Positions 1 through 64,000 of a stretch of 64,000 nt of DNA are shown here, one piece after another; the stretch's first letter is position 1, and each line of letters starts with the position of its first letter. A program made the translations under genes and the position numbers. Origin of the DNA: Porpolomopsis calyptriformis (Eukaryota > Basidiomycota > Agaricomycetes > Agaricales > Hygrophoraceae); NCBI GenBank assembly GCA_951640195.1, contig OX621176.1, forward strand, positions 248,001 through 312,000. Direction: 5' to 3'. Under the pieces are notes generated by a model, which was not told the origin of the DNA, ran no database searches, and worked only from the letters and a program-made list of their open reading frames with translations.

Positions 1-1121
1 TCCGCTTCATTTCTCGTCGTGAAAACCGCTTTTACCACTCAAAATTAACCCACCAACCGTTGCCCCATTCACTGCCAAGCACGAACAAACATGGTCACCA
101 GCCTTCCCCGACGTGTAACAGACCTTGATCATCACAGCGGCCATCATGATGCTGTACACGTTTAACGTTGAGCGCCTCCTATTGTCCCCTCTTTTTATCA
201 CGATAGCACTTTTCATACGCCACTTCACATACATTCTCAGTGGCGATTGCTTTCATGTTACCATACTACATCCGGCGCGCTCATTGCAATGCACACAATA
301 AACAAAAAACTCATACTCCGTTTCCATGACATGTGAAGTTCTCGACTAATATGGACCCTCAAATTTTACGTTTCCCACCCGTAATTCGTTGCAGAAATTC
401 TGAACAGCATGCCACGAGGAAAGGTAGCCACTCACAGATCGCTCGATTAGCAGTAGCGTGCATGCCAATACTTGCTGTATGCGTCGGAATTACGGGGCGT
501 CCAGCGCCACTGGGACGTTCCAGTGCAGTTATTGCCAACTTGACGTTATCTAACGCCTGCTGCTCACATTAGACGGCCAGAGCGGGTTCCAAGGTCAGCG
601 GTGATTAATATCGATTCCTTGTGTTGTCACGGAGCTGTCTCACCATTTATGAACAGTCATTATGATCATTGCTGTGATCTCGGATGAGTAAGGCTTTCCG
701 GTGGCGGCGGGGTGATCATGATCATCCTTAGCTACGGACTTTGGTCGACCATATCAACCTTGGATGAGGTGAGTTCTCTGCTCACAACAGCGCTCAGTCT
801 ACAGGCCTCTTGGACGACCCAACACCCGGTCCTGGGAACGATGAGGACTCGAATTGATCCGTTACGGACTTTTGTTGGGCGTCTCAAGTCTCAACCACCT
901 CACGCCTGTCAGATCTGCACGGGAACACTGCATGCCCATCAATTAATCTGATTCGTCAGCGCGGTGCAAGTATATATCAAGCATAACGAACCGTCTGAAC
1001 GTCCCTAGCTGTGCTCCCCCCCATATCCAATCGGTGCTGGTCACTTCAATCTCGCTTTCATTCTTTGACGATCCCTTACGACTCTTAACGACTCTGTTTA
1101 TTTCCTAAATTCATAATCATT
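1..1121. other. left-edge stretch without a supported gene
   Basis: The six-frame translations here are all short, overlap each other, and show no recognisable domain, signal peptide or splice pattern. The last 100 bases are pyrimidine-rich and probably form the promoter and 5' leader of the small secreted precursor that starts at 1122. No RNA gene or repeat was recognised. Confidence 0.5.
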
Positions 1122-1643
1122 ATGATGTACACTTCCGTTCTGTTCGCCCTCTCCGTCTTCTTGACCGCCATTTGTTCTTTCGCTCTTCCCCTCGGCCAAT
1201 AGTAAGCAGCCTTCCACTTCCTGATCATATAAGTCGTTTCAGGGGATTGACACTCGCCCCCCCCCCCCAGCGAAACTCGTGGTCACATTAGTGACCTCGA
1301 AGAGCGCTATGGCTTCCCGGTCCACCAAGACATGCCACGTCATCTCTCCGTCTCCCATCCTACTCTCAACCTTCCCCACCCGGCTTCGAGCGACGACAAC
1401 GGCATCGTCGATGCGCCCCAGCCTCTGGAATCCGGCGAGCCGCCCAAGAAGGTGGCGCCGGTGACACCACCTGCCCACCACGAAAAGTCCACGTCCGTTC
1501 CGAAGGCTCAGAGCTTGGAGAAACGCAGCAAGGCTGGGAACTTTTTCAAGAAGGTTGGGAACTGGTTCAAGAACAACATCGAGACGATCGTCAACGTTGG
1601 CTCCAAAGTCGCGAAATATGTCAAGATAAGGCGCTCGGAATAA
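1122..1643 (+). CDS. secreted precursor of a Kex2-type cationic amphipathic peptide
   Basis: Two exons, 1122..1201 and 1271..1643, joined across a 69-nt intron ending in a C-tract plus AG, give 150 residues. Residues 1-20 form a classical signal peptide ending ICSFA. A Pro-rich, mostly uncharged region follows, then LEKR, a typical Kex2/kexin processing site. After it come 38 residues that end the protein. They hold 7 Lys and 2 Arg against 2 Glu, with Phe, Trp and Tyr spaced as on one helix face (NFFKKVGNWFKNN near the start). This layout (signal, pro-region, KR, C-terminal cationic helix) is that of processed fungal peptides such as pheromones, antimicrobial peptides or membrane-active peptides. 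The family was not recognised, so the activity is inference. The first ATG (doubled, ATGATG) was chosen because it begins the signal peptide. Confidence 0.75.
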
Positions 1644-2027
1644 TCGTACCGGGACGGATGATCTGAGGTGGAGTGGAAACGAGAGTGTTGGGTCATTCGT
1701 GATCGAAGGAACTGGTGCAAGACAAAGCCAGGACCCGTGCTTGCTTGTTCTAATCTCATCAGCAGCAGGTTTCTTTTTTTTGGCAAGTTCGATGTTCTGT
1801 AACTGAGGTTACTAACTGGCCCGTCAGAATTTTAGAGGTGACTTTGGTTATGTGAATATTGTCGAATCCGTGTACAACAATACAATGGGAAGACATCGAG
1901 AGAAAAAGAGTGCAAGCATTAAGGCCTGATGATTCCAACCTGAAGAGTATATGATCGTTGAAGAAAGCTCGTCCATGGATACAGCAATGGCAAAAAATAC
2001 ACAGAATTTGGGAGTGTGTGATGGACG
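1644..2027. other. intergenic, convergent 3' ends
   Basis: This stretch lies between the stop of the peptide precursor (+) and the stop of the CFEM gene (-). It should hold both 3' untranslated regions. No coding or structural signal was seen. Confidence 0.5.
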
Positions 2028-2646
2028 TCAGTGGAGGAAAGCGTGCCCGATCAGAGTGCCAAGTATGACGAGAGCTCCAACGATCACACCTTCACATTGT
2101 AGGCGGATGCTGGTTTCAGCTGAAGCAGGTTTGCCGGACCCGGTGGTTGTAGTCGAGGAAGGTGGTTGTGTGGTGGTCATTGGCAATGAGGTGCTCTTGG
2201 AGGCGGGAGAAGAGGACGGGATGGGGGGGAAAGAGTACACGCCGGTCGTTTCTGTGAAAGGGGAAAAAAAGAGTGGATGTGGTCTATTGTGTCTGTAAAA
2301 GCTGGGACTCACTGCCAACGCTACATGCAGAGTTGAGAGCTTGCACGCCGGCTGCTTGCTCGGCGGGTGTGCAGGACGACTCGAGGCATTGTTCGACGCT
2401 GGATGGGAAGTTTGGGTTTCCGCAAAAGCAGGAGTAGGGGTCGCTGGATGCGAGAAAGGGAGTTGGTTTGGGTGGGAAAAAGTTGAGAGTGAGGAGGGAT
2501 ACTTGCGGGTAAGTGCAACCGACGGCAGTCAAACCTGAGTTGATACACCCGACGATACAGATGGGAAGTGGATCGATAGCGGCGACGGGGAGAATAGCTG
2601 CGATGGCAGCGAAAATAGAGAGATAGGCATATAGATAGAAGGGCAT
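2028..2646 (-). CDS. CFEM-domain cell-surface protein (CFEM-1)
   Basis: Exons 2507..2646, 2313..2443 and 2028..2251 (transcribed right to left) give 164 residues. The order is: signal peptide (about residues 1-23); CFEM domain with all eight cysteines (PIC, VGC, VGC, SC, FC, QC, SSC, SAC); a Ser/Thr/Pro-rich linker; and a hydrophobic C-terminal tail (VIVGALVILGTLIGHAFL), as in a GPI-anchored or membrane-tethered protein. CFEM proteins act at the fungal wall, some binding haem or helping virulence; which role applies here is unknown. Intron 1 (2444..2506) starts with GCAAGT, a GC-AG intron, and is placed at the same site and phase as in the paralogue at 13174-13795. Intron 1 is 63 nt, so retention would keep the frame. 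Intron 2 is 2252..2312 with a strong polypyrimidine tract. Confidence 0.85.
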
Positions 2647-3127
2647 TATCTCTCGTCAATGAGAGCTTTGATCTGAATACATCAAATTTCGATCCGGATT
2701 GCCTAGGTTTTGAATTGTACCTTGTCGAGGGGTATAAATCGGCATTTGCCGCTTTGATCGACGAGGGACGCATGGATGAACGTCACTACGGTGAAAGGCA
2801 CGCAGAGGTCTTCGCGTTGTCTGTAGTCGTGGGTCATCGCATGCGAGATCTCATCGAAAAGTCACAACCCGTATTTTGAACGGTATGTTCGCTCCCGGTT
2901 CCGATGGCCCCAACCGTTGGAAGCAAGCGGTACTAGCGGTGTATAGTGTGTCGTACCAAGTCTTTGCAGGCTTACTAACCACGAGCTCGATTACTCATCC
3001 CGAGGCAACGGAGGTGTTGTACACCGCCATCAATTCCTATAAATATGGCAACATTTCAACTCGTCTCGTCGATCGAGTAGACAATCCCCTCGCTACTTGA
3101 ACATACACCATCACTCGTCGAATCGTC
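2647..3127. other. divergent promoter region of CFEM-1 and SDR-1
   Basis: No gene was supported. It lies between the start codons of the minus-strand CFEM gene and the plus-strand SDR gene. An AT-rich segment near 3035-3050 (ttcctataaatatggc) contains a TATA-like TATAAAT about 85 bases before the SDR-1 start. Confidence 0.45.
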
Positions 3128-4556
3128 ATGGGTGGTTTTTTTTCCAGTCAATTTGACCCTGTTACGGACATCCCAAGTTTAAACGGCAAGGTTATTATTG
3201 TCACTGGGGGAAAGTAAGTGACGCCCCAAACAAACAGCTCTTCTCCTCTTCTGTTTTAACCTGGTACTTTGTGTTCATTAGCACTGGGATCGGCTATGCT
3301 ACTATAAAGCATCTAGCTCGCCACGGCGCGAAAATCTACATGGCCGCACGCAACGAGTCAAAGGTACGCGTGAGCTGCCACTCATTTTTAGTTCTCGACT
3401 TATCGATTTAAAAAAGGCGACGGCAGCCATTGAAAGGCTCGAAGCTGACGGATTAGGTCCAGAAAATGGACAGGTGTTATGGCACCCACTCGATCTGAGT
3501 GATCCGCGGAATGCAAAAAAATCCGCCGAAGAATTTGTGAAGAGAGAGACAAGGCTCGACATCCTTAGTATGTTCGTCTTTCATAGCATGACCATGGGCT
3601 GAGCAACAGTGCTTGTTTAGTCAATAACGCGGCGCTGTCTGTAAACTTGCCGTCTTCTGTGTCTATTAACTGACCTTGGTCGTTGTCCTCAGCCTGAGCG
3701 CCCCCTACGAACTCACTGATGGTATGTTAACCATTTTACTCTCTTTTGGCTTTAACTGAAATATCTAAACAGGTGTTGTCAACATGATGACCGTGAAGCA
3801 CGTCTCCTTTGTTTGATTGCCCCCCTGTCTGCCCACTGACAGTTTGCTCCCAGCCATATTAGTCCTTTCATATTTACTCAACATCTTCTCCCTCTGCTCA
3901 AGAAAACTGCAGAGGAGTCAGGCTCGGATGTTCGGATTGTCAATGTGAGCACCTTCAATGTCTTATGCACTCGCTCATCCTGCTCATCTCTCCGTTCCAA
4001 GCTTACTTCCTGGGGACATCACCTCGTATCTAAGGGAACCCGTTTCAAGACGATAGAAGACCTCAATCGCGAATTCGCGAGTGCTACCTTGCCCTCCTTT
4101 TCACGCTACAGTAAGTGCTGCTTCCTTTTATAAGGATAAGGAATTATTGAAGGCGGAACACATCTATCCAAACTTATAGACCTGTCCAAGCTTGCAAATA
4201 TTCTCTGGACGGACGAACTTCAAAAGCGCTTAAACGGTGACAACACGTCCATCATCACCCTCTCTCTGCACCCAGGCTCCGTCAACACAATCGAGGACCG
4301 ACTGCCAAGATTCAAAACCCTGGGCAAAATTTTCTTGCGCCTCTTCCTGAAGACTTGGGATCAGGGGGCGTATAACTCTGTTTTCGCGGCTGCTTCTCCC
4401 GTAGTCCGCCAACATCGAGAAAAATATATGGGGGGTTATATCCAGGGTCACTATGGGATATTGAAGAAGCCTTCAAAAGATGCGCAAGACTCAGAAGCTG
4501 CCGCAGAGCTTTGGACGCTCACTGAGGACCTTGTCAAAGGCATCGGAATTAATTAA
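3128..4556 (+). CDS. short-chain dehydrogenase/reductase, retinol-dehydrogenase-like (SDR-1)
   Basis: Nine exons: 3128..3213, 3282..3363, 3417..3567, 3621..3636, 3693..3721, 3773..3797, 3854..3944, 4002..4110, 4180..4556; 321 residues. Seen: the NAD(P)-binding glycine motif TGGNTGIG split by intron 1, the NNA motif (LINNAA), and the catalytic YxxxK as YNLSK across the last intron. These define a classical SDR of the WW-domain oxidoreductase / retinol-dehydrogenase-like group, which oxidises or reduces a hydroxyl or keto group; substrate unknown. Intron 6 starts GCACGT (GC-AG), where the paralogue has GTACGT. Exon 4 is only 16 nt. The next gene downstream is a tandem copy with the same exon lengths. 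No signal peptide was seen. Confidence 0.88.
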
Positions 4557-4918
4557 CGGAAAGGCCTTGTAGATTTGTGCAGTGTCGGTGATAATCCTGG
4601 TTTTATGATTACTCAACTTGCTTTGTCATAGATGAAGTAAGCGTAATGACGTACCTCACGCGTATCTTTACGGCTGTCTGTTTACGGGTGCCCGCTTACG
4701 GTAGCCGCGCGTATGGCCTCAGATTTTTCCCAATCGTCGACCTCGGGAGCCCATGGCGATTACCTGATGGATTTGATATGTCATTGCGGTTCAAGTCGAT
4801 GACCAATCCCCCCACGGCTATATAAATATGGCCCCAAAGCTTTTCCTTCTGGTCAATCAACTCAAACAATCCCTTCAAGCCTCCACTTATTTTAATTTGC
4901 GGATTCTCACTGCTCAGT
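4557..4918. other. intergenic region between the SDR copies
   Basis: This is the 3' end of SDR-1 plus the promoter of SDR-2. A TATA-like tatataaata occurs near 4820, about 100 bases before the SDR-2 start. No gene was seen. Confidence 0.5.
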
Positions 4919-6333
4919 ATGGGAGCCTTGTTGTCAACCAAATTTGATCCTGTCAAAGACATCCCTAGTTTGAAGGGCAAAGTGATCATTGTTACTGGAG
5001 GAAAGTGAGTAACCAAGCTGACTGCTTCGCGGCTACCTTATTTTGACACAATATGGCATTAGCACTGGGATTGGCTATGCTACCATAAAAAATCTAGCTC
5101 GCCGCGGTGCGAAAGTCTATATGGCTGCGCGAAGTGAATCAAAGGTAACGACTTTTTTTTTTTTTTTTTTTGGGCTTATCACCAACTATATAATAAAACA
5201 GGCTATGGCAGCTATTGCGAATCTGGAAGCCGAGGGATTAGGTCCAGAAAACGGACAGGTACTATGGCACCCATTGGATCTGAGCGATCTTCGGGGTGTC
5301 AAAAAATCCGCCGAAGAGTTCATAAAGAAAGAGACAAGACTTGACGTTCTTAGTGCGTTCGTCTTTTCTCAACTTGACCATGGGCTAATCAACAGCATAC
5401 AGTCAACAACGCTGCACTGTCTGTTATTTTATCCATCTTATTTGAACCTAATTGCTAATGCCACTCACTGTCTTCAGTCTTAGTGCCCCTTACGAAAAGA
5501 TTGATGGTATGCTAATCATTGTCATTGTCTTCTTCGGCTTTGACTGAAACTTCTGGATAGGCGTTGTCAATATGATGGTTGTAAAGTACGTGTCTTCCTT
5601 ACAATTAACCCCCCATGAATATACTGATATTCTGCTCCTCAGCCATATCGGCCCTTTCGTGTTCACTCAACATCTTCTACCATTGCTCAAGAAAACGGCG
5701 GAAGAGCCAGGCTCAGATGTTCGGATTGTCAATGTCAGCATTTTTACTGCCATACATGACACTATCTCGTGCTGATGTCCCCGCTCAGGTTTCTTCGATG
5801 GCACATCGCTTTGTCTCTAATGGTACCCGGTTTAGGACGATAGACGACCTCAATCCTGAATTTGCCCACTCTCGATTCCCATCCATCCCACGCTATGGTA
5901 AATTGTTCTCCTTTTCGTAAGCGATTATTGACGGCTGTACTGATCCATCCTCATAGCCTTGTCCAAGCTTGCCAATATTCTCTTCAATACCGAGCTACAA
6001 AAGCGTCTAACCGCAGACGGCGTACCAATCATCGCCATCTCTTTGCACCCAGGCTCTGTTAATACATTCGCCGACCGACTGCCAAGATTCAAAACCCTTG
6101 GGAAGATTATCATGAGCATCTTCTTCAAGACGTGGGATCAGGGCTCGTATAACTCCGTCATTGCTGCTGCCTCCCCTGTAGTCCGCCAACATCCTGAAAA
6201 ATACATGGGGGGTTATATCGAGGGTCATTATGGGATATTGAAGAAGCCTTCAAAAGATGCGCGAGACCCAGAAGCTGCCGCAGAGCTTTGGTCGGTGACG
6301 GAGGGTTTCGTGAAGAGCATTGGGGTTGATTGA
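4919..6333 (+). CDS. short-chain dehydrogenase/reductase, tandem paralogue (SDR-2)
   Basis: Nine exons: 4919..5004, 5063..5144, 5202..5352, 5403..5418, 5478..5506, 5561..5585, 5643..5733, 5789..5897, 5957..6333. All exon lengths and phases equal those of SDR-1, and the protein is again 321 residues. Seen: TGGNTGIGYAT, LINNAA and the catalytic YALSK. The introns differ in sequence and length while exon boundaries are frozen, as expected of an older tandem duplication with both copies kept under purifying selection. Intron 2 carries a run of about 18 T. Function as for SDR-1: NAD(P)-dependent oxidoreductase, substrate unknown. Confidence 0.88.
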
Positions 6334-6779
6334 TAGTTGAAGCCGTGTTATGGCGTTGTCTAGCTGTTACCCCGAATATTTACTATAAATACTAATAATA
6401 ATTGTTCTACGACAAAGCTGGCTTTCCTCAAATGTTACAATTAGAGGAACATACACAACTTGGCTCCTGTTCGAGCGAAAAATCACTCAAGTCGCCAGTC
6501 CCAAGACGGACACTCGGGGGTGTACGTTGTCGGTGTTTATTCGCTCTGCGGCTGTGGGGTGCCCTTTCCCAATATTACACTGTGTCCCAGCGTCTGGCAA
6601 CAGTTGATTCATCTTTCACTGATTCATGTCTGGACAGGTAGATCGGGATTGGCCTCCGTCATCGGCTCGCCCGACCTAGGTGAAGGGCATGCGAAGATAT
6701 TCGCTGACTGGACTTCGAACTTTTTGTCCGGTGACCAAACTCTATCTCGTTTTGCATGCGAAGTTTTTTTGGGAAGAGC
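6334..6779. other. intergenic, no supported gene
   Basis: It is AT-rich just after SDR-2. Open frames run through it in more than one frame but carry no recognisable domain. It may contain 5' remnants of the pseudogene that follows. Confidence 0.4.
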
Positions 6780-8448
6780 ATGGCGGACGAAGAGCAAGAG
6801 TGGGGCGAGTCTCAGCCACTCCTCGCCGAGGAGGAGCGCGTGGATGACGGACGGAGAAGATGTGACGATGGTCGGGAGTGAGGAAGAGGTAATGGACGCG
6901 GAGGACGAGGCGGAGGACGATATCATTTCCGGTTGCTACTTTCTCGACATTGGCATTGAGGGCATCGAGTACTCATCCAATTGGATCCGTGCCGATTACA
7001 TTCAGATATACAACCGGCTCACTACTCCAAAGTTAGCAGCGGTCGGGCTCCAGGTGCCGTACTCACTGGGCAACCAGGTATTGGTGAGTGACCGTCCGTC
7101 GCTTCATGATCTTAGTATTAAAGTCCACAAAGGAAAGAGCGTATGAATATATTATGCGTTACGTTGATGCCTTGCTGAAAAGAAGCCGGTCATCTGGCTC
7201 AGGGGGGGGATCTGCTACCTGTTCGTGGAGGAGGGTGTTTTACAAAATGCCTCCTAATTTCCAACAGGCTGACTTCTGCACCATTGTCTGGACGTTGGTG
7301 GACTCTGATGAGGGCGAGGGGGGTGTCCCCCCCTATCTCTTTTCGCACAGCACGCATCTTTTCGTCATATATGCCACGTCTCCGAGCAACAAACGGTGGT
7401 CGGAGCATGAGCAAGACCGTGGCGAAAATTGTCCTCATTATGAACCCGTGGACTAGAAAAGGAGATACTTCGAGTGTGAGTTTATTCTGATGCTCGCAAA
7501 TTCTTCACGCTAATGTTTCAGAGGATGGCCAGCGCAGAATCCGAGAACATCCAGCGTACCATCGTCAACAATGTTTTCGACCGGCTTGGATCGACCCCTC
7601 GTATATGCATCGAAAACCTGCGCCTCGAGGAAGTATTGCAAGAGTACGAACGCGGCGTTGATATGGCGATCTGGAACGTCACGACAAAACCAACTCGAGA
7701 AGCTGTTCAAAGACGCCACGGCTTTGAATATTGATGCAGTCTCGCATAAGATGTGCCTTGTCAGCCGCAAGGACCGGGACAACCTGCACAGTCGAGCCGT
7801 TGTTGAGCCCATATCACGCAGTCCATACAGACGAGACTTGCCAATCAGTTCCGAACACTCGAACGAGCAGAACAAGTCCGCCTGTACAATCTTTCATGAA
7901 GGTTCCTGATTACAGTGCGACAGCTGGCATCTTCTTTGAGGCAACAGGTCAACGACGCCTTCAGGATGAGATGGCCCTCCAACTCATTCCAATGGTGCAT
8001 TTGCCCAAGAGTAAGGGTTCCTTGCCCCGGTGGTATTCAAGCCGTATTCTCCAATGTAATGTGTCCCTGGAAGCTTCTCGCCAGCAGGCATTACTGCAGC
8101 AGCTCACGATCGACATACAACCATCCCGAACGATCGAATACGACAACGATGGACCAGAGACCATTCTGCCAAACATTTTCTACGTGCCAGAGGCAACCAA
8201 CCAAAACACTCTTGATTCTTTCATTTTGATTAATAACCTTTTATTTCCAATTCACAATCGGTTTGAAACACAAAATCAAGCCTGGACTTCTTGATTTCCT
8301 TGGTAAGTGTAAAGGTCTTCCATCGATGGACTACTGGCGATTTGTGTTCATCATTCCACCTAACTGGACATTGATATTTCCCCAACCACGGGCCCTGAAA
8401 TTGCGGAAACTGTCTGCAGTGATCAACCCTAATTCCACGGGTAGCTGA
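6780..8448 (+). pseudogene. P-loop (Crinkler/RHS-like) family pseudogene
   Basis: Family similarity passes from frame to frame and never through one open frame. In order one can see an acidic N-terminus (MADEEQEW), a segment with IRADYIQIY, a decayed Walker A (KGKSV followed by TGA at 7144-7146 where Trp is expected), then PVIWLRGG and CYLFVEEGV in a shifted frame. After these come CTIVWTLVDSDEGEGG, KIVLIMNPWTRK after another frameshift, and an intron-like gtgagt...cag at about 7475-7521. Further blocks follow (SENIQRTIV, PEATNQ, LDFLGKCKGLPSMDYW). At least five frameshifts plus the stop make it non-functional. The block order fits large Agaricomycete P-loop families often labelled Crinkler or retrotransposon-hot-spot-like; that assignment is from memory of the family and tentative. 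Confidence 0.6.
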
Positions 8449-8534
8449 ATGGGCAGAAGGGTGCTCTGTGGTAGGGTGTTTGAGGAGGCATGGCCGTGGT
8501 TATTTTCATTATATTGATTTCTCATCTTATATAG

Positions 8535-11500
8535 TGTTTAATAAGCTCCTGGCCCCAGAAAACCATAAGAAAGTTAAGAAAGCTGCTGTAGAGGTAGCAA
8601 AAGTAAAAGTTAATCTCCAACGAGAAGGATTTTTAAACGACTAGCCCACAACGAGCTAGGGGCCACTATAGATTACGAAAATAGATGTCCATGTTTGCAA
8701 AATCAAGGAAAACCAAACGACCACCCGCTATGCCGAAAACTACACGATCTCCGTTTGCAGCAAGCTCGATCGGTCTATAAGAGACCGGAATCCAGCAAAT
8801 CCTCCGATTCCAAGTGATTGAGTGGACCCAGCCGTCTTGTGCAACATAACCAAACACTGGTCCGGTTGGATTTGAGCCATTGGTAAACGGGTTCTGGCAT
8901 AAGTTATAAGATCGTGCGACGGATTCAACCGAGCTGGAATATCCTCTGAGGGTGTTCAGATGTACACCACTAACGGCGTCCCATAAGTGAATGGTATTGT
9001 CATAGGGTCCAGACACGATACACGTGCCATCATGGGAGAATGCCACTAAATGGGAATATCCCTTGAGGATGTTCAGATGTGCACCACTGACGGCGTCCCA
9101 CAACCGAATGGAATTGTCATAGGATCCAGAGACGATACGCATGCCATCGGGGGAGAATGCGACCGAATTTACCCAGTCGGAATGTCCTTCAAGGATGTTA
9201 AGTTGTGCACCGCTCATTGTGTCCCACAGTCGAACAGTCTTGTCGCCGGATCCGGACACGATACGCGTGCCGTTTGGGGAGAATGCGACTGAATATACCG
9301 AGCCGAAATGTCCCTTGAGGGTGTTGAGATGTGCTCCGCTGACTGAGTCCCACACACGTACAGTTTCGTCTCCAGATCCTGACACGATACGCATGCCATC
9401 GGAAGAGAATGCGACCGACATTACCGATTGGGAATGTCCTTCAAGGGCGTTCAGTTGTGCACCACTGACGGTGTCCCACAACCGAATAAGATTGCCGGAT
9501 GCAGACACGACGCGCGTGCCATGGAGGGAGAAAGGGATCGATGATCCAGATTCGGAGCGTCCTTGAAGGGCATTCATAGGCGCACCACTGACTATGTTCC
9601 ACAGTCGAATGATATTGCCGGATGCAGACACGATACGCGCGCCATCAGGGGAGAATGAGACCGAATTTACACAGTTGGAATGTGGCTCGAAGGTGTACAC
9701 AAGTGTGCCGCTGATTGGGTCCCAAAGTCGAATAGTGTTGCCGGATCCAGACACGATACGCATGCCATCGGGCGAAAATGCGACTGAATTTACACTGAAG
9801 GAATGTCCCTTGAGGGTGTTGAGATGTGCACCGCCGAGGGCATCCCAAAGCCGAACGGTATCGTCGTAAGATCCAGACACGATACGCGTGCCATCGGGCG
9901 AAAATGCGACTGAATTTACCGTGAAGGAATGTCCCTTGAGGGTGTTGAGATGTGCACCGCTCACTGCGCCCCACAGCCGAACAGTCTTGTCAGAGGATCC
10001 AGACACCACACGTGTGCCATCTGGAGAGAATGCGACTGAATCTACTGAGTCGGAATGTCCCTCGAGGGTGTTCAGTTGTGCGCCACTCACTGCGTCCCAC
10101 AGCCGAACAGTCTTGTCGGAGGATCCAGACGCGATACGCATACCACCGGGAGAGAATGCGACTGAATATACTGAGCCGGAATGTCCCTCGAGGGTGTTCA
10201 GTTGTGCGCCACTCACTGCGTCCCACAGCCGAACAGTCTTGTCGGAGGATCCAGACACGATACGCATACCATCGGGAGAGAATGCGACTGAATATACTGA
10301 GTCGGAATGTCCCTCGAGGGTGTTCAGTTGTGCGCCACTCACTGCGTCCCATAGCCGAACAGTCTTGTCAGAGGATCCAGACACCACACGTGTGCCATCG
10401 GGAGAGAATGTGACTGACTGAACTTGACCGGTATGTCCTTCTATCGTCCGTATGCATGAATTCCATCTCTCATCCAATCCATGGGATATTTTCACAGAAC
10501 CATCCAGCTCTCTCCCATATATCTTTTTCATTAGGCTTTGCTGAGGAGCGAACAGTAACGCAGAGTGGTATATTTGAAGTGAAGAATTGCTGATGATCCA
10601 GAAATATTCCCGGGTGAACCGCTCGCAATCATGGAGTAATTCCTTGGCGTCAATCATGCTTTTGTCCGCTTTCTGTAAAATGAAGTGAGTATTGCCCATG
10701 GCAGAGAGAGCAGACAACATACAGCAATCGTCCTTTGTGCAACATCTAACGCAAGCAGACCATTTCGAACATCTCCCATTAGACTAAGCGCCTCAAGCCA
10801 GTACAGCAGATAGTTCAAACAAAACCCATTCACGAGGTTAACGAGAGTGTCAGAGAACGTCGCATTTTGTAGGTGCCAAGACCAATGACGACAGGCATAT
10901 TGCAATTCGGGTTTGATGCAAGTCATAACACGCATTGGAAGGTTGTCCACCTCGGTATTGAGTAATGATGGATTTCGTATTCCACATATATCTCGCTTCA
11001 ACTCCTTCATAACAGATAGGCAAGCACATGCAAGCAACCTATGTTGTGCTTGAGGGTCAACGACATATTTCGGATTAAGACATCGATTTGGATTCGTTAT
11101 AAAGTCGAAAAATGATGGATGAAGAGTTCGAATAACTTGCGTGTCATCGTCGGGCACCATGATCACCGAATGAAGCTGCCGAAGCGTCACTCGAACCGTA
11201 CGCAATGGCACGCCTAGTAATCGTTCGAGAGAAACTGATGAGAGTGGGTCTCGGAGGAGAACAATGGCGCCTAAAATCTTCTTCAATCGAACAGAAAGAG
11301 GTAAAGACATGTTAGGAAATGCATCATTCAACACTTGGGCATATAACCGATCAAGGTTGTAATGCGGGGATGAGTCTTCAGTTTCCGTAGGTTCATTACA
11401 CAGAAGACGATCAAGTTGGCCTTTTGGGTCGCAATAGTTTCGATCTTCGACGAATCTGATTGATGTTGACGCAAAGATGAACAGTCCAAAAGATAGTCGC

Positions 11501-12485
11501 GACAGGGAATGGATATCTGCCATAGAGGGCCATTCGTTTTCAAGATGATAGAACGTTCTCGTTAAACCAAGTTCGGTCGAAAGGTAATGTTCGATATCGG
11601 TCTGTACGACGGCTAATTCCACTTCGTGCAAAACGTATCGGCGAGTGATCGGGTTCAGTTCGTTTGATCTGAAGACGGTGGTGATATGGCTTTCTGGGCG
11701 ACTCGTCAATAAGAACTTTAATGGGAATAGTTCATTGACATAACGAGAAAGTGATGATAAGATCACTGAGGTCGTCCCAGCCTCTTTGCACTCATCAAGT
11801 GCATCCAATACAATAATGCATGGAGACATTGAGTTTCTGAGAGTGCGAAGAGGTTTAATGATCAGTTCTTCGAGTTGATATGAAGGAGTCGCATAGCCAA
11901 TGTCGCGATTTGCTTTCATAGCACGAGTAACCTCCGCTCGGAATAAATCGCTGAACATCCCAAGCTGATAGGCGATAGTGGTGAAGATGAGATTCGGATT
12001 GCTGCAATCCGCATCGTCCCGAGAGCAAAAGAAGCTGGCGCCAAGGACACCATGAGCCCGACAGACCTCGGCAACGGTATAAGCAATCGTCGTTTTCCCA
12101 GTCCCGCCCGATCCGTTGATCCAAAAGATACACGTATCCGCAGTAGTATTCGCGTCTGTGTTCACAACCGGACCAAAATCAGGTTGTAGACCGCTGACAC
12201 CAATCCAGCGAAATATCTGATCCAGGATGTCGATCCTTGTCCCTTGTAAGCATCGAGCCCGATCTTTGGAGTTGAAAGGAGCAAAGAGGGCATGTGGAGG
12301 ATGTTCATCTGAAATGCCTTGGTCGATTGCATGGTCCGACAGCTCACTAAGACTCACCTTGATGAGTGCTTTGGTTGTACTGATCACGCCCTGCAAAGTA
12401 GACGGTGCTGTCGTGAATCTGAATGTTAGGCAAGGACATGATGGAGGTGAAGATGAGCGAGTGATTTCCGTATTCGATCGAGACT
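8535..12485. repeat. left arm of a ~3.9-kb inverted repeat carrying NLR-1
   Basis: This segment matches, in reverse orientation, the segment around 36615-40555 that carries NLR-2. The match covers both coding regions and runs into the flanks. At 8540-8640 the minus-strand 3' flank (AAGCTCCTG, CCAGAAAACCATAA, GATTTTTAAACGAC) recurs, reverse complemented, at about 40460-40550. Upstream of the start codons both read GATGGTGAAGATGAGCGAGTGAT-like sequence. Edges are estimated by eye. The two arms face each other across about 24 kb. Confidence 0.75.
8666..12439 (-). CDS. NACHT-WD40 NLR-type receptor (NLR-1)
   Basis: Exons 12358..12439, 10723..12308 and 8666..10672 give 1224 residues. Exon 1 encodes a short N-terminal peptide containing STVYFAGRDQYNQ. 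Exon 2 has the NACHT NTPase with Walker A (GSGGTGKTT), Walker B (IIVLDALDECKE) and the sensor-like LLTSRPES, followed by a helical winged-helix-like region. Exon 3 holds about 12 WD40 repeats of some 42 residues, each ending RLWDAVSG or similar, then a C-terminal cap. This is the STAND/NLR layout of fungal HET-D/HET-E-like proteins: cytosolic switches in which WD40 repeats sense a ligand and NACHT oligomerises. The repeats are very alike, as in fungal NLRs whose repeats are reshuffled. It pairs with NLR-2 as an inverted duplicate. Unlike NLR-3 it has no long helical N-terminal domain. Confidence 0.9.
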
Positions 12486-12539
12486 TTTATTGGCAATGCC
12501 CGCTACCGAAAGAAAAAATATTTTTTCATTGGTCACTTA

Positions 12540-12647
12540 GGGCCTGGACAGTAACGTAGCGTGGCTAACTTTGCCAGCCTAAAAGTGTAGCAAACTCCGC
12601 CAGTTTAGCGCCAAAAAGCTGGCATTGCTAAGCTGCTGTCCAGGCCC
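12540..12647. mobile_element. MITE copy 1 (PIF/Harbinger-like, 108 bp)
   Basis: The element begins GGGCCTGGACAG and ends CTGTCCAGGCCC, a perfect 12-bp terminal inverted repeat that continues imperfectly inward. TTA flanks both sides (12537-12539 and 12648-12650), as a 3-bp target duplication. Length and inner sequence equal the second copy at 12704-12811 except for one visible base. GGGCC-type ends with a TWA target duplication are typical of PIF/Harbinger MITEs. It lies about 100 bp upstream of the NLR-1 start codon. Confidence 0.85.
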
Positions 12648-12703
12648 TTAGTGTTACTCTGTCTAGTTCAAACTTCCCCTTTTCATTCCTTACCACAACG
12701 TTA

Positions 12704-12811
12704 GGGCCTGGACAGTAATGTAGCGTGGCTAACTTTGCCAGCCTAAAAGTGTAGCAAACTCCGCCAGTTTAGCGCCAAAAAGCTGGCATTGCTAAGCTGC
12801 TGTCCAGGCCC
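12704..12811. mobile_element. MITE copy 2 (PIF/Harbinger-like, 108 bp)
   Basis: Same orientation, ends and length as copy 1, 56 bp away, with its own TTA duplications at 12701-12703 and 12812-12814. Near-identity implies two recent insertions, or one insertion and a local copy that kept proper TTA flanks. Confidence 0.85.
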
Positions 12812-12814
12812 TTA

Positions 12815-13173
12815 CGACCATCTTGTTTGGAGCATAGATATAATACATGGAGTAAATGTAGGTTAGAATATCTTCGAGGTCCTTTCTGCAATGAAACCTT
12901 TCGATTTAAAAAACCTGATTTTTGGGAGATACAACCGCAAAAAAAAGTCGCCGGTGTTCGCAGAGAACGCTCCATAAAACCCTCTACCTACAATTATTTT
13001 TGTAAATCACTACTGGGCGTACTTTGTAAAATCTAGTAAGCTGGACCATGTAGAGATTGTCGCATCCAATCCTCTGCATGGTGAATAAACGGCCAGACGA
13101 GCACGGTTTCGATCATACAACTGGAAGATTTTACAAACCAATTAAAAACACGATGACCCTCACCCGAGTGCCG
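12815..13173. other. intergenic, no supported gene
   Basis: Contains scattered short frames only. It separates the MITE pair from the 3' end of CFEM-2. Confidence 0.45.
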
Positions 13174-13795
13174 TTAGCAATGAACGAGAGTAAGACCGAT
13201 GATAGTACCGAATACGACGACTACTCCGGCGATAGCAGCTTCAAATCCAACCTGTACCCTGCCCATCGCCTCACCGGATTTAGCGGAACCCATGTCAAAA
13301 GAAGTACTTTGAATTATAGTCATCGATGGTGACGTGCCAGTTGCTGGTGACTTTGCCGTACTGACAGTATCTGTGATTGGTGGGAAAGAGATTGCGCTAG
13401 AGGTAACTCCTATGACAGGTCGAACACACGTCTCCATGGCAAGACTGCTGAGACACCGACCGTTCGCACATGCAGAATTCATATAGGCTACAGCTTCCTC
13501 TTGCTCCGCGGGAGTGCACGCCGACTCGAGGCACTGCTCTGTGTCATTCACCATGTTGGGGTTCGAGCATATGCACGCGTCTGGGTCGCTGGAATAATCA
13601 CCAGGATCAGCGAAGCTTGTCAACAATGTAAGAGGTACCAACGCACATGAAAGTGCAGTCGACATCGGTTATCGCTGAGTTGATACACTGAATGCCGCAG
13701 CTTGAGAGCTGAAGAGACGCTATGGTCGTGATCGGTGCATTGAGAGCTAGGATAGCGGCTAGGAGGAGGATGATGGGATTAGAATTCGAGAACAT
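13174..13795 (-). CDS. CFEM-domain cell-surface protein (CFEM-2)
   Basis: Exons 13647..13795 and 13174..13588 give 187 residues. Signal peptide (about 1-26), CFEM domain with eight cysteines (SSC, IQC, DC, AC, IC, QC, SAC, SAC), Ser/Thr-rich linker, and a hydrophobic tail (AAIAGVVVVFGTIIGLTLV) for GPI or membrane anchoring. The intron 13589..13646 is at the same site and phase as the GC-AG intron of CFEM-1 but uses GTGCGT. A second, in-frame 51-nt intron (starting gtcggt in the region after NSACANG, ending catag) would match intron 2 of CFEM-1 but its donor is weak, so it was left in. The paralogue lies about 11 kb away beyond the SDR and NLR-1 genes. Confidence 0.85.
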
Positions 13796-13970
13796 GCCTA
13801 GTCGTGTCCAGAAGACTTGAGTGCGTTCTCAGTGAGAGTCCTGGGAGCGAGCCCCACCATCAGCTTGCCAGGTGAGAATTCGGAGGCCAGAACCAAGTGA
13901 TCGGCTCATAACGCCCTTTTCTGGTCAGTCGTTATCAGTTTGGCAAACTTGCCCTTCTCCATCAACCATC

Positions 13971-15488
13971 ATGGCGGAGACTACCTGGACCTACGTCGTA
14001 CGGGACTTCTCTTCCTCCTTACAATACTTGGGGGAAGATATCCAAGGGTCAAGTTCGAATGGGTGGCGGCAGAGTTGTCCAGATGGCTCTGCAGACATCC
14101 TGGGCAAGTCAAACGTAGGAGTTTGCGATTTGTCCTCTGCCCACATCACATCTTATCCAGGGGCATCCGTATCAGTCTATTTCTACGGTAAGTAATAGAT
14201 GTCATTTGGGGTGTAAGTCTCATTCTCACCACTCAGCGCAGGACAAAGTATCCAATTTTTTGGAAATGTCACCCCAGGGATGTCATTCAGGGTGAATGGG
14301 CCGTTAGATCACGGACCACCAACGGGCGAAATCCTGGCAACAGTCACAGATTTGACGCCTGGCGATAATGATGTGACTATCATAGCCGACCCAAAGTCAC
14401 CAGATTCCACTTTATCATTTGAACGCGCTGTCATCACCGTCGGGACAGGACTGACCGGGTGAGTTTCATTGTCTTACGGATTTGTCTGCTTCTATCTGAT
14501 GTCGTATTTTCATACTGAGTAGTGCAACTGTCACTCGTTCAATTATCCAAGATGACGATCCGTCGCTGACATACACCCCAGCATCTGCTTGGTCTTCCGT
14601 AACTTTCGACTCCCGCGGGATTCAACATACACCTTCAAACACAACTTGGCATCAGCTTGATCAAGGTTCCACGGGTTCAATTAACATTTCATTTACAGGA
14701 AAGTACCATCTCCATCTGCTTGTTCCCTGTCTTGACCCTTAAGCAGGACAAGCCATTCTCGTGCATGGACTCTTCTGGTCCTGGTTCGATTCACCTTACA
14801 CAGTCATTTTAGATGACCAGCAACCCCTAGAACTCACCGGCAACCCCTCCATCCAAGCCACATCACTCGATGTTATGTGCACCGATGATCTGATGTTCTT
14901 CCAAGCCAACCTTTCAGACGGTCCGCACACATTGATCATGGAAAAGCAGAGCGTTGGTGTGATGGCCTTGGATTACGTCGAAATCATCGCCGTTTCTGGT
15001 GGCTCACCGTATGCCAACTTTCTTTGTTGTCTATTCTTAAGTCTGACTCAATTGCCTGCTTTTCTCCCTCTCCGCTTAGGGTTAACGGGACAGGATCGGG
15101 ATCCCCTTCTGGTTCACCGTCTACCAGCAACACAAACCGACCGCAGTTGGGAGTCATCCTCGAGTCTGTGCTAGGCGCGATCGTAGTATTGCTTCTTCTG
15201 GTAGCCTTCTTCATCCGCCGTCGCAACAGTCGCAGCAAGCTCCATCTCAAGGGTTTCGGGCTCGCGGTGCCCCTTTCGACTAGATCCAATAGGAAGGAGC
15301 GGCAAACAGTCTCTCAAGGTGTCAAGGAAAGTGGGCTTCCAGGCTTGCCTGCGCAGGGACATCAAGGTGTGGCAAAGAAGATCAGAGCCGTGCAAAGACT
15401 GGTTGTTTGGGACGTCAGAGCAATCATAAGGAGGCTTTTCGGAAGGTTGAATGAGGATTTAGGCGCGCTGCCATCAGAAAGACACTAA
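13971..15488 (+). CDS. single-pass membrane protein with tandem beta-sandwich-like ectodomain (TM-A)
   Basis: Five exons: 13971..14187, 14242..14458, 14523..14698, 14747..15008, 15080..15488; 426 residues. The first ~290 residues form two similar blocks ending in patterns like ILVHGLFWSWFDSPYTV and PHTLIMEK, a layout common in Agaricomycete membrane proteins with galactose-binding-like folds. A Ser/Gly/Thr-rich stalk, one transmembrane helix (IVVLLLLVAFFI) followed by RRR, and a ~90-residue cytoplasmic tail follow. No N-terminal signal peptide is visible although the start MAETTW is shared with TM-B. The fourth junction fits only if exon 3 ends at 14698 and the intron starts GAAAGT, a GA-AG intron seen at the same place in all three paralogues. 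Ligand and role are unknown. Confidence 0.78.
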
Positions 15489-15939
15489 CGACAATATGCA
15501 GTAGCAATTCCCGATTGCTGTCTATTATGGTAATGATTTATGTACAATAGGCGTGGCTTCTTGGTGCCTGAAAGCGGAAGATCAGCCGAAAAGGTGATAA
15601 CATCACGAACATCGTGATTTGCTCCACTGCCTCGAGCACCATCTCCTCAGGCGTCTGTTCCCTGATGATGGCACTTTCTACGGGACTGAGAGAGGTTCCC
15701 CGGGGCGTCCGCGCTGCGAGGTAACATGCGCGTCGAATCCAAGGTGGGAACACCTCCAAAGCCACATCAAAACCTGTGCCCGGATGCAAATGGCGCCAAT
15801 CTCACAATCCTCGGGTACGTAATGGCCAAAACCAAATTATCGGCTCGCAAAGTCCTTTTATAGTTTTTGTATCAACTGTTGAGTGAAAAGGGTTTCGGAC
15901 ACAGCCCTATCACTCGGATTCGGTCCTCCATCAACCGCC
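15489..15939. other. intergenic region between TM-A and TM-B
   Basis: No gene was supported. The last 100 bases (cggctcgcaaagtccttttatag... before the TM-B start) resemble the region just upstream of TM-A, consistent with tandem duplication including the promoter. Confidence 0.45.
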
Positions 15940-17952
15940 ATGGCGGAAACCGTCTGGACATACACCATACAGGACTTCTCTCCTCTCCTGGAATACTCTG
16001 GGAGCACCAACCAAACCACAGGATTGAATCCTGCATGGCAGCAGAGCTGCCCATCAGGCAATGCAGCCATAACCCCAGGAATTTTCGGACCTTCCACAAC
16101 CGTAACAATTTGCGATCTGTCTTCCGTTCACACCACCTCTGTGGAAGGAGCAACAGTATCTGTCTCATTCTACGGTGAGTAGTAGGCGTCACTTGCACGT
16201 GGATGTAGTCTCTTTTTCTCACCATTCAGGGAAGGACAATCTATCCAGTTCCTGGGGGGTGTCACCTCCGGAATGTCATACAAAGTAACTATTGATGGGT
16301 CAACAGAAAATGGGTCACCAGTCGACTCGATCCTAGCAACGATCGATAATCTGTCTCCTGGAAATCACACCGCCAGTATCACCGCCAGCCCAATGTCCTC
16401 AGGTTCCGCCTTATCTTTCGATGGTGCTGTCGTTACTGTCGGTACAGGACTGACCGGGTGATTTTAGTTTCCTTGCAGAACCCTCTGTCTTCATCTCACT
16501 CTCCATTTCATACTGATTAGTGCAAATGTCGTTCGTTCTGTCGTCCAGGATGACGATTCGTCATTGATATACACATTGGCGTCCTCTTGGTTCTCCGATG
16601 CCTTTGACTCCTACGGGATTCAGCACGCGCTTTCAAACAAAACCTGGCACCAGGTTAACGCGGCTACCGTTGGTTCCGTCAGAATTCCATTCACAGGAAA
16701 GTATTAATATTATCCAGCCTTCCAATGTCCTGTACGTTCTTATTGTTTGCCCTCGTCCCTCAACAGGACAAGCCATTCTGGTATATGGAGTCTCCAGGTC
16801 CTGGTCTAATTCACCATACACGGTCTCTTTAGATGACCAGCCTCGCACAACGCTCTATGGAAACGCTGCCCTGAGCAGCTCCCAGCCAAATGCTATGTTC
16901 ACTGATGGATTGTTATTTTCCCATGCAAACCTTTCGGGCGGTCCTCATACATTGGTTATGGACAATGCGGATGGCAATGGAGTGGTGGCGCTAGACTACG
17001 TCGAAATAATTACCATTTCTGGTGGCTCACCGTGCGCCGTCTTTCTTTTCGTAATCCATTGTAGCTCTGACTGGTGGTTTTGTTGTCTCTCCTTCCGTAC
17101 AGGTTTCAAGGCTCAACATCAGGTTCATCCGGGTCCCCATTCAGCCCTCCTCCTGTACACTCTTCCAGCCATAAAAGTCAGTTGAAGTTGGGAATCATCC
17201 TGGGGCCTGTTTTCGGGGCCATCATGTTATTGCTTGTTCTGGCAGCGGCGTTCTTCATCCACCGTCGCCGCGTCCGCAAGGCATATCTCAAGGGTTTGGA
17301 AAATGCAATGCCCACCACATTCGATGCTACATTCGCTTTGCCATCCCCCACCAGGCCAGCAAAAACCATGAGCGGTCTGGCATCCGACGGTGACCCTTCT
17401 TTAGCTACACCGAGCATGCCAATACAGAGGGAAGGGTGGCCGCGTTTGACCTCTACCGCTCTGTCTACCCCTCCCCCCCCTGCCGCTCCCATGACACCCG
17501 TCACGCCAAGACGTCGGGAAGGACCTCGTTCGACGACCCCCAGCACCACTTCCATTCCCCGTCCACCTGCTACTCCCACGACGCCCATCACACCGAGGCG
17601 CAGGGAAGGGCAGCAGCCTCTGGGGCCCTCCGCTGTTCTTCCTTCGGTTGCTCCCACGACAGAGGAGCAACAAGTAATCGACATCGTCCCTCAACCCGCT
17701 ACCTTGGAAGGAGGTCAGCAGCAACAGGAACCCATGGGCCGGCCTTCTGCCGCGCAGAATTATCAGGGAGAGTTGGAAGAAGAGCTCCGAACGGTGCAAA
17801 GGCTTGTTGCCAGAGATCCTGCCGAACTTTCGCAACGCTTGCCTGCACGGGGTAGTGGGAGTGAGTCTTCGAGGGACATCAGATCGACACTGTGGCGGAT
17901 TGTTGATAGGCTGCAGGAGGTGTTGGACCCGCCGCCAGATTATGAGTCGTGA
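15940..17952 (+). CDS. single-pass membrane protein, paralogue (TM-B)
   Basis: Five exons: 15940..16174, 16235..16457, 16521..16696, 16767..17031, 17103..17952; 582 residues. Ectodomain as in TM-A, then a Ser/Pro stalk, a transmembrane helix (MLLLVLAAAFFIH) and a long cytoplasmic tail. The tail holds two tandem TP-rich segments (PMTPVTPRRREG, PTTPITPRRREG) and a conserved C-terminus (ELRTVQRL... DRLQEVLDPPPDYES). The conserved tail end is the sequence scattered as remnants through 19-32 kb. The exon 3/4 junction again needs a GA-AG intron (16697..16766). An in-frame upstream ATG at 15883 exists, but the start at 15940 (MAETVW) matches TM-A. The tail suggests signalling contacts; this is inference. 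Confidence 0.8.
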
Positions 17953-18198
17953 AGTGAGCTTTTGGATGGTCTGACTACTATGCAAAGAGAATGTCAACTT
18001 TATTCCATAGCAACCTGTATAATCTATCAAGCATTACGCGAGAGAAATCTATTCTAACCCGCGACAACATTCCTTCCAAGGCTTGTATTCAAAACGAAGT
18101 GTATGATCGATATCCTTTATGGTTCATCGTTATTCGAGAAAAGGTTATCAGAAACATACTCATTATTTCACATCAACTGGCCTTCTCCATCAACGATC

Positions 18199-19611
18199 AT
18201 GATGGACACGAGGACCTACACCATACAAAATTTCTCCCCTTTCCTGCAATATTTATATGATAGCAGCCAAGGCACGAGAGGTGTTTTTCGGGAAAACTGT
18301 CCGAGGCTCTGCGGTTTTCGCGTATGAAGGCGTGGATACCGCAACCATTTGCCATCTTGATTCCCCCCATACTATGGTAAGCTGCTCAGATGATGTCAAA
18401 TCTCGTCTCACATCTCGGAACAGGACAAGCTATCCAACTCCTTGGAAATGCCATGTTGATGGGTGGATGCACAATCGATCATCACGGGGCGAGGTCCTGC
18501 CGTCGATCACTAATCTGTCGCCCCAAAGTCATACCATGGTCATATCGGTGGAGATAGTGTGCTCGGGTGACTCTATGGGATTTCTAACCTCGTCATACTG
18601 TGTTTCTTCAGATCACTCTGCGTTTACTGATGTTATATACTAGCGCGACCCCTTGACCTCCGAGTTTCACCGGATTCCATTCTCACTTCCAAATACAACC
18701 TGGCACTAGATTGAAGGGCAATATCTCTATTCCATTCAAAGGAAAGTACATATTTTCTACTAAACAGGGCAAGCCATTCTCGTGCATGGACTCTCCTGAC
18801 CCAGAATTAGCACGCCCTACACAGCCCCTGTAGATCATTAGTCTGCCATAACCCTTTACGGAAATGGCGCCCTCGGCAACTATTCGTTGTGTACACGGAT
18901 GGTCTGATATTCTTTCAAGCAAAATATCAGGTTCTTCCCGTCTCACCAACGTCCAGCCACAAAAGACAATCGCAATTGGGAATCATCATTGGCTGTGTAC
19001 TTGGTATTTCATATTATCCCTCGTTCTAGCTGCCTACGTTATCCACGAGCGCGACTGACCTCTCTCAAGGGCTTGAAACAGGCTGGCGGAATTTCAACGC
19101 CCGATGTAACGACCACCTCTTCTTGATCCCTCATCCCGCCCAAGAGCCCTACCAACAACCAGGTTTCTGACAGCGGCTCTTCTACAGTTGCAGTCACGGC
19201 CGGACCTATCATATTACAGTGGGAAGGATGGCCCCATTTGGCCCCCCTCACCGCCCGTCCTCCATCCACAGCCCCCGCAGCAGAGGAGTAACGGGCGATC
19301 AATGTCGCTCATCAGTCTTGTCGTCCGAGAAAGAGGTCCTCAGCAGGAAGTGGAACATCCGAGCTTGCCTGCCGTTGCGGTTGCTGCGCAGGATCCTCGC
19401 AGCCGGCTCGAAAGACGAACTTGGGGCAGTCCAGAGGCTGATCGCAGTTGGATACTCCACGGAGAATTTGCAGCGTGTGCCCAGCACGCACGACGGGATG
19501 GGAGGGTGACTATGAGTGATAGCACAGGTGGGCCTCTGCAGGACAACGCTGCAGGAGATTGCCAACAGGTTGCAGGAGGAGTTAGACCCACCGCCGGAGT
19601 ATTGGTCTTAA
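18199..19611 (+). pseudogene. third copy of the TM family, decayed (TM-C)
   Basis: It starts like its neighbours (MMDTRTYTIQNFSPFLQY) but the frame breaks within 45 codons. Later blocks appear in other frames: GQAI-type junction with the same GAAAGT donor near 18740, a decayed transmembrane segment near 18980-19040, and the tail ending LQEELDPPPEYWS with a stop at 19609-19611. There are several stops and a deletion in the ectodomain. It marks the start of the duplicated array: from here on only the tail portion of the family recurs. Confidence 0.75.
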
Positions 19612-19655
19612 AGTGTATATATTATCATTTGGCTGTCGATTTAGACTGCTTGGAA

Positions 19656-20065
19656 TAGTGTACCGGGAAATAGGTCTGGCCCCCAAATTCACCAGCAAAT
19701 TTCCCCAGCTGTCCTCAATGACCTAATTCACCCAGCGTGAATTAGAGCAAATTTGCTGGGAATCACGTGGGCCTGAAAGTTTGCTATTTTGCGCAAATTT
19801 ACGGTGAAATTGGGCAAATTTGCGTTGATATCGCCTCGACATTGGCTTGTACAATTCTACGTATCATATAATCTACCATTTGTTCTGTTAATGAAAAAGC
19901 CATGAAGGTGGTAGTCACTTGTAGCAGATATTTTATTTCCAAATCGCATTACTCAGCCTTTCATAGAGCGCTACTAATTCACCCTAATTCACCAGGTATT
20001 TGAGCCGTGACCAATTTCACCAAGCAAATTTACGCAAATTTGCCTGACCTATTCCCGGTACACTA
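19656..20065. mobile_element. hAT-type MITE, 410 bp
   Basis: Ends are inverted repeats (TAGTGTACCGGGAA at left; TTCCCGGTACACTA at right, continuing with GGTC/GACC). An 8-bp direct duplication GCTTGGAA lies at 19648-19655 and 20066-20073. The paralogous unit at 22167-22174 shows the empty site with a single GCTTGGAA, proving insertion. Eight-base duplications with TAG-N-G ends are typical of hAT elements. The interior is AT-rich with repeated GCAAATTT-like words and no coding frame. Confidence 0.9.
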
Positions 20066-20100
20066 GCTTGGAAGTCCACCCCCACAGACCGGCACCGGCA

Positions 20101-20325
20101 ACTCACAACCAAACGCCTCGCACGACTACAAAACAAGAGAGATTTTTCACTTAACGCCGCACAGGACATGAGTATATGGGCGACTATATATACGACCGTT
20201 CCATACCCTCCGAAGACATCAGATGCCCTTGGAGAGAAACCATTGCAGTCACGCCGACATATCATTCGAGAGTGCCCACAATACGAGGACCTCCGGCAGG
20301 TATTCCCGGGGGAGCGGTGACCTGA
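20101..20325 (+). pseudogene. non-LTR retrotransposon relic (RNase H C-terminal fragment), copy 1
   Basis: Two frames carry pieces of the end of a LINE-type ORF2: RRTGHEYMGDY... PSEDIRCP in one and HIIRECPQYEDLRQVF in the next, a motif order found at the C-terminus of many fungal LINE polyproteins. A frameshift lies between them. The same relic recurs in the next unit, so it predates the duplication. Confidence 0.55.
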
Positions 20326-20519
20326 ACCAACCCAATCAAGCGTAGGTCTGCGTATCAAGAAACCACCCCAACCAACTCTCAATTCACGAAACTATTCTGT
20401 GTTCAAAGCTCCAGAGTCTACTCCTTCAATTGCTTGTAAATAGTGTAGAACTAGCCACCGCATCTTCGCACTCACGTCTGCAGTATATATATATAAGCAT
20501 CGGATGGAAAATACATTGA

Positions 20520-21289
20520 TCATGTCTGAACCGGCTTCTTCTTCTTTTTGAATACCCCTTTTACCCATCTAAATGCACCGACCGCGGCCTTATATAACCC
20601 CTCGGGACCCCCATAAGCCTGCGCATTGATTTTATCCACTTGTTTGTTGAACAGTACCCAGCAACGCTCTTCAGCTTTCTTCAGAGCATCTGGATTATTC
20701 TGGTTAATCGTCCTAGCCACCCGTAGGCACTGTTGAAAGGTGTAAATTCAATCGCGACGAGATATATTAAAATTGGACGCACCTCTTTCCGCGACCGTTC
20801 CGCTATTGTGCGTCTGTCCTTGGGACCGTGGGGCCCGGGGTTCTCATGGGCATCCGCTTCAATGATCATAAGATTAATATCAAAACTAGACGCACAGTAT
20901 TATAAGCAGGTGATCCAATGTCTGAGTTCAGGAATGGCACGTTCCCTGCACCCTCTGGGTCTCCATGTGTTTCTATTTGGCTACAAAGAGAGTTGGAGAG
21001 CATCAAATGAGAAGCATTGGATCCACCTACTCTGACGATGACAATGCCGTTGACGGCGTCTGTTGACCGTGGCTGGCTGGCCCTAAGCTACAAAGAGTTG
21101 AAGAGCATCAAATGAGAAGCATTAAATTTACCCAGGTGGTGGAGGCAGGTGTGAGGTTCCGGCTTGCGGATGGCTACAAAGAGTTGAAGAGCATCGAATG
21201 AGAAGCATTAAATCTACCTACCTCATTGGGTAGGGCAAGGCCCCTGCGTTCAGGGGGAGAGCGAGCGTAAGAATGGATGGCAAATACAT
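20520..21289 (-). CDS. small secreted protein SSP1
   Basis: Six exons: 21222..21289, 21132..21173, 21031..21087, 20896..20980, 20783..20842, 20520..20729; 173 residues. Signal peptide MYLPSILTLALPLNAGA then LPYPMR. The middle exons are Gly/Pro/His-rich and low in hydrophobics. The last exon opens with Cys at a C-x21-C module (CLRVARTINQN... ERC), and the C-terminus is Lys-rich (FKKKKKP). Three introns (21174..21221, 21088..21131, 20981..21030) are copies of one sequence, so the 5' part grew by exon-intron duplication. Function unknown; effector-like by size, secretion and divergence. All exon phases agree. Confidence 0.7.
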
Positions 21290-21784
21290 AGAAAATATCG
21301 ATAACAAGGGGAGGGGGGTGACCAGCACTACCGATTTTCAATAGGAAAATCACATTTTTATAGAAATCTGCTTAATTGAAATTAATGTGTGTTTTACGTA
21401 ACAAGCTCTAGCGCCGCTCTTCGACGGCAGTCAACCTTGTTGCCATGCATGTGAATGTGATATAAGAAAGAGTTTGATATTTTATTGCTTGCATTAAATA
21501 CAATTTCTTGGTGTAAGTTGTCGAAAAAAAAAGGAATCATAAACAAATGTTGATTGTACACATAAACGAGAGAACGAGATCGATCTACAAGAGCCGATGT
21601 TGATAATTCGACGATCGTATGTTCACACAGCATCCAAGTGAGTTTCTCCGTCTTGAAGATGAACAATTGATAAGGACGAGTGTGAGCATAACAATAGACT
21701 GAACCAAAATGGAAATGAGAGACCGACGAAAGAAGAAACCCGAGTGAAGAGACCAAGACTCCCATGAAAAATTGCGTGGTCCAG

Positions 21785-22120
21785 CATAATTGTGCAACTA
21801 ACAATGGCCCTTCCACAGCCATGGCTAGTTATCAGGATGACCCTATCACTACTTATCTTCCATCATTAGGCCCTAATCCAGGAAGGTCCTCGGTGGAAGG
21901 TGGAATGTCCGAGCCTTGCCGGGATCCTCGCCGCCAGCTGGAAGATGAACTTGGGGCAGTCCAGAGGCTGATCGCAGTTGGATACTCCACGGAGAATTTG
22001 CAGTGTGTGCCCAGCACGCACGACGGGATGGGAGGGGGACTATGAGTGGTAGCGCAGGTGGGTCTCTGCAGGACAACGCTGCAGGAGGAGTTAGACCCAC
22101 CGCCGGAGTATCGGTCTTAA
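21785..22120 (+). pseudogene. TM-family tail remnant, unit 1
   Basis: Encodes RRQLEDELGAVQRLIAVGY and, in another frame, LQEELDPPPEYRS just before 22120, matching the cytoplasmic tail end of TM-B/TM-C. No ectodomain or membrane helix precedes it. A short open frame MASYQDDPITTYLP leads into it; whether it is expressed is unknown. Confidence 0.6.
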
Positions 22121-22200
22121 AGTGGATCTGTTGTATATATTTATCATTTGGCTGTCGATTTAGACTGCTTGGAAGTCCACCCCAACGGACCGGCACCAGC

Positions 22201-22427
22201 AACTCACAACCAAACGCCTCGCACGACTACAAAACAAGAGAGATTTTTCACTCAACGCCGCACAGGACATGAGTATATGGGCGACTATATATATGACCGT
22301 TCCATACCCTCCGAAGACATCAGATGCCCTTGGAGGGAAACCATTGCAGTCACGCCGACATATCATCCGAGAGTGCCCACAATACGAGGACCTCCGGCAC
22401 GTATTCCCGGGGGGGCGGTGACCTGAA
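22201..22427 (+). pseudogene. non-LTR retrotransposon relic, copy 2
   Basis: Nearly identical to the relic at 20101-20325 and carried along by duplication of the unit. The neighbouring sequence lacks the hAT MITE and so provides its empty site. Confidence 0.55.
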
Positions 22428-22625
22428 CCAACCCAATCAAGGGTATGTATGATTAGGTCTGCGTATCAAGAAACCACCCCAACCAACTCTCAATTCACGA
22501 AACTATCCTGTGTTCAAGTTCCAGAGTCTACTCCTTCAATTGCTTGTAAATACTGTAGAACTAGCCACCGCATCTTCGCACTCACGTATATATATAAAGA
22601 CGGCATCGGATGGAAAATACATTGA

Positions 22626-23198
22626 TCATGTCCGCTTCTTTGGGAGTAGCTTTTTAACCACCTTAGCCACGCGGTTATATAATACCACGGGACCCGCGGG
22701 CCGGAGGCCTGCCTCCCTGAGCCCCATATCACTTGTACCCAAAATTCGGTGGTAGGCCAATTTGCACTCCCTTTCAGCATTCTTCAGAGCTTCTGGATTA
22801 TTCGGGTGCAGCCCCCTAGCCATAGTTAGGCACTGTTGAAAGGTGTAAATTCAATCGCGACGAGATATATTAAAATTGGACGCACGTTTCGCAACTCCCG
22901 TTCCGCTGCACTTTTTCTCTCGTCGTCACTCTGGGCGTTCTGGGCATCCCCTTCAATGATAATAAGATTAATATCAAAACTAGACGCACAATGTTAACGA
23001 GTTGTGAAACTGGGCTTGAAGGATTGGCCTTCCCATGCTGTATATCCACTTCGTCGTGACCTTTTCTTGGCCTACAGAAAGAGTTGGCGAGCATCGAATG
23101 AGAAGCGTTAAATCTACCTACCTCATTGGGTAGGGCAAGGCCCCGACGAGAGATGTATTCAGGAGGAGAGCGAGCGTAAGAATGGATGGCAAATACAT
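22626..23198 (-). CDS. small secreted protein SSP2
   Basis: Four exons: 23122..23198, 22990..23071, 22886..22939, 22626..22832; 139 residues. Signal peptide MYLPSILTLALLLNTSLVGA, then LPYPMR, a short polar middle, and the conserved last exon with C-x21-C (CLTMARGLHPN... REC), ending in a basic tail (VVKKLLPKKRT). Its last exon aligns with that of SSP1 around NNPEALKNAE, while the middle exons do not align. Introns 2 and 3 are recognisably the same sequences as in SSP1. Function unknown. Confidence 0.7.
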
Positions 23199-23307
23199 AG
23201 AAAATATCGATAACGAGGGGGGGGGGGGTGACCAGCACTACCGATTTTCAATAGGAAAATCACATTTTTATAGAAATCTGCTTATCAATAAATTGAAATT
23301 AATGTGT

Positions 23308-23405
23308 GATTTACGTAATTTGACATCGATCAACTTAATACTCAGTTGAGTTGTATGATTTACGTAATTTTACATCGATCAACTTAATACTCAGTTGAGT
23401 TGTAT
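23308..23405. repeat. tandem direct repeat, 2 x 49 bp
   Basis: The 49-base block beginning gatttacgtaatt and ending gagttgtat occurs twice head to tail (23308-23356 and 23357-23405) with one visible mismatch. It is AT-rich and non-coding, just upstream (minus-strand sense) of SSP2. Confidence 0.85.
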
Positions 23406-23441
23406 AATGTCGTTCTTTGCTTCATCCCTCTAGCAACTAAC

Positions 23442-23780
23442 AATGACCCTTCCACAGCCACGGCTGGTTATCAGGATGACCCTATCACTACTTATCTTCC
23501 ATCATTAGTCCCTAATCCGGGAAGGTCCTCGGCGGAAGGTGGAATGTCCGAGCCTTGCCGGGACCCTCGCCGCCAGCTGGAAGATGAACTCTGGGCGGTG
23601 GAGAGGATTATCCGCACTGAGCGTGTGCCCAGCCACGCACGAGAACTAGGGGATCTGTTGACAAGACTGCGATATTCTATCGCGAATTCACGAAAGTCCA
23701 TTGGCGAGCGCTGCATACAAGCGAAGCGAACAGCTCCACCAGCTCCACAAGCTGTTTCAGATGCGAACTTGGGTGCCTAG
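23442..23780 (+). pseudogene. TM-family tail remnant, unit 2
   Basis: Begins like unit 1 (TATAGYQDDPITTYLP, RRQLEDELWAVERI) and then diverges into an unrelated open sequence to 23780. It shows that units 1 and 2 share a recent common source. Confidence 0.55.
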
Positions 23781-24112
23781 CAGATCGGACAACAGAAACA
23801 AAGGCACGAACCGCCATGATTCCAGGGCATCACGGGGGTATGGATACGCAAGTAATGCTGCGGGGCGTAAATACTGTTGAGTAAATCTGTATTGAGAATC
23901 CTAATATCGCACCTCAAGTTCGGACCGACTTGCAGACCCCCAGGACCTATTACCGCTAGAATTTACGCGATCATTGATTATTGCAAGGATAAAACAAGTT
24001 GTCAACTGTTTTTGCCGATGTGAAAAATTCAACACAATGATCAGGGATCCATGCACGAGACCTTGCCCCTTTAGATTGTTTTTCTCCACTCCATATAGGA
24101 TTAGGATTGGGG

Positions 24113-24735
24113 CTAGGACGAGGATGAGGATAAGGATGACGAGATGTATCCCGATCCAGATGATCCCGATCCGGATGATCTACGTCCAGCTCCGGAATCA
24201 GATGTTGCAGATCCAGATTCAGGGTTTCTTCTGGATGCTGATGATACCGATGATGGTGATGATGGTGGCGAAGGTGCTCGCGCGTCATCTGCTGTTAAAC
24301 AACGTAATTTGGTGAGATATAGAATTGGACGTACAGGGTGGGTTGTCATGACCGTCATGGCAGCTTTGCACAGCAGCCGCCTTAGCCTCTTCATTACCAC
24401 GGTTCATAGCCCTAGCAGCACTGGAAAAAGCGTTATTTCAATGGTGATGCGAGATATTGAAACTGGACACACAGATTCAAGAAGAGCAGCTTGATCAGGA
24501 GAGTGCCCGCGAAAAGGGGGATCGTGATGATGATCGCCTAAAGTCTCCTAAGGAGGGGGATTTTGAGGAAGAAGGGGATTGCGATGCCCTTCATGATGGT
24601 TCGAACTCGGACCTTGCCCACTTGAACTACAGAAGAGTTAGAGAGCACGGAATGAGAAGCACCCGATCCACCTACGAGGACGGGTAGGGCAAGGCACTGA
24701 TGAGAGCTGAATGCAGCGATGGTTGGCAGGTGCAT
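24113..24735 (-). pseudogene. small secreted protein SSP3, disrupted
   Basis: The start MHLPTIAAF is present, but the signal-peptide exon has lost about 17 bases. It is out of phase with the following exon, which also runs into TAG. The Cys exon opens TGCTGCTAG. The last exon is still open and Ser/Gly-rich (SSGSGSSGSGYISSS). Intron sequences of both classes remain recognisable at about 24627-24677 and 24432-24480. Three independent breaks make this a pseudogene. Confidence 0.65.
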
Positions 24736-25199
24736 AATCGGATACTGTATGGGCAATTGTAGAGGGGGGGGGGTGACCAGCACTGGGGGGTTACGTATCG
24801 ACCTTTTATCCCTCTATCCTGGGGACCAACGAAACCGATCGGCGGTACAACTTTGAAATTGATAGAGGTAGTCTGACCATCTCGAATTGCCAAACGGACA
24901 GGTTTGAAGGTACAGTCGAACCCCTCTTAACCCATACCCCTCAGGAGATACCTGAAGCTATGGCGATGATTCAGTGTTCATTCTGTTTCGATTCGGCACG
25001 TTCGGGAACACAGAAACAGAAACACAGGAGAACGTTGGTGTTGTGACCTTCGCAAAATCGATCTATCACCCTTCGTCCTCATGATTGACTGTCGCCACCA
25101 GATCTCTCTCAACGACCTCATACACACGGGTGCGTCTGCGTTACCCGATTCCTAAGCACCCCACAACCAGGTAATCCAACGGTTGCCCATCGTCTGGCC
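24736..25199. other. array spacer with SSP3 promoter remnant
   Basis: Contains the family promoter block (ggtgaccagcact at 24772-24784, ccttttatcc at about 24803) and a block that recurs in other units (aactttgaaattgatag). No coding signal was seen. Confidence 0.5.
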
Positions 25200-25500
25200 T
25201 ATCATATTACGATGGCCTGTCCCACTGTTCGTCCGCCCCCGCGACGGAGGAAGAACAAGCGAGCGTTATCGGAATGTCCGAGCTTGCCTGCTGTCGCGGA
25301 TGCCACACAGGATCCTCGCCGCCAGCCGGAAGATGAACTCTGGGCGGTCCAGAGGTTTATTATTCCCGCTGAGGGTTTGCCCCGTGTGCCCAGAATGCAC
25401 CATGGGGATGGGATGCGGACTAGGAGTAACGCTGGTGGGGATTGTTAATAGGTTGCAGGTGTTAGACCCGCCTCCGGAGGATCAGTCGCACAGCGGATCT
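25200..25500 (+). pseudogene. TM-family tail remnant, unit 3
   Basis: Shows PEDELWAVQRF and, further on, a decayed LQVLDPPPEDQS, the end of the TM-B tail, across frameshifts. Confidence 0.55.
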
Positions 25501-25657
25501 GTCGGTACGGTATTCTACTACAAGTCTGTGTGTATTATTGCCAATTAACAACTCGTCCATGCATCTGAATTTCTGGACTGATCATAACGTACCCATTTGC
25601 AGTAGAGAAATCTAATATTACGACCGTGTATTAGAATCGAATGTTTGCTTGAGGTGA

Positions 25658-26194
25658 GTGACATCAGCAAAAGTGCAGAAACGATGCCTTGCAAGGTGAT
25701 CACGGTAAAATTTAGGGTTCCTTACCCTGACTTGGGTGACACGGTAATCTCTTCCTCTTCTAGTCTGTGCTAGATATTGTACAGAAAACTTGGTACTTTG
25801 ACGCGAAGCGACAACTCGGGATACATATGTAACGTTTTCACCAGAATGGTAATGACGATGTAAGGTCCCCACAATCCGAGGGCGAGGGTTCGAATCCGTT
25901 AAGAACTGGTTATATTAGAATTTAAATGCACCACCTCAGAAATCAGAAATCAGGAATCAGCCAAAGCCGGCTTGGGTGGTAAAATGGCCTGGGCTGGCAT
26001 TATTTTTACTTCCTTAGCATAAATTATCATACATTGTAAGGTATTACTAGGTAAGGTTCCAGAAATCTGGTCAATTTATTAAATATTAAGCGAGGTTCTG
26101 ACAAGGTAAGGTAGGTCTCTAACCTGGTGAACAAGGTCGACCTTACCTGACATTACATTGTCAGTCAACGTTTCTGCACTTTTGCTGATGCGAC
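25658..26194. mobile_element. inverted-repeat DNA element, ~537 bp
   Basis: A perfect 22-bp inverted repeat forms the ends (25662-25683 and 26169-26190; inner words AGCAAAAGTGCAGAAAC and GTTTCTGCACTTTTGCT). The paralogous unit has an uninterrupted version at about 27845-27865, where gcttgagg runs straight into the caccagagggg block. No transposase frame is visible, so it is a non-autonomous element. The target duplication could not be fixed. Confidence 0.75.
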
Positions 26195-26270
26195 ACCAGA
26201 GGGGTGGACATGATAGCACTAGAATTGCACGACTATTGTAAGGGCAAAACAAGTTGTCGACGTCTTTTTG

Positions 26271-26868
26271 CTAACGGCCAAAATTCAACACCATCATCGA
26301 GGATCCATGCGCGAGAGACCTTGGCCCCTTAGCTATACCCGTGTCTCTACCTGTCCGGGGTTTGAGGTGATGCTCTGTGAGGTCTAGTTGCTATATCCGG
26401 ATGGTGAGATATATCTAAATTGGAGGTACGGGCTTGCTTGAGGGCAGGGGTATACTTGTTCCAGCAATCCTGAAGAGCTTGATTCTTGGCCGCCTGATCA
26501 GGATGGTTTGCCAGCTGAACTTCTCTCAAGCACAGAACGAACTGATAAAAAGCGTTATATCAATGGTGATGAGACATATTGAAACTCGACGCACAGAATC
26601 AACTGGTGCAGAACTAGTATGAGTTGGAACCCGAGAATTTTCGTCCTGTATATGAGTGTGGGGAGGCTTGGAATCGTGGTGCTCTCCATGAGCGTCGGCG
26701 GTCTGGGAACCATGGCCCGAAACCTGATCATTCCCCTTTGAACTACAGAAGAGTTAGAGAGCATCGAATGAGAAGCATTGAATACACCTACGAGGAAGGG
26801 TGGGGCAAGGCGCCGATGAAAGCTGCATTGACAAGGAGAACGAACGTAAAAACAGTTGGCAGGTGCAT
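26271..26868 (-). CDS. small secreted protein SSP4
   Basis: Four exons: 26792..26868, 26595..26742, 26430..26541, 26271..26383; 149 residues. Signal peptide MHLPTVFTFVLLVNAAFIGA, then LPHPSS. Exon 2 is His- and Ser-rich (HGSQTADAHGEHHD). Exon 3 carries C-x21-C (CLREVQLANHP... QDC). The last exon is basic. Introns are 49, 53 and 46 nt and align with those of the other copies, while exon 2 aligns with none. Function unknown. Confidence 0.7.
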
Positions 26869-27134
26869 GATCGGATACTGTATGGGAGTGACCAGCACAG
26901 GAGGGTTGTAATGAACGTATTGAACTTTTATCTTCTGGGAAATATTGGGGAGCGACCAGCACTGGGGGGTTTGCCATGAACAGTCTCGAGCTTTTATCCT
27001 GAGGATCCTACACCGGGGACCCATGAAACCGGTGACTTTTAAATTGATAGGGGTCTGCTGATATCCACTGTGACCAACTTGAATTGCCAATTTGACAGGG
27101 CATTCTGCTTGGACTTGGCACATGCAAGGGCACA

Positions 27135-27290
27135 GAAATATGGAAGGATGCTCGCCGCAAGCCGGAAGACAAACTCCAGGCGATCATGACTGGAAATTCC
27201 ACTGAGGGTTCGCAGCGTGTTCCCAGAGGACTGGGTCTCTGGAGGACATCAGAGCAAGGTGCCAATCGGATACAAAAGGTGCTTTTGATC
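27135..27290 (+). pseudogene. TM-family tail remnant, unit 4
   Basis: A short block (RRKPEDKLQAIMTGNSTEG) is the decayed counterpart of the RRQLEDELGAVQRLIAVG segment. Almost the same block recurs at 31560-31780. Confidence 0.5.
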
Positions 27291-27938
27291 CATTCACAAG
27301 GCCTAGATTGAAAGCTGAGAACGGATAAAACCCGAATTACTATGCATTCCATTACAAGTTCACCTGTGGCTGCACTTGCACCCTAGGGTGTGCCTTCCAG
27401 TTATAACCCTATGCGTGAATCGACGACGAGGGTAAAACAAGTTACTAATGGATGACAATGGATTGTTGTACGAGCAACCTTGCTCCCTTAGTTTGTGTTT
27501 CTCCGATTGTCGTGAGGGGGAACCCGGATTGAGGTGATTTAAATCCAGGTGGACCGAGGAAGTATGGCGTTCCGGGATATTACCTGCATATGGGAAAGGT
27601 AGGTGGACAGTCTGTCCAATCTGTACTCCAAACAGTAGAAACACGGCTGCGGCTGCACTCATGCCATGGAGTCGTGGGTGAAGCTTTATACAACGCGGCG
27701 AGCCATCTCCACAATCTCACACACTCCGAGTGAAGGTGCAGACCTGTACCCACTTAGAAGGTTCGCAATATGCAATTGAGAAATCTAATATCACACAAGT
27801 TCCGACAGAACCTATAGGCAGTGTATTAGGATCAAATGCTTGCTTGAGGCGGCACCAGAGGGGTACGTTATTGCAAGGATACAAGTTGCCAACGTTCTTT
27901 GTTGATGGCAAAAAATCCAACCCCGCTTCTCTTTCTCG

Positions 27939-27961
27939 TTAGGAACGGGTTGGAGATCGGG

Positions 27962-28006
<45 letters not shown>

Positions 28007-28680
28007 CGGGTGGGGATTTGGGTGATCCGCCTGATGACTCTGACCCCGACTCCGATGGTGATGATGGTGGTGCTACCGTTGCCTGTTAAAAATTGTAGGG
28101 ATAAGATATATTAAAACTGGACGCACAGGGCCCATCGCGCCAATACTCATACTGTCGAATACACTGATCATATCTTTCCTGGAGTTCCCATTGCCACGAA
28201 TTTTCCGTTTTGCCCTTGTTAGCATTTTGTATATCCTCATCAGCTTTCCTTATGCACTGTTTAAAAGTGATTTCAATGGTGATGAGATATATCAAAACTT
28301 GACGCACTTTCAAATACTTGTCATGCTCTGCCTTTACTTTTGGATCGCTAGCGGAGTCCTCATCCCAAGGGCGCAATACGTCATGATCAGGACTAGGGGA
28401 ACGAGATGGTCCATGAGGATTAGGGGGATGAGGTTGGCCCTGAGGACCAGGAGTACTAGGGCGATGATGGCGAACATAAAAAATGGGGGGAACTGCTTTT
28501 GCACGATCGCGGAGAGGGATATGAGACTGATCCGAAGGAACTTCTCCCTTTGAACTACAGAAGAGTCAGAGAGCATGGAACGAGAAGCACTGAATACACC
28601 TACGAGGACGGGTAGGGCAAGGCACCCGTGAGAGCTGCGTTGACAAGGAGGGCAAACGCAAAAATGGTTGGCAGGTGCAT
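27939..28680 (-). CDS. small secreted protein SSP5 with Arg-Ser repeat tail
   Basis: Four exons: 28604..28680, 28308..28554, 28127..28256, 27939..28072; 195 residues. Signal peptide MHLPTIFAFALLVNAALTGA, then LPYPSS. Exon 2 is Pro/His-rich (RPSTPGPQGQPHPP). Exon 3 has C-x30-C (CIRKADEDIQ... YDQC). Exon 4 is Ser/Pro-rich and ends in an Arg-Ser run encoded by a (CGGTCT)n hexamer at about 27960-28010. The acceptor of the last exon was set at ..ggtag (28073) because it restores the Arg-Ser frame shared with SSP8. Function unknown. Confidence 0.7.
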
Positions 28681-29007
28681 AATCGGATGGTGTATGAGCA
28701 ATTGGGGAGTGACCAGCACCGAAAGGTTTGTAATGAACGTATCGTAACTTTTTATCTTGGGGAGCGACCAGCACTGGGGGGTTTGCAATGAGCGTCTCGA
28801 GCTTTTATCCTCTCCTGGTATCCACCGTGATTTGCCAATCCGACGGGTTTGAGTCAAACGTTTGTCGTTGTAAGGCCTGGTACGTCCCAAGAGTATCCAG
28901 TCCATTCCCGGACCACCGTCCCCTCCTTCGGTGGAGCATTTGTCTGACCACGAACGTTGGTCCCGAATTTGATGAATTTGATTATTGTAAGCTGAGGATG
29001 ATGTGCA

Positions 29008-29657
29008 TTATATAACAACCTGTAATTGCACTCGTGTCCTCGACGCCTTGCCCTCGGGTGTCTGCCCCCCAATGACAGCCCCGCCTCCGAGACCGTTGGT
29101 GAGAGCTTCGTACAGCGACGCGAGCAGCTTCATCCATTGCTGTCCCCACAAGCTCGTTGCCTCTATCCCGAACACGTCTAAAGCGGCTGCAAACAGATCA
29201 GACAACTGAAGAGTGAAGACCAAAAAAGGGGGGGGCACGAACCATACATGATCTGCGCTCCAGCCGCAGTCTCCAACAACTCCCGATCGCTCAACATCCT
29301 CGCAAACCATATCCAATATCGCGGAGTCTGGAACATCCGATGCAGCGGCCTATCCACATCCGCCTTCAATATACTGAAATACACCCTCATCATCCCCGTC
29401 ATACGCGACATGTACTCCCCAGCGCTCTCCATCCCGCCCTCCCCGCCTTCCTCACCCTCGCCCTCCCCGCTCCACTTCCGGTACCCCTCCACCTTCGCCC
29501 TCGCCTCGCCGTCCTTCCACGGCTGCCCATCCACGTCCGTTGCGGGCACGCCGACCGGCACGGGCCACCCCCCGGCGCGCTGGACGAGCTTGGCGAAAAA
29601 GACATTGGCAAACATCGGCAAGCTCCCAAAGCAAGTTCGCGGCCACCTGCCCGACCT
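29008..29657 (-). pseudogene. partial copy of GLE1 (3' exons) captured in the array
   Basis: The segment is nearly identical to 33437-34061, covering the end of GLE1 exon 6, its last intron and exon 7 (WGQQWMKLLASLYEALTNGL). The flank 28790-29007 also resembles the 3' flank of GLE1. At 29657 the match stops and array sequence resumes. It lacks the first five exons and has no promoter of its own. Confidence 0.85.
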
Positions 29658-29699
29658 TGGCCCCCTAGTTGTCTCTACCTGTCTGGGATTGGGGTGGAA

Positions 29700-30110
29700 A
29701 TGCCGATAACGAACTGTATTTAGTTTTGGATGGAGGTGGTCTGGTCGCTATATCCGGATGGATGATGATGATGATGAGATGTATTAAAATTGGACGTACG
29801 GGCTTGCTTGAGGGCAGTGGTATACTTGTCCCAGCATTTCTGAAAGGCCAGGATGGTTCGCCATCTGAACTGTTTTCGAGCACAGAGTGAACTGATAAAA
29901 AGCATGGTGATGAGACATTGAAACTGAAGAATTAAGGGGTGAAACAACAGCACTACTAACCCGAGAATTGTAGTGCTCTCCATGAGGGCCGGCAGTCTGG
30001 GACTCGTGGCCCGAAGCCTGATCTTTCCCCTTGAAGAGTTAGAGGGCATCGAATGAGAAGCATTGAATGCACTTACGGCTATGACGGCTGGTGGGGCAAG
30101 CCTGGGGGGT
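29700..30110 (-). pseudogene. small secreted protein SSP6, 5'-truncated
   Basis: The class-alpha intron, a short exon 2 and a Cys-exon relative of SSP4 (shared words GGACAAGTATACCACTGCC and HHHHHPSGY) are visible. The signal-peptide exon is missing: sequence upstream of the first intron does not contain MHLPT, and the frame of the Cys exon is broken. Confidence 0.6.
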
Positions 30111-30114
30111 CTGC

Positions 30115-30450
30115 CTTCACGGCTGATGCAAGGACCCCGCTCCAAGCAAATAGGTATCCAATAGGGGCAGTTCCACAGTGCCAGAACTATCCCCATTCGG
30201 CCCCTGGTGCTGTTCATCCGCGGCGGAGGGGTAACATCGCTCTTCGGTCTGTCGTCTGAGGAGGTCGTCAGTGGGGCATGGGACATCCGAGCTTGTCTGC
30301 CATTGCGGTTGCGGGGCAGGATCCTTGCAGCCCGCTGGAAGGCGAATGCTGGGTGGTCCAGAGGTTTATTGTGGCTGGAAATCCCACTGAGGCGTGTGTT
30401 CAGTACGTACGATGGGGACCGTTCCGGAGGACATCAGAGTGAGGATTAAA
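30115..30450 (+). pseudogene. TM-family tail remnant, unit 5
   Basis: Carries decayed counterparts of the TM-C tail: a block like ACDIRACLPLRLRGRILAA and a following GWSRGLLW-like segment, in more than one frame. Confidence 0.5.
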
Positions 30451-30733
30451 AGAAGTGCTTCAGTCATAAAATGCCGTTGAAGTTTTCAATCAATCCATCG
30501 CAAATTATCACCATCCTTCAATGGTACACTCTGATCCGACACTAGTATTGCACGACTATAAAAACAAGTTATCAACGTCTTTTTGCTGACGGCCAAAATT
30601 CAACACCATCATCAGAGATCCATGCGCAGGACCTTCCTCCTTTGGCTCTACGTCTGTCTCCACCTGCCTGGGGAGGTGAGAATCGGGGTGGGGATCGGTA
30701 TTGGGGTGGGCTGCCGATGATTATATTTGCTGC

Positions 30734-31252
30734 TCAGGATGATGATCCGCTTGTCATGGCATTCCGATAGTTCACGTGGCATCTTTCCCCCGCTTGGAGC
30801 TGCTGGAAGTGAGGCAGCAGCTGTGACTTAACTTGTTCCAAGCACGATATGAACTGATAAAAAGTGTTATTTAAATGATGAAGAGACATATTGAAACCGG
30901 ACTCACCACATCAATAGGCAAAGCATGAATGAAATCGCCCGTACTCGCTCTCCCACTCGAATTCGGACCTGATCCACTACTTGGACTGCGACTTGGACGA
31001 CTTTGATAACTTGAACCACCCGGATGACCTGAATCACCCGAATGACCTGAACCACCCGAATGACCTGAACTACTCGAATGACTTGAACTCCCAACTGAAG
31101 TCAGTTCTGTACCACTCAGAGTTCCACTTGAGAAGAGTTAATGACAATCGAATGGGGAGCACTGAATACACCTACGAGGAAGGGTGGGGCAAGGCGCCGA
31201 TGAAAGCCGCATTGACAAGGAGAACGAACGTAAAAACAGTTGGCAGGTGCAT
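30734..31252 (-). CDS. small secreted protein SSP7 with Ser-Gly-His repeats
   Basis: Three exons: 31176..31252, 30907..31126, 30734..30853; 138 residues. Signal peptide as in SSP4 (MHLPTVFTFVLLVNAAFIGA), then LPHPSS. Exon 2 holds a tandem 15-bp repeat encoding SGHSG units (about 31000-31095) followed by a Ser/Arg/Pro stretch. Exon 3 carries C-x20-C (CLEQVKSQLLP... GERC) and stops soon after. An equivalent of the fourth exon seen in other copies is not needed here. Function unknown. Confidence 0.65.
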
Positions 31253-31264
31253 GATCGGATACTG

Positions 31265-31395
31265 TATGAGCAATTGGGGAGTGACCAGCACGGGAGGGTT
31301 TGCAATGAACGTATTGAACTTTTATCTTCTGGGCAATATTGGGGAGCGACCAGCACTGGGGGGTTTTCAATGAACAGTCTCGAGCTTTTATCCTG
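31265..31395 (-). promoter_or_regulatory. duplicated core-promoter module of SSP7 (also SSP4, SSP5, SSP8)
   Basis: Two similar ~55-bp modules stand upstream of the start codon. On the minus strand each reads GATAAAAG (TATA-like), then a spacer with TTCATTG, then GTGCTGGTC(A/G)CTCCCC. The same pair occurs at about 26885-27000 (SSP4), 28703-28810 (SSP5) and 32742-32850 (SSP8). SSP1-SSP3 have a single, shorter version. The conservation beside rapidly changing coding exons suggests a shared regulatory site. Confidence 0.55.
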
Positions 31396-31559
31396 AGGAT
31401 CCTAGCCGAGGACCCTGGGCGGAACAACTTTTAAATTGATAGGGACACTGATATCCATAGTGACCACCGTGAATTGCCAATTTGACAGGTTTGAAGGTAC
31501 ACGGGTGATGGGTTGAGGAAGTACGGCGTTCCGGTATGTTACCCGAGGATGGCACTTTG

Positions 31560-31780
31560 CGAGGGCGTAGAAACATGAATGCTCGCTGTTGGCTAGAAGG
31601 CGAACTCCAGGCGATCATGACTGGAAATTCCACTGAGGGTTCACAGCATGTGCCAGGAGGATTGGGTCTCTGGAGGACATCAGAGCAAGGATTGCCAATG
31701 GGATACAAAAGGTGTTGTAAAGTGGATCCGTTCACAAGGCCTAGATCGAAAGCCGAGAATGGATCAAACCCGAATTTCTG
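31560..31780 (+). pseudogene. TM-family tail remnant, unit 6
   Basis: Repeats the block of unit 4 (EGELQAIMTGNSTEG, then LGLWRTSEQG) with few changes. It lies between SSP7 and SSP8. Confidence 0.5.
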
Positions 31781-31957
31781 TATATTTCATTACAAGTTCA
31801 TTTGTGGCTGCACTTGCGCCCTAGGGTGTACCTTCCAGTTATAACCCTACCCATTTGCATGTATAAATCGATGACATTGACTATTGCAAGGATAAAACAA
31901 GTTGTCAACGGTTTGTTCTTGACGACAATCGATCGTTGCATGAGAGACCTTGCTCAC

Positions 31958-32718
31958 TTATCCTCGGTGGCCATTGCGGGACCGGGACCCGGCTGGGGAT
32001 CGAGACCGAGACCGGGGTGGGAATCGAGGCCGAGCCCGGGGTGGAGACCGGGGTGGGGATCGAGACCGAGACCCGGGTTGGCTTGGGTCGGGTAAATAGG
32101 GTCCATAATCAACAAAAGGTGGAGCTCCATGACCTGTGTATCCTCCCTCGGATGGTGTTGATGGTGCTGGTGATATTGATGGTGATGATCGTGGTGATTC
32201 TGGTGGTGTAGGTTCATCAGTGGGTTCCACGCCTTCCTCTGTTAAAAAATGTAATTTGAATGGTGATAAGATATATTAAAATCGGATGTACGAACTGTCC
32301 CTGAGTGAGGCAGCAGCATTCTCCCTGCATTTGTCATAACTTATCTCCTTGGCCGCCTTGTGATACGCGTTTGGATCCTGGTTGGCCCACTCATCCACTT
32401 GCTTAATGCACTGATAAAAAGTGTTATTTCAATGGCGAGACATATTGGGACTGGACGCACCCTCTCAAGTGCCTCCCTAATGAGACGAAAATCCTTGAGA
32501 CGACTTAGATCGTGCCTCGTTCCATGATGCTCGGCAGTCGGACTGTGAGGGGGAAGAGGGGAATGATGGCCATGGCCCTTACTCGGACCTGGACTGCAGA
32601 AGAGATGGAGAGCATCGAATGGAAACATTGAGTCCACTTACGAGGATGGGTAGGGCAAGGCGTTGACGCGCACTGCACTGACAAAGAGAACGAACGTAAA
32701 AATAGTTGGCAGGTGCAT
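31958..32718 (-). CDS. small secreted protein SSP8 with Arg-Ser-Pro tail
   Basis: Four exons: 32642..32718, 32461..32593, 32296..32410, 31958..32238; 201 residues. Signal peptide MHLPTIFTFVLFVSAVRVNA, then LPYPSS. Exon 2 is His/Pro-rich (KGHGHHSPLPPHSP). Exon 3 has C-x26-C (CIKQVDEWANQ... YDKC). Exon 4 is a Pro/Ser-rich tail ending in imperfect RSRSPP repeats. Every phase agrees and no stop intervenes, so this is the clearest intact member. It is the copy nearest GLE1, whose 3' flank occurs in the array, suggesting the ancestral position. Confidence 0.75.
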
Positions 32719-33395
32719 AATCGGATACTATATGAACAATCGGGGAGTGACCAGCACGGGAGGGTGCAATGAACGTATTGAACTTTTATCTTCTTGGGGA
32801 GTGACCAGCACTGGGGTTTGCAATGAATGAATCGAGATTTTATCCTCTGAGGATCATATCGTGGGTACCAATGAAACCGGTTGGTGGAACAAACTTTTAA
32901 ATTGATAGGGGTGTGCTGATATCCACGGGGCACTCAGCTGACAACTTTTTTCGTCAACGAGCGGACATGCCAGTGCAAGTATTTTCCTTGTGATAAAAAA
33001 AGACCTGTATCCAGTTGGTATGAATCGTAATAGAAAAGACTTGCACCCGGCTGACATGAATCATTCAAGGGTTTTATTGACTATTCAAAGTAGAAAGGAT
33101 TTCTTTTGCGAGCGTTTATCCTCTGAGGATTATATGCCTGGTATCCACTGTGAATTGCCAATCCGACGGGGTGTTTGCCTCGTTGTAAGGCTTAGCACGT
33201 CCAAGAGCTTAGCATTTGTAAATATTGAAACAGTATAGGAGAACCGTCCCTCCTTTTTTCAAACAATCCTTCCGTGGAATTTGTCTGCCTACGAACGCGC
33301 GTTGGTCCGAAAATTAATTATTATTTATTAATAAAGACCGAAAGTTGAATTTGATTATTGTTTACCAAAGCTGGTTATGTATCTAATCCGAGTTT
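32719..33395. other. SSP8 promoter and GLE1 3' flank
   Basis: Holds the duplicated promoter modules of SSP8 (about 32742-32850) and a short direct repeat of the aagacctgtatcc/aagacttgcaccc type at about 32999-33060. The sequence from about 33110 reappears upstream of the GLE1 fragment at 28790. No gene was seen. Confidence 0.5.
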
Positions 33396-35465
33396 CTATG
33401 TGTATTGTATAACAAAGTTCATAATCCTCTCAACCTGTAATTGCACTCGTGTCCTCGACGCCTTGCCCTCGGGTGTCTGCCCCCCAATGACAGCCCCGCC
33501 TCCGAGACCGTTGGTGAGAGCTTCGTACAGCGACGCGAGCAGCTTCATCCATTGCTGTCCCCACAAGCTCGTTGCCTCTATCCCGAACACGTCTAAAGCG
33601 GCTGCAAACCGATCAGACAACTGAAAAGTGAAGACCAAAAAAGGGGGGGCACGAACCATACATGATCTGCGCTCCAGCCGCAGTCTCCAACAACTCCCGA
33701 TCGCTCAACATCCTCGCAAACCATATCCAATATCGCGGAGTCTGGAACATCCGATGCAGCGGCCTATCCACATCCGCCTTCAATATACTGAAATACACCC
33801 TCATCATCCCCGTCATACGCGACATGTACTCCCCAGCGCTCTCCATCCCGCCCTCCTCGCCTTCCTCACCCTCGCCCTCCCCGCTCCACTTCCGGTACCC
33901 CTCCACCTTCGCCCTCGCCTCGCCGTCCTTCCACGGCAGCCCGTCCACGTCCGTCGCGGGCACGCCGACCGGCACGGGCCACCCCCCGGCGCGCTGGACG
34001 AGCTTGGCGAAAAAGACATCGGCAAACATAGGCAGGCTCCCAAGCAGGTTCGCGGCCACCTGCCCGAGTGGGCCCGCGCTCCGCTTTTCCGCCGTCACCT
34101 CCGTCTCGGCCTGGAGCAGGATCGACTTGGAGAGGGAGGAAAGCAAAGCGTGGTAGATATGCGGTGGGTGTGGGGCGGTGTGGGGTGGGATGAGGATGTT
34201 GTGGATTTGGTGGGACTGTGGAGGGCGTGAGTCACGCATCAAAAACCAGAGAAAAGACTGACGATTCGTATGATTGCCTCTCGGTCGTTTGTCAGTTGTC
34301 CGATTTTGGGAGTAATTTGCCGCCGAAGGGCACTCCAGATGGACTTGAGCTCCTTCTGTGACTTGACGGTCTTCATGGGGCCGGCTTTCAGTTGCTAATG
34401 ACGATTGGGTGAATGATAAGGATGAATACCAAGATGTGAAACGTACCAGTAGAATGCCACGAGCGTGTTTCCAGTCTTCTTCGCCGGTCATGAAACCTAG
34501 CAATTGCCTCGCCTGCTCTTCTGCTTGTATTCTCTCCTTCTTTATCCTTTCCTCCTCTTCCTGCCGTCTCTTCGCCTCCTCCTCCTCAGCCTTCTTCCTC
34601 CTCTCCTCCTCTTCCTTCTTTGTCCTTTCCTCCTCCTCCTTCCGTTTCCGTTCCTCCTCTTCCTTCCTCTTCCTCTCCTCCTCCTCCCTCTTCTTCCTCT
34701 CCTCCTCCTCCTTCGCCTTCCGCTCTGCCTCAACCCTCTCCTCCTCGAGTTTGATGACCGCATCGATCCTTTCCCAGAGGACCTTCACCCGCTCCTTCCA
34801 CGCATCCCGCATCTTCGTTTCCTCCTCTTTCTGCCGCAGGTCGAGCGCCGCGAGCTGCTCCTGGACCTCTGCCACCTGGTGCGCGTGCCATGCCGACCGA
34901 CGCTGCGCGTCTCGCGCATGGGCTTGTTCGCGCTTGTGGTAGAACTGCAACTGGAGCGTACGTTGTACCTTCTTGGCCGTGGACTGGGGCAATAGAGGTG
35001 AGAGAAGAAGAAAACAAGAGGAAATGCACACACGAAAGCAGCACTCCTCGTCCGTCGCTCCCATTCTTCGTAGGGATCGGTGTGGCGAGTGAAGAGCCGG
35101 ATGGAAGCCATGGTTTCGTCAAGGTAGCGCTGTTCGGCGGGCGTGCGTGTTATTCGTTTGCTGTGGTGTTATCTTCAGATTCGGTCAGAGAGGGAAGGCA
35201 GGGGTACGCACGGTGGGGCAACGAGTGAGCGAGAGGTGGAATGATGGTCCGAGTCCGAGTCTGAGTGGATCGAATTGTCATTGAAGACGGTGGTTGTTTC
35301 GTTCTCGTTCTCGTCGTCGTCCGAGTCGTCCGAGTCTGAAGGTGCACGATAAGTTGAGGACGATATCGGCGGTTTCCTGTGATGTTTTCTTCAATTTCAA
35401 TGGGTTGAAAGGCAGAGAGAGAGAGGATACCATTGTGACGATGACCTCGGTAGACCAAACCTCAT
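33396..35465 (-). CDS. GLE1: nucleoporin/mRNA export factor GLE1
   Basis: Seven exons: 35431..35465, 35212..35376, 35034..35160, 34447..34983, 34263..34394, 33657..34215, 33396..33601; 586 residues. N-terminus Ser/Asp-rich; residues about 135-280 form a long highly charged coiled coil (KEEEERKRKEEEE-type repeats); then the GLE1 helical domain with LRRQITPKIGQL, HIYHALLSSLSKSILLQAE, PRYWIWFARML and WGQQWMKLLASLYEALT. GLE1 sits on the cytoplasmic face of the nuclear pore and, with inositol hexakisphosphate, activates the DEAD-box ATPase Dbp5 to release mRNPs. The last intron uses the acceptor at 33602, which joins MY to AALDV as the family requires. Its 3' third is duplicated at 29008-29657. 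Confidence 0.88.
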
Positions 35466-35519
35466 GTTTAATGTCGTGGTTGAGAGCCAGGATTGGGAAA
35501 AAACAGGGTTAAACACAAA

Positions 35520-36349
35520 CTACGAATGTAAATAAATGTTCGTCCCCGCTCTTATCAACTCGCTCAATCTCAGCCATTTGCGAGCCTCGATAAGAAACAG
35601 TCCGGTGCCTACTACAGGGTACCTACCAGCACGACGACCACTATCGTCCGGATTGAGTACGATTCGCTCCAGCCGTGGGTTCGCGCTTATCTGGAGTAGT
35701 GCCGGGTTCCAGACCGTCGGGAGGAGGGTGAGGAGGGTGCACAGCGCGGGTGCTTGCGAGAGACTCTGCGCGAGGAGTGCGGCCGTGCCCGTTGCGTCGT
35801 ACGCGAGGCGGAAGGCGATGTGGGCGGTGGACTGGATCGAGATCAGTTATGGATCACAGGAGGAATGGGCTGGGCGCGCACGAGGTGTTTCCACTGGTGG
35901 ATGGCGTGGGCGAGGCCGACGATGATCTGTCGAGGCTTCGGCTGGGAGAGGTAGACGTTGGCCTTTCGCACGGTCAGGTTCTTCACCGCGGGGAGGGCGG
36001 CGAGCGCTTGAGAGACGGCGGCGGTTTGGGCTATCGCGTCCTCCTCATTTGAGAGCGGGTCGTCTAGGGTGATGTCGAGCAGCTCTGTAGATGGACAGGC
36101 CCGGATGACGGGTGCGAATTCAGGGAAGACGCCTGAAAGGACGAGGGCGCGGACGGCGGTGGCGAGTGCGGGGTTGTTCGATAGTGTGTGGGCGAGGAGC
36201 GTGGCGCTGTGGGTATAGCGGAGGTGGAGGGTGTGGTAGAGAAGGGGGGTAGCGATGCGAAGCCAGGATTTTGAGACGAGGAGGATGGATGTGGAAGGGA
36301 GGGAGAGGGAGATGATGCGTTCCAAAATTTCTTCAGGTACGTGTGCCAT
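35520..36349 (-). CDS. F-box protein
   Basis: Exons 35882..36349 and 35520..35831 give 259 residues. The N-terminus is an F-box (PEEILERIISLSLPSTSILLVSKSW... LLYHTLHLR), which binds Skp1 in SCF ubiquitin ligases. The rest is Leu/Ala-rich with repeated LPAV..LT and LLTLLPTV segments suggesting a degenerate leucine-rich-repeat substrate domain. The intron 35832..35881 joins HQWKHL to STAHIAF. Partner and target unknown. A fragment of this gene recurs beyond NLR-2 at 40795-40932. Confidence 0.75.
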
Positions 36350-36674
36350 CGAGTCGATCTGATTTAATTTCAGGCATCCTCGCCATCGATCTCAATTTAT
36401 TCACACCAACGTTCACCACTTCGTCACAAGAACTCTGCCCTATCATTCGAAAAACAAATTCGACGGCGTGAAATCAGCAAGGCGATGGACATTCCCAAGC
36501 AGTGCAACGGGCATAGAATAAAAGTAACCTGGAGCAAGATGAACCGTACAAATCAAATTCACAAAGTAAGGCAACACAAGGCGGTGGAACCAGTGCAACG
36601 GAAGGGTTAAGTAACCTCGATCGAATAGGGAAATCCCGAAAAGCTGTGCTTATCACTCGCTCATCTTCACCATC
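36350..36674. other. divergent promoter region of the F-box gene and NLR-2
   Basis: No gene was seen. The NLR-2-proximal part belongs to the inverted repeat and resembles the upstream region of NLR-1. Confidence 0.5.
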
Positions 36675-39600
36675 ATGTCCATTCAGATTCACGACAGCAC
36701 CGTCTACTTTGCAGGGCGTGATCAGTACAACCAAACCACACATCAAGGTGAGTCCAGCTGTCGGACAATGAGTGATAATGAACAAGGCATTCCAGACGAA
36801 CATCCTCCACATGCCCTCTTTGCTCCTTTCAACTGTAAAGATCGGGCTCGATGCTTGGAAGGGACAAGGATCGACATCCTGGATCAGATTTATCGCTGGA
36901 TTGGCGTCAGCGGGCTGCAACCTGCGGTTGTGAACACAGACGCCAATACTACTGCGGATACGTGTATCTTTTGGATCAACGGATCGGGCGGTACTGGGAA
37001 AACGACGATTGCTTATACCGTTGCGGAGGTCTGTCGGGCTCATGGTGTCCTTGGCGCCAGCTTCTTTTGCTCTCGGGACGATGCGGATTGCAGCAATCCG
37101 AATCTCATCTTTACCACTATCGCCTATCAGCTTGGGATGTTTAGCGATTTATTCCGAGCGGAGGTTACTCGTGCTATGAAAGCAAATCGCGACATTGGCT
37201 ATGCGACTCCTTCATATCAACTCGAAGAACTGATCATTAAACCTCTTCGCACTCTCAGAAACTCAATGTCTCCATGCGTTATTGTATTGGATGCACTTGA
37301 TGAGTGCAAAGAAGCTGGGACAACCTCAGTGATCTTATCATCACTTTCTCGTTACGTCAATGAACTATTCCCATTAAAGTTCTTATTGACGAGTCGCCCC
37401 GAAAGCAATATCACCACCGCTTTCAAATCAAACGAACTGAACCCAATCACTCGCCGATACGTTTTGCACGAAGTGGAATTAGCCGTCGTACAGACTGATA
37501 TCGAACATTACCTTTCGACCAAACTTGCGTTAACGAGAACGTTCTATCATCTTGAAAACGAATGGCCCTCTACGGCAGATATCCATTCCCTGACGCGACT
37601 ATCTTTTGGACTGTTCATCTTTGCGTCAACATCAATCAGATTCGTCGAGGATCGAAACTATTGCGACCCAAAAGGCCAACTTGGTCGTCTTCTGTGTAAT
37701 GAACCTACGGAAACTGAAGACTCATCCCCGCATTACAACCTTGATCGGTTATACGCTCAAGTGTTGAATGATGCATTTCCCAACATATCTTTTCCTCTTT
37801 CTGTTCGATTGAAGAAGATTCTAGGCACCATTGTTCTCCTCCGAGACCCACTCTCATCAGTTTCTCTCGAACGATTACTAGGCGTGCCATTGCGTACGGT
37901 TCGAGTGACGCTTCGGCAGCTTCATTCGGTGATCATGGTGCCCGACGATGACATGCAAGTTATTCGAACTCTTCATCCATCATTTTTCGACTTCATAACG
38001 AATCCAAATCGATGTCTTAATCCGAAATATGTCGTCGACCCTCAAGTACAACATACGCTACTTGCTTGTGCTTGTCTATCTGCTATGAAGGAGTTGAAGC
38101 GAGATATATGTGGAATACGAAATCCATCATTACTCAATACCGAGGTGGACAACCTTCCAATGCGTGTCGTGACTTGCATCAAACCCGAATTGCAATATGC
38201 CTGTCGTCATTGGTCTTGGCACCTACAAAATGCGACGTTCTCTGACAGTCTCGTTAACCTCTTGAACGGGTTTTGTTCGAACTATCTGCTGTACTGGCTT
38301 GAGGCGCTTAGTCTAATCGGAGATGTTCGAAATGGTCTGCTTGCGTTAGATGTAACACAAAGGACGATTGCTGTATGTTGTCTGCTCTCTCTGAATGGGC
38401 AATACTCACTTCATTCTACAGGAAGCGGACAAAAGCATGATTGACGCCAAGGAATTACTCCATGATTGCGAGCGGTTCACCCGGGAATATTTCTGGATCA
38501 TCAGCAATTCTTCACTTCAAATATACCACTCTGCGTTACTGTTCGCTCCTCAGGAAAGCCTAATGAAAAAGATATATGGGAGAGAGCTGGATGGTCCTGT
38601 GAAAATATACCGTGGATTGGATGAGAGATGGGATTCATGCATACGGACGATAGAAGGACATACCGGTGAGGTCCTGTCAGTTACGTTCTCTCCAGATGGT
38701 ACGCGTATTGTTTCTGGATCCGAGGACGGAACCGTTCGTCTGTGGGACGCATTGAGCGGTGCACATTTGAATACCCTCAAGGGATGTTCCTCCCACGTAA
38801 AGTCGGCCACATTTTCCCCTGATGGCACGCATATCGTGTCTGGATCCACTGACAATGCTCTTCGGCTTTGGGACGCAGTCGGCGGTGCACATCTCAACAC
38901 CCTCAAGGGACATTCCAGTTCAGTAAATTCGGTCGCATTTTCCCCCGATGGCATGCGTATTGTCTCTGGATCCTCTGACAATACTGTTCGGCTGTGGGAC
39001 GCAAGGAGCGGTGCACATATGAACACCCTCGAGGGACATTCCGGCACGGTATCTTCGGTCGCATTTTCCCCCGATGGCATGCGTATTGTCTCTGGATCCT
39101 ATGACAAAACTGTTCGGCTGTGGGGCGCAGTGAGCGGTGCACCTCTGGACACTCTTCAAGGACATTCCGGCTGGGTATCTTCGGTCGCATTCTCTCCCGA
39201 TGGCACGCGTATCGTGTCTGGATCCACCGACAGTACCGTTCGGCTTTGGGACGCCCTCGGCGGTGCACATCTCAACACCCTCGGGCGACATTCCGACTGG
39301 GTAGAATCGGTCGCATTTTGCCCCGTTGGCACGCGTGTCGTGTCTGGATCTAGGGACACCACTGTTCGGCTGTGGGATGCAATCAGCGGTACACATCTGC
39401 ACACCTTCGAGAGATATGCCGGCCGGGTAAATTCAGTCGCATTCTCCCCTGATGGCGCGCGTATCGTGTCTGCATATGCATCCGGCAATATCATTCGACT
39501 GTGGGACATAGTCAGTGGTGCGCCTATGAACGCCCTCCAAGGACCCTCCGAATATGTATGGTCGATCGCTTTCTCCCTCGATGGCACGCGCTTCGTGTCT

Positions 39601-40555
39601 GCACCCGGCTATTTTATTCAGTTGTGGGACACCGTCAGTGGTGCACAGCTGAACACCCTTGAAGGACATTCTGCCTTGGTGTTTTCGGTCGCATTCTCTC
39701 CCGATGGCTTGCGTATTGTATCTGGATCCTTAGACGATATTATGCTGTGGGACGCCCTCGGCGGTGCACATCTCAACACCCTCAAGGGACATTCCTCCTG
39801 GATAAATTCGGTCTCATTTTCCCCCGATGGCATGCGTATCATCTCTGGATCCTCTGACAATACTGTTCGGCTGTGGGACGCAAGGAGCGGTGCACATATG
39901 AACACTCTCGAGGGACATTCCGACACGGTATCTTCGGTCGCGTTCTCCCCCGATGGCACCCGTGTTGTGTCTGGATCCCATGACAAGACTGTTCGGCTAT
40001 GGGACGCAGTGAGTGGTGCACATCTGAACACCCTCAAGGGATCTTCCGATAAAGTACTTTCACTTGCATTCTCTCATGATGGCACGTGTATCGTGTCTGG
40101 ATCCTATGACAATACCATTCACTTATGGGACGCCGTTAGTGGTGTACATCTGAACACCCTCACAGCATATTACAGCTCGGTTGAATCCGTCGCGCAATCT
40201 TATAATTTATGCCAAAACCCGTTTACCAATGGCGCAAACCCAACTGGACCAGTGTTTGGTTATGTTGCGCAAGACGGCTGGGTCCACTCAATCACTCGGA
40301 ATCGGAGGATTTGCTGGATTCCGGTCTCTTATAGACCGCGCAAGCTTGCTTTGAACGGGGACCGCGTAGTTTTCGGCATAGCGGTTGGTCGTTTGGTTTT
40401 CCTTGATTTTGCGAACACGGACATCTATTTTCGTAATCTATAGTGGCGCCTAGCTCGTTGTGGGCTCGTCGTTTAAAAATCCTTGTCGTTGGAGATTTAC
40501 TTTTACTACCTCTACCGCAGCTTTATGGTTTTCTGGGGGCAGGAGCTTATAATAA
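36615..40555. repeat. right arm of the ~3.9-kb inverted repeat carrying NLR-2
   Basis: Reverse-orientation counterpart of about 8535-12485, as judged from matching coding sequence, intron sequences and both flanks. Edges are by eye. Confidence 0.75.
36675..40443 (+). CDS. NACHT-WD40 NLR-type receptor (NLR-2)
   Basis: Exons 36675..36747, 36796..38372 and 38422..40443; 1223 residues. Organisation equals NLR-1: short N-terminal exon (STVYFAGRDQYNQ), NACHT with GSGGTGKTT, VIVLDALDECKE and LLTSRPES, then about 12 WD40 repeats and the cap ending DIYFRNL. The NACHT halves of NLR-1 and NLR-2 differ at only a few positions, whereas the WD40 repeats differ in order and composition. Repeats 3-4 and 10-11 of NLR-2 are almost the same sequence, a sign of recent internal copying. 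The protein is probably a cytosolic sensor in heterokaryon incompatibility or defence; that role is inference from the family. Confidence 0.9.
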
Positions 40556-40794
40556 AATGCTACATTATCTTGAATTATGAATTATGCTACTGATAGTGTA
40601 GAAAAACCGAAAGTTTTGCACGTCCTTGCTCTATAAATGAAGCTCACATCACTGTGGTAGACATTGTCCATAGAGAGTGTGTCAAAGAGGGGGGACATCA
40701 AATTTCCCTCTGAGCTGTGTTTTCATAGCAGCAGATTCAGAACAAAAGTAATTGTTGAATCGAAATCTCGAGCAAAGGGTCAAATCACTGGTGC

Positions 40795-40932
40795 TGTGGG
40801 TATAGCGGAGATGGAGGTTGTGGTAGAGAAGGGGAGTAGCGATGCAAAGCCAGGATTTTGAGACCAGGAGGATGGATGTTGAAGGGAGGGAGAGGGAAAT
40901 GATGCAGTATTTCTTCAGGTACGTGTGCCACC
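40795..40932 (-). pseudogene. F-box gene fragment
   Basis: About 138 bases match the start of the F-box gene at 36210-36349 (SLSLPSTSILLVSKSWL then LLYHNLHLRYTHS) but without a start codon or the rest of the gene. It lies between the convergent 3' ends of NLR-2 and NLR-3. Confidence 0.7.
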
Positions 40933-41303
40933 TTAACACCGATTTACAGTTTCTATGAAAATTAGTAACAACCGCTACCCCATTCCACAACCTCTTTCTG
41001 GTCGGTCGTATTTTTGCATATTGTAACATTATTCTGGTCGGTCGTGTATTTTGCATATCTTTGAAGGTGCACAAAAGCAAGCCTAAAGGTTATTGTACAA
41101 AGTAGACCGTTTACATACAAAATTACAAAATTTGTCGTGGGCATTGTCCCAGACAGCCATAAAATCATAAAAGCAAAGCCATCATAAAGGTTTTCCACCG
41201 TCACCAAAGGAATGGGCATCTTGCCAAGAGCTACCGAAATGTGCAGAGATTTACGGAAATTTCGTGAGAATGGGCCCAGAAAGCCGCAACAGAGCCAGAG
41301 GAA

Positions 41304-44300
41304 CTAAAGGTTACAGAAGTAAAAACCCATACCTGCTAAATCAAGAATCATAACACGACCATCCTCTCTGCCGAACACCACCCGATTTCCGTTCACGTCG
41401 AGCGTCTTTGGGGTACAAGAGGCCGGCATCCAACAAATCCTCCGATTCAGAGTGAATGAGTGAACCCATCCGTCATCAGCGATATAACCAAATATCGGAC
41501 CGACAGGATTCAAACCAGGAGTGGACGACGAGTTTTGGGATAGACTATAAGACCGCGCAACCGATTTGGTCTCTCTGGAATGTCCGTTGACGGTCGTCAG
41601 ATGTGTACCATCGGCTGCGTCCCAAAGCCGTAAGATACCGTCATGGGATCCAGACACGATACGCGTCCCGTCTGAGGAGAATGCGACAGAATCTACCGAA
41701 GAGGAATGTCCTACGAGAGTGCTCAGATGTGCACCACTCATTCCGTCCCACATGCGAATAGTTTTGTCGGTAGAGCCAGATACGATGCGCGTGCCGTCGG
41801 GAGAGAATGCGACCGAATTAACGCACGAAGTATGGCCCTTGAGAATATTCAGATTTGCACCGCTGACCGCGTCCCAGAGCCGAACCGTTTTATCAAGAGA
41901 CGCAGACACCGCGAACATGCCGTCTGGCGAAAACGCAACGGAATCCACCCAAGAGGAATGTCCCTTGAGAGTGTTCGTAAGTGCGCCACTCATCGCGTCC
42001 CACAGCCGAACGGTGTTATCACTAGATCCAGAAACGATACGCGTGCCATCTGGGGAAAAGGCGACGGAGTCGACCGAGGAGGAATGTCCTTTGAGGGTAT
42101 TCAAATGGACACCGCTGACCGAATCCCACAAGAAAATAGTACAGTCATCAGATCCAGACGCAACACGCGTGCCATCGGCAGAAAATGCGACCGACTCTAC
42201 CGAGGAGGTGTGTCCGTTGACTATGTTCAGATGTGCACCACTGACGGCATCCCACAGTCGAAGAGTTCTATCGTTGGATGTGGACACGATACGCATACTA
42301 TCCAAAGAGAACGCGACTGAAGTGACCCAGGAAGAATGTGCCTCGAGGGTGATCAAGGCCATCCCACTCACCGCGTCCCATAGCCGAATGGTTTTGTCAG
42401 AAGATCCGGACACGATACGCATGCCATTGGGAGAGAATGCGACAGACAATATGTATTCGGAATGTCCTTCGAGGGTGATCAGATGCGCCCCACTCGCCGC
42501 GTCCCATAGCCGAAGAGTTTCATCGGAGGACGCAGAAACAATGCGCTTGCTATCCGGGGAAAATGCCACCGAATTGACAGCAGAGGAATGTCCCATGAGG
42601 ATGTTTAGGATTACCCCACTCACTGCATCCCACACCCCGAGGGTCTCATCATCGCATCCAGACGCGATACGCGTGCCGTCTGGAGAAAATGCGACCGATA
42701 CAACCCAGGATGAGTGTCCCTCGAGAGTGTTCAGATGCGCACCGCTGATGGCATCCCACACCCGAACAGTGTTGTCGCTGGATCCAGACGCGACACGCAT
42801 CCCGTCTGGAGAGAATGCGACCGATTTGATTCTGTCGAAATGTCCTACGAGGGTGATCAACTCTGCGCCGCTAATTGAGTCCCATAGCCGAACAGTACAG
42901 TCATCGGATCCGGACACGATGCGTCCGCCCCGTGGACTGAATGCGACTGAATTTACCCAGTCAGAATGTCCCCCAAGGGTGATCAGATGTCCGCCAGTGG
43001 AGGCGTCCCATAGCCGAAGAGTTTTGTCATCAGAGCCAGAGACAATGAACCTGCCGTCCGGAGAAAAAGCGGCTGACTTGACCCGATGGTTATGTCCTTC
43101 CATCGTCTGTATCCAAGGATTCCATCTCTGATCTGCTGCATTGTGCATCTTCATCGAAAGGTCTAGTTCTCCTGCATACGTCTTCTTGATAGAGGCTTCC
43201 GAAGGGGTGAACAGCAACCCAGAATGGTATATTTGAAGAGAGGAATGACCGATGACCGAGAACTGGAGGATAAGGCGTTCGCAATCATGACATAAACGGA
43301 TAGAATCAGTCATGTCTCTGCCTGATTTCTATTAAAGCTAAGTAAGTCATGAGCGTTAGAGAGAATCGAGGTAACGAACAGCAATTGCATGTCGTGCGGT
43401 AACCAATGCAAGCAAAGCATTTCGAAGATCTCCCATCAGACTGAGTGCCTCAACCCAGTAAAGTAGATATTTTGAGCAAAAATCCTCCACAAGGTTGAGG
43501 AGGATGTCAGAGAACATCGCATTTGACAAGTGCCAAGTCCAATGACGACATGCATATTGAAGTTGAGGTGGAATGCAAGTCATGATACGTCCCGGAAGGT
43601 CCTTTATTTCGCTATTGAGCAATGATGGATTCCTGATTCCACAAATATCTCGCCTTAGTTCCTTCATAAGGTTCAGACAGGCACGCGCAAGTAAAGTATG
43701 CTGTGCCCGAGGGTTCACAAGGAACACAGGATTCAGACATCGAGTCGGATTCGTTATGAAGTCGAAAAATGAGGAATGAAACATTCGAATCACTTGTGCA
43801 TCGTCATCAGGCACCACAACGATCGAGTGAAGACGTTCCAGTGTCTCTCGAGCCGTGCCTGGGTTCAGGCCTAGTAATTGTTCGAGAGAAAGCGAAGGGA
43901 GCGGGTCTCGGAGGAGGACGATGGTGCCTAGAATCATCTTGAGCCGACCTGAAAGACCAGGGGATATGTTAGGGAAAGCATGGTTCAACACTTGAGCGTA
44001 TAGCTGGTCCGACGCATAGTTCGGAGACGAACTGCCCGTCGACGTAGTGGGTGCGTGAGACAGGAAACGCGCGAGTTGGTTTTTGGGGTTAGAATAGTTT
44101 CGATCTTCGATGAACCTGACAGAAATCGCTGCAAATATGAAAAGGCCTGAAGCCAACCCTGTTAGGGCATGGATGGCTGCCGTCGATGGCCAGTCACTTT
44201 CGAGATGATACAACTCTCTCGTTGAAGCGAGTTTCGATGAAAAGTAGCACTCGATATCACCCTGCCCGCCGCCTGGCTCAACCAAAACCTGTCGTTGCGT

Positions 44301-45851
44301 CACTGAGCTCAAATCCGTGGATTCGAAAGCTGCGATAATGTGTTTCGCAGGCCGACTGGTGACCAAGATCTTCAGTGAAGAGAGTTCGTTGACATGAAGA
44401 GAGAGAGACGATAAGATAACCGAGATAAAATCGCTATCCTTGCACTCATCGAGTGCATCCAAGACAATAACGCATGGAGGGAATGAGGTTCCAAGTGCAC
44501 GAAGGGGCTTGATAATCAGCTCTTCAAGTTGATACGAAGGGGCGGCGTAACTGATATCAGGATTTGCCTCCATAGCACCAGTAACCTCGGTCCTGAATGA
44601 ATCACTGAAAATTCCAAGCTGGTGGGCGATACTGGTAAAGATCAAGTTCGGGTTGCTGCAATCCGCATCGTCGCGCGAACAGAAGAAGCTCGCGCCCAGA
44701 ATACCTCGTGTTTCACAAGCTTTAGCAATGTCATAAGCAATTGTCGTTTTCCCTTTCCCGGGGGGTCCGGTAATCCAAAAGATACGGGCATTTGCCCCAA
44801 CGGTATTGTCATCTCCCGATTGCGAATCGAAAGCCCAGTCGAAAATCTGACCAAGGATGTCTTTTCTTGTCCCCTCCAGACACCCGGCTCGATTTCTGCC
44901 GTCGAACGGAGAAGATTTTGCATGTGGAGGGAGCCCATCTACGATGCCTAAGTCATTTCACCATATCGACAACCATCAGATATCACCTTCGATGTCCAGT
45001 CTCTCATCTACTTGCTAGAGAGTGTGTGAGGTAAGGAAATGAAGTCATGGCGATTCACGTTAATATCAGCACAAACCTGAAATCCGCCGGTTGTGGTTTC
45101 GTGAACGCCCTGTATCTTTTCTCCGATCCTGACCAGATTTTCCTGAAAGCACATGAGCGGCGATCCCATTGCGGCAGCAAGAATTTAACAAACGTGAATC
45201 GCGAATTCAATGGCGAGTACAGTCTCTACCTGTCAGCACCGATTGATATCAGTCAAAACTAGAGGAAATAGGGAATACCTTGAAGTTTTGGATCGACCAC
45301 GTAATTGCCGGAATATGCCTGTTTACCAGCTGTCTATCACTGGAAGCTATTTTTTTCCGCAGTTCTTTTATGGCTTTATTCGATGGGCTGTATAATCACA
45401 GATCAGGATAGTTCATCGTGGTGTAGGAGGCAGCGTACATGAACAGATGATCTATTTGATCAATGCCTGCTGAAGAAAGTCTTCCCGTATTCTTGGACTT
45501 TTCAAGGAATTCGTTGACCTCTTCGATCTGCGCGGAGAGTTTCTTGACGTCCTCGTCGTGCTGAGAGGTTTTCTGCATCAATGTCAGGAGCTGTGGATAT
45601 ATTGTCGCAGGGATGCAACATAATACCTTCATAACGTCTAGCACGAATAGCAGATTGCGAATGCCTTGTCGTAGCTTAGGCACCTTGGCGGTCCCCGCAG
45701 CCTCGTTGACGATTTGGAGAGTTGCCTTCAGCCCATTAACGGCAGTGGAACACTCCTGCTGCAAACTCCTGTTGTTCTTTGACTGTGAGTTGAGCATTGA
45801 CAAGAAGTGAGATGAATCGACGGTTGCGAGGATGTCTGAGTGCACAGCCAT
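41304..45851 (-). CDS. NACHT-WD40 NLR-type receptor with helical N-terminal domain (NLR-3)
   Basis: Eight exons: 45627..45851, 45439..45572, 45279..45387, 45194..45229, 45077..45142, 44987..45014, 43380..44938, 41304..43328; 1393 residues, all phases consistent. Residues 1 to about 200 are a helical domain (GLKATLQIVNEA, KKTSQHDEDVKKL, IEEVNEFLEKSK, LVRIGEKIQGVHETTTGG), like the N-terminal domains of many Agaricomycete STAND proteins. NACHT follows with Walker A GPPGKGKTT, Walker B VIVLDALDECKD and VTSRPAKH, then about 12 WD40 repeats and a cap ending GFYFCNL. The small exons encode 9-22 residues each and are easily missed by gene finders. It is more diverged from NLR-1/2 than these are from each other. 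Confidence 0.85.
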
Positions 45852-46054
45852 TTCGGAAACGCTCAGAGACGATGAAACTCGATATGCGGCCGACGGTGGA
45901 GATTCACAATTAGATTCCTCGCATCAAGACTAGTAGGATGTGGTTCAAATGATAAAACTATCCCCAGTTGGCTGCTGGCAGCCGAAGGTGAGCGCAACCA
46001 GGATTTGAGATGATGATCGATGAGAGAAATGATAAGCCCGAGTACAGACAGGTA

Positions 46055-47388
46055 TCAAGGGGTATAAGATGGTGGTGTCAAGTCTGGTCGGTTTACTGCC
46101 ATTTCTTTAATCTTCGAAGGCGCTCCCAATCGAAAATACTGTTCTCCGTGTCTTTCCTTCCATTTACACCATTCATCCCACACGCGACCCCACGCATTCT
46201 CATCATATGAAGTCATTCGCTCTTCCCACTGATTTCTCATCGTATCCTCTGTAACAAATTGCGCGACCAAGGGATGGAAATTGTACCATTTATCTATCGA
46301 CGCATTTAGCACCATCTTGTCTTTTTAACCATATACTTACTTAATGACAAGGGTCCCGGTGTAATATCCCCTTGGATTCCTTGATTCCCATCTCGATACG
46401 TGAACTGGGAGACCACCAGCAGTCGATCGCCCACGTTCGGACGTTGTCCCCCTGGTGCGACAATGTCGATGGCCGCCGCCGGGAACCCGAGTACGACGAT
46501 CGAATCAAACTCGCAGGTGAACGCGGCAACTTTGACCCAAGACGGCGTGATCGCAACCACCATCGCCGGCTCTGCTAAACCGTACTTGAGGTGGTTGATG
46601 AGAAGAGCGAGTGTGTAGATCTGATTGTGATCATACAACTCCGTTCGTTTTCCTATGAATATGATCAATCAAAACCAAGAAAAAAAATCAAGCAGTGCAG
46701 TCTAACCGGTAGTCATGAACTCCAACGTGTTGACTTTGAACACGGAAGCTGCCAACCCTCCAGGATGCGACGCCCTCGAATTCTGAATCAAAAAACTCCG
46801 GTCGGCAATATTTACAGCTTCAGCATAATGTTCCTCCCGGATGTAGTTCTCCGGGGCCTCTCGCACCACGATCTCCTTACCAAAGCCCTGAAACTCAACT
46901 GTCGCCTGCTCCCCCTGATTCGTCACATACACCCCCTCCCTCACCGTATCATCCGCATCCCTGAACGCAATCGTCTCCCATCCAACCCTCCACCACGTTT
47001 CCTGCTCCCCAGGCATCAGCTTGAACCACGCTCCATTTCCACCGGACGTGGTCGAGACACAGCAAAACACGGACCTGCCCCAGCCGTTTTTAACCACGAA
47101 CGACGGAGGGGGTCGATACTCATTGACTATCGTTAGCACCTTGTCGAACCCGTCAAAGTAGACGTTCGCGGGCGCGCCCCGGTTCATCCACAGCGAGGTC
47201 TTCCGCGTGCTGTTGCGGTCCCTGAATTGGACGTCCTCCCACCCGGATCGGCCCCATGTGTCGCTCCCACCCGGTTTGATCTCCACCCAGCTGATATCCC
47301 CTGACGGGTTGGTCTTGTTTGTGATGGCACAAAAGACGGATTCTCGAGTGCGATTGTTGATTTTGAATCCGGTGGAAGGGCTGGACAT
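46055..47388 (-). CDS. protein of unknown function with duplicated N-terminal domain
   Basis: Exons 46707..47388, 46341..46652 and 46055..46293; 410 residues. Residues about 10-75 and 85-150 are two copies of one domain: FCAITNKT... WVEIKPGGSDTWGRSGWE... RDRNSTRK against FCCVSTTS... WFKLMPGEQETWWRVGWE... RDADDTVR. The C-terminal half (AITPSWVKVAAFT, ITPGPLSL) is unrelated to anything recognised. No signal peptide or membrane helix. The repeated Trp/Gly/Asp pattern suggests two small beta-rich modules; no function is assigned. Confidence 0.7.
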
Positions 47389-48136
47389 CGTTCTCAGTTA
47401 ACGTCGATGGATGAGAAGTTGATAAATAAATAAAGGCAGAGATGCTGTGCACACAGCGATAGGCGCTCACGTGAACGATCCGCATAGGGGTAGCCAAGAG
47501 CAGTACATCGTCTTTTGACCACCTTTGCCACCATCAGGAAGCACCTTCGCATGAAAAAACACTGCAATCTCGATGCACTAGATTGCCTTGTCGCTGCCAA
47601 CTCTCATCGCATCGACCATCTCGATCCAAACACGCTTTCCGTTCCAGAATCGATCCCTCCAATGGGGAAAAACCACAACCCGAAAGTTCATCCTTGTCCT
47701 CACCCGTGTAGAACATCTTCCAAGTTCACGCTTCGAGCGTCCTACCATCGTGTTCTTCTGGGAGTCTTACATCGGTTGGTGAAAGTGTCTAAGGAGATCA
47801 AGAACTGGTCATCTGGTAATGAGGTGGAGAGGAGGCTTGCGGATCGTTCTGAACCCTTGGAGCACCCAGCCGAATACATGTGGAGATTCATGCTGGCGGC
47901 TTCCTCATCTCTGGCTCTCGCCACTCATGTTGCATACCACCATCAAATGCGCCTGCCTCTACACATCCCGAGTTCTTTAATACAGGCCACTAGGGTGTTT
48001 CCGCTGTTAGTAAATCCGTCAAGGACAACGAGCTTCTAAACAATGCGGAAGCTTGAAAAGCAGTTCGAAAGCCAGAGTTGGGACTAACAGAATATTGAGA
48101 CCAATAGGTGACAAAGGCTGGAAGAGGGAGGAACAG
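47389..48136. other. region with one unsupported open frame
   Basis: A 174-codon plus-strand frame (47515-48039) runs through most of this stretch but shows no domain, repeat or splice signal. It could be a lineage-specific gene or chance. Nothing else was seen. Confidence 0.3.
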
Positions 48137-48590
48137 TTACGGGTTACGAAAATAGAGGTTTGTGTCTGCAAAGTCAAAGATAACGAAACGACCGCCACTT
48201 GTGCTAACAAATACACGATCTCCGTTCGCAGCAAGCGTGCCTGGTTTATAAAGAGACCGGAATCCAGAGTCATCAAGTGGACCCAGCCGTCTTCCGCTAT
48301 GTAACCAAATATCGGACCGGCTGGGACTTGGGCCTTCAGTAAGCAATGGGTTCTGAGATGAACCAGAGGAGCTTGCGACCGATTGTGCAGAAATGTCCCC
48401 GGAAGGAGTTCAGATGTACACCACTGACCGCGTTCGACAGCGAAATGGTATTGAATGCTCCTGACACGATACGAGTGACATCGGGGGAGAATGTAACCGA
48501 TTCTATGCTGTTGGAATGTCGAAGGGTGCTTATATGTGCACCACTGACTGCTCCCACAGACGAATAGTCAGGGGCTGGACTCAAGAGCAT
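48137..48590 (-). pseudogene. 3' relic of an NLR WD40 gene
   Basis: Fragments of two WD40 repeats (SIESVTFSPDVTRIVSGA, SNAVSGVHLNSF) and, in another frame, the family's C-terminal cap (PGTLAANGDRVFVSTSGG, FADTNLYFRNP) are visible. NACHT and most repeats are absent. The end of the cap is closer to NLR-1/2 (YFRNL) than to NLR-3. Confidence 0.75.
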
Positions 48591-48683
48591 CGTGCCGCAT
48601 GCTGTCAAAGTAAATTGATTTTTAGGCCATGAATCTACATGGCGAGAGATACCCGGATCACCCAATCTAAATGTTTTCTTCTT

Positions 48684-49696
<1,013 letters not shown>

Positions 49697-50151
49697 TGCT
49701 GTGTTTAGATGGTTTGGATGAATTCGGTCAAGTGCGGAAAGATCTCAAGAGTTTGTCTAATTATAGTAAATTTCGGAATCTCGATGGAATCTCGGCGTTT
49801 ATTAGATACCTTGGAGGGATCCTTTGTCGTGGAAGCACACTGCTCGGAACAGCTATCCGAACGTTGACTCGAAAGTCATCTGGGGGAATATGTTGCTCGA
49901 CGGTTTATCTGTCAAAAAACGTTGAAATGCAGGCATCATCGAGGACACTGCGGCGCAGCTGTTCGAGAAGAGGAATAGAAGATTCATAGCGCAGTACATA
50001 TACAAAGGATAAAAAGTTCAAAAAATTGGGGAGCTCGCACACTCTTCGACCTTCTCTTAATCATACATTTCCAAGAATCTAACAGCTCACACTTTAAGCT
50101 CTGTGATGCTAAACAAAAATGTAGATTGAGCCACATTATATCAGACCGTTG
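49697..50151. other. TPI promoter region
   Basis: No gene was supported. It lies between TPI and the 3' end of the small HTH gene on the same strand. Confidence 0.5.
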
Positions 50152-50475
50152 TCAGAGACAGCCTACATCAGATTGGATGCCAAGAGCCGTTCCCAAGACT
50201 CTGTACTCATCTGCAGTGGGGGTGTCTTTCTTGCAGACTGGAAATACTAGTTAGTCGGTTTTTGTGAAACGGTGAATCAATTCATACGCACTCTCTTCGA
50301 CCTCCACAGCAGACATGTTCCTGCCTGTCTTATCAAGTATCGCCGTAGCAAGGCTGTCATAGGTCAAGCCTGGGGAAGAGTCAATGACATTCATACTGTG
50401 GCGTCTAATTGCGTCTAACATACCCTGCCTAGTCATGGCCGCCTCGAGGGCACTGCATTTAGGCCTGGATTGCAT
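50152..50475 (-). CDS. small helix-turn-helix protein, cyanase N-terminal-like
   Basis: Three exons: 50424..50475, 50292..50369, 50152..50237; 71 residues. Reads as four to five short helices with GLTYDSLATAIL and EYRVLGTALGI, a lambda-repressor-type HTH layout like the N-terminal domain of cyanate hydratase. The catalytic C-terminal domain of cyanase is absent, so enzyme activity is not expected. Splicing was chosen because an unspliced 74-codon frame loses this pattern and both introns have good ends (54 nt each). Function unknown. Confidence 0.55.
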
Positions 50476-50859
50476 GTTAAAAACTGTGGGCTAAGATGGA
50501 GTGCTGGTGGTGTAGAAAGAAGCGATTAATTGGTAGTTTATATAAGACCGACGACGGTGGGACTCGGGAGGGATCATGTGATGGAAACTGACTCACCTGA
50601 TGAGGTGATAAGGGGTCGACTGCTTCTTCTGGAAGCTTACTCGGTCAAGCCTAATAGCGAATCCGTGATTCTCTCAAAGCATGACCTCGGATTGCAACAC
50701 TGGTACCAAGTACGAAATAGCATGATAGGGGCAGATGTAATAAACCAGTCCAAACTGGTTCAATCAGTATAGAACAAATATATACAAATAATAATCTGTC
50801 TTGTTTCGTCAAACCTTTTCGTTCACATTTCAATCATCCTAGTCCTCAACACCTTCAAA
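50476..50859. other. divergent promoter region of the HTH gene and RPS14
   Basis: No gene. The bases before 50860 are pyrimidine-rich (cacatttcaatcatcctagtcctcaacaccttc), as is common in ribosomal protein gene leaders. Confidence 0.5.
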
Positions 50860-51546
50860 ATGGTGCGTGAATGACCCAATCATGCTCGTCTAGCATCGTA
50901 CTTTCATTCCCATTCCTACTTTCACACCCAGTCAACTCGAAAGTTAATGGATGGATTGCTAATGTGTGGATGTAACAGCCCCCCAAAAAAGCCAAAGCAC
51001 CAAAAGAAGAGAACACTGTATCCCTCGGTCCACAAGTCGCGGAGGGAGAACTTGTCTTTGGCGTGGCGCATATCTATGCCTCTTTCAACGATACCTTTGT
51101 TCACGTCACCGATCTGTCCGGCAAGGAAACTATCTCGCGGGTGACCGGTGCGGACCCTCCCTTATCCATCCTTACTTCCCAGTCCTCACCCGTTGGTTTG
51201 ACTCAGGGGGAATGAAAGTCAAGGCTGACCGCGATGAATCATCACCATACGCGGCCATGCTTGCCGCACAAGATGTCGCTACCCGCTGTCGTGAGGTGGG
51301 CGTCACCGCCTTGCACATCAAGCTTCGCGCCACGGGCGGAACCGGCACTAAGACTCCAGGGCCCGGAGCACAGAGCGCGTTGCGTGCCCTCGCTCGCGCC
51401 GGCATGCGTATCGGACGGATAGAGGACGTGACTCCGGTACCCACTGACTCGACCCGACGTAAAGTGCGTTGTATATCTCTCGCATTGATTCTGACTGGTT
51501 GAACTGACGGTCGTAATAGGGCGGTCGTCGCGGTCGTCGTTTGTGA
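50860..51546 (+). CDS. RPS14: 40S ribosomal protein uS11 (RPS14)
   Basis: Four exons: 50860..50862 (the ATG alone), 50979..51147, 51207..51463, 51520..51546; 151 residues. A component of the small-subunit platform near the mRNA exit. Seen: [62 protein letters not shown] and the basic C-terminus GGRRGRRL. Intron 1 lies immediately after the start codon, a frequent arrangement in fungal ribosomal protein genes. Confidence 0.96.
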
Positions 51547-51931
51547 ATTTCGATATTTCTAGCCTGTCAAGTTATCGCTGGTTGTTAGAATACGAATGTC
51601 GCTGATCGACGCGCATCAGGCTATTGCCTGCCCCGCGGTCGTCCCCTCCATGTTGTGGTCTCTACCTGAGACATATTCCACACTGAGCCTGAAGGTGAAA
51701 CTGGAAAACGAAATTGCCAACCTTCAGTTTGAGATTGCGGTAACGCTGTGGGAGACCCAACAAGTCCCCATTGTCATTCAGCCCAGGCTTGATGATGAGC
51801 TGAGGTTCACATGGTTACCCGAAAACCTATTTTTGGCGAACCTTTGCCATCATCGCAAGCGACATAAGCATGTCGACCTTTCCCTAGTGTCAGCAACCCA
51901 TAATACATAGCGTACACATCACCCCACCTCA
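51547..51931. other. intergenic with one unsupported open frame
   Basis: A 104-codon plus-strand frame (51596-51910) shows no domain; it probably lies in the RPS14 3' flank and GPAT promoter. Confidence 0.4.
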
Positions 51932-54251
51932 ATGAAAGCCACTATCGTCTACCGCGTCCTCCGAAAGGTATCTGATTGGGTCCTGGACGAATTCTATTCT
52001 GAAGTCTACGTCGATGGCCAAGAAAACGTTCCGAGAGATGGACCAGTCATAATGTATGCAGGATAACTTTTGTTCGCGAACGAGACCTCCAATCCTCTCC
52101 ACAGCGCTGCAACTCACCACAACGAGATCATCGACGTGGCCACCCTCGGTGAGCATGTTCTCCCCATTTTGTTGGCTCGTCATTTTCTCTGAAACAACCA
52201 TGTGTTTCACGGCCGCGTTAGCGGCAACCATGCCTTATAGACGACCGGTGTCGTTCTGGGCCAAATCGACCCTCTTCGCGAATCCCATATCTCGGGCCAT
52301 CCTCATCTCATCAGCTAGCATCCCAGTGAGACGCAACCCAAACCGGAGCGTGCCCGTGCCCGTCCCCGCGGACGGCCATACTCGCCCTAATACGGACGCG
52401 CGATCGGCCCTCTTCCGCGACACCTCGGCCGCTCTGGCTGCGGGGGCCACCGTGGGCGTCTTTCCCGAGGGCGCGAGTTACACTGAGCCGTGCATTGTGC
52501 AGGCTAAAGAGGGTGCTGGCTGGGCCGCCGTGGAGTACCTTTGGTGGAAGATGGAGATGAAGAAGGAGGAGGGGTGTGATCTGGAAGAAGCCATCCGCGC
52601 CGCCAAGAACACGCGTCTTGTGATCGTACCGGCCGTCGTTGTGTACACTGATAAATCTCGGTTCCAAACTCGCGTAAGTTCTCTGATTACATACCCAACA
52701 TCTTCTTGAGTACAGACATTGGACAATTCCAGGTTTGCGTCAGGTTTGTAGATATATCTTCGGCTCCTTGGTGATGCGTGTCTTGATAACGTTCTTTGTT
52801 CAGGTATGGAAAGCCTATCAGTATCCAATCTTTTGCAGCCCAATTGCTGCCTCCGCCAGAAGAGGGTGTCGCTCGCGCTGTCGTAAAGAAAATCACGTCT
52901 GACATTAAAAATCAATTATTTGAGCTATCAATTAATGCCATGGACTGGTGAGCTTTTTTGGTCGTTTCCATGAACCCTTGGTCTCACTGTCATAAAGGGA
53001 CTCGTTATATGCTGCTAGAATGGCACGGCAGATTTTGTGGGAAGACGATCGAAACATACCGCTGAAAAACTTTATAGAAATTTCCCAGGCGTGCGTGATG
53101 GTTTTATGGTATATTGGCATCGCTCTTGATCAGCTCAATTTTTCTCAGTCTGGTGGGAATGTTCTCCAACACCGCTCTGAACACATCGCCAAGATCTTGG
53201 CTGCATGTGAGGGCATGCCTGATCAGATACTGGGCATATCTCCATTACACTGGTATAAACCATTCGTCTCTAGTCACACTCTATCCCAAGCCAACCCCGA
53301 GTCCTGCTCCGTCTACATCCAAGTCGGCAGCCGGGTTACTGCCTTCGGTCGCGTCGGCTTTCCTCATATTTATCATCCAGCTGTTCACGACCATCTTTCA
53401 CCCTCGCGCGATCTTCTTCCTTCCGCCCCTTATCGTTCAAATACCAGCCTATGTGTTCTCCCACCTCTCTGTCCGATTTATCGCGACACCAGGAGAGGAA
53501 GAGGGCAAGGCGCAGTTCAAGGCTGTATTTGGGGGGTTCGGGAGGGGTTTGGGTTATGCTGGAGCGTCCTTGGGTCTGATAATGTGGCTAGACCGTATAC
53601 GAGAGGAGACGGGCTCGCTCAGTCAAAATGTAATGGGAATGGCGCAAAATACGCTGAAGACTTATGGTATTGTAGATAAAATTGGGCGGCTACCATCCGG
53701 GGGAAACGATGTGTGGTTAGCTGGTGTATTGAAGTGGATAGTGTGGCTAGTGTGTGTCACTTACGGGACGGCTTCGGTATTTTCTAGGTGGCATAACGCA
53801 CTTTACGGTGGTGGGTTCCGTTCCTTTCTCAATCGTTATCTGGTTTGGTCGCTGATCTTGTCCATCACCCCGAACAGCCAACCACCGCCAGTGAGTTGCA
53901 TAGTCATAATTCAACCATTCTTGTTCACAGCTGAATGAACATCCGCACAGATACAAACGACTAGCCACGTCGTTCAAAGTTCTTGTTGGCCTGATTTCCC
54001 CTCGTTCATCGGATATCCCAACAGACAAAGTTGAACTCTACGCGTATCCACCGCTACCCCCGCCCAATCCTTTCGTAGACCGGCCCGTTGAACGCCCTGT
54101 GTCCGCTTCCACCTCGGCCAAGAATGTCGCGTCTCGGCGGCTGATCAGACACTTGCTGATGGCAAAAGCAGAGGCGACATCGGCATTGGGAAGCTATATT
54201 GATGAATGTGGTGGTGACGCACGGCGATTATTGAAGGAATACAAGCTGTGA
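51932..54251 (+). CDS. glycerol-3-phosphate / DHAP acyltransferase (Sct1/Gpt2 family)
   Basis: Eight exons: 51932..52053, 52105..52148, 52222..52673, 52733..52743, 52804..52947, 52998..53090, 53149..53890, 53931..54251; 642 residues. Catalyses the first acylation of glycerolipid synthesis in the ER membrane. Seen: the HxxxxD motif (HNEIID), RRNPNRS, GVFPEGASYTEP, VPAVVVYTD, VRYGKPISI, and hydrophobic segments after residue 330 (FLIFIIQLFTTIF, IFFLPPLIVQIPAYVF, VLKWIVWLVCVTYG). Exon 4 is an 11-nt microexon (VCVR). The intron before the last exon (53891..53930) is only 40 nt but has GTGAGT and CACAG ends in matching phase; a longer alternative intron there cannot be excluded. Confidence 0.88.
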
Positions 54252-54455
54252 ACTGTGGATATATTTTTGCGGAGGGAAGCCTAAAAAGGGTATGTTTTAT
54301 TGGGACTTTTGAAATGTAAATAGATTTCCCACGCACACACGTTTCCCCCACAAATTAATTAGTGGTCGGCGTGTGCGATGGCAGGATGACTCTGATATAA
54401 AACCATCGAGCCTGCCTTGCCTCGACTCCACTTCCCCCTTCATTCTCTCGATGTT

Positions 54456-57086
54456 ATGATTGTGCTCCATCCTTCCAGTCGGTGCGATGTCTGCCTGGAT
54501 CCTTACACATGGAACACTTCCGCCGATACCCCTCATGTCATATCTTGCGGTCACATATTTTGTAAGACGTACGTATTTCATTCGACAACTGTCCCCTGGT
54601 CGTAAGAGACATATTTGTTCCAGTTGTCTCCGCACCGTGACACCAAGCTTGTGCCCTCTTTGTCGCAAAGCGTTCCAGCCAGACCGCGCGAAGAAACTCC
54701 ATGTCGACCGACCACCAGAGAGTTCGAGTTCCGAGCGCCAACTGGATTTGTTCCAGAGATTGGCGCTGGCTTCTGGTGAGAGTACACCTCCCGAGAATGT
54801 GACCGAGATCGTGGAGGAATTGGAGCGGTGGTTGGGTACCCAGCCGATCCATTCGGTGAGTAGGATGAGATAGAGGCCCTATAGTATAACCACGGAATGC
54901 GTAGTGATGGATGCGTTGTCGGATGTCAACCACTCTCGCATGTACCTCAGATCGGCTGAGATCACGATGAATCCCTAATTCTTTTCATCCCATCTCCTTT
55001 TTATCCCGCTTTGCGTTTTTTTTGAAATTATCGCTTACTCAAGTGATTGCGTTGCATAGGAACTCCCGCTGCGATTGGCACTGGACGCCCATCGTAGACA
55101 CCGGGAATTGCGGGCCAAACATGCTCTTAGCGAAGCCGAGCGAAAGAAAATGAAACGGAAGCTCCGTCACGCGGAAAACAACGCTAATTACGATAACAGG
55201 ACTGCGCAAGCGGTCGAGCAAAGCTTACTCACAAGATTACAGGAAGTGCAGGACGAGCACGCCGCGTACGTCTTTTTCTGTTGTCCATATTCCCCACCGG
55301 GATGGGATTAATGCATTCTATCGGATGCGTTGTTGACAATCGAGCTAACTCATCCATTTCTATCTTTCTCCTTCAGGAAGGTGAGTAACAGGGTTTGAGT
55401 CATTTTTGATTCTTTCTGACCGGCGACTGGCAGCTGGCTGTAGCTGAGTCGGAACTTGAGGCGCTTCGCGCCCAAGTTGCACGGTTTCACAACCCGATTA
55501 ACCCCTTGCCTCCACCGCCCGAGCCGGTACCATTGAATCGGTTCTCTCATTCGGTAAACGCCGTTTTGGAAGCGCTCGCCCCCTCCGATTCGAGGCAGAA
55601 TTCCCAATCCGACTCATACTGGAAACATAGTGGCGGCGACCAAGGTCGAGGTTACCACCATGATCCATACACCCGTGGGTACCGTAGATATGATTTTGGG
55701 AGTGCAACATCAGCTCCGCCGTTCGTAATACCTGAGGCGGCGAAACGGCCCGGTCATACGGCCGAGAAGGATCAACCTTTCAGATTTGGGTCCCAATCTA
55801 CGCATATCTATGCTCCTGCGTACAAGCCAGAACATGGTCGTCCGCACACTTCTCACACCCTTTCTCAATCTCAAAACCATTCAAATCAAGTCAATAATCA
55901 TCGACACAAAGTTGAAACCGCCCCGAGCGTATCACCCATAGACCAAGTCATTCCTGGTCCCTCGAGGTTGCCCGATACCCTCGCGCAGCCCGGTAGTACT
56001 CATACTGGAATTGTCGGGGACGCTAATGATGGAATAACGAAACACTCCCCCAACAGAATGACCGCCCCATATCCAGTTCCCAATAGTAGTTACAATGTCC
56101 CAAGCCTTCCACTTACACCTCTCAATACTTCTACATATACCCCCGGGTACATCTACGCTCCGTCGCCCTCTTCTGGTTCTTTTGCTTGGCCACCACAGGC
56201 GAGAGAGCATACCGAACGGTCAGGATTTTGGAATGCTCCCGCGCCCATACAGCCGGGATCTATTCCAGAACGCAGGTCGCGACGTTCTTCAACTGCAGCT
56301 CTACCTGAGAGACCGATTGCGATCTATAGAGACAGCCAAACCGCTTCCGGCGCAACTCACAGTGGCTATCCTGACGATCGTTCCTCACAGACTAGCTCCT
56401 CTCAGTTCCCAAGTCGGACATCCGAGCCTACTTCCATCCGCACCGACACCGCGCGGAGATCATCCTGGGGCACTGTTAACGCTGTCGAGAATATGCACAA
56501 CATTTCTTTTAGCGGGAACAGTACGAATGAGTTTGGATTGACTGATTCGCATGGCGTAGCGGGCAGGATCGTCGGCGGCACATCCGAAAGATCCAGGTCG
56601 GTGCGATTTGCGGAGCCTAATCCTTCCCCGTATAGGGAAGATGACGACTGTCGTGCAACTGGGGCAGCAAGTGGGTCGACTCTAGATTCACCAAGGCTTG
56701 GTCGACCGGAAGGCAGGGACGTGTCACCACACCCGAACGATTATCATGGGAATGTCCACGTTCGTTCGGGATCTCACTCTGCAGTGAATCCTCAGGTTGC
56801 CAGACCTGACCAACGCCATGGGCGCCATTCGTCCATCCCTACCAGTGGTTTGCGCGTGGATAACGAAAGAGGGGTCGTAAATGATCGGATGCCAGAAAAT
56901 GTCCCTCCTGCTGTGACCACCGCGAATGCTTTGGCGCTGACGTTCGATCCATCTTTATCGCCTTTAACCCTGAACCGTTCTCATTCCCCAAACACGAGTG
57001 CCTCATATCGCCCCCCGATAACAGCCCCCACTCCAATCATCTCTACACAAAATCTCATGTGTTCTTGGACCCTCGACAATCCGTGA
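54456..57086 (+). CDS. RING-finger protein with coiled coil and long disordered tail
   Basis: Five exons: 54456..54568, 54624..54855, 55060..55265, 55377..55380, 55434..57086; 735 residues. A C3HC4 RING (CDVCLD, CGHIFC, TCLRT, CPLC) occupies residues about 9-55, then a basic coiled coil (ERKKMKRKLRHAENNAN; LAVAESELEALRAQVARF) and a ~540-residue Ser/Pro/Asn/Gln-rich tail. Probably a RING E3 ubiquitin ligase; substrate unknown. Exon 4 is a 4-nt microexon (55377..55380): without it the frame after the coiled coil ends at once. The start ATG at 54456 precedes the RING closely; no upstream in-frame ATG was seen. Confidence 0.8.
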
Positions 57087-57261
57087 ATGGATTCATTCTC
57101 GCTTTCTCTCGGATAATTTTCTTCCTCACTTTATATTTCATGTATTCCTATATGCATCCGTGATTTAGTGTATGGTAGAGTTGGTATGGTTGCGATCACT
57201 GGAAGCTTGGGTGGGGGGGATTTGTGGGTTATAGTTGCACCTAATGGTCTTTATTGAAGAA

Positions 57262-57344
57262 GCATTAATGGGGTAGTGGTAACCTGGGTCGTTGCCATCA
57301 AGGCAACATTCGACCCGCCGGGGGTTCGATTCCCTCTTAATGCA
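57262..57344 (+). tRNA. tRNA-Gly(GCC) with a 12-nt intron
   Basis: A 7-bp acceptor stem GCATTAA/TTAATGC, 4-bp D stem GGGT/ACCT, anticodon stem GGTCG/CGACC, loop TTGCCAT with anticodon GCC, variable CGCC, T arm GGGGG-TTCGATT-CCCTC and discriminator A. The mature length is 71 nt. The 12-nt intron (57298..57309) follows position 37 and contains GGCAA, complementary to the anticodon bases TTGCC, as expected for a tRNA splicing substrate. Confidence 0.92.
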
Positions 57345-57346
57345 TA

Positions 57347-57354
57347 TTTTTTTT
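57347..57354 (+). terminator. RNA polymerase III T-run terminator
   Basis: Eight T residues begin three bases after the tRNA-Gly discriminator base. Confidence 0.8.
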
Positions 57355-57507
57355 CTCACCCTACGCAATTATCTCTATTGCTGAAGTGGCGCATTCCCTC
57401 GTTCTGGTGTATCTCCATTGCACGAGCCAAGCAAACTCCATCTTGTTCAAAAATTCTCACTACATAGCGCAACCTAGAACGCCCACTGTTTTGAATATAA
57501 GAATCCT

Positions 57508-59851
57508 TTACGCCGTTTTCACTCCACCCCATGCCACCTTCGACCCACTTGGTCTCGAGGCATTTTTTGCAGCCGACTCTGATGTGGAGGTTGGCTGCGA
57601 GGGCGATTTTGGAGCAACAGGTAATGGGCTTTTCCGCAGATCATCAAAGATCCGTTGTGCTCGCTCGGCATTATTGATGAACCAACCAGCATAGCGCCTG
57701 CCGACCGTCGACTCTGCGATGTGCACCATATTCTGCATAATCCTTGAGCGAGAGTTTTTGATTGGTAAGAGGAAGGAAACCGGACACACCTCGTCGATAA
57801 CAAAATTTAGATCACTCGTGGAGATAGTTTGTCCATCGAGGAGACTACCCTCGTTCCCCACGCGGCTGGTGCTCCTGCTCGCCTGCTTCATGACCATCAT
57901 CTGCTGCACCATCTCTTCCTCGTCTGCATCCAGGAAGTTGGCGAGCTTTTTGGTGTCGAGCGAGGTATAGAGTTTTAGGAAACTCCGTAATGTCGGCACG
58001 GGAACCTGGGCGCGGACATCTGACAAGAAAAGAGACAGATGGCGTTGGACAGGTTCTAGTGGAGGGTCCTCCACCAGAGCGGCGAGTGTGTTCGGATCAT
58101 GATATGGTGGCGGGTTCGCAGAGATGAACTTTGGGCATGCATACAGAAATAGTTCCTCAAAGGCTTGGATGCCTTCCTCGCTAAATGATTAAATTCAGCT
58201 GAGACCGTGATACCAGCATGACAATTTACTTACCCACGGGACATCTTGGCGAATTGGTCGCCATACCGTTCCTTGGCTATGTTTGCGATGTTGTCGTCTA
58301 AACGGCTCGGAGAAAGAGCATTGCAGATCGCGAATAGCGCGTACATTCGATCTGCAGTTTTGTTGATCTATATAATGTTAGATTGTCCTTTAGCGCAGAA
58401 GGGATAGATACCTGATCATATTGGTAACTCCGAGTGTGGTATTGCCGCATTCGTATTATAAAGTTGAGGATATTCACGAATGATCGAATAGCGTCAGGGT
58501 ACCGCCCAAGCATGATATAGCAGAACCCCACGTAGTAGAAGGTTGCTACGTGACACGCTGTTACACGAGTAAAGGGTGGCTAAACACCAAATGAGTTAAA
58601 AAACTAAAAATAAGCATCCGCGTTACCTTTTGGTTTAACTCGATGTGGTCCAGAACTTTCAATGCCAGAGTAAAATCGCCAAGGAGAACATGGACACGAA
58701 GAAGCCCAATGACACTGAAGTAGCCTAGCACCCGGTATAACGGGCGGGCTCCGTATTCACCCACAATTTCACTGACGAATCAAAGGGTCAGAAAATAAGC
58801 GGGGCAAATGAATAGTTGACGCACGCGATCTCCTCGGGACTTTTGCCCTGCTGAGAGGCAGTTATATACTCGTTTATTTTGGACTTCTGGATCAGGGAAT
58901 ACAAGACGTTGAGGACACTATAAGAGCTCCAAATCTGACATGGATTATCAATAGTTAGTAATCCAACGGTATGTGCGGAACAAAGGAAGACCAACTTGGC
59001 CGCCATCGGCTAGCATCAAGAGTTCGTCGTCCGATTTTGATTTTACTTTTGAGCGCCACGTGCAGAACACCTGGAATTGGTAGATAAACTCGTCGATAAT
59101 ATCCCAAAGCCATTGCTCGGGCAACTCGAGAGATACGGGGCCGTCGGAGTCTACAAGAGAAGGTAAGTCGGGGTAGCGGAATTGAACAGGATCAAACACA
59201 CTGAGGAGATAGTTGAATAGCTCGCAACTATTCTCGTATGAGTGAAAGCGATCATCTATGTTGGGTTGGAGACGCGAGTAAACGTGGCGGTAGTAGAGTT
59301 CACGATATAAAATAAGGAAAATCTGGTCTAGAACGCATTATTCTGTCAACAAGTCACGAGAAGCGATGGAAAGAGAGAGTACTTGCCGTCGTTCACCAGC
59401 GGAGCAATAACTTCCGCCTCTGGCCACTCGGTTTTGGCATAGAACTTTTCTGTGTATTTATTCCAGCCACTCTCATATGCCACGGTGATCTCAGCGAGAT
59501 TGTTGTCAAGAACCGCTTGGTGGAAGTGCACAATAAACTGGTGATTTTATCAGAGGGAATCAAGAGGGCTTGAGAACTACCAATTTCCTCACACCCTTGA
59601 CTGCATCTGGTATCTGTGAAAAGGCTGCCTGCTGTGCGATATGCTGTTGTACTGCGAGAAGGGTAGCATCGTCTACCGGAGGTTGAGCTAATTAAGCAAG
59701 CCATGGAAACTGTCATTATCTAGAGATATCAGCAATTTACCTGTCACACACCTTCATCGTAGCCTCCAACGGTCGGACTAGGATCAACATCCTGAAAGTC
59801 ATCATCCATCTGCGCCTCCGCCGCCCGCAATGCTATCCGTGGTTGCGACAT
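57508..59851 (-). CDS. translation initiation factor eIF3 subunit l
   Basis: Ten exons: 59752..59851, 59581..59687, 59387..59537, 58996..59327, 58825..58934, 58627..58771, 58412..58579, 58234..58367, 57790..58180, 57508..57732; 620 residues. Part of the eIF3 complex that organises the 43S pre-initiation complex. Seen: [77 protein letters not shown] [33 protein letters not shown] and [13 protein letters not shown], all in eIF3l order with a PCI-type C-terminus. The intron 59328..59386 starts GCAAGT (GC-AG). An in-frame ATG at 59944 would add 31 residues; 59851 (MSQPRIALR) was preferred. Confidence 0.93.
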
Positions 59852-60129
59852 CCCGATTGGCTCGACGTTGAAGTTCTTCGGGTTTTGCTGTATTTTGCTG
59901 TATTTTGACAAACCTTCCTTTTTTGGCTCAGTCGTCTTGGACACAACCGTTTTTAGAGCAAGTGCTGTGATGAAGACCGTTCACGTTGACGGTCATCTTG
60001 TTGGCACATTGTATGAGACTCGCTCGTTGGTTCTCCACACCACCACGCCGGACGACCCGCCATTCACCTTTCCAGCGTTATTGTCCCCTACCTAATCACG
60101 GACAGAGGAAGCAGCTTCGAAGATTCGAA
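59852..60129. promoter_or_regulatory. shared promoter region of eIF3l and the nucleotidyltransferase gene
   Basis: The two genes start head to head within 280 bp, so their 5' leaders and promoters must share this stretch. A short direct repeat of tattttgctg occurs at about 59886-59906. Short frames here (from 59970 and 59986) may belong to either leader. Confidence 0.5.
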
Positions 60130-63100
60130 ATGAAACAACAATATCACAGACACTTTTCGCATGATAGCTCATTCATCTTGACGGTGAGTGCATCCTCCCA
60201 CAATATACCGTTTATTGCTCACCCCACACCTCCAGAAATTTGCCCCGTCAAGTGAAGAACTAGCTAAGCGGGAGCAAACCATCGGGGACGTTCGAAAGGC
60301 GTTGGAGCACCTGTGTAGGAACGACTTTTTTGTTGAGGATTGTAGTCTGCATAAATATGCTGTGGATATTCATGATGCACCCTTGGAGTTAGTGGTCGTG
60401 GTAAGTCACTCTTTCCTCGCTGTTTCGCGTTTCCGCGGGGGTTTTGCGATACCAGAACATCACTTTAAGACGCCTTGTATACCGACTTTCTAATCCAATT
60501 ACTCTCCCAGGATAAGAACCATCCAAGGGGAATTCCTCCAGGAACCGATCTTTCTTCCTTACCCGACATTTATGACCCAAGGTTTGCAGTCGTCATAGTT
60601 TACCATCACCACAGCATACTGATAAAAACCCCCTTTTAGCCGCGTTGCTCGGGCCCTTATGGACGCAGGCTTTCAAGGAGGTTTTGTATCCTACTCTCCC
60701 GATGAAGACCCCGGGCCGGCTAACGGAGCAAGGCCGAGACGTCCCAAAAATCTACGGGATTCCACTGTACCTTGGCCTGAATATCAACACACCTACAACG
60801 GAGAACCTCTTTACCCACCGCAATTGCAGGTAAAGACGCCGGTTTCATTCATGCTCACTCTTCCCGGTTCTACGGTTCTCCCGTTGTACAACCTTCTTGC
60901 GGCCGGTGACATAGCATTACCAAACACGCTCCGCGAGTTCATTTCGTTGGTCTACATCTGGACACGCTCCTGGGGGTTGACCGAATTCACATCAACTTGT
61001 CTGGCATTGATAGCTATCCGATCCATACAGGTTCTTCTTTTCAACAATTGCAAAATGTTCAGTGACTGATCGATTATGTAGGAGACAATTGGCCCCGAAA
61101 AGCTTAATTTTTTCCGTCATGCTCGAGAATTACACGAGGGCGGTTGGGTCCTGTGTGAATACCGGGGTGCATCCTCTCAACATCACCTACGATTTGTACG
61201 TCTAGCAACGCTCGACGCGAGTTTCACTACCCAGAAGGTATCGAATTATGATAAGTCTATGGGCTGGCTCCTACACGAATTTTTCAAGTAAGCTCTAGTG
61301 GATGTCCCTACCAGCTAGACTTAGGCCTTGCCCCTTTCTCCAGCATCTGGCGCAACGCCTCAACTATCGCCAGGAGACAGACAATATCCATTCGTGAATA
61401 CGAGCATCCATCCCACCGAGAGGCATTAGACCCCTCACGTCGAGGGCGCCCGAAACGTTCTTGGGTGGACAATGATAACCCATACAGAATTTCTCTGCCG
61501 TCACGGTGCTTTTTCGTGCAAGATCCATTTATCTCAACACATGTTCGTCCGAATTTCTGCCCGTGCAAATTATTGTTCTTTGATCATGCAATAGAATCAT
61601 GCTGAAGGTGTCTCTAATGAAACGTTACGGTACTTTGCTTATCAGGCTATTCGGGCTACTCGGTCAATCTGGCGAAGGCTCCCGTTGGTAGCGATATTTG
61701 GGAGCAGCTTCACACCTCCTGGGGTGAACAGGCCAGAGGAGAGTTCTTCTAATCTCGGACGTCCAGCAGAAGTCCGGCCTTCTACCTTTAGCACCAAGTT
61801 CCGATCAGAATGTAAGGCATTTTGCGAGGTCAGTACGCCTGCCACTGCGATTGTTCATCCTATCTTACCCCAGTCAGACGGTTGAGCCTCATGATTCCGT
61901 CGCGAGCCTTAGATCTCAGACACTGCGCCGTGTGCAAAACGTTATCAGCTCGTATGGAAGACAATATACTGTTGAAGTGTTTGGAAGTACACAGTATGGC
62001 GTGTCATCATGCACAAGCGACCTTGATCTCGTTGTTGTTGTTCGTATACATCGTCCTGTCTGGATCCACACTGCTCATCAATTATTGTAGGACTCGTTAA
62101 GAGCCAACGGCTTCTCACCCGACGTTAATATTAACACACTTCCAAGTGAGTCATGATGGAGTTATGTGTTCATGTCTGCTTAAAGCGAATCCGCGTACAA
62201 TTCATAGGTATCTATAACATCAGGTATGGTCAAACTCGCGTGTTCCTTGACCTAACGTTTATGCAATCAACGCACAGACAACTTGGTGTTACACTTCGCA
62301 ACAGTGGTTTTGTCAACGTCCGCAGCATTCCTTCTGCGTCTGTGCCTATAGGTTTGCCCTGCTTCCGCCGAAACTTGACTTTCAATTTGATAATGATTGC
62401 CGTGTTCATAGTGAAATGCACCGATCCTGACACGCGTCTGGCATGTGACATTAACGTCAATGACCAACTCGGTCTTCTCAACACGAAGATGATCAAACGC
62501 TACTGCGACATCTCGCCAATCCTCCGGCCGATGATCATGTTCATCAAGCACTGGGCTAGGCCTCTAGGCCTCAACAATCCTAGCAAGACTGGTGCACCCG
62601 TTACCTTCAGCAGCTACGCATTAGTTTTAATGACCATTGGGTTCTTACAAGTGAGAGTCAATGTTCCTAATCATGCGTATTGTGAAAAGCTACTGATCAA
62701 AGAATGAGTTGCTAATAGACACGCGGATTGCTTCCGAACTTACAGGAGGGTTTACGAGAACTAAACGAGGACGCGACTGATGCGATCTTCTGGATCAGGA
62801 CGAAAAAAGGAAGCGTTGGATGTGATACCCGGTTTCAGCATGAAGCACAAGGCTGGGTCCCACAAGAATCAGCCAATCTTGAAGAGACATTGAGGGACTG
62901 GTTTTGGTGAAAACATTCACATTGGTTCATTGATGTAATTGCTCACCTGCTGTGGCATAAAGGTACTGGGGTCATGACTACTTGTATGCGAAGCATACAC
63001 TAAGTGTACGAGAAGGGGGGATAGTTCCACGACTGCCGCGGGAAAGCGAACCGGACGAAGACCAACCTTCCGAAGTGGATGCCATGGAAGAAGATTTATC

Positions 63101-63628
63101 TGAGAGCGAGACACTACAGCCGCTAGATTGGGAAAAACATGAACTTGCTGTCGCTGACCCATTCATCCGCACTAAAGTGAGTGGTTCTCTTTTGTATCTT
63201 GCCTTCGGCCGCCCAATCACAAACAACAGAACGTCACCGGTGCGATCAGTAAGCTAAATGTGGAACGGTTCCGGATGGATTGCCAACGGGTGACCAGTAT
63301 ACTTCATTGGGGAGGAGACTTGAAGAATGTTTTTGGCGAGGGGACGCATGCAGAAAGGAAGAGGATACCTCCGACGCCGCCGAGCGATGTCCCAGTGCAA
63401 GCAGGTTCAAACCGGACGAAAGGGAAGCAAAGAGAGAGTGGGGTGTCGCCAGGTCGGAGAAAACGAATCCCCGAGGATAAGAGGGTGAGCGAAGGACAGG
63501 TGAAGGAAAGAGGGACGCCTGCTCGGCTATCAGGTCGTAAGGCAGTTCGCTCGAAATCGAAACTATTCGAGGCAGCGGTGTCGGATGTGCGCAAAGAGAA
63601 GGCGCCAGAGGAACATGACGATCAATAA
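60130..63628 (+). CDS. TUT4/7-like double-nucleotidyltransferase (non-canonical poly(A)/poly(U) polymerase)
   Basis: Fifteen exons: 60130..60183, 60236..60400, 60511..60581, 60640..61030, 61082..61287, 61344..61542, 61595..61828, 61878..62039, 62091..62145, 62208..62223, 62278..62351, 62412..62650, 62719..62906, 62963..63176, 63230..63628; 888 residues. The C-terminal half has an active-type domain: FGSTQYGVSSCTSDLDLVVV (GS and DxD), the third Asp in ACDINVND, FIKHWARPLGLN and a PAP-associated end (WFWYWGHDYLYAK). The N-terminal half repeats this layout in decayed form (LELVVV then DKNHPRG; LVYIWTRSWGL) without the GS or DxD residues. The last ~120 residues are basic and disordered. It likely adds nucleotides to RNA 3' ends; substrate unknown. 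The start could also be 60013 in the same frame. Confidence 0.82.
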
Positions 63629-63825
63629 TTTACCATAACTACAACAAAGCCAACAAATCGCTAATGATGGCTGTTTACACGTAAGCAAGAAAGACACTGG
63701 CTGGTCCACTCCTAAAAACTGTAGCAATATCACAGCTCATCAACTTCACTCTCTATCCTCACCTTTCTTCCTGTCCCCTACCCCGTCGCAGAGCCGTCAT
63801 TTGGCTGTCGCTATCATAGTTCACC
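63629..63825. other. intergenic
   Basis: No gene was seen in these 197 bases. Confidence 0.5.
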
Positions 63826-64000
63826 ATGTCTTGGAAACTGGTGCCTTCTAAGAGTAGGTCATTAGCGCTGCTCCTCCACCCCTCTCTCTCAACTCCTTAT
63901 AGAGCCCAAAGACAGTAAAGAGAACGGCGTTATTTCGCGGTCCGTTACCCCGATACCATCCAGACCTAATACGCCCAGGCCCTCCAATGGCGCCGATCCT
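63826..64000 (+). CDS. 5' end of an unidentified gene (runs off the window)
   Basis: Exon 1 is 63826..63853 (MSWKLVPSK), the intron 63854..63902 has GTAGGT and a pyrimidine-rich TATAG end, and exon 2 continues open to the window edge with a Ser/Pro-rich sequence (RSVTPIPSRPNTPRPSN). Too little is present to name it. Confidence 0.55.

Follow-up and report, generated by a model that had tools for sequence, protein, structure and literature searches.

In this study, a 64,000-nucleotide stretch of the Porpolomopsis calyptriformis genome (contig OX621176.1, positions 248,001 to 312,000, hereafter the window) was investigated, and eight minus-strand copies of one gene family were observed between its positions 20520 and 32718. 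Six of these copies are open and two, B and E, are broken; the starts lie at 32718 (H), 31252 (A), 28680 (C), 26868 (D), 24735 (E), 23198 (F) and 21289 (G). A sequence-only reading had counted eight copies, and all eight were found where it placed them, with the amendment that a ninth, X, lies inverted on the same contig about 83 kb from the array and outside the window, making the broken copies two of nine. DNA searches of the fungus's own genome returned gene-body matches on contig 14 only. A six-frame search of that genome with the G model recovered nothing beyond G and a single piece of F; it missed the other sister copies and therefore says little about distant paralogues. Among the matches listed, NACHT relatives with a name belong to Mycena, Ramaria, Jaapia and Galerina, which makes an agaricomycete origin likely. 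All splicing is predicted, and the tails of H, C and D rest on unproven splice sites. The features are listed below, the Cys exon being the one with the two-cysteine module.

32642-32718, minus strand: H, signal-peptide exon; intron 1 at 32594-32641
31958-32593, minus strand: H, body; exon 2 at 32461-32593, intron 2 at 32411-32460, Cys exon from 32410
About 32239-32291, minus strand: H, intron 3, then tail to 31958, its frame hanging on the splice choice
31176-31252, minus strand: A, signal exon (exon 1), 99% identical to that of D; intron 1 at 31127-31175
30734-31126, minus strand: A, body; exon 2 at 30907-31126 (Ser-Gly-His repeats), intron 2 at 30854-30906, Cys exon at 30734-30853
29748-30076, minus strand: B, decayed; intron 1 at 30030-30076, body at 29800-30029, intron 3 at 29748-29799; signal exon decayed, with no intact one
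28604-28680, minus strand: C, signal exon; intron 1 at 28555-28603
27939-28554, minus strand: C, body; exon 2 at 28308-28554, intron 2 at 28257-28307, Cys exon at 28127-28256
28083-28126 (or to 28073), minus strand: C, intron 3, then Arg-Ser tail to 27939, its frame set by the acceptor
26792-26868, minus strand: D, signal exon; intron 1 at 26743-26791; A-like through intron base 13, thereafter B-like
26347-26742, minus strand: D, body, B-like; exon 2 at 26595-26742, intron 2 at 26542-26594, Cys exon from 26541
24292-24735, minus strand: E, broken; signal exon falling 17 nt short of those in H, A, C, D and F
22626-23198, minus strand: F; exon 1 at 23122-23198, intron 1 at 23072-23121, exon 2 at 22990-23071, intron at 22940-22989, exon at 22886-22939, intron 2 at 22833-22885
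22626-22832, minus strand: F, last exon, with Cys module and Lys-rich end
20520-21289, minus strand: G; exon 1 at 21222-21289, last exon at 20520-20729
21174-21221, 21088-21131 and 20981-21030, minus strand: G, type I introns
20843-20895 and 20730-20782, minus strand: G, type II introns

The preferred spliced models encode 138 (A), 139 (D and F), 173 (G), 195 (C) and 201 (H) amino acids, which bears out the six intact frames of 138-201 residues claimed earlier, while the longest open spliced models reach 138 (A), 149 (D), 150 (F), 188 (G), 203 (H) and 239 (C). Among the models enumerated for E, spliced or unspliced, no open frame exceeds 65 amino acids. Dinucleotide shuffling of the variable exons of seven genes (X included, at the chosen splice sites, H and C without their tails) left the frames open in 0.1-5.8% of trials, depending on the gene; the combined probability of about 1e-15 is generous, because open frames had already guided the choice of splice sites. 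The protein, with a signal-like N terminus judged by eye, is presumably exported; it would contain a two-cysteine segment and end in a tail that is Lys-rich or of low complexity. The two-cysteine module begins its exon, or follows three residues in A and D; the cysteines, by eye on the models, are spaced x20 to x30 in the window copies and x16 in X, so that the earlier motif, C-x(20-30)-C at the exon start, keeps its spacing within the window. The AlphaFold model of the last exon of G has a mean pLDDT of 68, with 84-91 over the first 30 residues, and is too weak to base a fold comparison on.

The introns are 43-57 nt long, except for one 68-nt choice in X, and are far more alike than shuffled sequence, in agreement with the recognisably shared 44-57-nt introns reported before. 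They fall into two types. Type I occurs three times in G; among H, A, C, D, E, F, G and X, type II occupies two places per copy except in A, where it occupies one. None of 165 cross pairs between the types exceeded z 3, and their common origin is unsupported. In G, exons between type I introns have phases 2-2; in both F and G, exons lying between introns of type II have phases 0-0. Exon-intron units have thus been multiplied within genes.

Pairwise similarity was scored for eight copies (B left out, X in), giving 28 pairs with 40 shuffles each and a call at z>4. Introns 1 and 2 were called in all 28 pairs, intron 3 in 6 of 6 and the signal exon in 27, and the Cys exon was called in three pairs and exon 2 in none. 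The 250 nt upstream were called in 18 of the 28 pairs, and the 200 nt downstream in six. Median intron identity between copies is about 77-78%, while exon 2 is unalignable at z>4. Each gene is a constant frame, made up of the signal-peptide exon, short introns of two families and, for the majority of copies, the promoter, enclosing exons radically unlike those of other copies. The earlier view that exon 2 and the tails cannot be aligned stands for exon 2 at this threshold and is too strong elsewhere: three of six tail pairs (H-C, H-E and C-E) align in part, as do the last exons of F, G and X and the body of B with that of D. Exon 2 itself showed weak similarity (z 3.4-3.8) in 5 of 28 pairs, and weak alignment across exons was observed in H-D, H-E, A-D, D-E and F-X. 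Among young copies intron conservation is ordinary, equal to that of the flank; it is unexpected only across the two subgroups: by ungapped identity, 12 of 15 such pairs are closer in intron 1 than in the signal exon.

Two copies, D and X, are mosaics, with the switch of kinship in intron 1 or near the start codon. D differs from A at one position in 90 nt through base 13 of intron 1 and then at nine in 36 (p 4.5e-5, with the split point picked after viewing the alignment). Where D aligns with B, intron 1 is 93% and the Cys exon 85% identical. These figures directly support D as an A-like signal exon joined to a B-like body inside intron 1. Two points tell against it: the DNA upstream of A and D agrees less well (87%) than exon 1 (99%), and A may instead be the copy that lost a B-like body. 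The upstream DNA of X is 81-94% identical to that of E and 45-73% to that of F, and from there X resembles F in exon 1 (95%), intron 1 (96%) and downstream sequence (97%), directly supporting E-like upstream DNA followed by F-like sequence from exon 1 onward. The copies therefore recombine with each other, and the exon exchange proposed earlier gains direct support from both mosaics.

With reference to divergence, the last exons of F, G and X differ at 34-40% of sites, and the flank after the stop at 2-5%. Between F and G, differences number 0/53 in intron 2, 14/392 downstream and 64/189 in the last exon (Fisher p 3e-22); between F and X they number 6/51, 7/391 and 66/180, respectively (Fisher p 1e-29); between G and X, 19/385 downstream and 65/162 in the last exon. 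In the last exon of F-G, the opening 23 codons carry 14.8 nonsynonymous and 2.2 synonymous changes, a difference that is insignificant within the exon (p 0.32), and 28% of nonsynonymous sites differ there against 3.4% of intron and flank (Fisher p 1.5e-8). Over the whole exon, the 22 same-residue codons of F-G show one synonymous difference over 15.3 sites; the same-residue codons of F-X show 11 over 15.3. The introns diverge no more than nonsynonymous sites, and synonymous divergence is lower than nonsynonymous in F-G and F-X, but higher in the saturated pair G-X (dS 1.26, dN 0.96). Exons do outpace introns, as had been claimed, and flanks as well, and each of the two causes offered for it, selection or exon replacement, finds some support.

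Diversifying selection on the mature exons is therefore supported but not proven. If point substitution under very strong selection were the whole cause, with introns and flanks as the neutral yardstick, the F-G codons would fit, both in their nonsynonymous excess over intron and flank and in their single synonymous difference. We nevertheless regard such a sole cause as unlikely, because synonymous change in F-X is far above the flank and because D and X are mosaics; the failure of exon 2 to align beside introns so much alike also argues against it. Alternatively, the exons may be old and the frames young, with gene conversion homogenising promoters, introns and 3' flanks and selection rejecting converted exons. 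The same idea was proposed for a Hessian fly cluster (PMC2955719, in the part of that report considered), and the low 3' flank divergence of F, G and X, although X lies inverted about 83 kb away, agrees with it. However, intron 2 of F-X is more diverged than the 3' flank, and introns 2 and 3 form short islands between mostly unalignable exons. Such islands are too short for easy gene conversion, and we consider this account rather improbable.

Two further explanations start from the introns. Introner elements are near-identical introns in many unrelated genes, a feature not seen here, and insertion of such mobile introns into unrelated exons would explain why one intron type occupies several places within a gene. 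But intron 1 always follows the signal exon; nine of 14 genome matches to the type I core (up to three mismatches) lie in the family, the other five comparing with seven for the reversed control, and all five matches to the type II core lie in the family, against none for the control. Both intron types look confined to this family, cores outside it are at control level, and genome-wide mobile introns are accordingly rejected, leaving this origin hardly credible. That the introns are the functional part, hosting a small RNA or regulatory element with the exons as ballast, would suit the 12 pairs in which intron 1 surpasses the signal exon; yet long frames remain open in seven genes and the signal exon, too, is conserved. 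Rfam matched nothing in positions 20000-34300 at E up to 0.1, which rules out a known intronic RNA at that threshold. This explanation is very unlikely.

We consider it reasonably probable that the array is a single-locus birth-and-death family of a secreted orphan protein, in which frames were duplicated and recombined and mature exons swapped and diversified. Mature exons would be exchanged through recombination in shared introns and promoter ends. Selection favouring new protein surfaces would then drive them apart, with introns and flanks drifting slowly and being partly homogenised. The predicted product would most likely act outside the cell on a changing partner, be it a host, a competitor or non-self mycelium; the effector or recognition roles raised earlier are likewise an inference. 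Recombination within 50-nt islands is inefficient, which counts against this explanation. So do the small number of mosaics, the p of 0.32 in the F-G exon start, the excess of dS over dN in G-X, the five pairs aligning weakly across exons and the two broken copies among nine.

The family had been called undescribed, and this holds at the sensitivity of the searches made: scoring 7,997 and 7 word-sharing candidates with a protein profile gave no homologue at E up to 1, the best Pfam E-value was 0.096 with six members searched, and PDB returned no match at E up to 1. The literature search found no fungal precedent for constant introns around hypervariable exons. The closest precedent appears to be the Hessian fly SSSGP-1 cluster, for which the consulted part of Chen et al. 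2010 (PMC2955719) describes seven genes in 15 kb, six tandem and one inverted, with promoter, signal peptide, intron and UTRs conserved, a mature region past alignment, and positive selection plus homogenisation as the proposed cause. Our array likewise combines a tandem cluster and an inverted copy with a conserved signal exon and intron and a mostly unalignable mature region. The likeness to this insect cluster is nevertheless put forward as one of pattern; X lies well apart from the array and not within it, and promoter and 3' flank are not common to all copies. Most SSSGP groups have one intron, and SSSGP-2 has 35, several internal ones rearranged or lost (PMC2955719, same part), whereas here internal introns stay alike between mostly unalignable exons, exon-intron units are multiplied and two mosaics are visible.

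In the accelerated segment switch in exons (ASSET) of snake venom proteins, exon segments are replaced by unrelated sequence while introns stay similar and cysteines are kept; the part of the source considered (PMC2711939) places the changes in segments within exons and gives no accepted mechanism. Changed exon sequence, similar introns and kept cysteines recur here, but the difference extends to whole exons, and intron 1 holds one of the switches. Powdery mildew Y/F/WxC effector candidates are short secreted fungal proteins of poor similarity whose introns keep their position, phase and length (45-76 nt), as far as the consulted part of PMC2886064 describes them; in our family intron sequence is conserved too, and the intron layout is another. 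By eye, the Y/F/WxC motif is absent from the six window models, whose paired cysteines sit in a later exon, none after aromatic-x. Introner elements share with the array one intron sequence at several sites, but here it is confined to one family.

With its visible mosaics and several similar internal introns, the fungal array opens the question of same introns and different exons to testing, and such organisms are often amenable to crossing, resequencing and editing. Protein homology can miss genes like these, and introns and signal exons may find them better. It is a tentative, rather doubtful proposal that the repeated introns are working recombination handles, making the locus a modular exon-exchange system in a fungus; if so, exons between like introns of like phase could be gained, lost or exchanged with the reading frame kept intact, and each strain would hold its own repertoire of secreted variants. 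By analogy with gall-midge saliva genes, the pattern suggests a secreted protein engaged in an evolutionary contest.

This study searched an assembly of 33.5 Mb in 17 contigs, whose introns are short and of fungal type, with the window corresponding to contig 14 (C14) bases 248001-312000. The array copies, a ninth copy about 83 kb away on the same contig, and the genes bordering the array are as follows:

Between 32718 and 20520, minus strand: eight array copies, H, A, B, C, D, E, F and G
C14:185453-185918, inverted relative to the array: ninth copy, X
8666-12486 and 36615-40443, inverted pair: NACHT (NPHP3_N) and WD40-repeat genes, flanking the array on either side

Copy B is without an intact signal exon, that of E is shortened, with a longest open frame of at most 65 aa among the frames enumerated, and in X the spliced frame stays open for 98 codons, provided that a predicted 68-nt intron is accepted. 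Exon 1 encodes a signal-like peptide ending in LPYPSS, LPHPSS or LPYPM, in phase 2, and is followed by a type I intron, a variable exon, a type II intron in phase 0 and an exon that begins with C-x(20-30)-C. Copies H, C, D and E add an extra type II intron plus a tail; in F, G and X two type II introns enclose one more small exon, and G carries three consecutive type I introns with short exons between them. Type I introns are mutually alike (similarity against shuffles, z>3, in 55/55 pairs). For type II introns, the pairs alike number 28/28 for intron 2, 7/10 for intron 3, 35/40 between intron 2 and intron 3, and 5/16 between intron 2 and the extra intron. Type I and type II introns show no kinship, none of 165 cross pairs being alike. 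In the genome, nine of 14 matches to the type I core (at most 3 mismatches; intron 1 of H and of A is too divergent to be matched) fell within the family and the remainder were at control level, and all five type II core matches lay in the array.

Comparison of all 28 pairs among eight copies, including X and leaving out B (40 shuffles each, z>4), revealed a constant frame around variable exons. Similarity was called in every pair for introns 1 and 2, in 6/6 for intron 3, 27/28 for the signal exon, 18/28 for 250 nt upstream and 6/28 for 200 nt downstream, against three pairs for the Cys exon (F-G, F-X and G-X) and none for exon 2. These exons retain traces of kinship, with z in the range 3-4 for five pairs of exon 2 and two of the Cys exon. 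Contrary to the sequence-only reading, under which the tails cannot be aligned, H-C, H-E and C-E, out of six tail pairs, align in part. Matches of at least 60 nt across exon 1, counted by eye, stop within 18 nt of the intron 1 end in 23/28 pairs, and continue further in H-D, H-E, A-D, D-E and F-X. As a reference, the pair of NACHT-WD40 paralogues in the window shows 89% identity across 3,948 aligned bases.

In the young pair F-G, intron 2 shows 0/53 differences and the sequence after the stop 14 in 392 aligned bases, against 64/189 in the last exon (Fisher p 3e-22). Within the well-aligned first 23 codons, 14.8/53.2 nonsynonymous and 2.2/15.8 synonymous sites differ; with introns and flank as neutral yardstick (17/493), nonsynonymous change is clearly in excess (p 1.5e-8), and neither nonsynonymous against synonymous (p 0.32) nor synonymous against neutral change (p 0.12) is significant. 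Over the whole last exon, dS and dN are 0.38 and 0.59 for F-G, 0.75 and 0.97 for F-X, and 1.26 and 0.96 for G-X. For F-X, the flank differs at 7/391 bases and codons for the same residue carry 11 synonymous differences over 15.3 sites, an upper estimate because parts of the alignment are weak. Judged from these sequences, the F-X exon is far older than its own frame, or has changed otherwise, a contrast beyond the reach of amino-acid selection alone.

Two copies appear as mosaics. Upstream, copy X matches E at 81-94%, but its exon 1, intron 1 and downstream flank match F at 95-97%. Copy D matches A at 99% across exon 1 and without a difference in the first 13 bases of intron 1; of the following 36 bases, 9 differ (p 4.5e-5, the split point having been picked post hoc from the alignment); past the switch, its aligned parts resemble B (intron 1 93%, exon 2 67%, Cys exon 85%), and in the 3' flank, 160 aligned bases of D and A show 72% identity. 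The same D-A pattern could also arise if A had lost a B-like body, and the shared exon 1 may be a conversion tract because the upstream DNA of A and D is just 87% alike. Whichever reading of D holds, the alignments indicate that bodies and frames have been separated from each other.

Among young copies, intron divergence is about that of the flanks or somewhat above (F-X intron 2, 6/51). Between the subgroups named after their signal exon starts, MHLPT (H, A, C, D, E) and MYLPS (F, G, X), ungapped identity is higher for intron 1 than for the signal exon in 12 of 15 cross pairs (for instance D-F, 88% vs 69%), the exceptions being A-X, C-X and E-X; downstream flanks cannot be aligned in any of the 15 pairs, nor can upstream flanks in the 10 that involve F or G. 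Any one of three factors could account for this closeness: splicing signals, slow drift, or homogenisation over short tracts.

Inside the array, 29016-29663 is a fragment of the GLE1 C terminus that shares 97.7% identity with 33431-34075 in the adjacent GLE1-like gene, whereas the nearby promoters of C and H are about 75% alike. A dispersed repeat between D and E (25661-26202), matched at 72-93% on contigs 1, 4, 7, 8, 12 and 13, is probably a transposable element, and the stretch 21401-21793 upstream of G recurs on contigs 6 (98%) and 8 (89%), with shorter pieces elsewhere in the genome. Plus-strand ORF fragments with an ELWAVQR-like motif recur between copies (19110-19658, 23388-23780, 25089-25448 and 31509-31844); by eye they look like the C-termini of ORFs on the same strand near 15.4 and 17.9 kb, and a second gene duplicated together with the array may have left them behind. 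The Pfam assignment of the NACHT-WD40 pair comes from the 36615-40443 gene, ORFs at 41304-44957 are similar to the pair by eye, and the named relatives among the matches listed for the window NACHT gene are agaricomycetes, which makes an agaricomycete the likely source of the assembly.

As for the product, no protein relatives were found among candidates scored from 5.8 billion proteins, and none matched in Pfam or PDB. A model of G recovered from its own genome just G and part of F, hence more distant paralogues may exist. The last exon of G gave helices in a weak structure prediction, whose best part spans the two cysteines. The C-terminal ends of F, G and X are Lys-rich, and the tails of other copies Ser/Arg- or His-rich, in a frame that hangs on splice choice. 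Judged by eye from its N terminus, the product would be exported.

No fungal precedent for the array was found in the open-licence literature searched. The Hessian fly SSSGP-1 cluster is a close match in pattern, its authors stating that comparable extremes had not been found in other organisms (PMC2955719); venom ASSET is a looser parallel (PMC2711939), and powdery mildew Y/F/WxC genes have intron position, phase and size in common with the array genes (PMC2886064). From the evolutionary pattern and these precedents, we infer that the products may work outside the cell against a partner that keeps changing.
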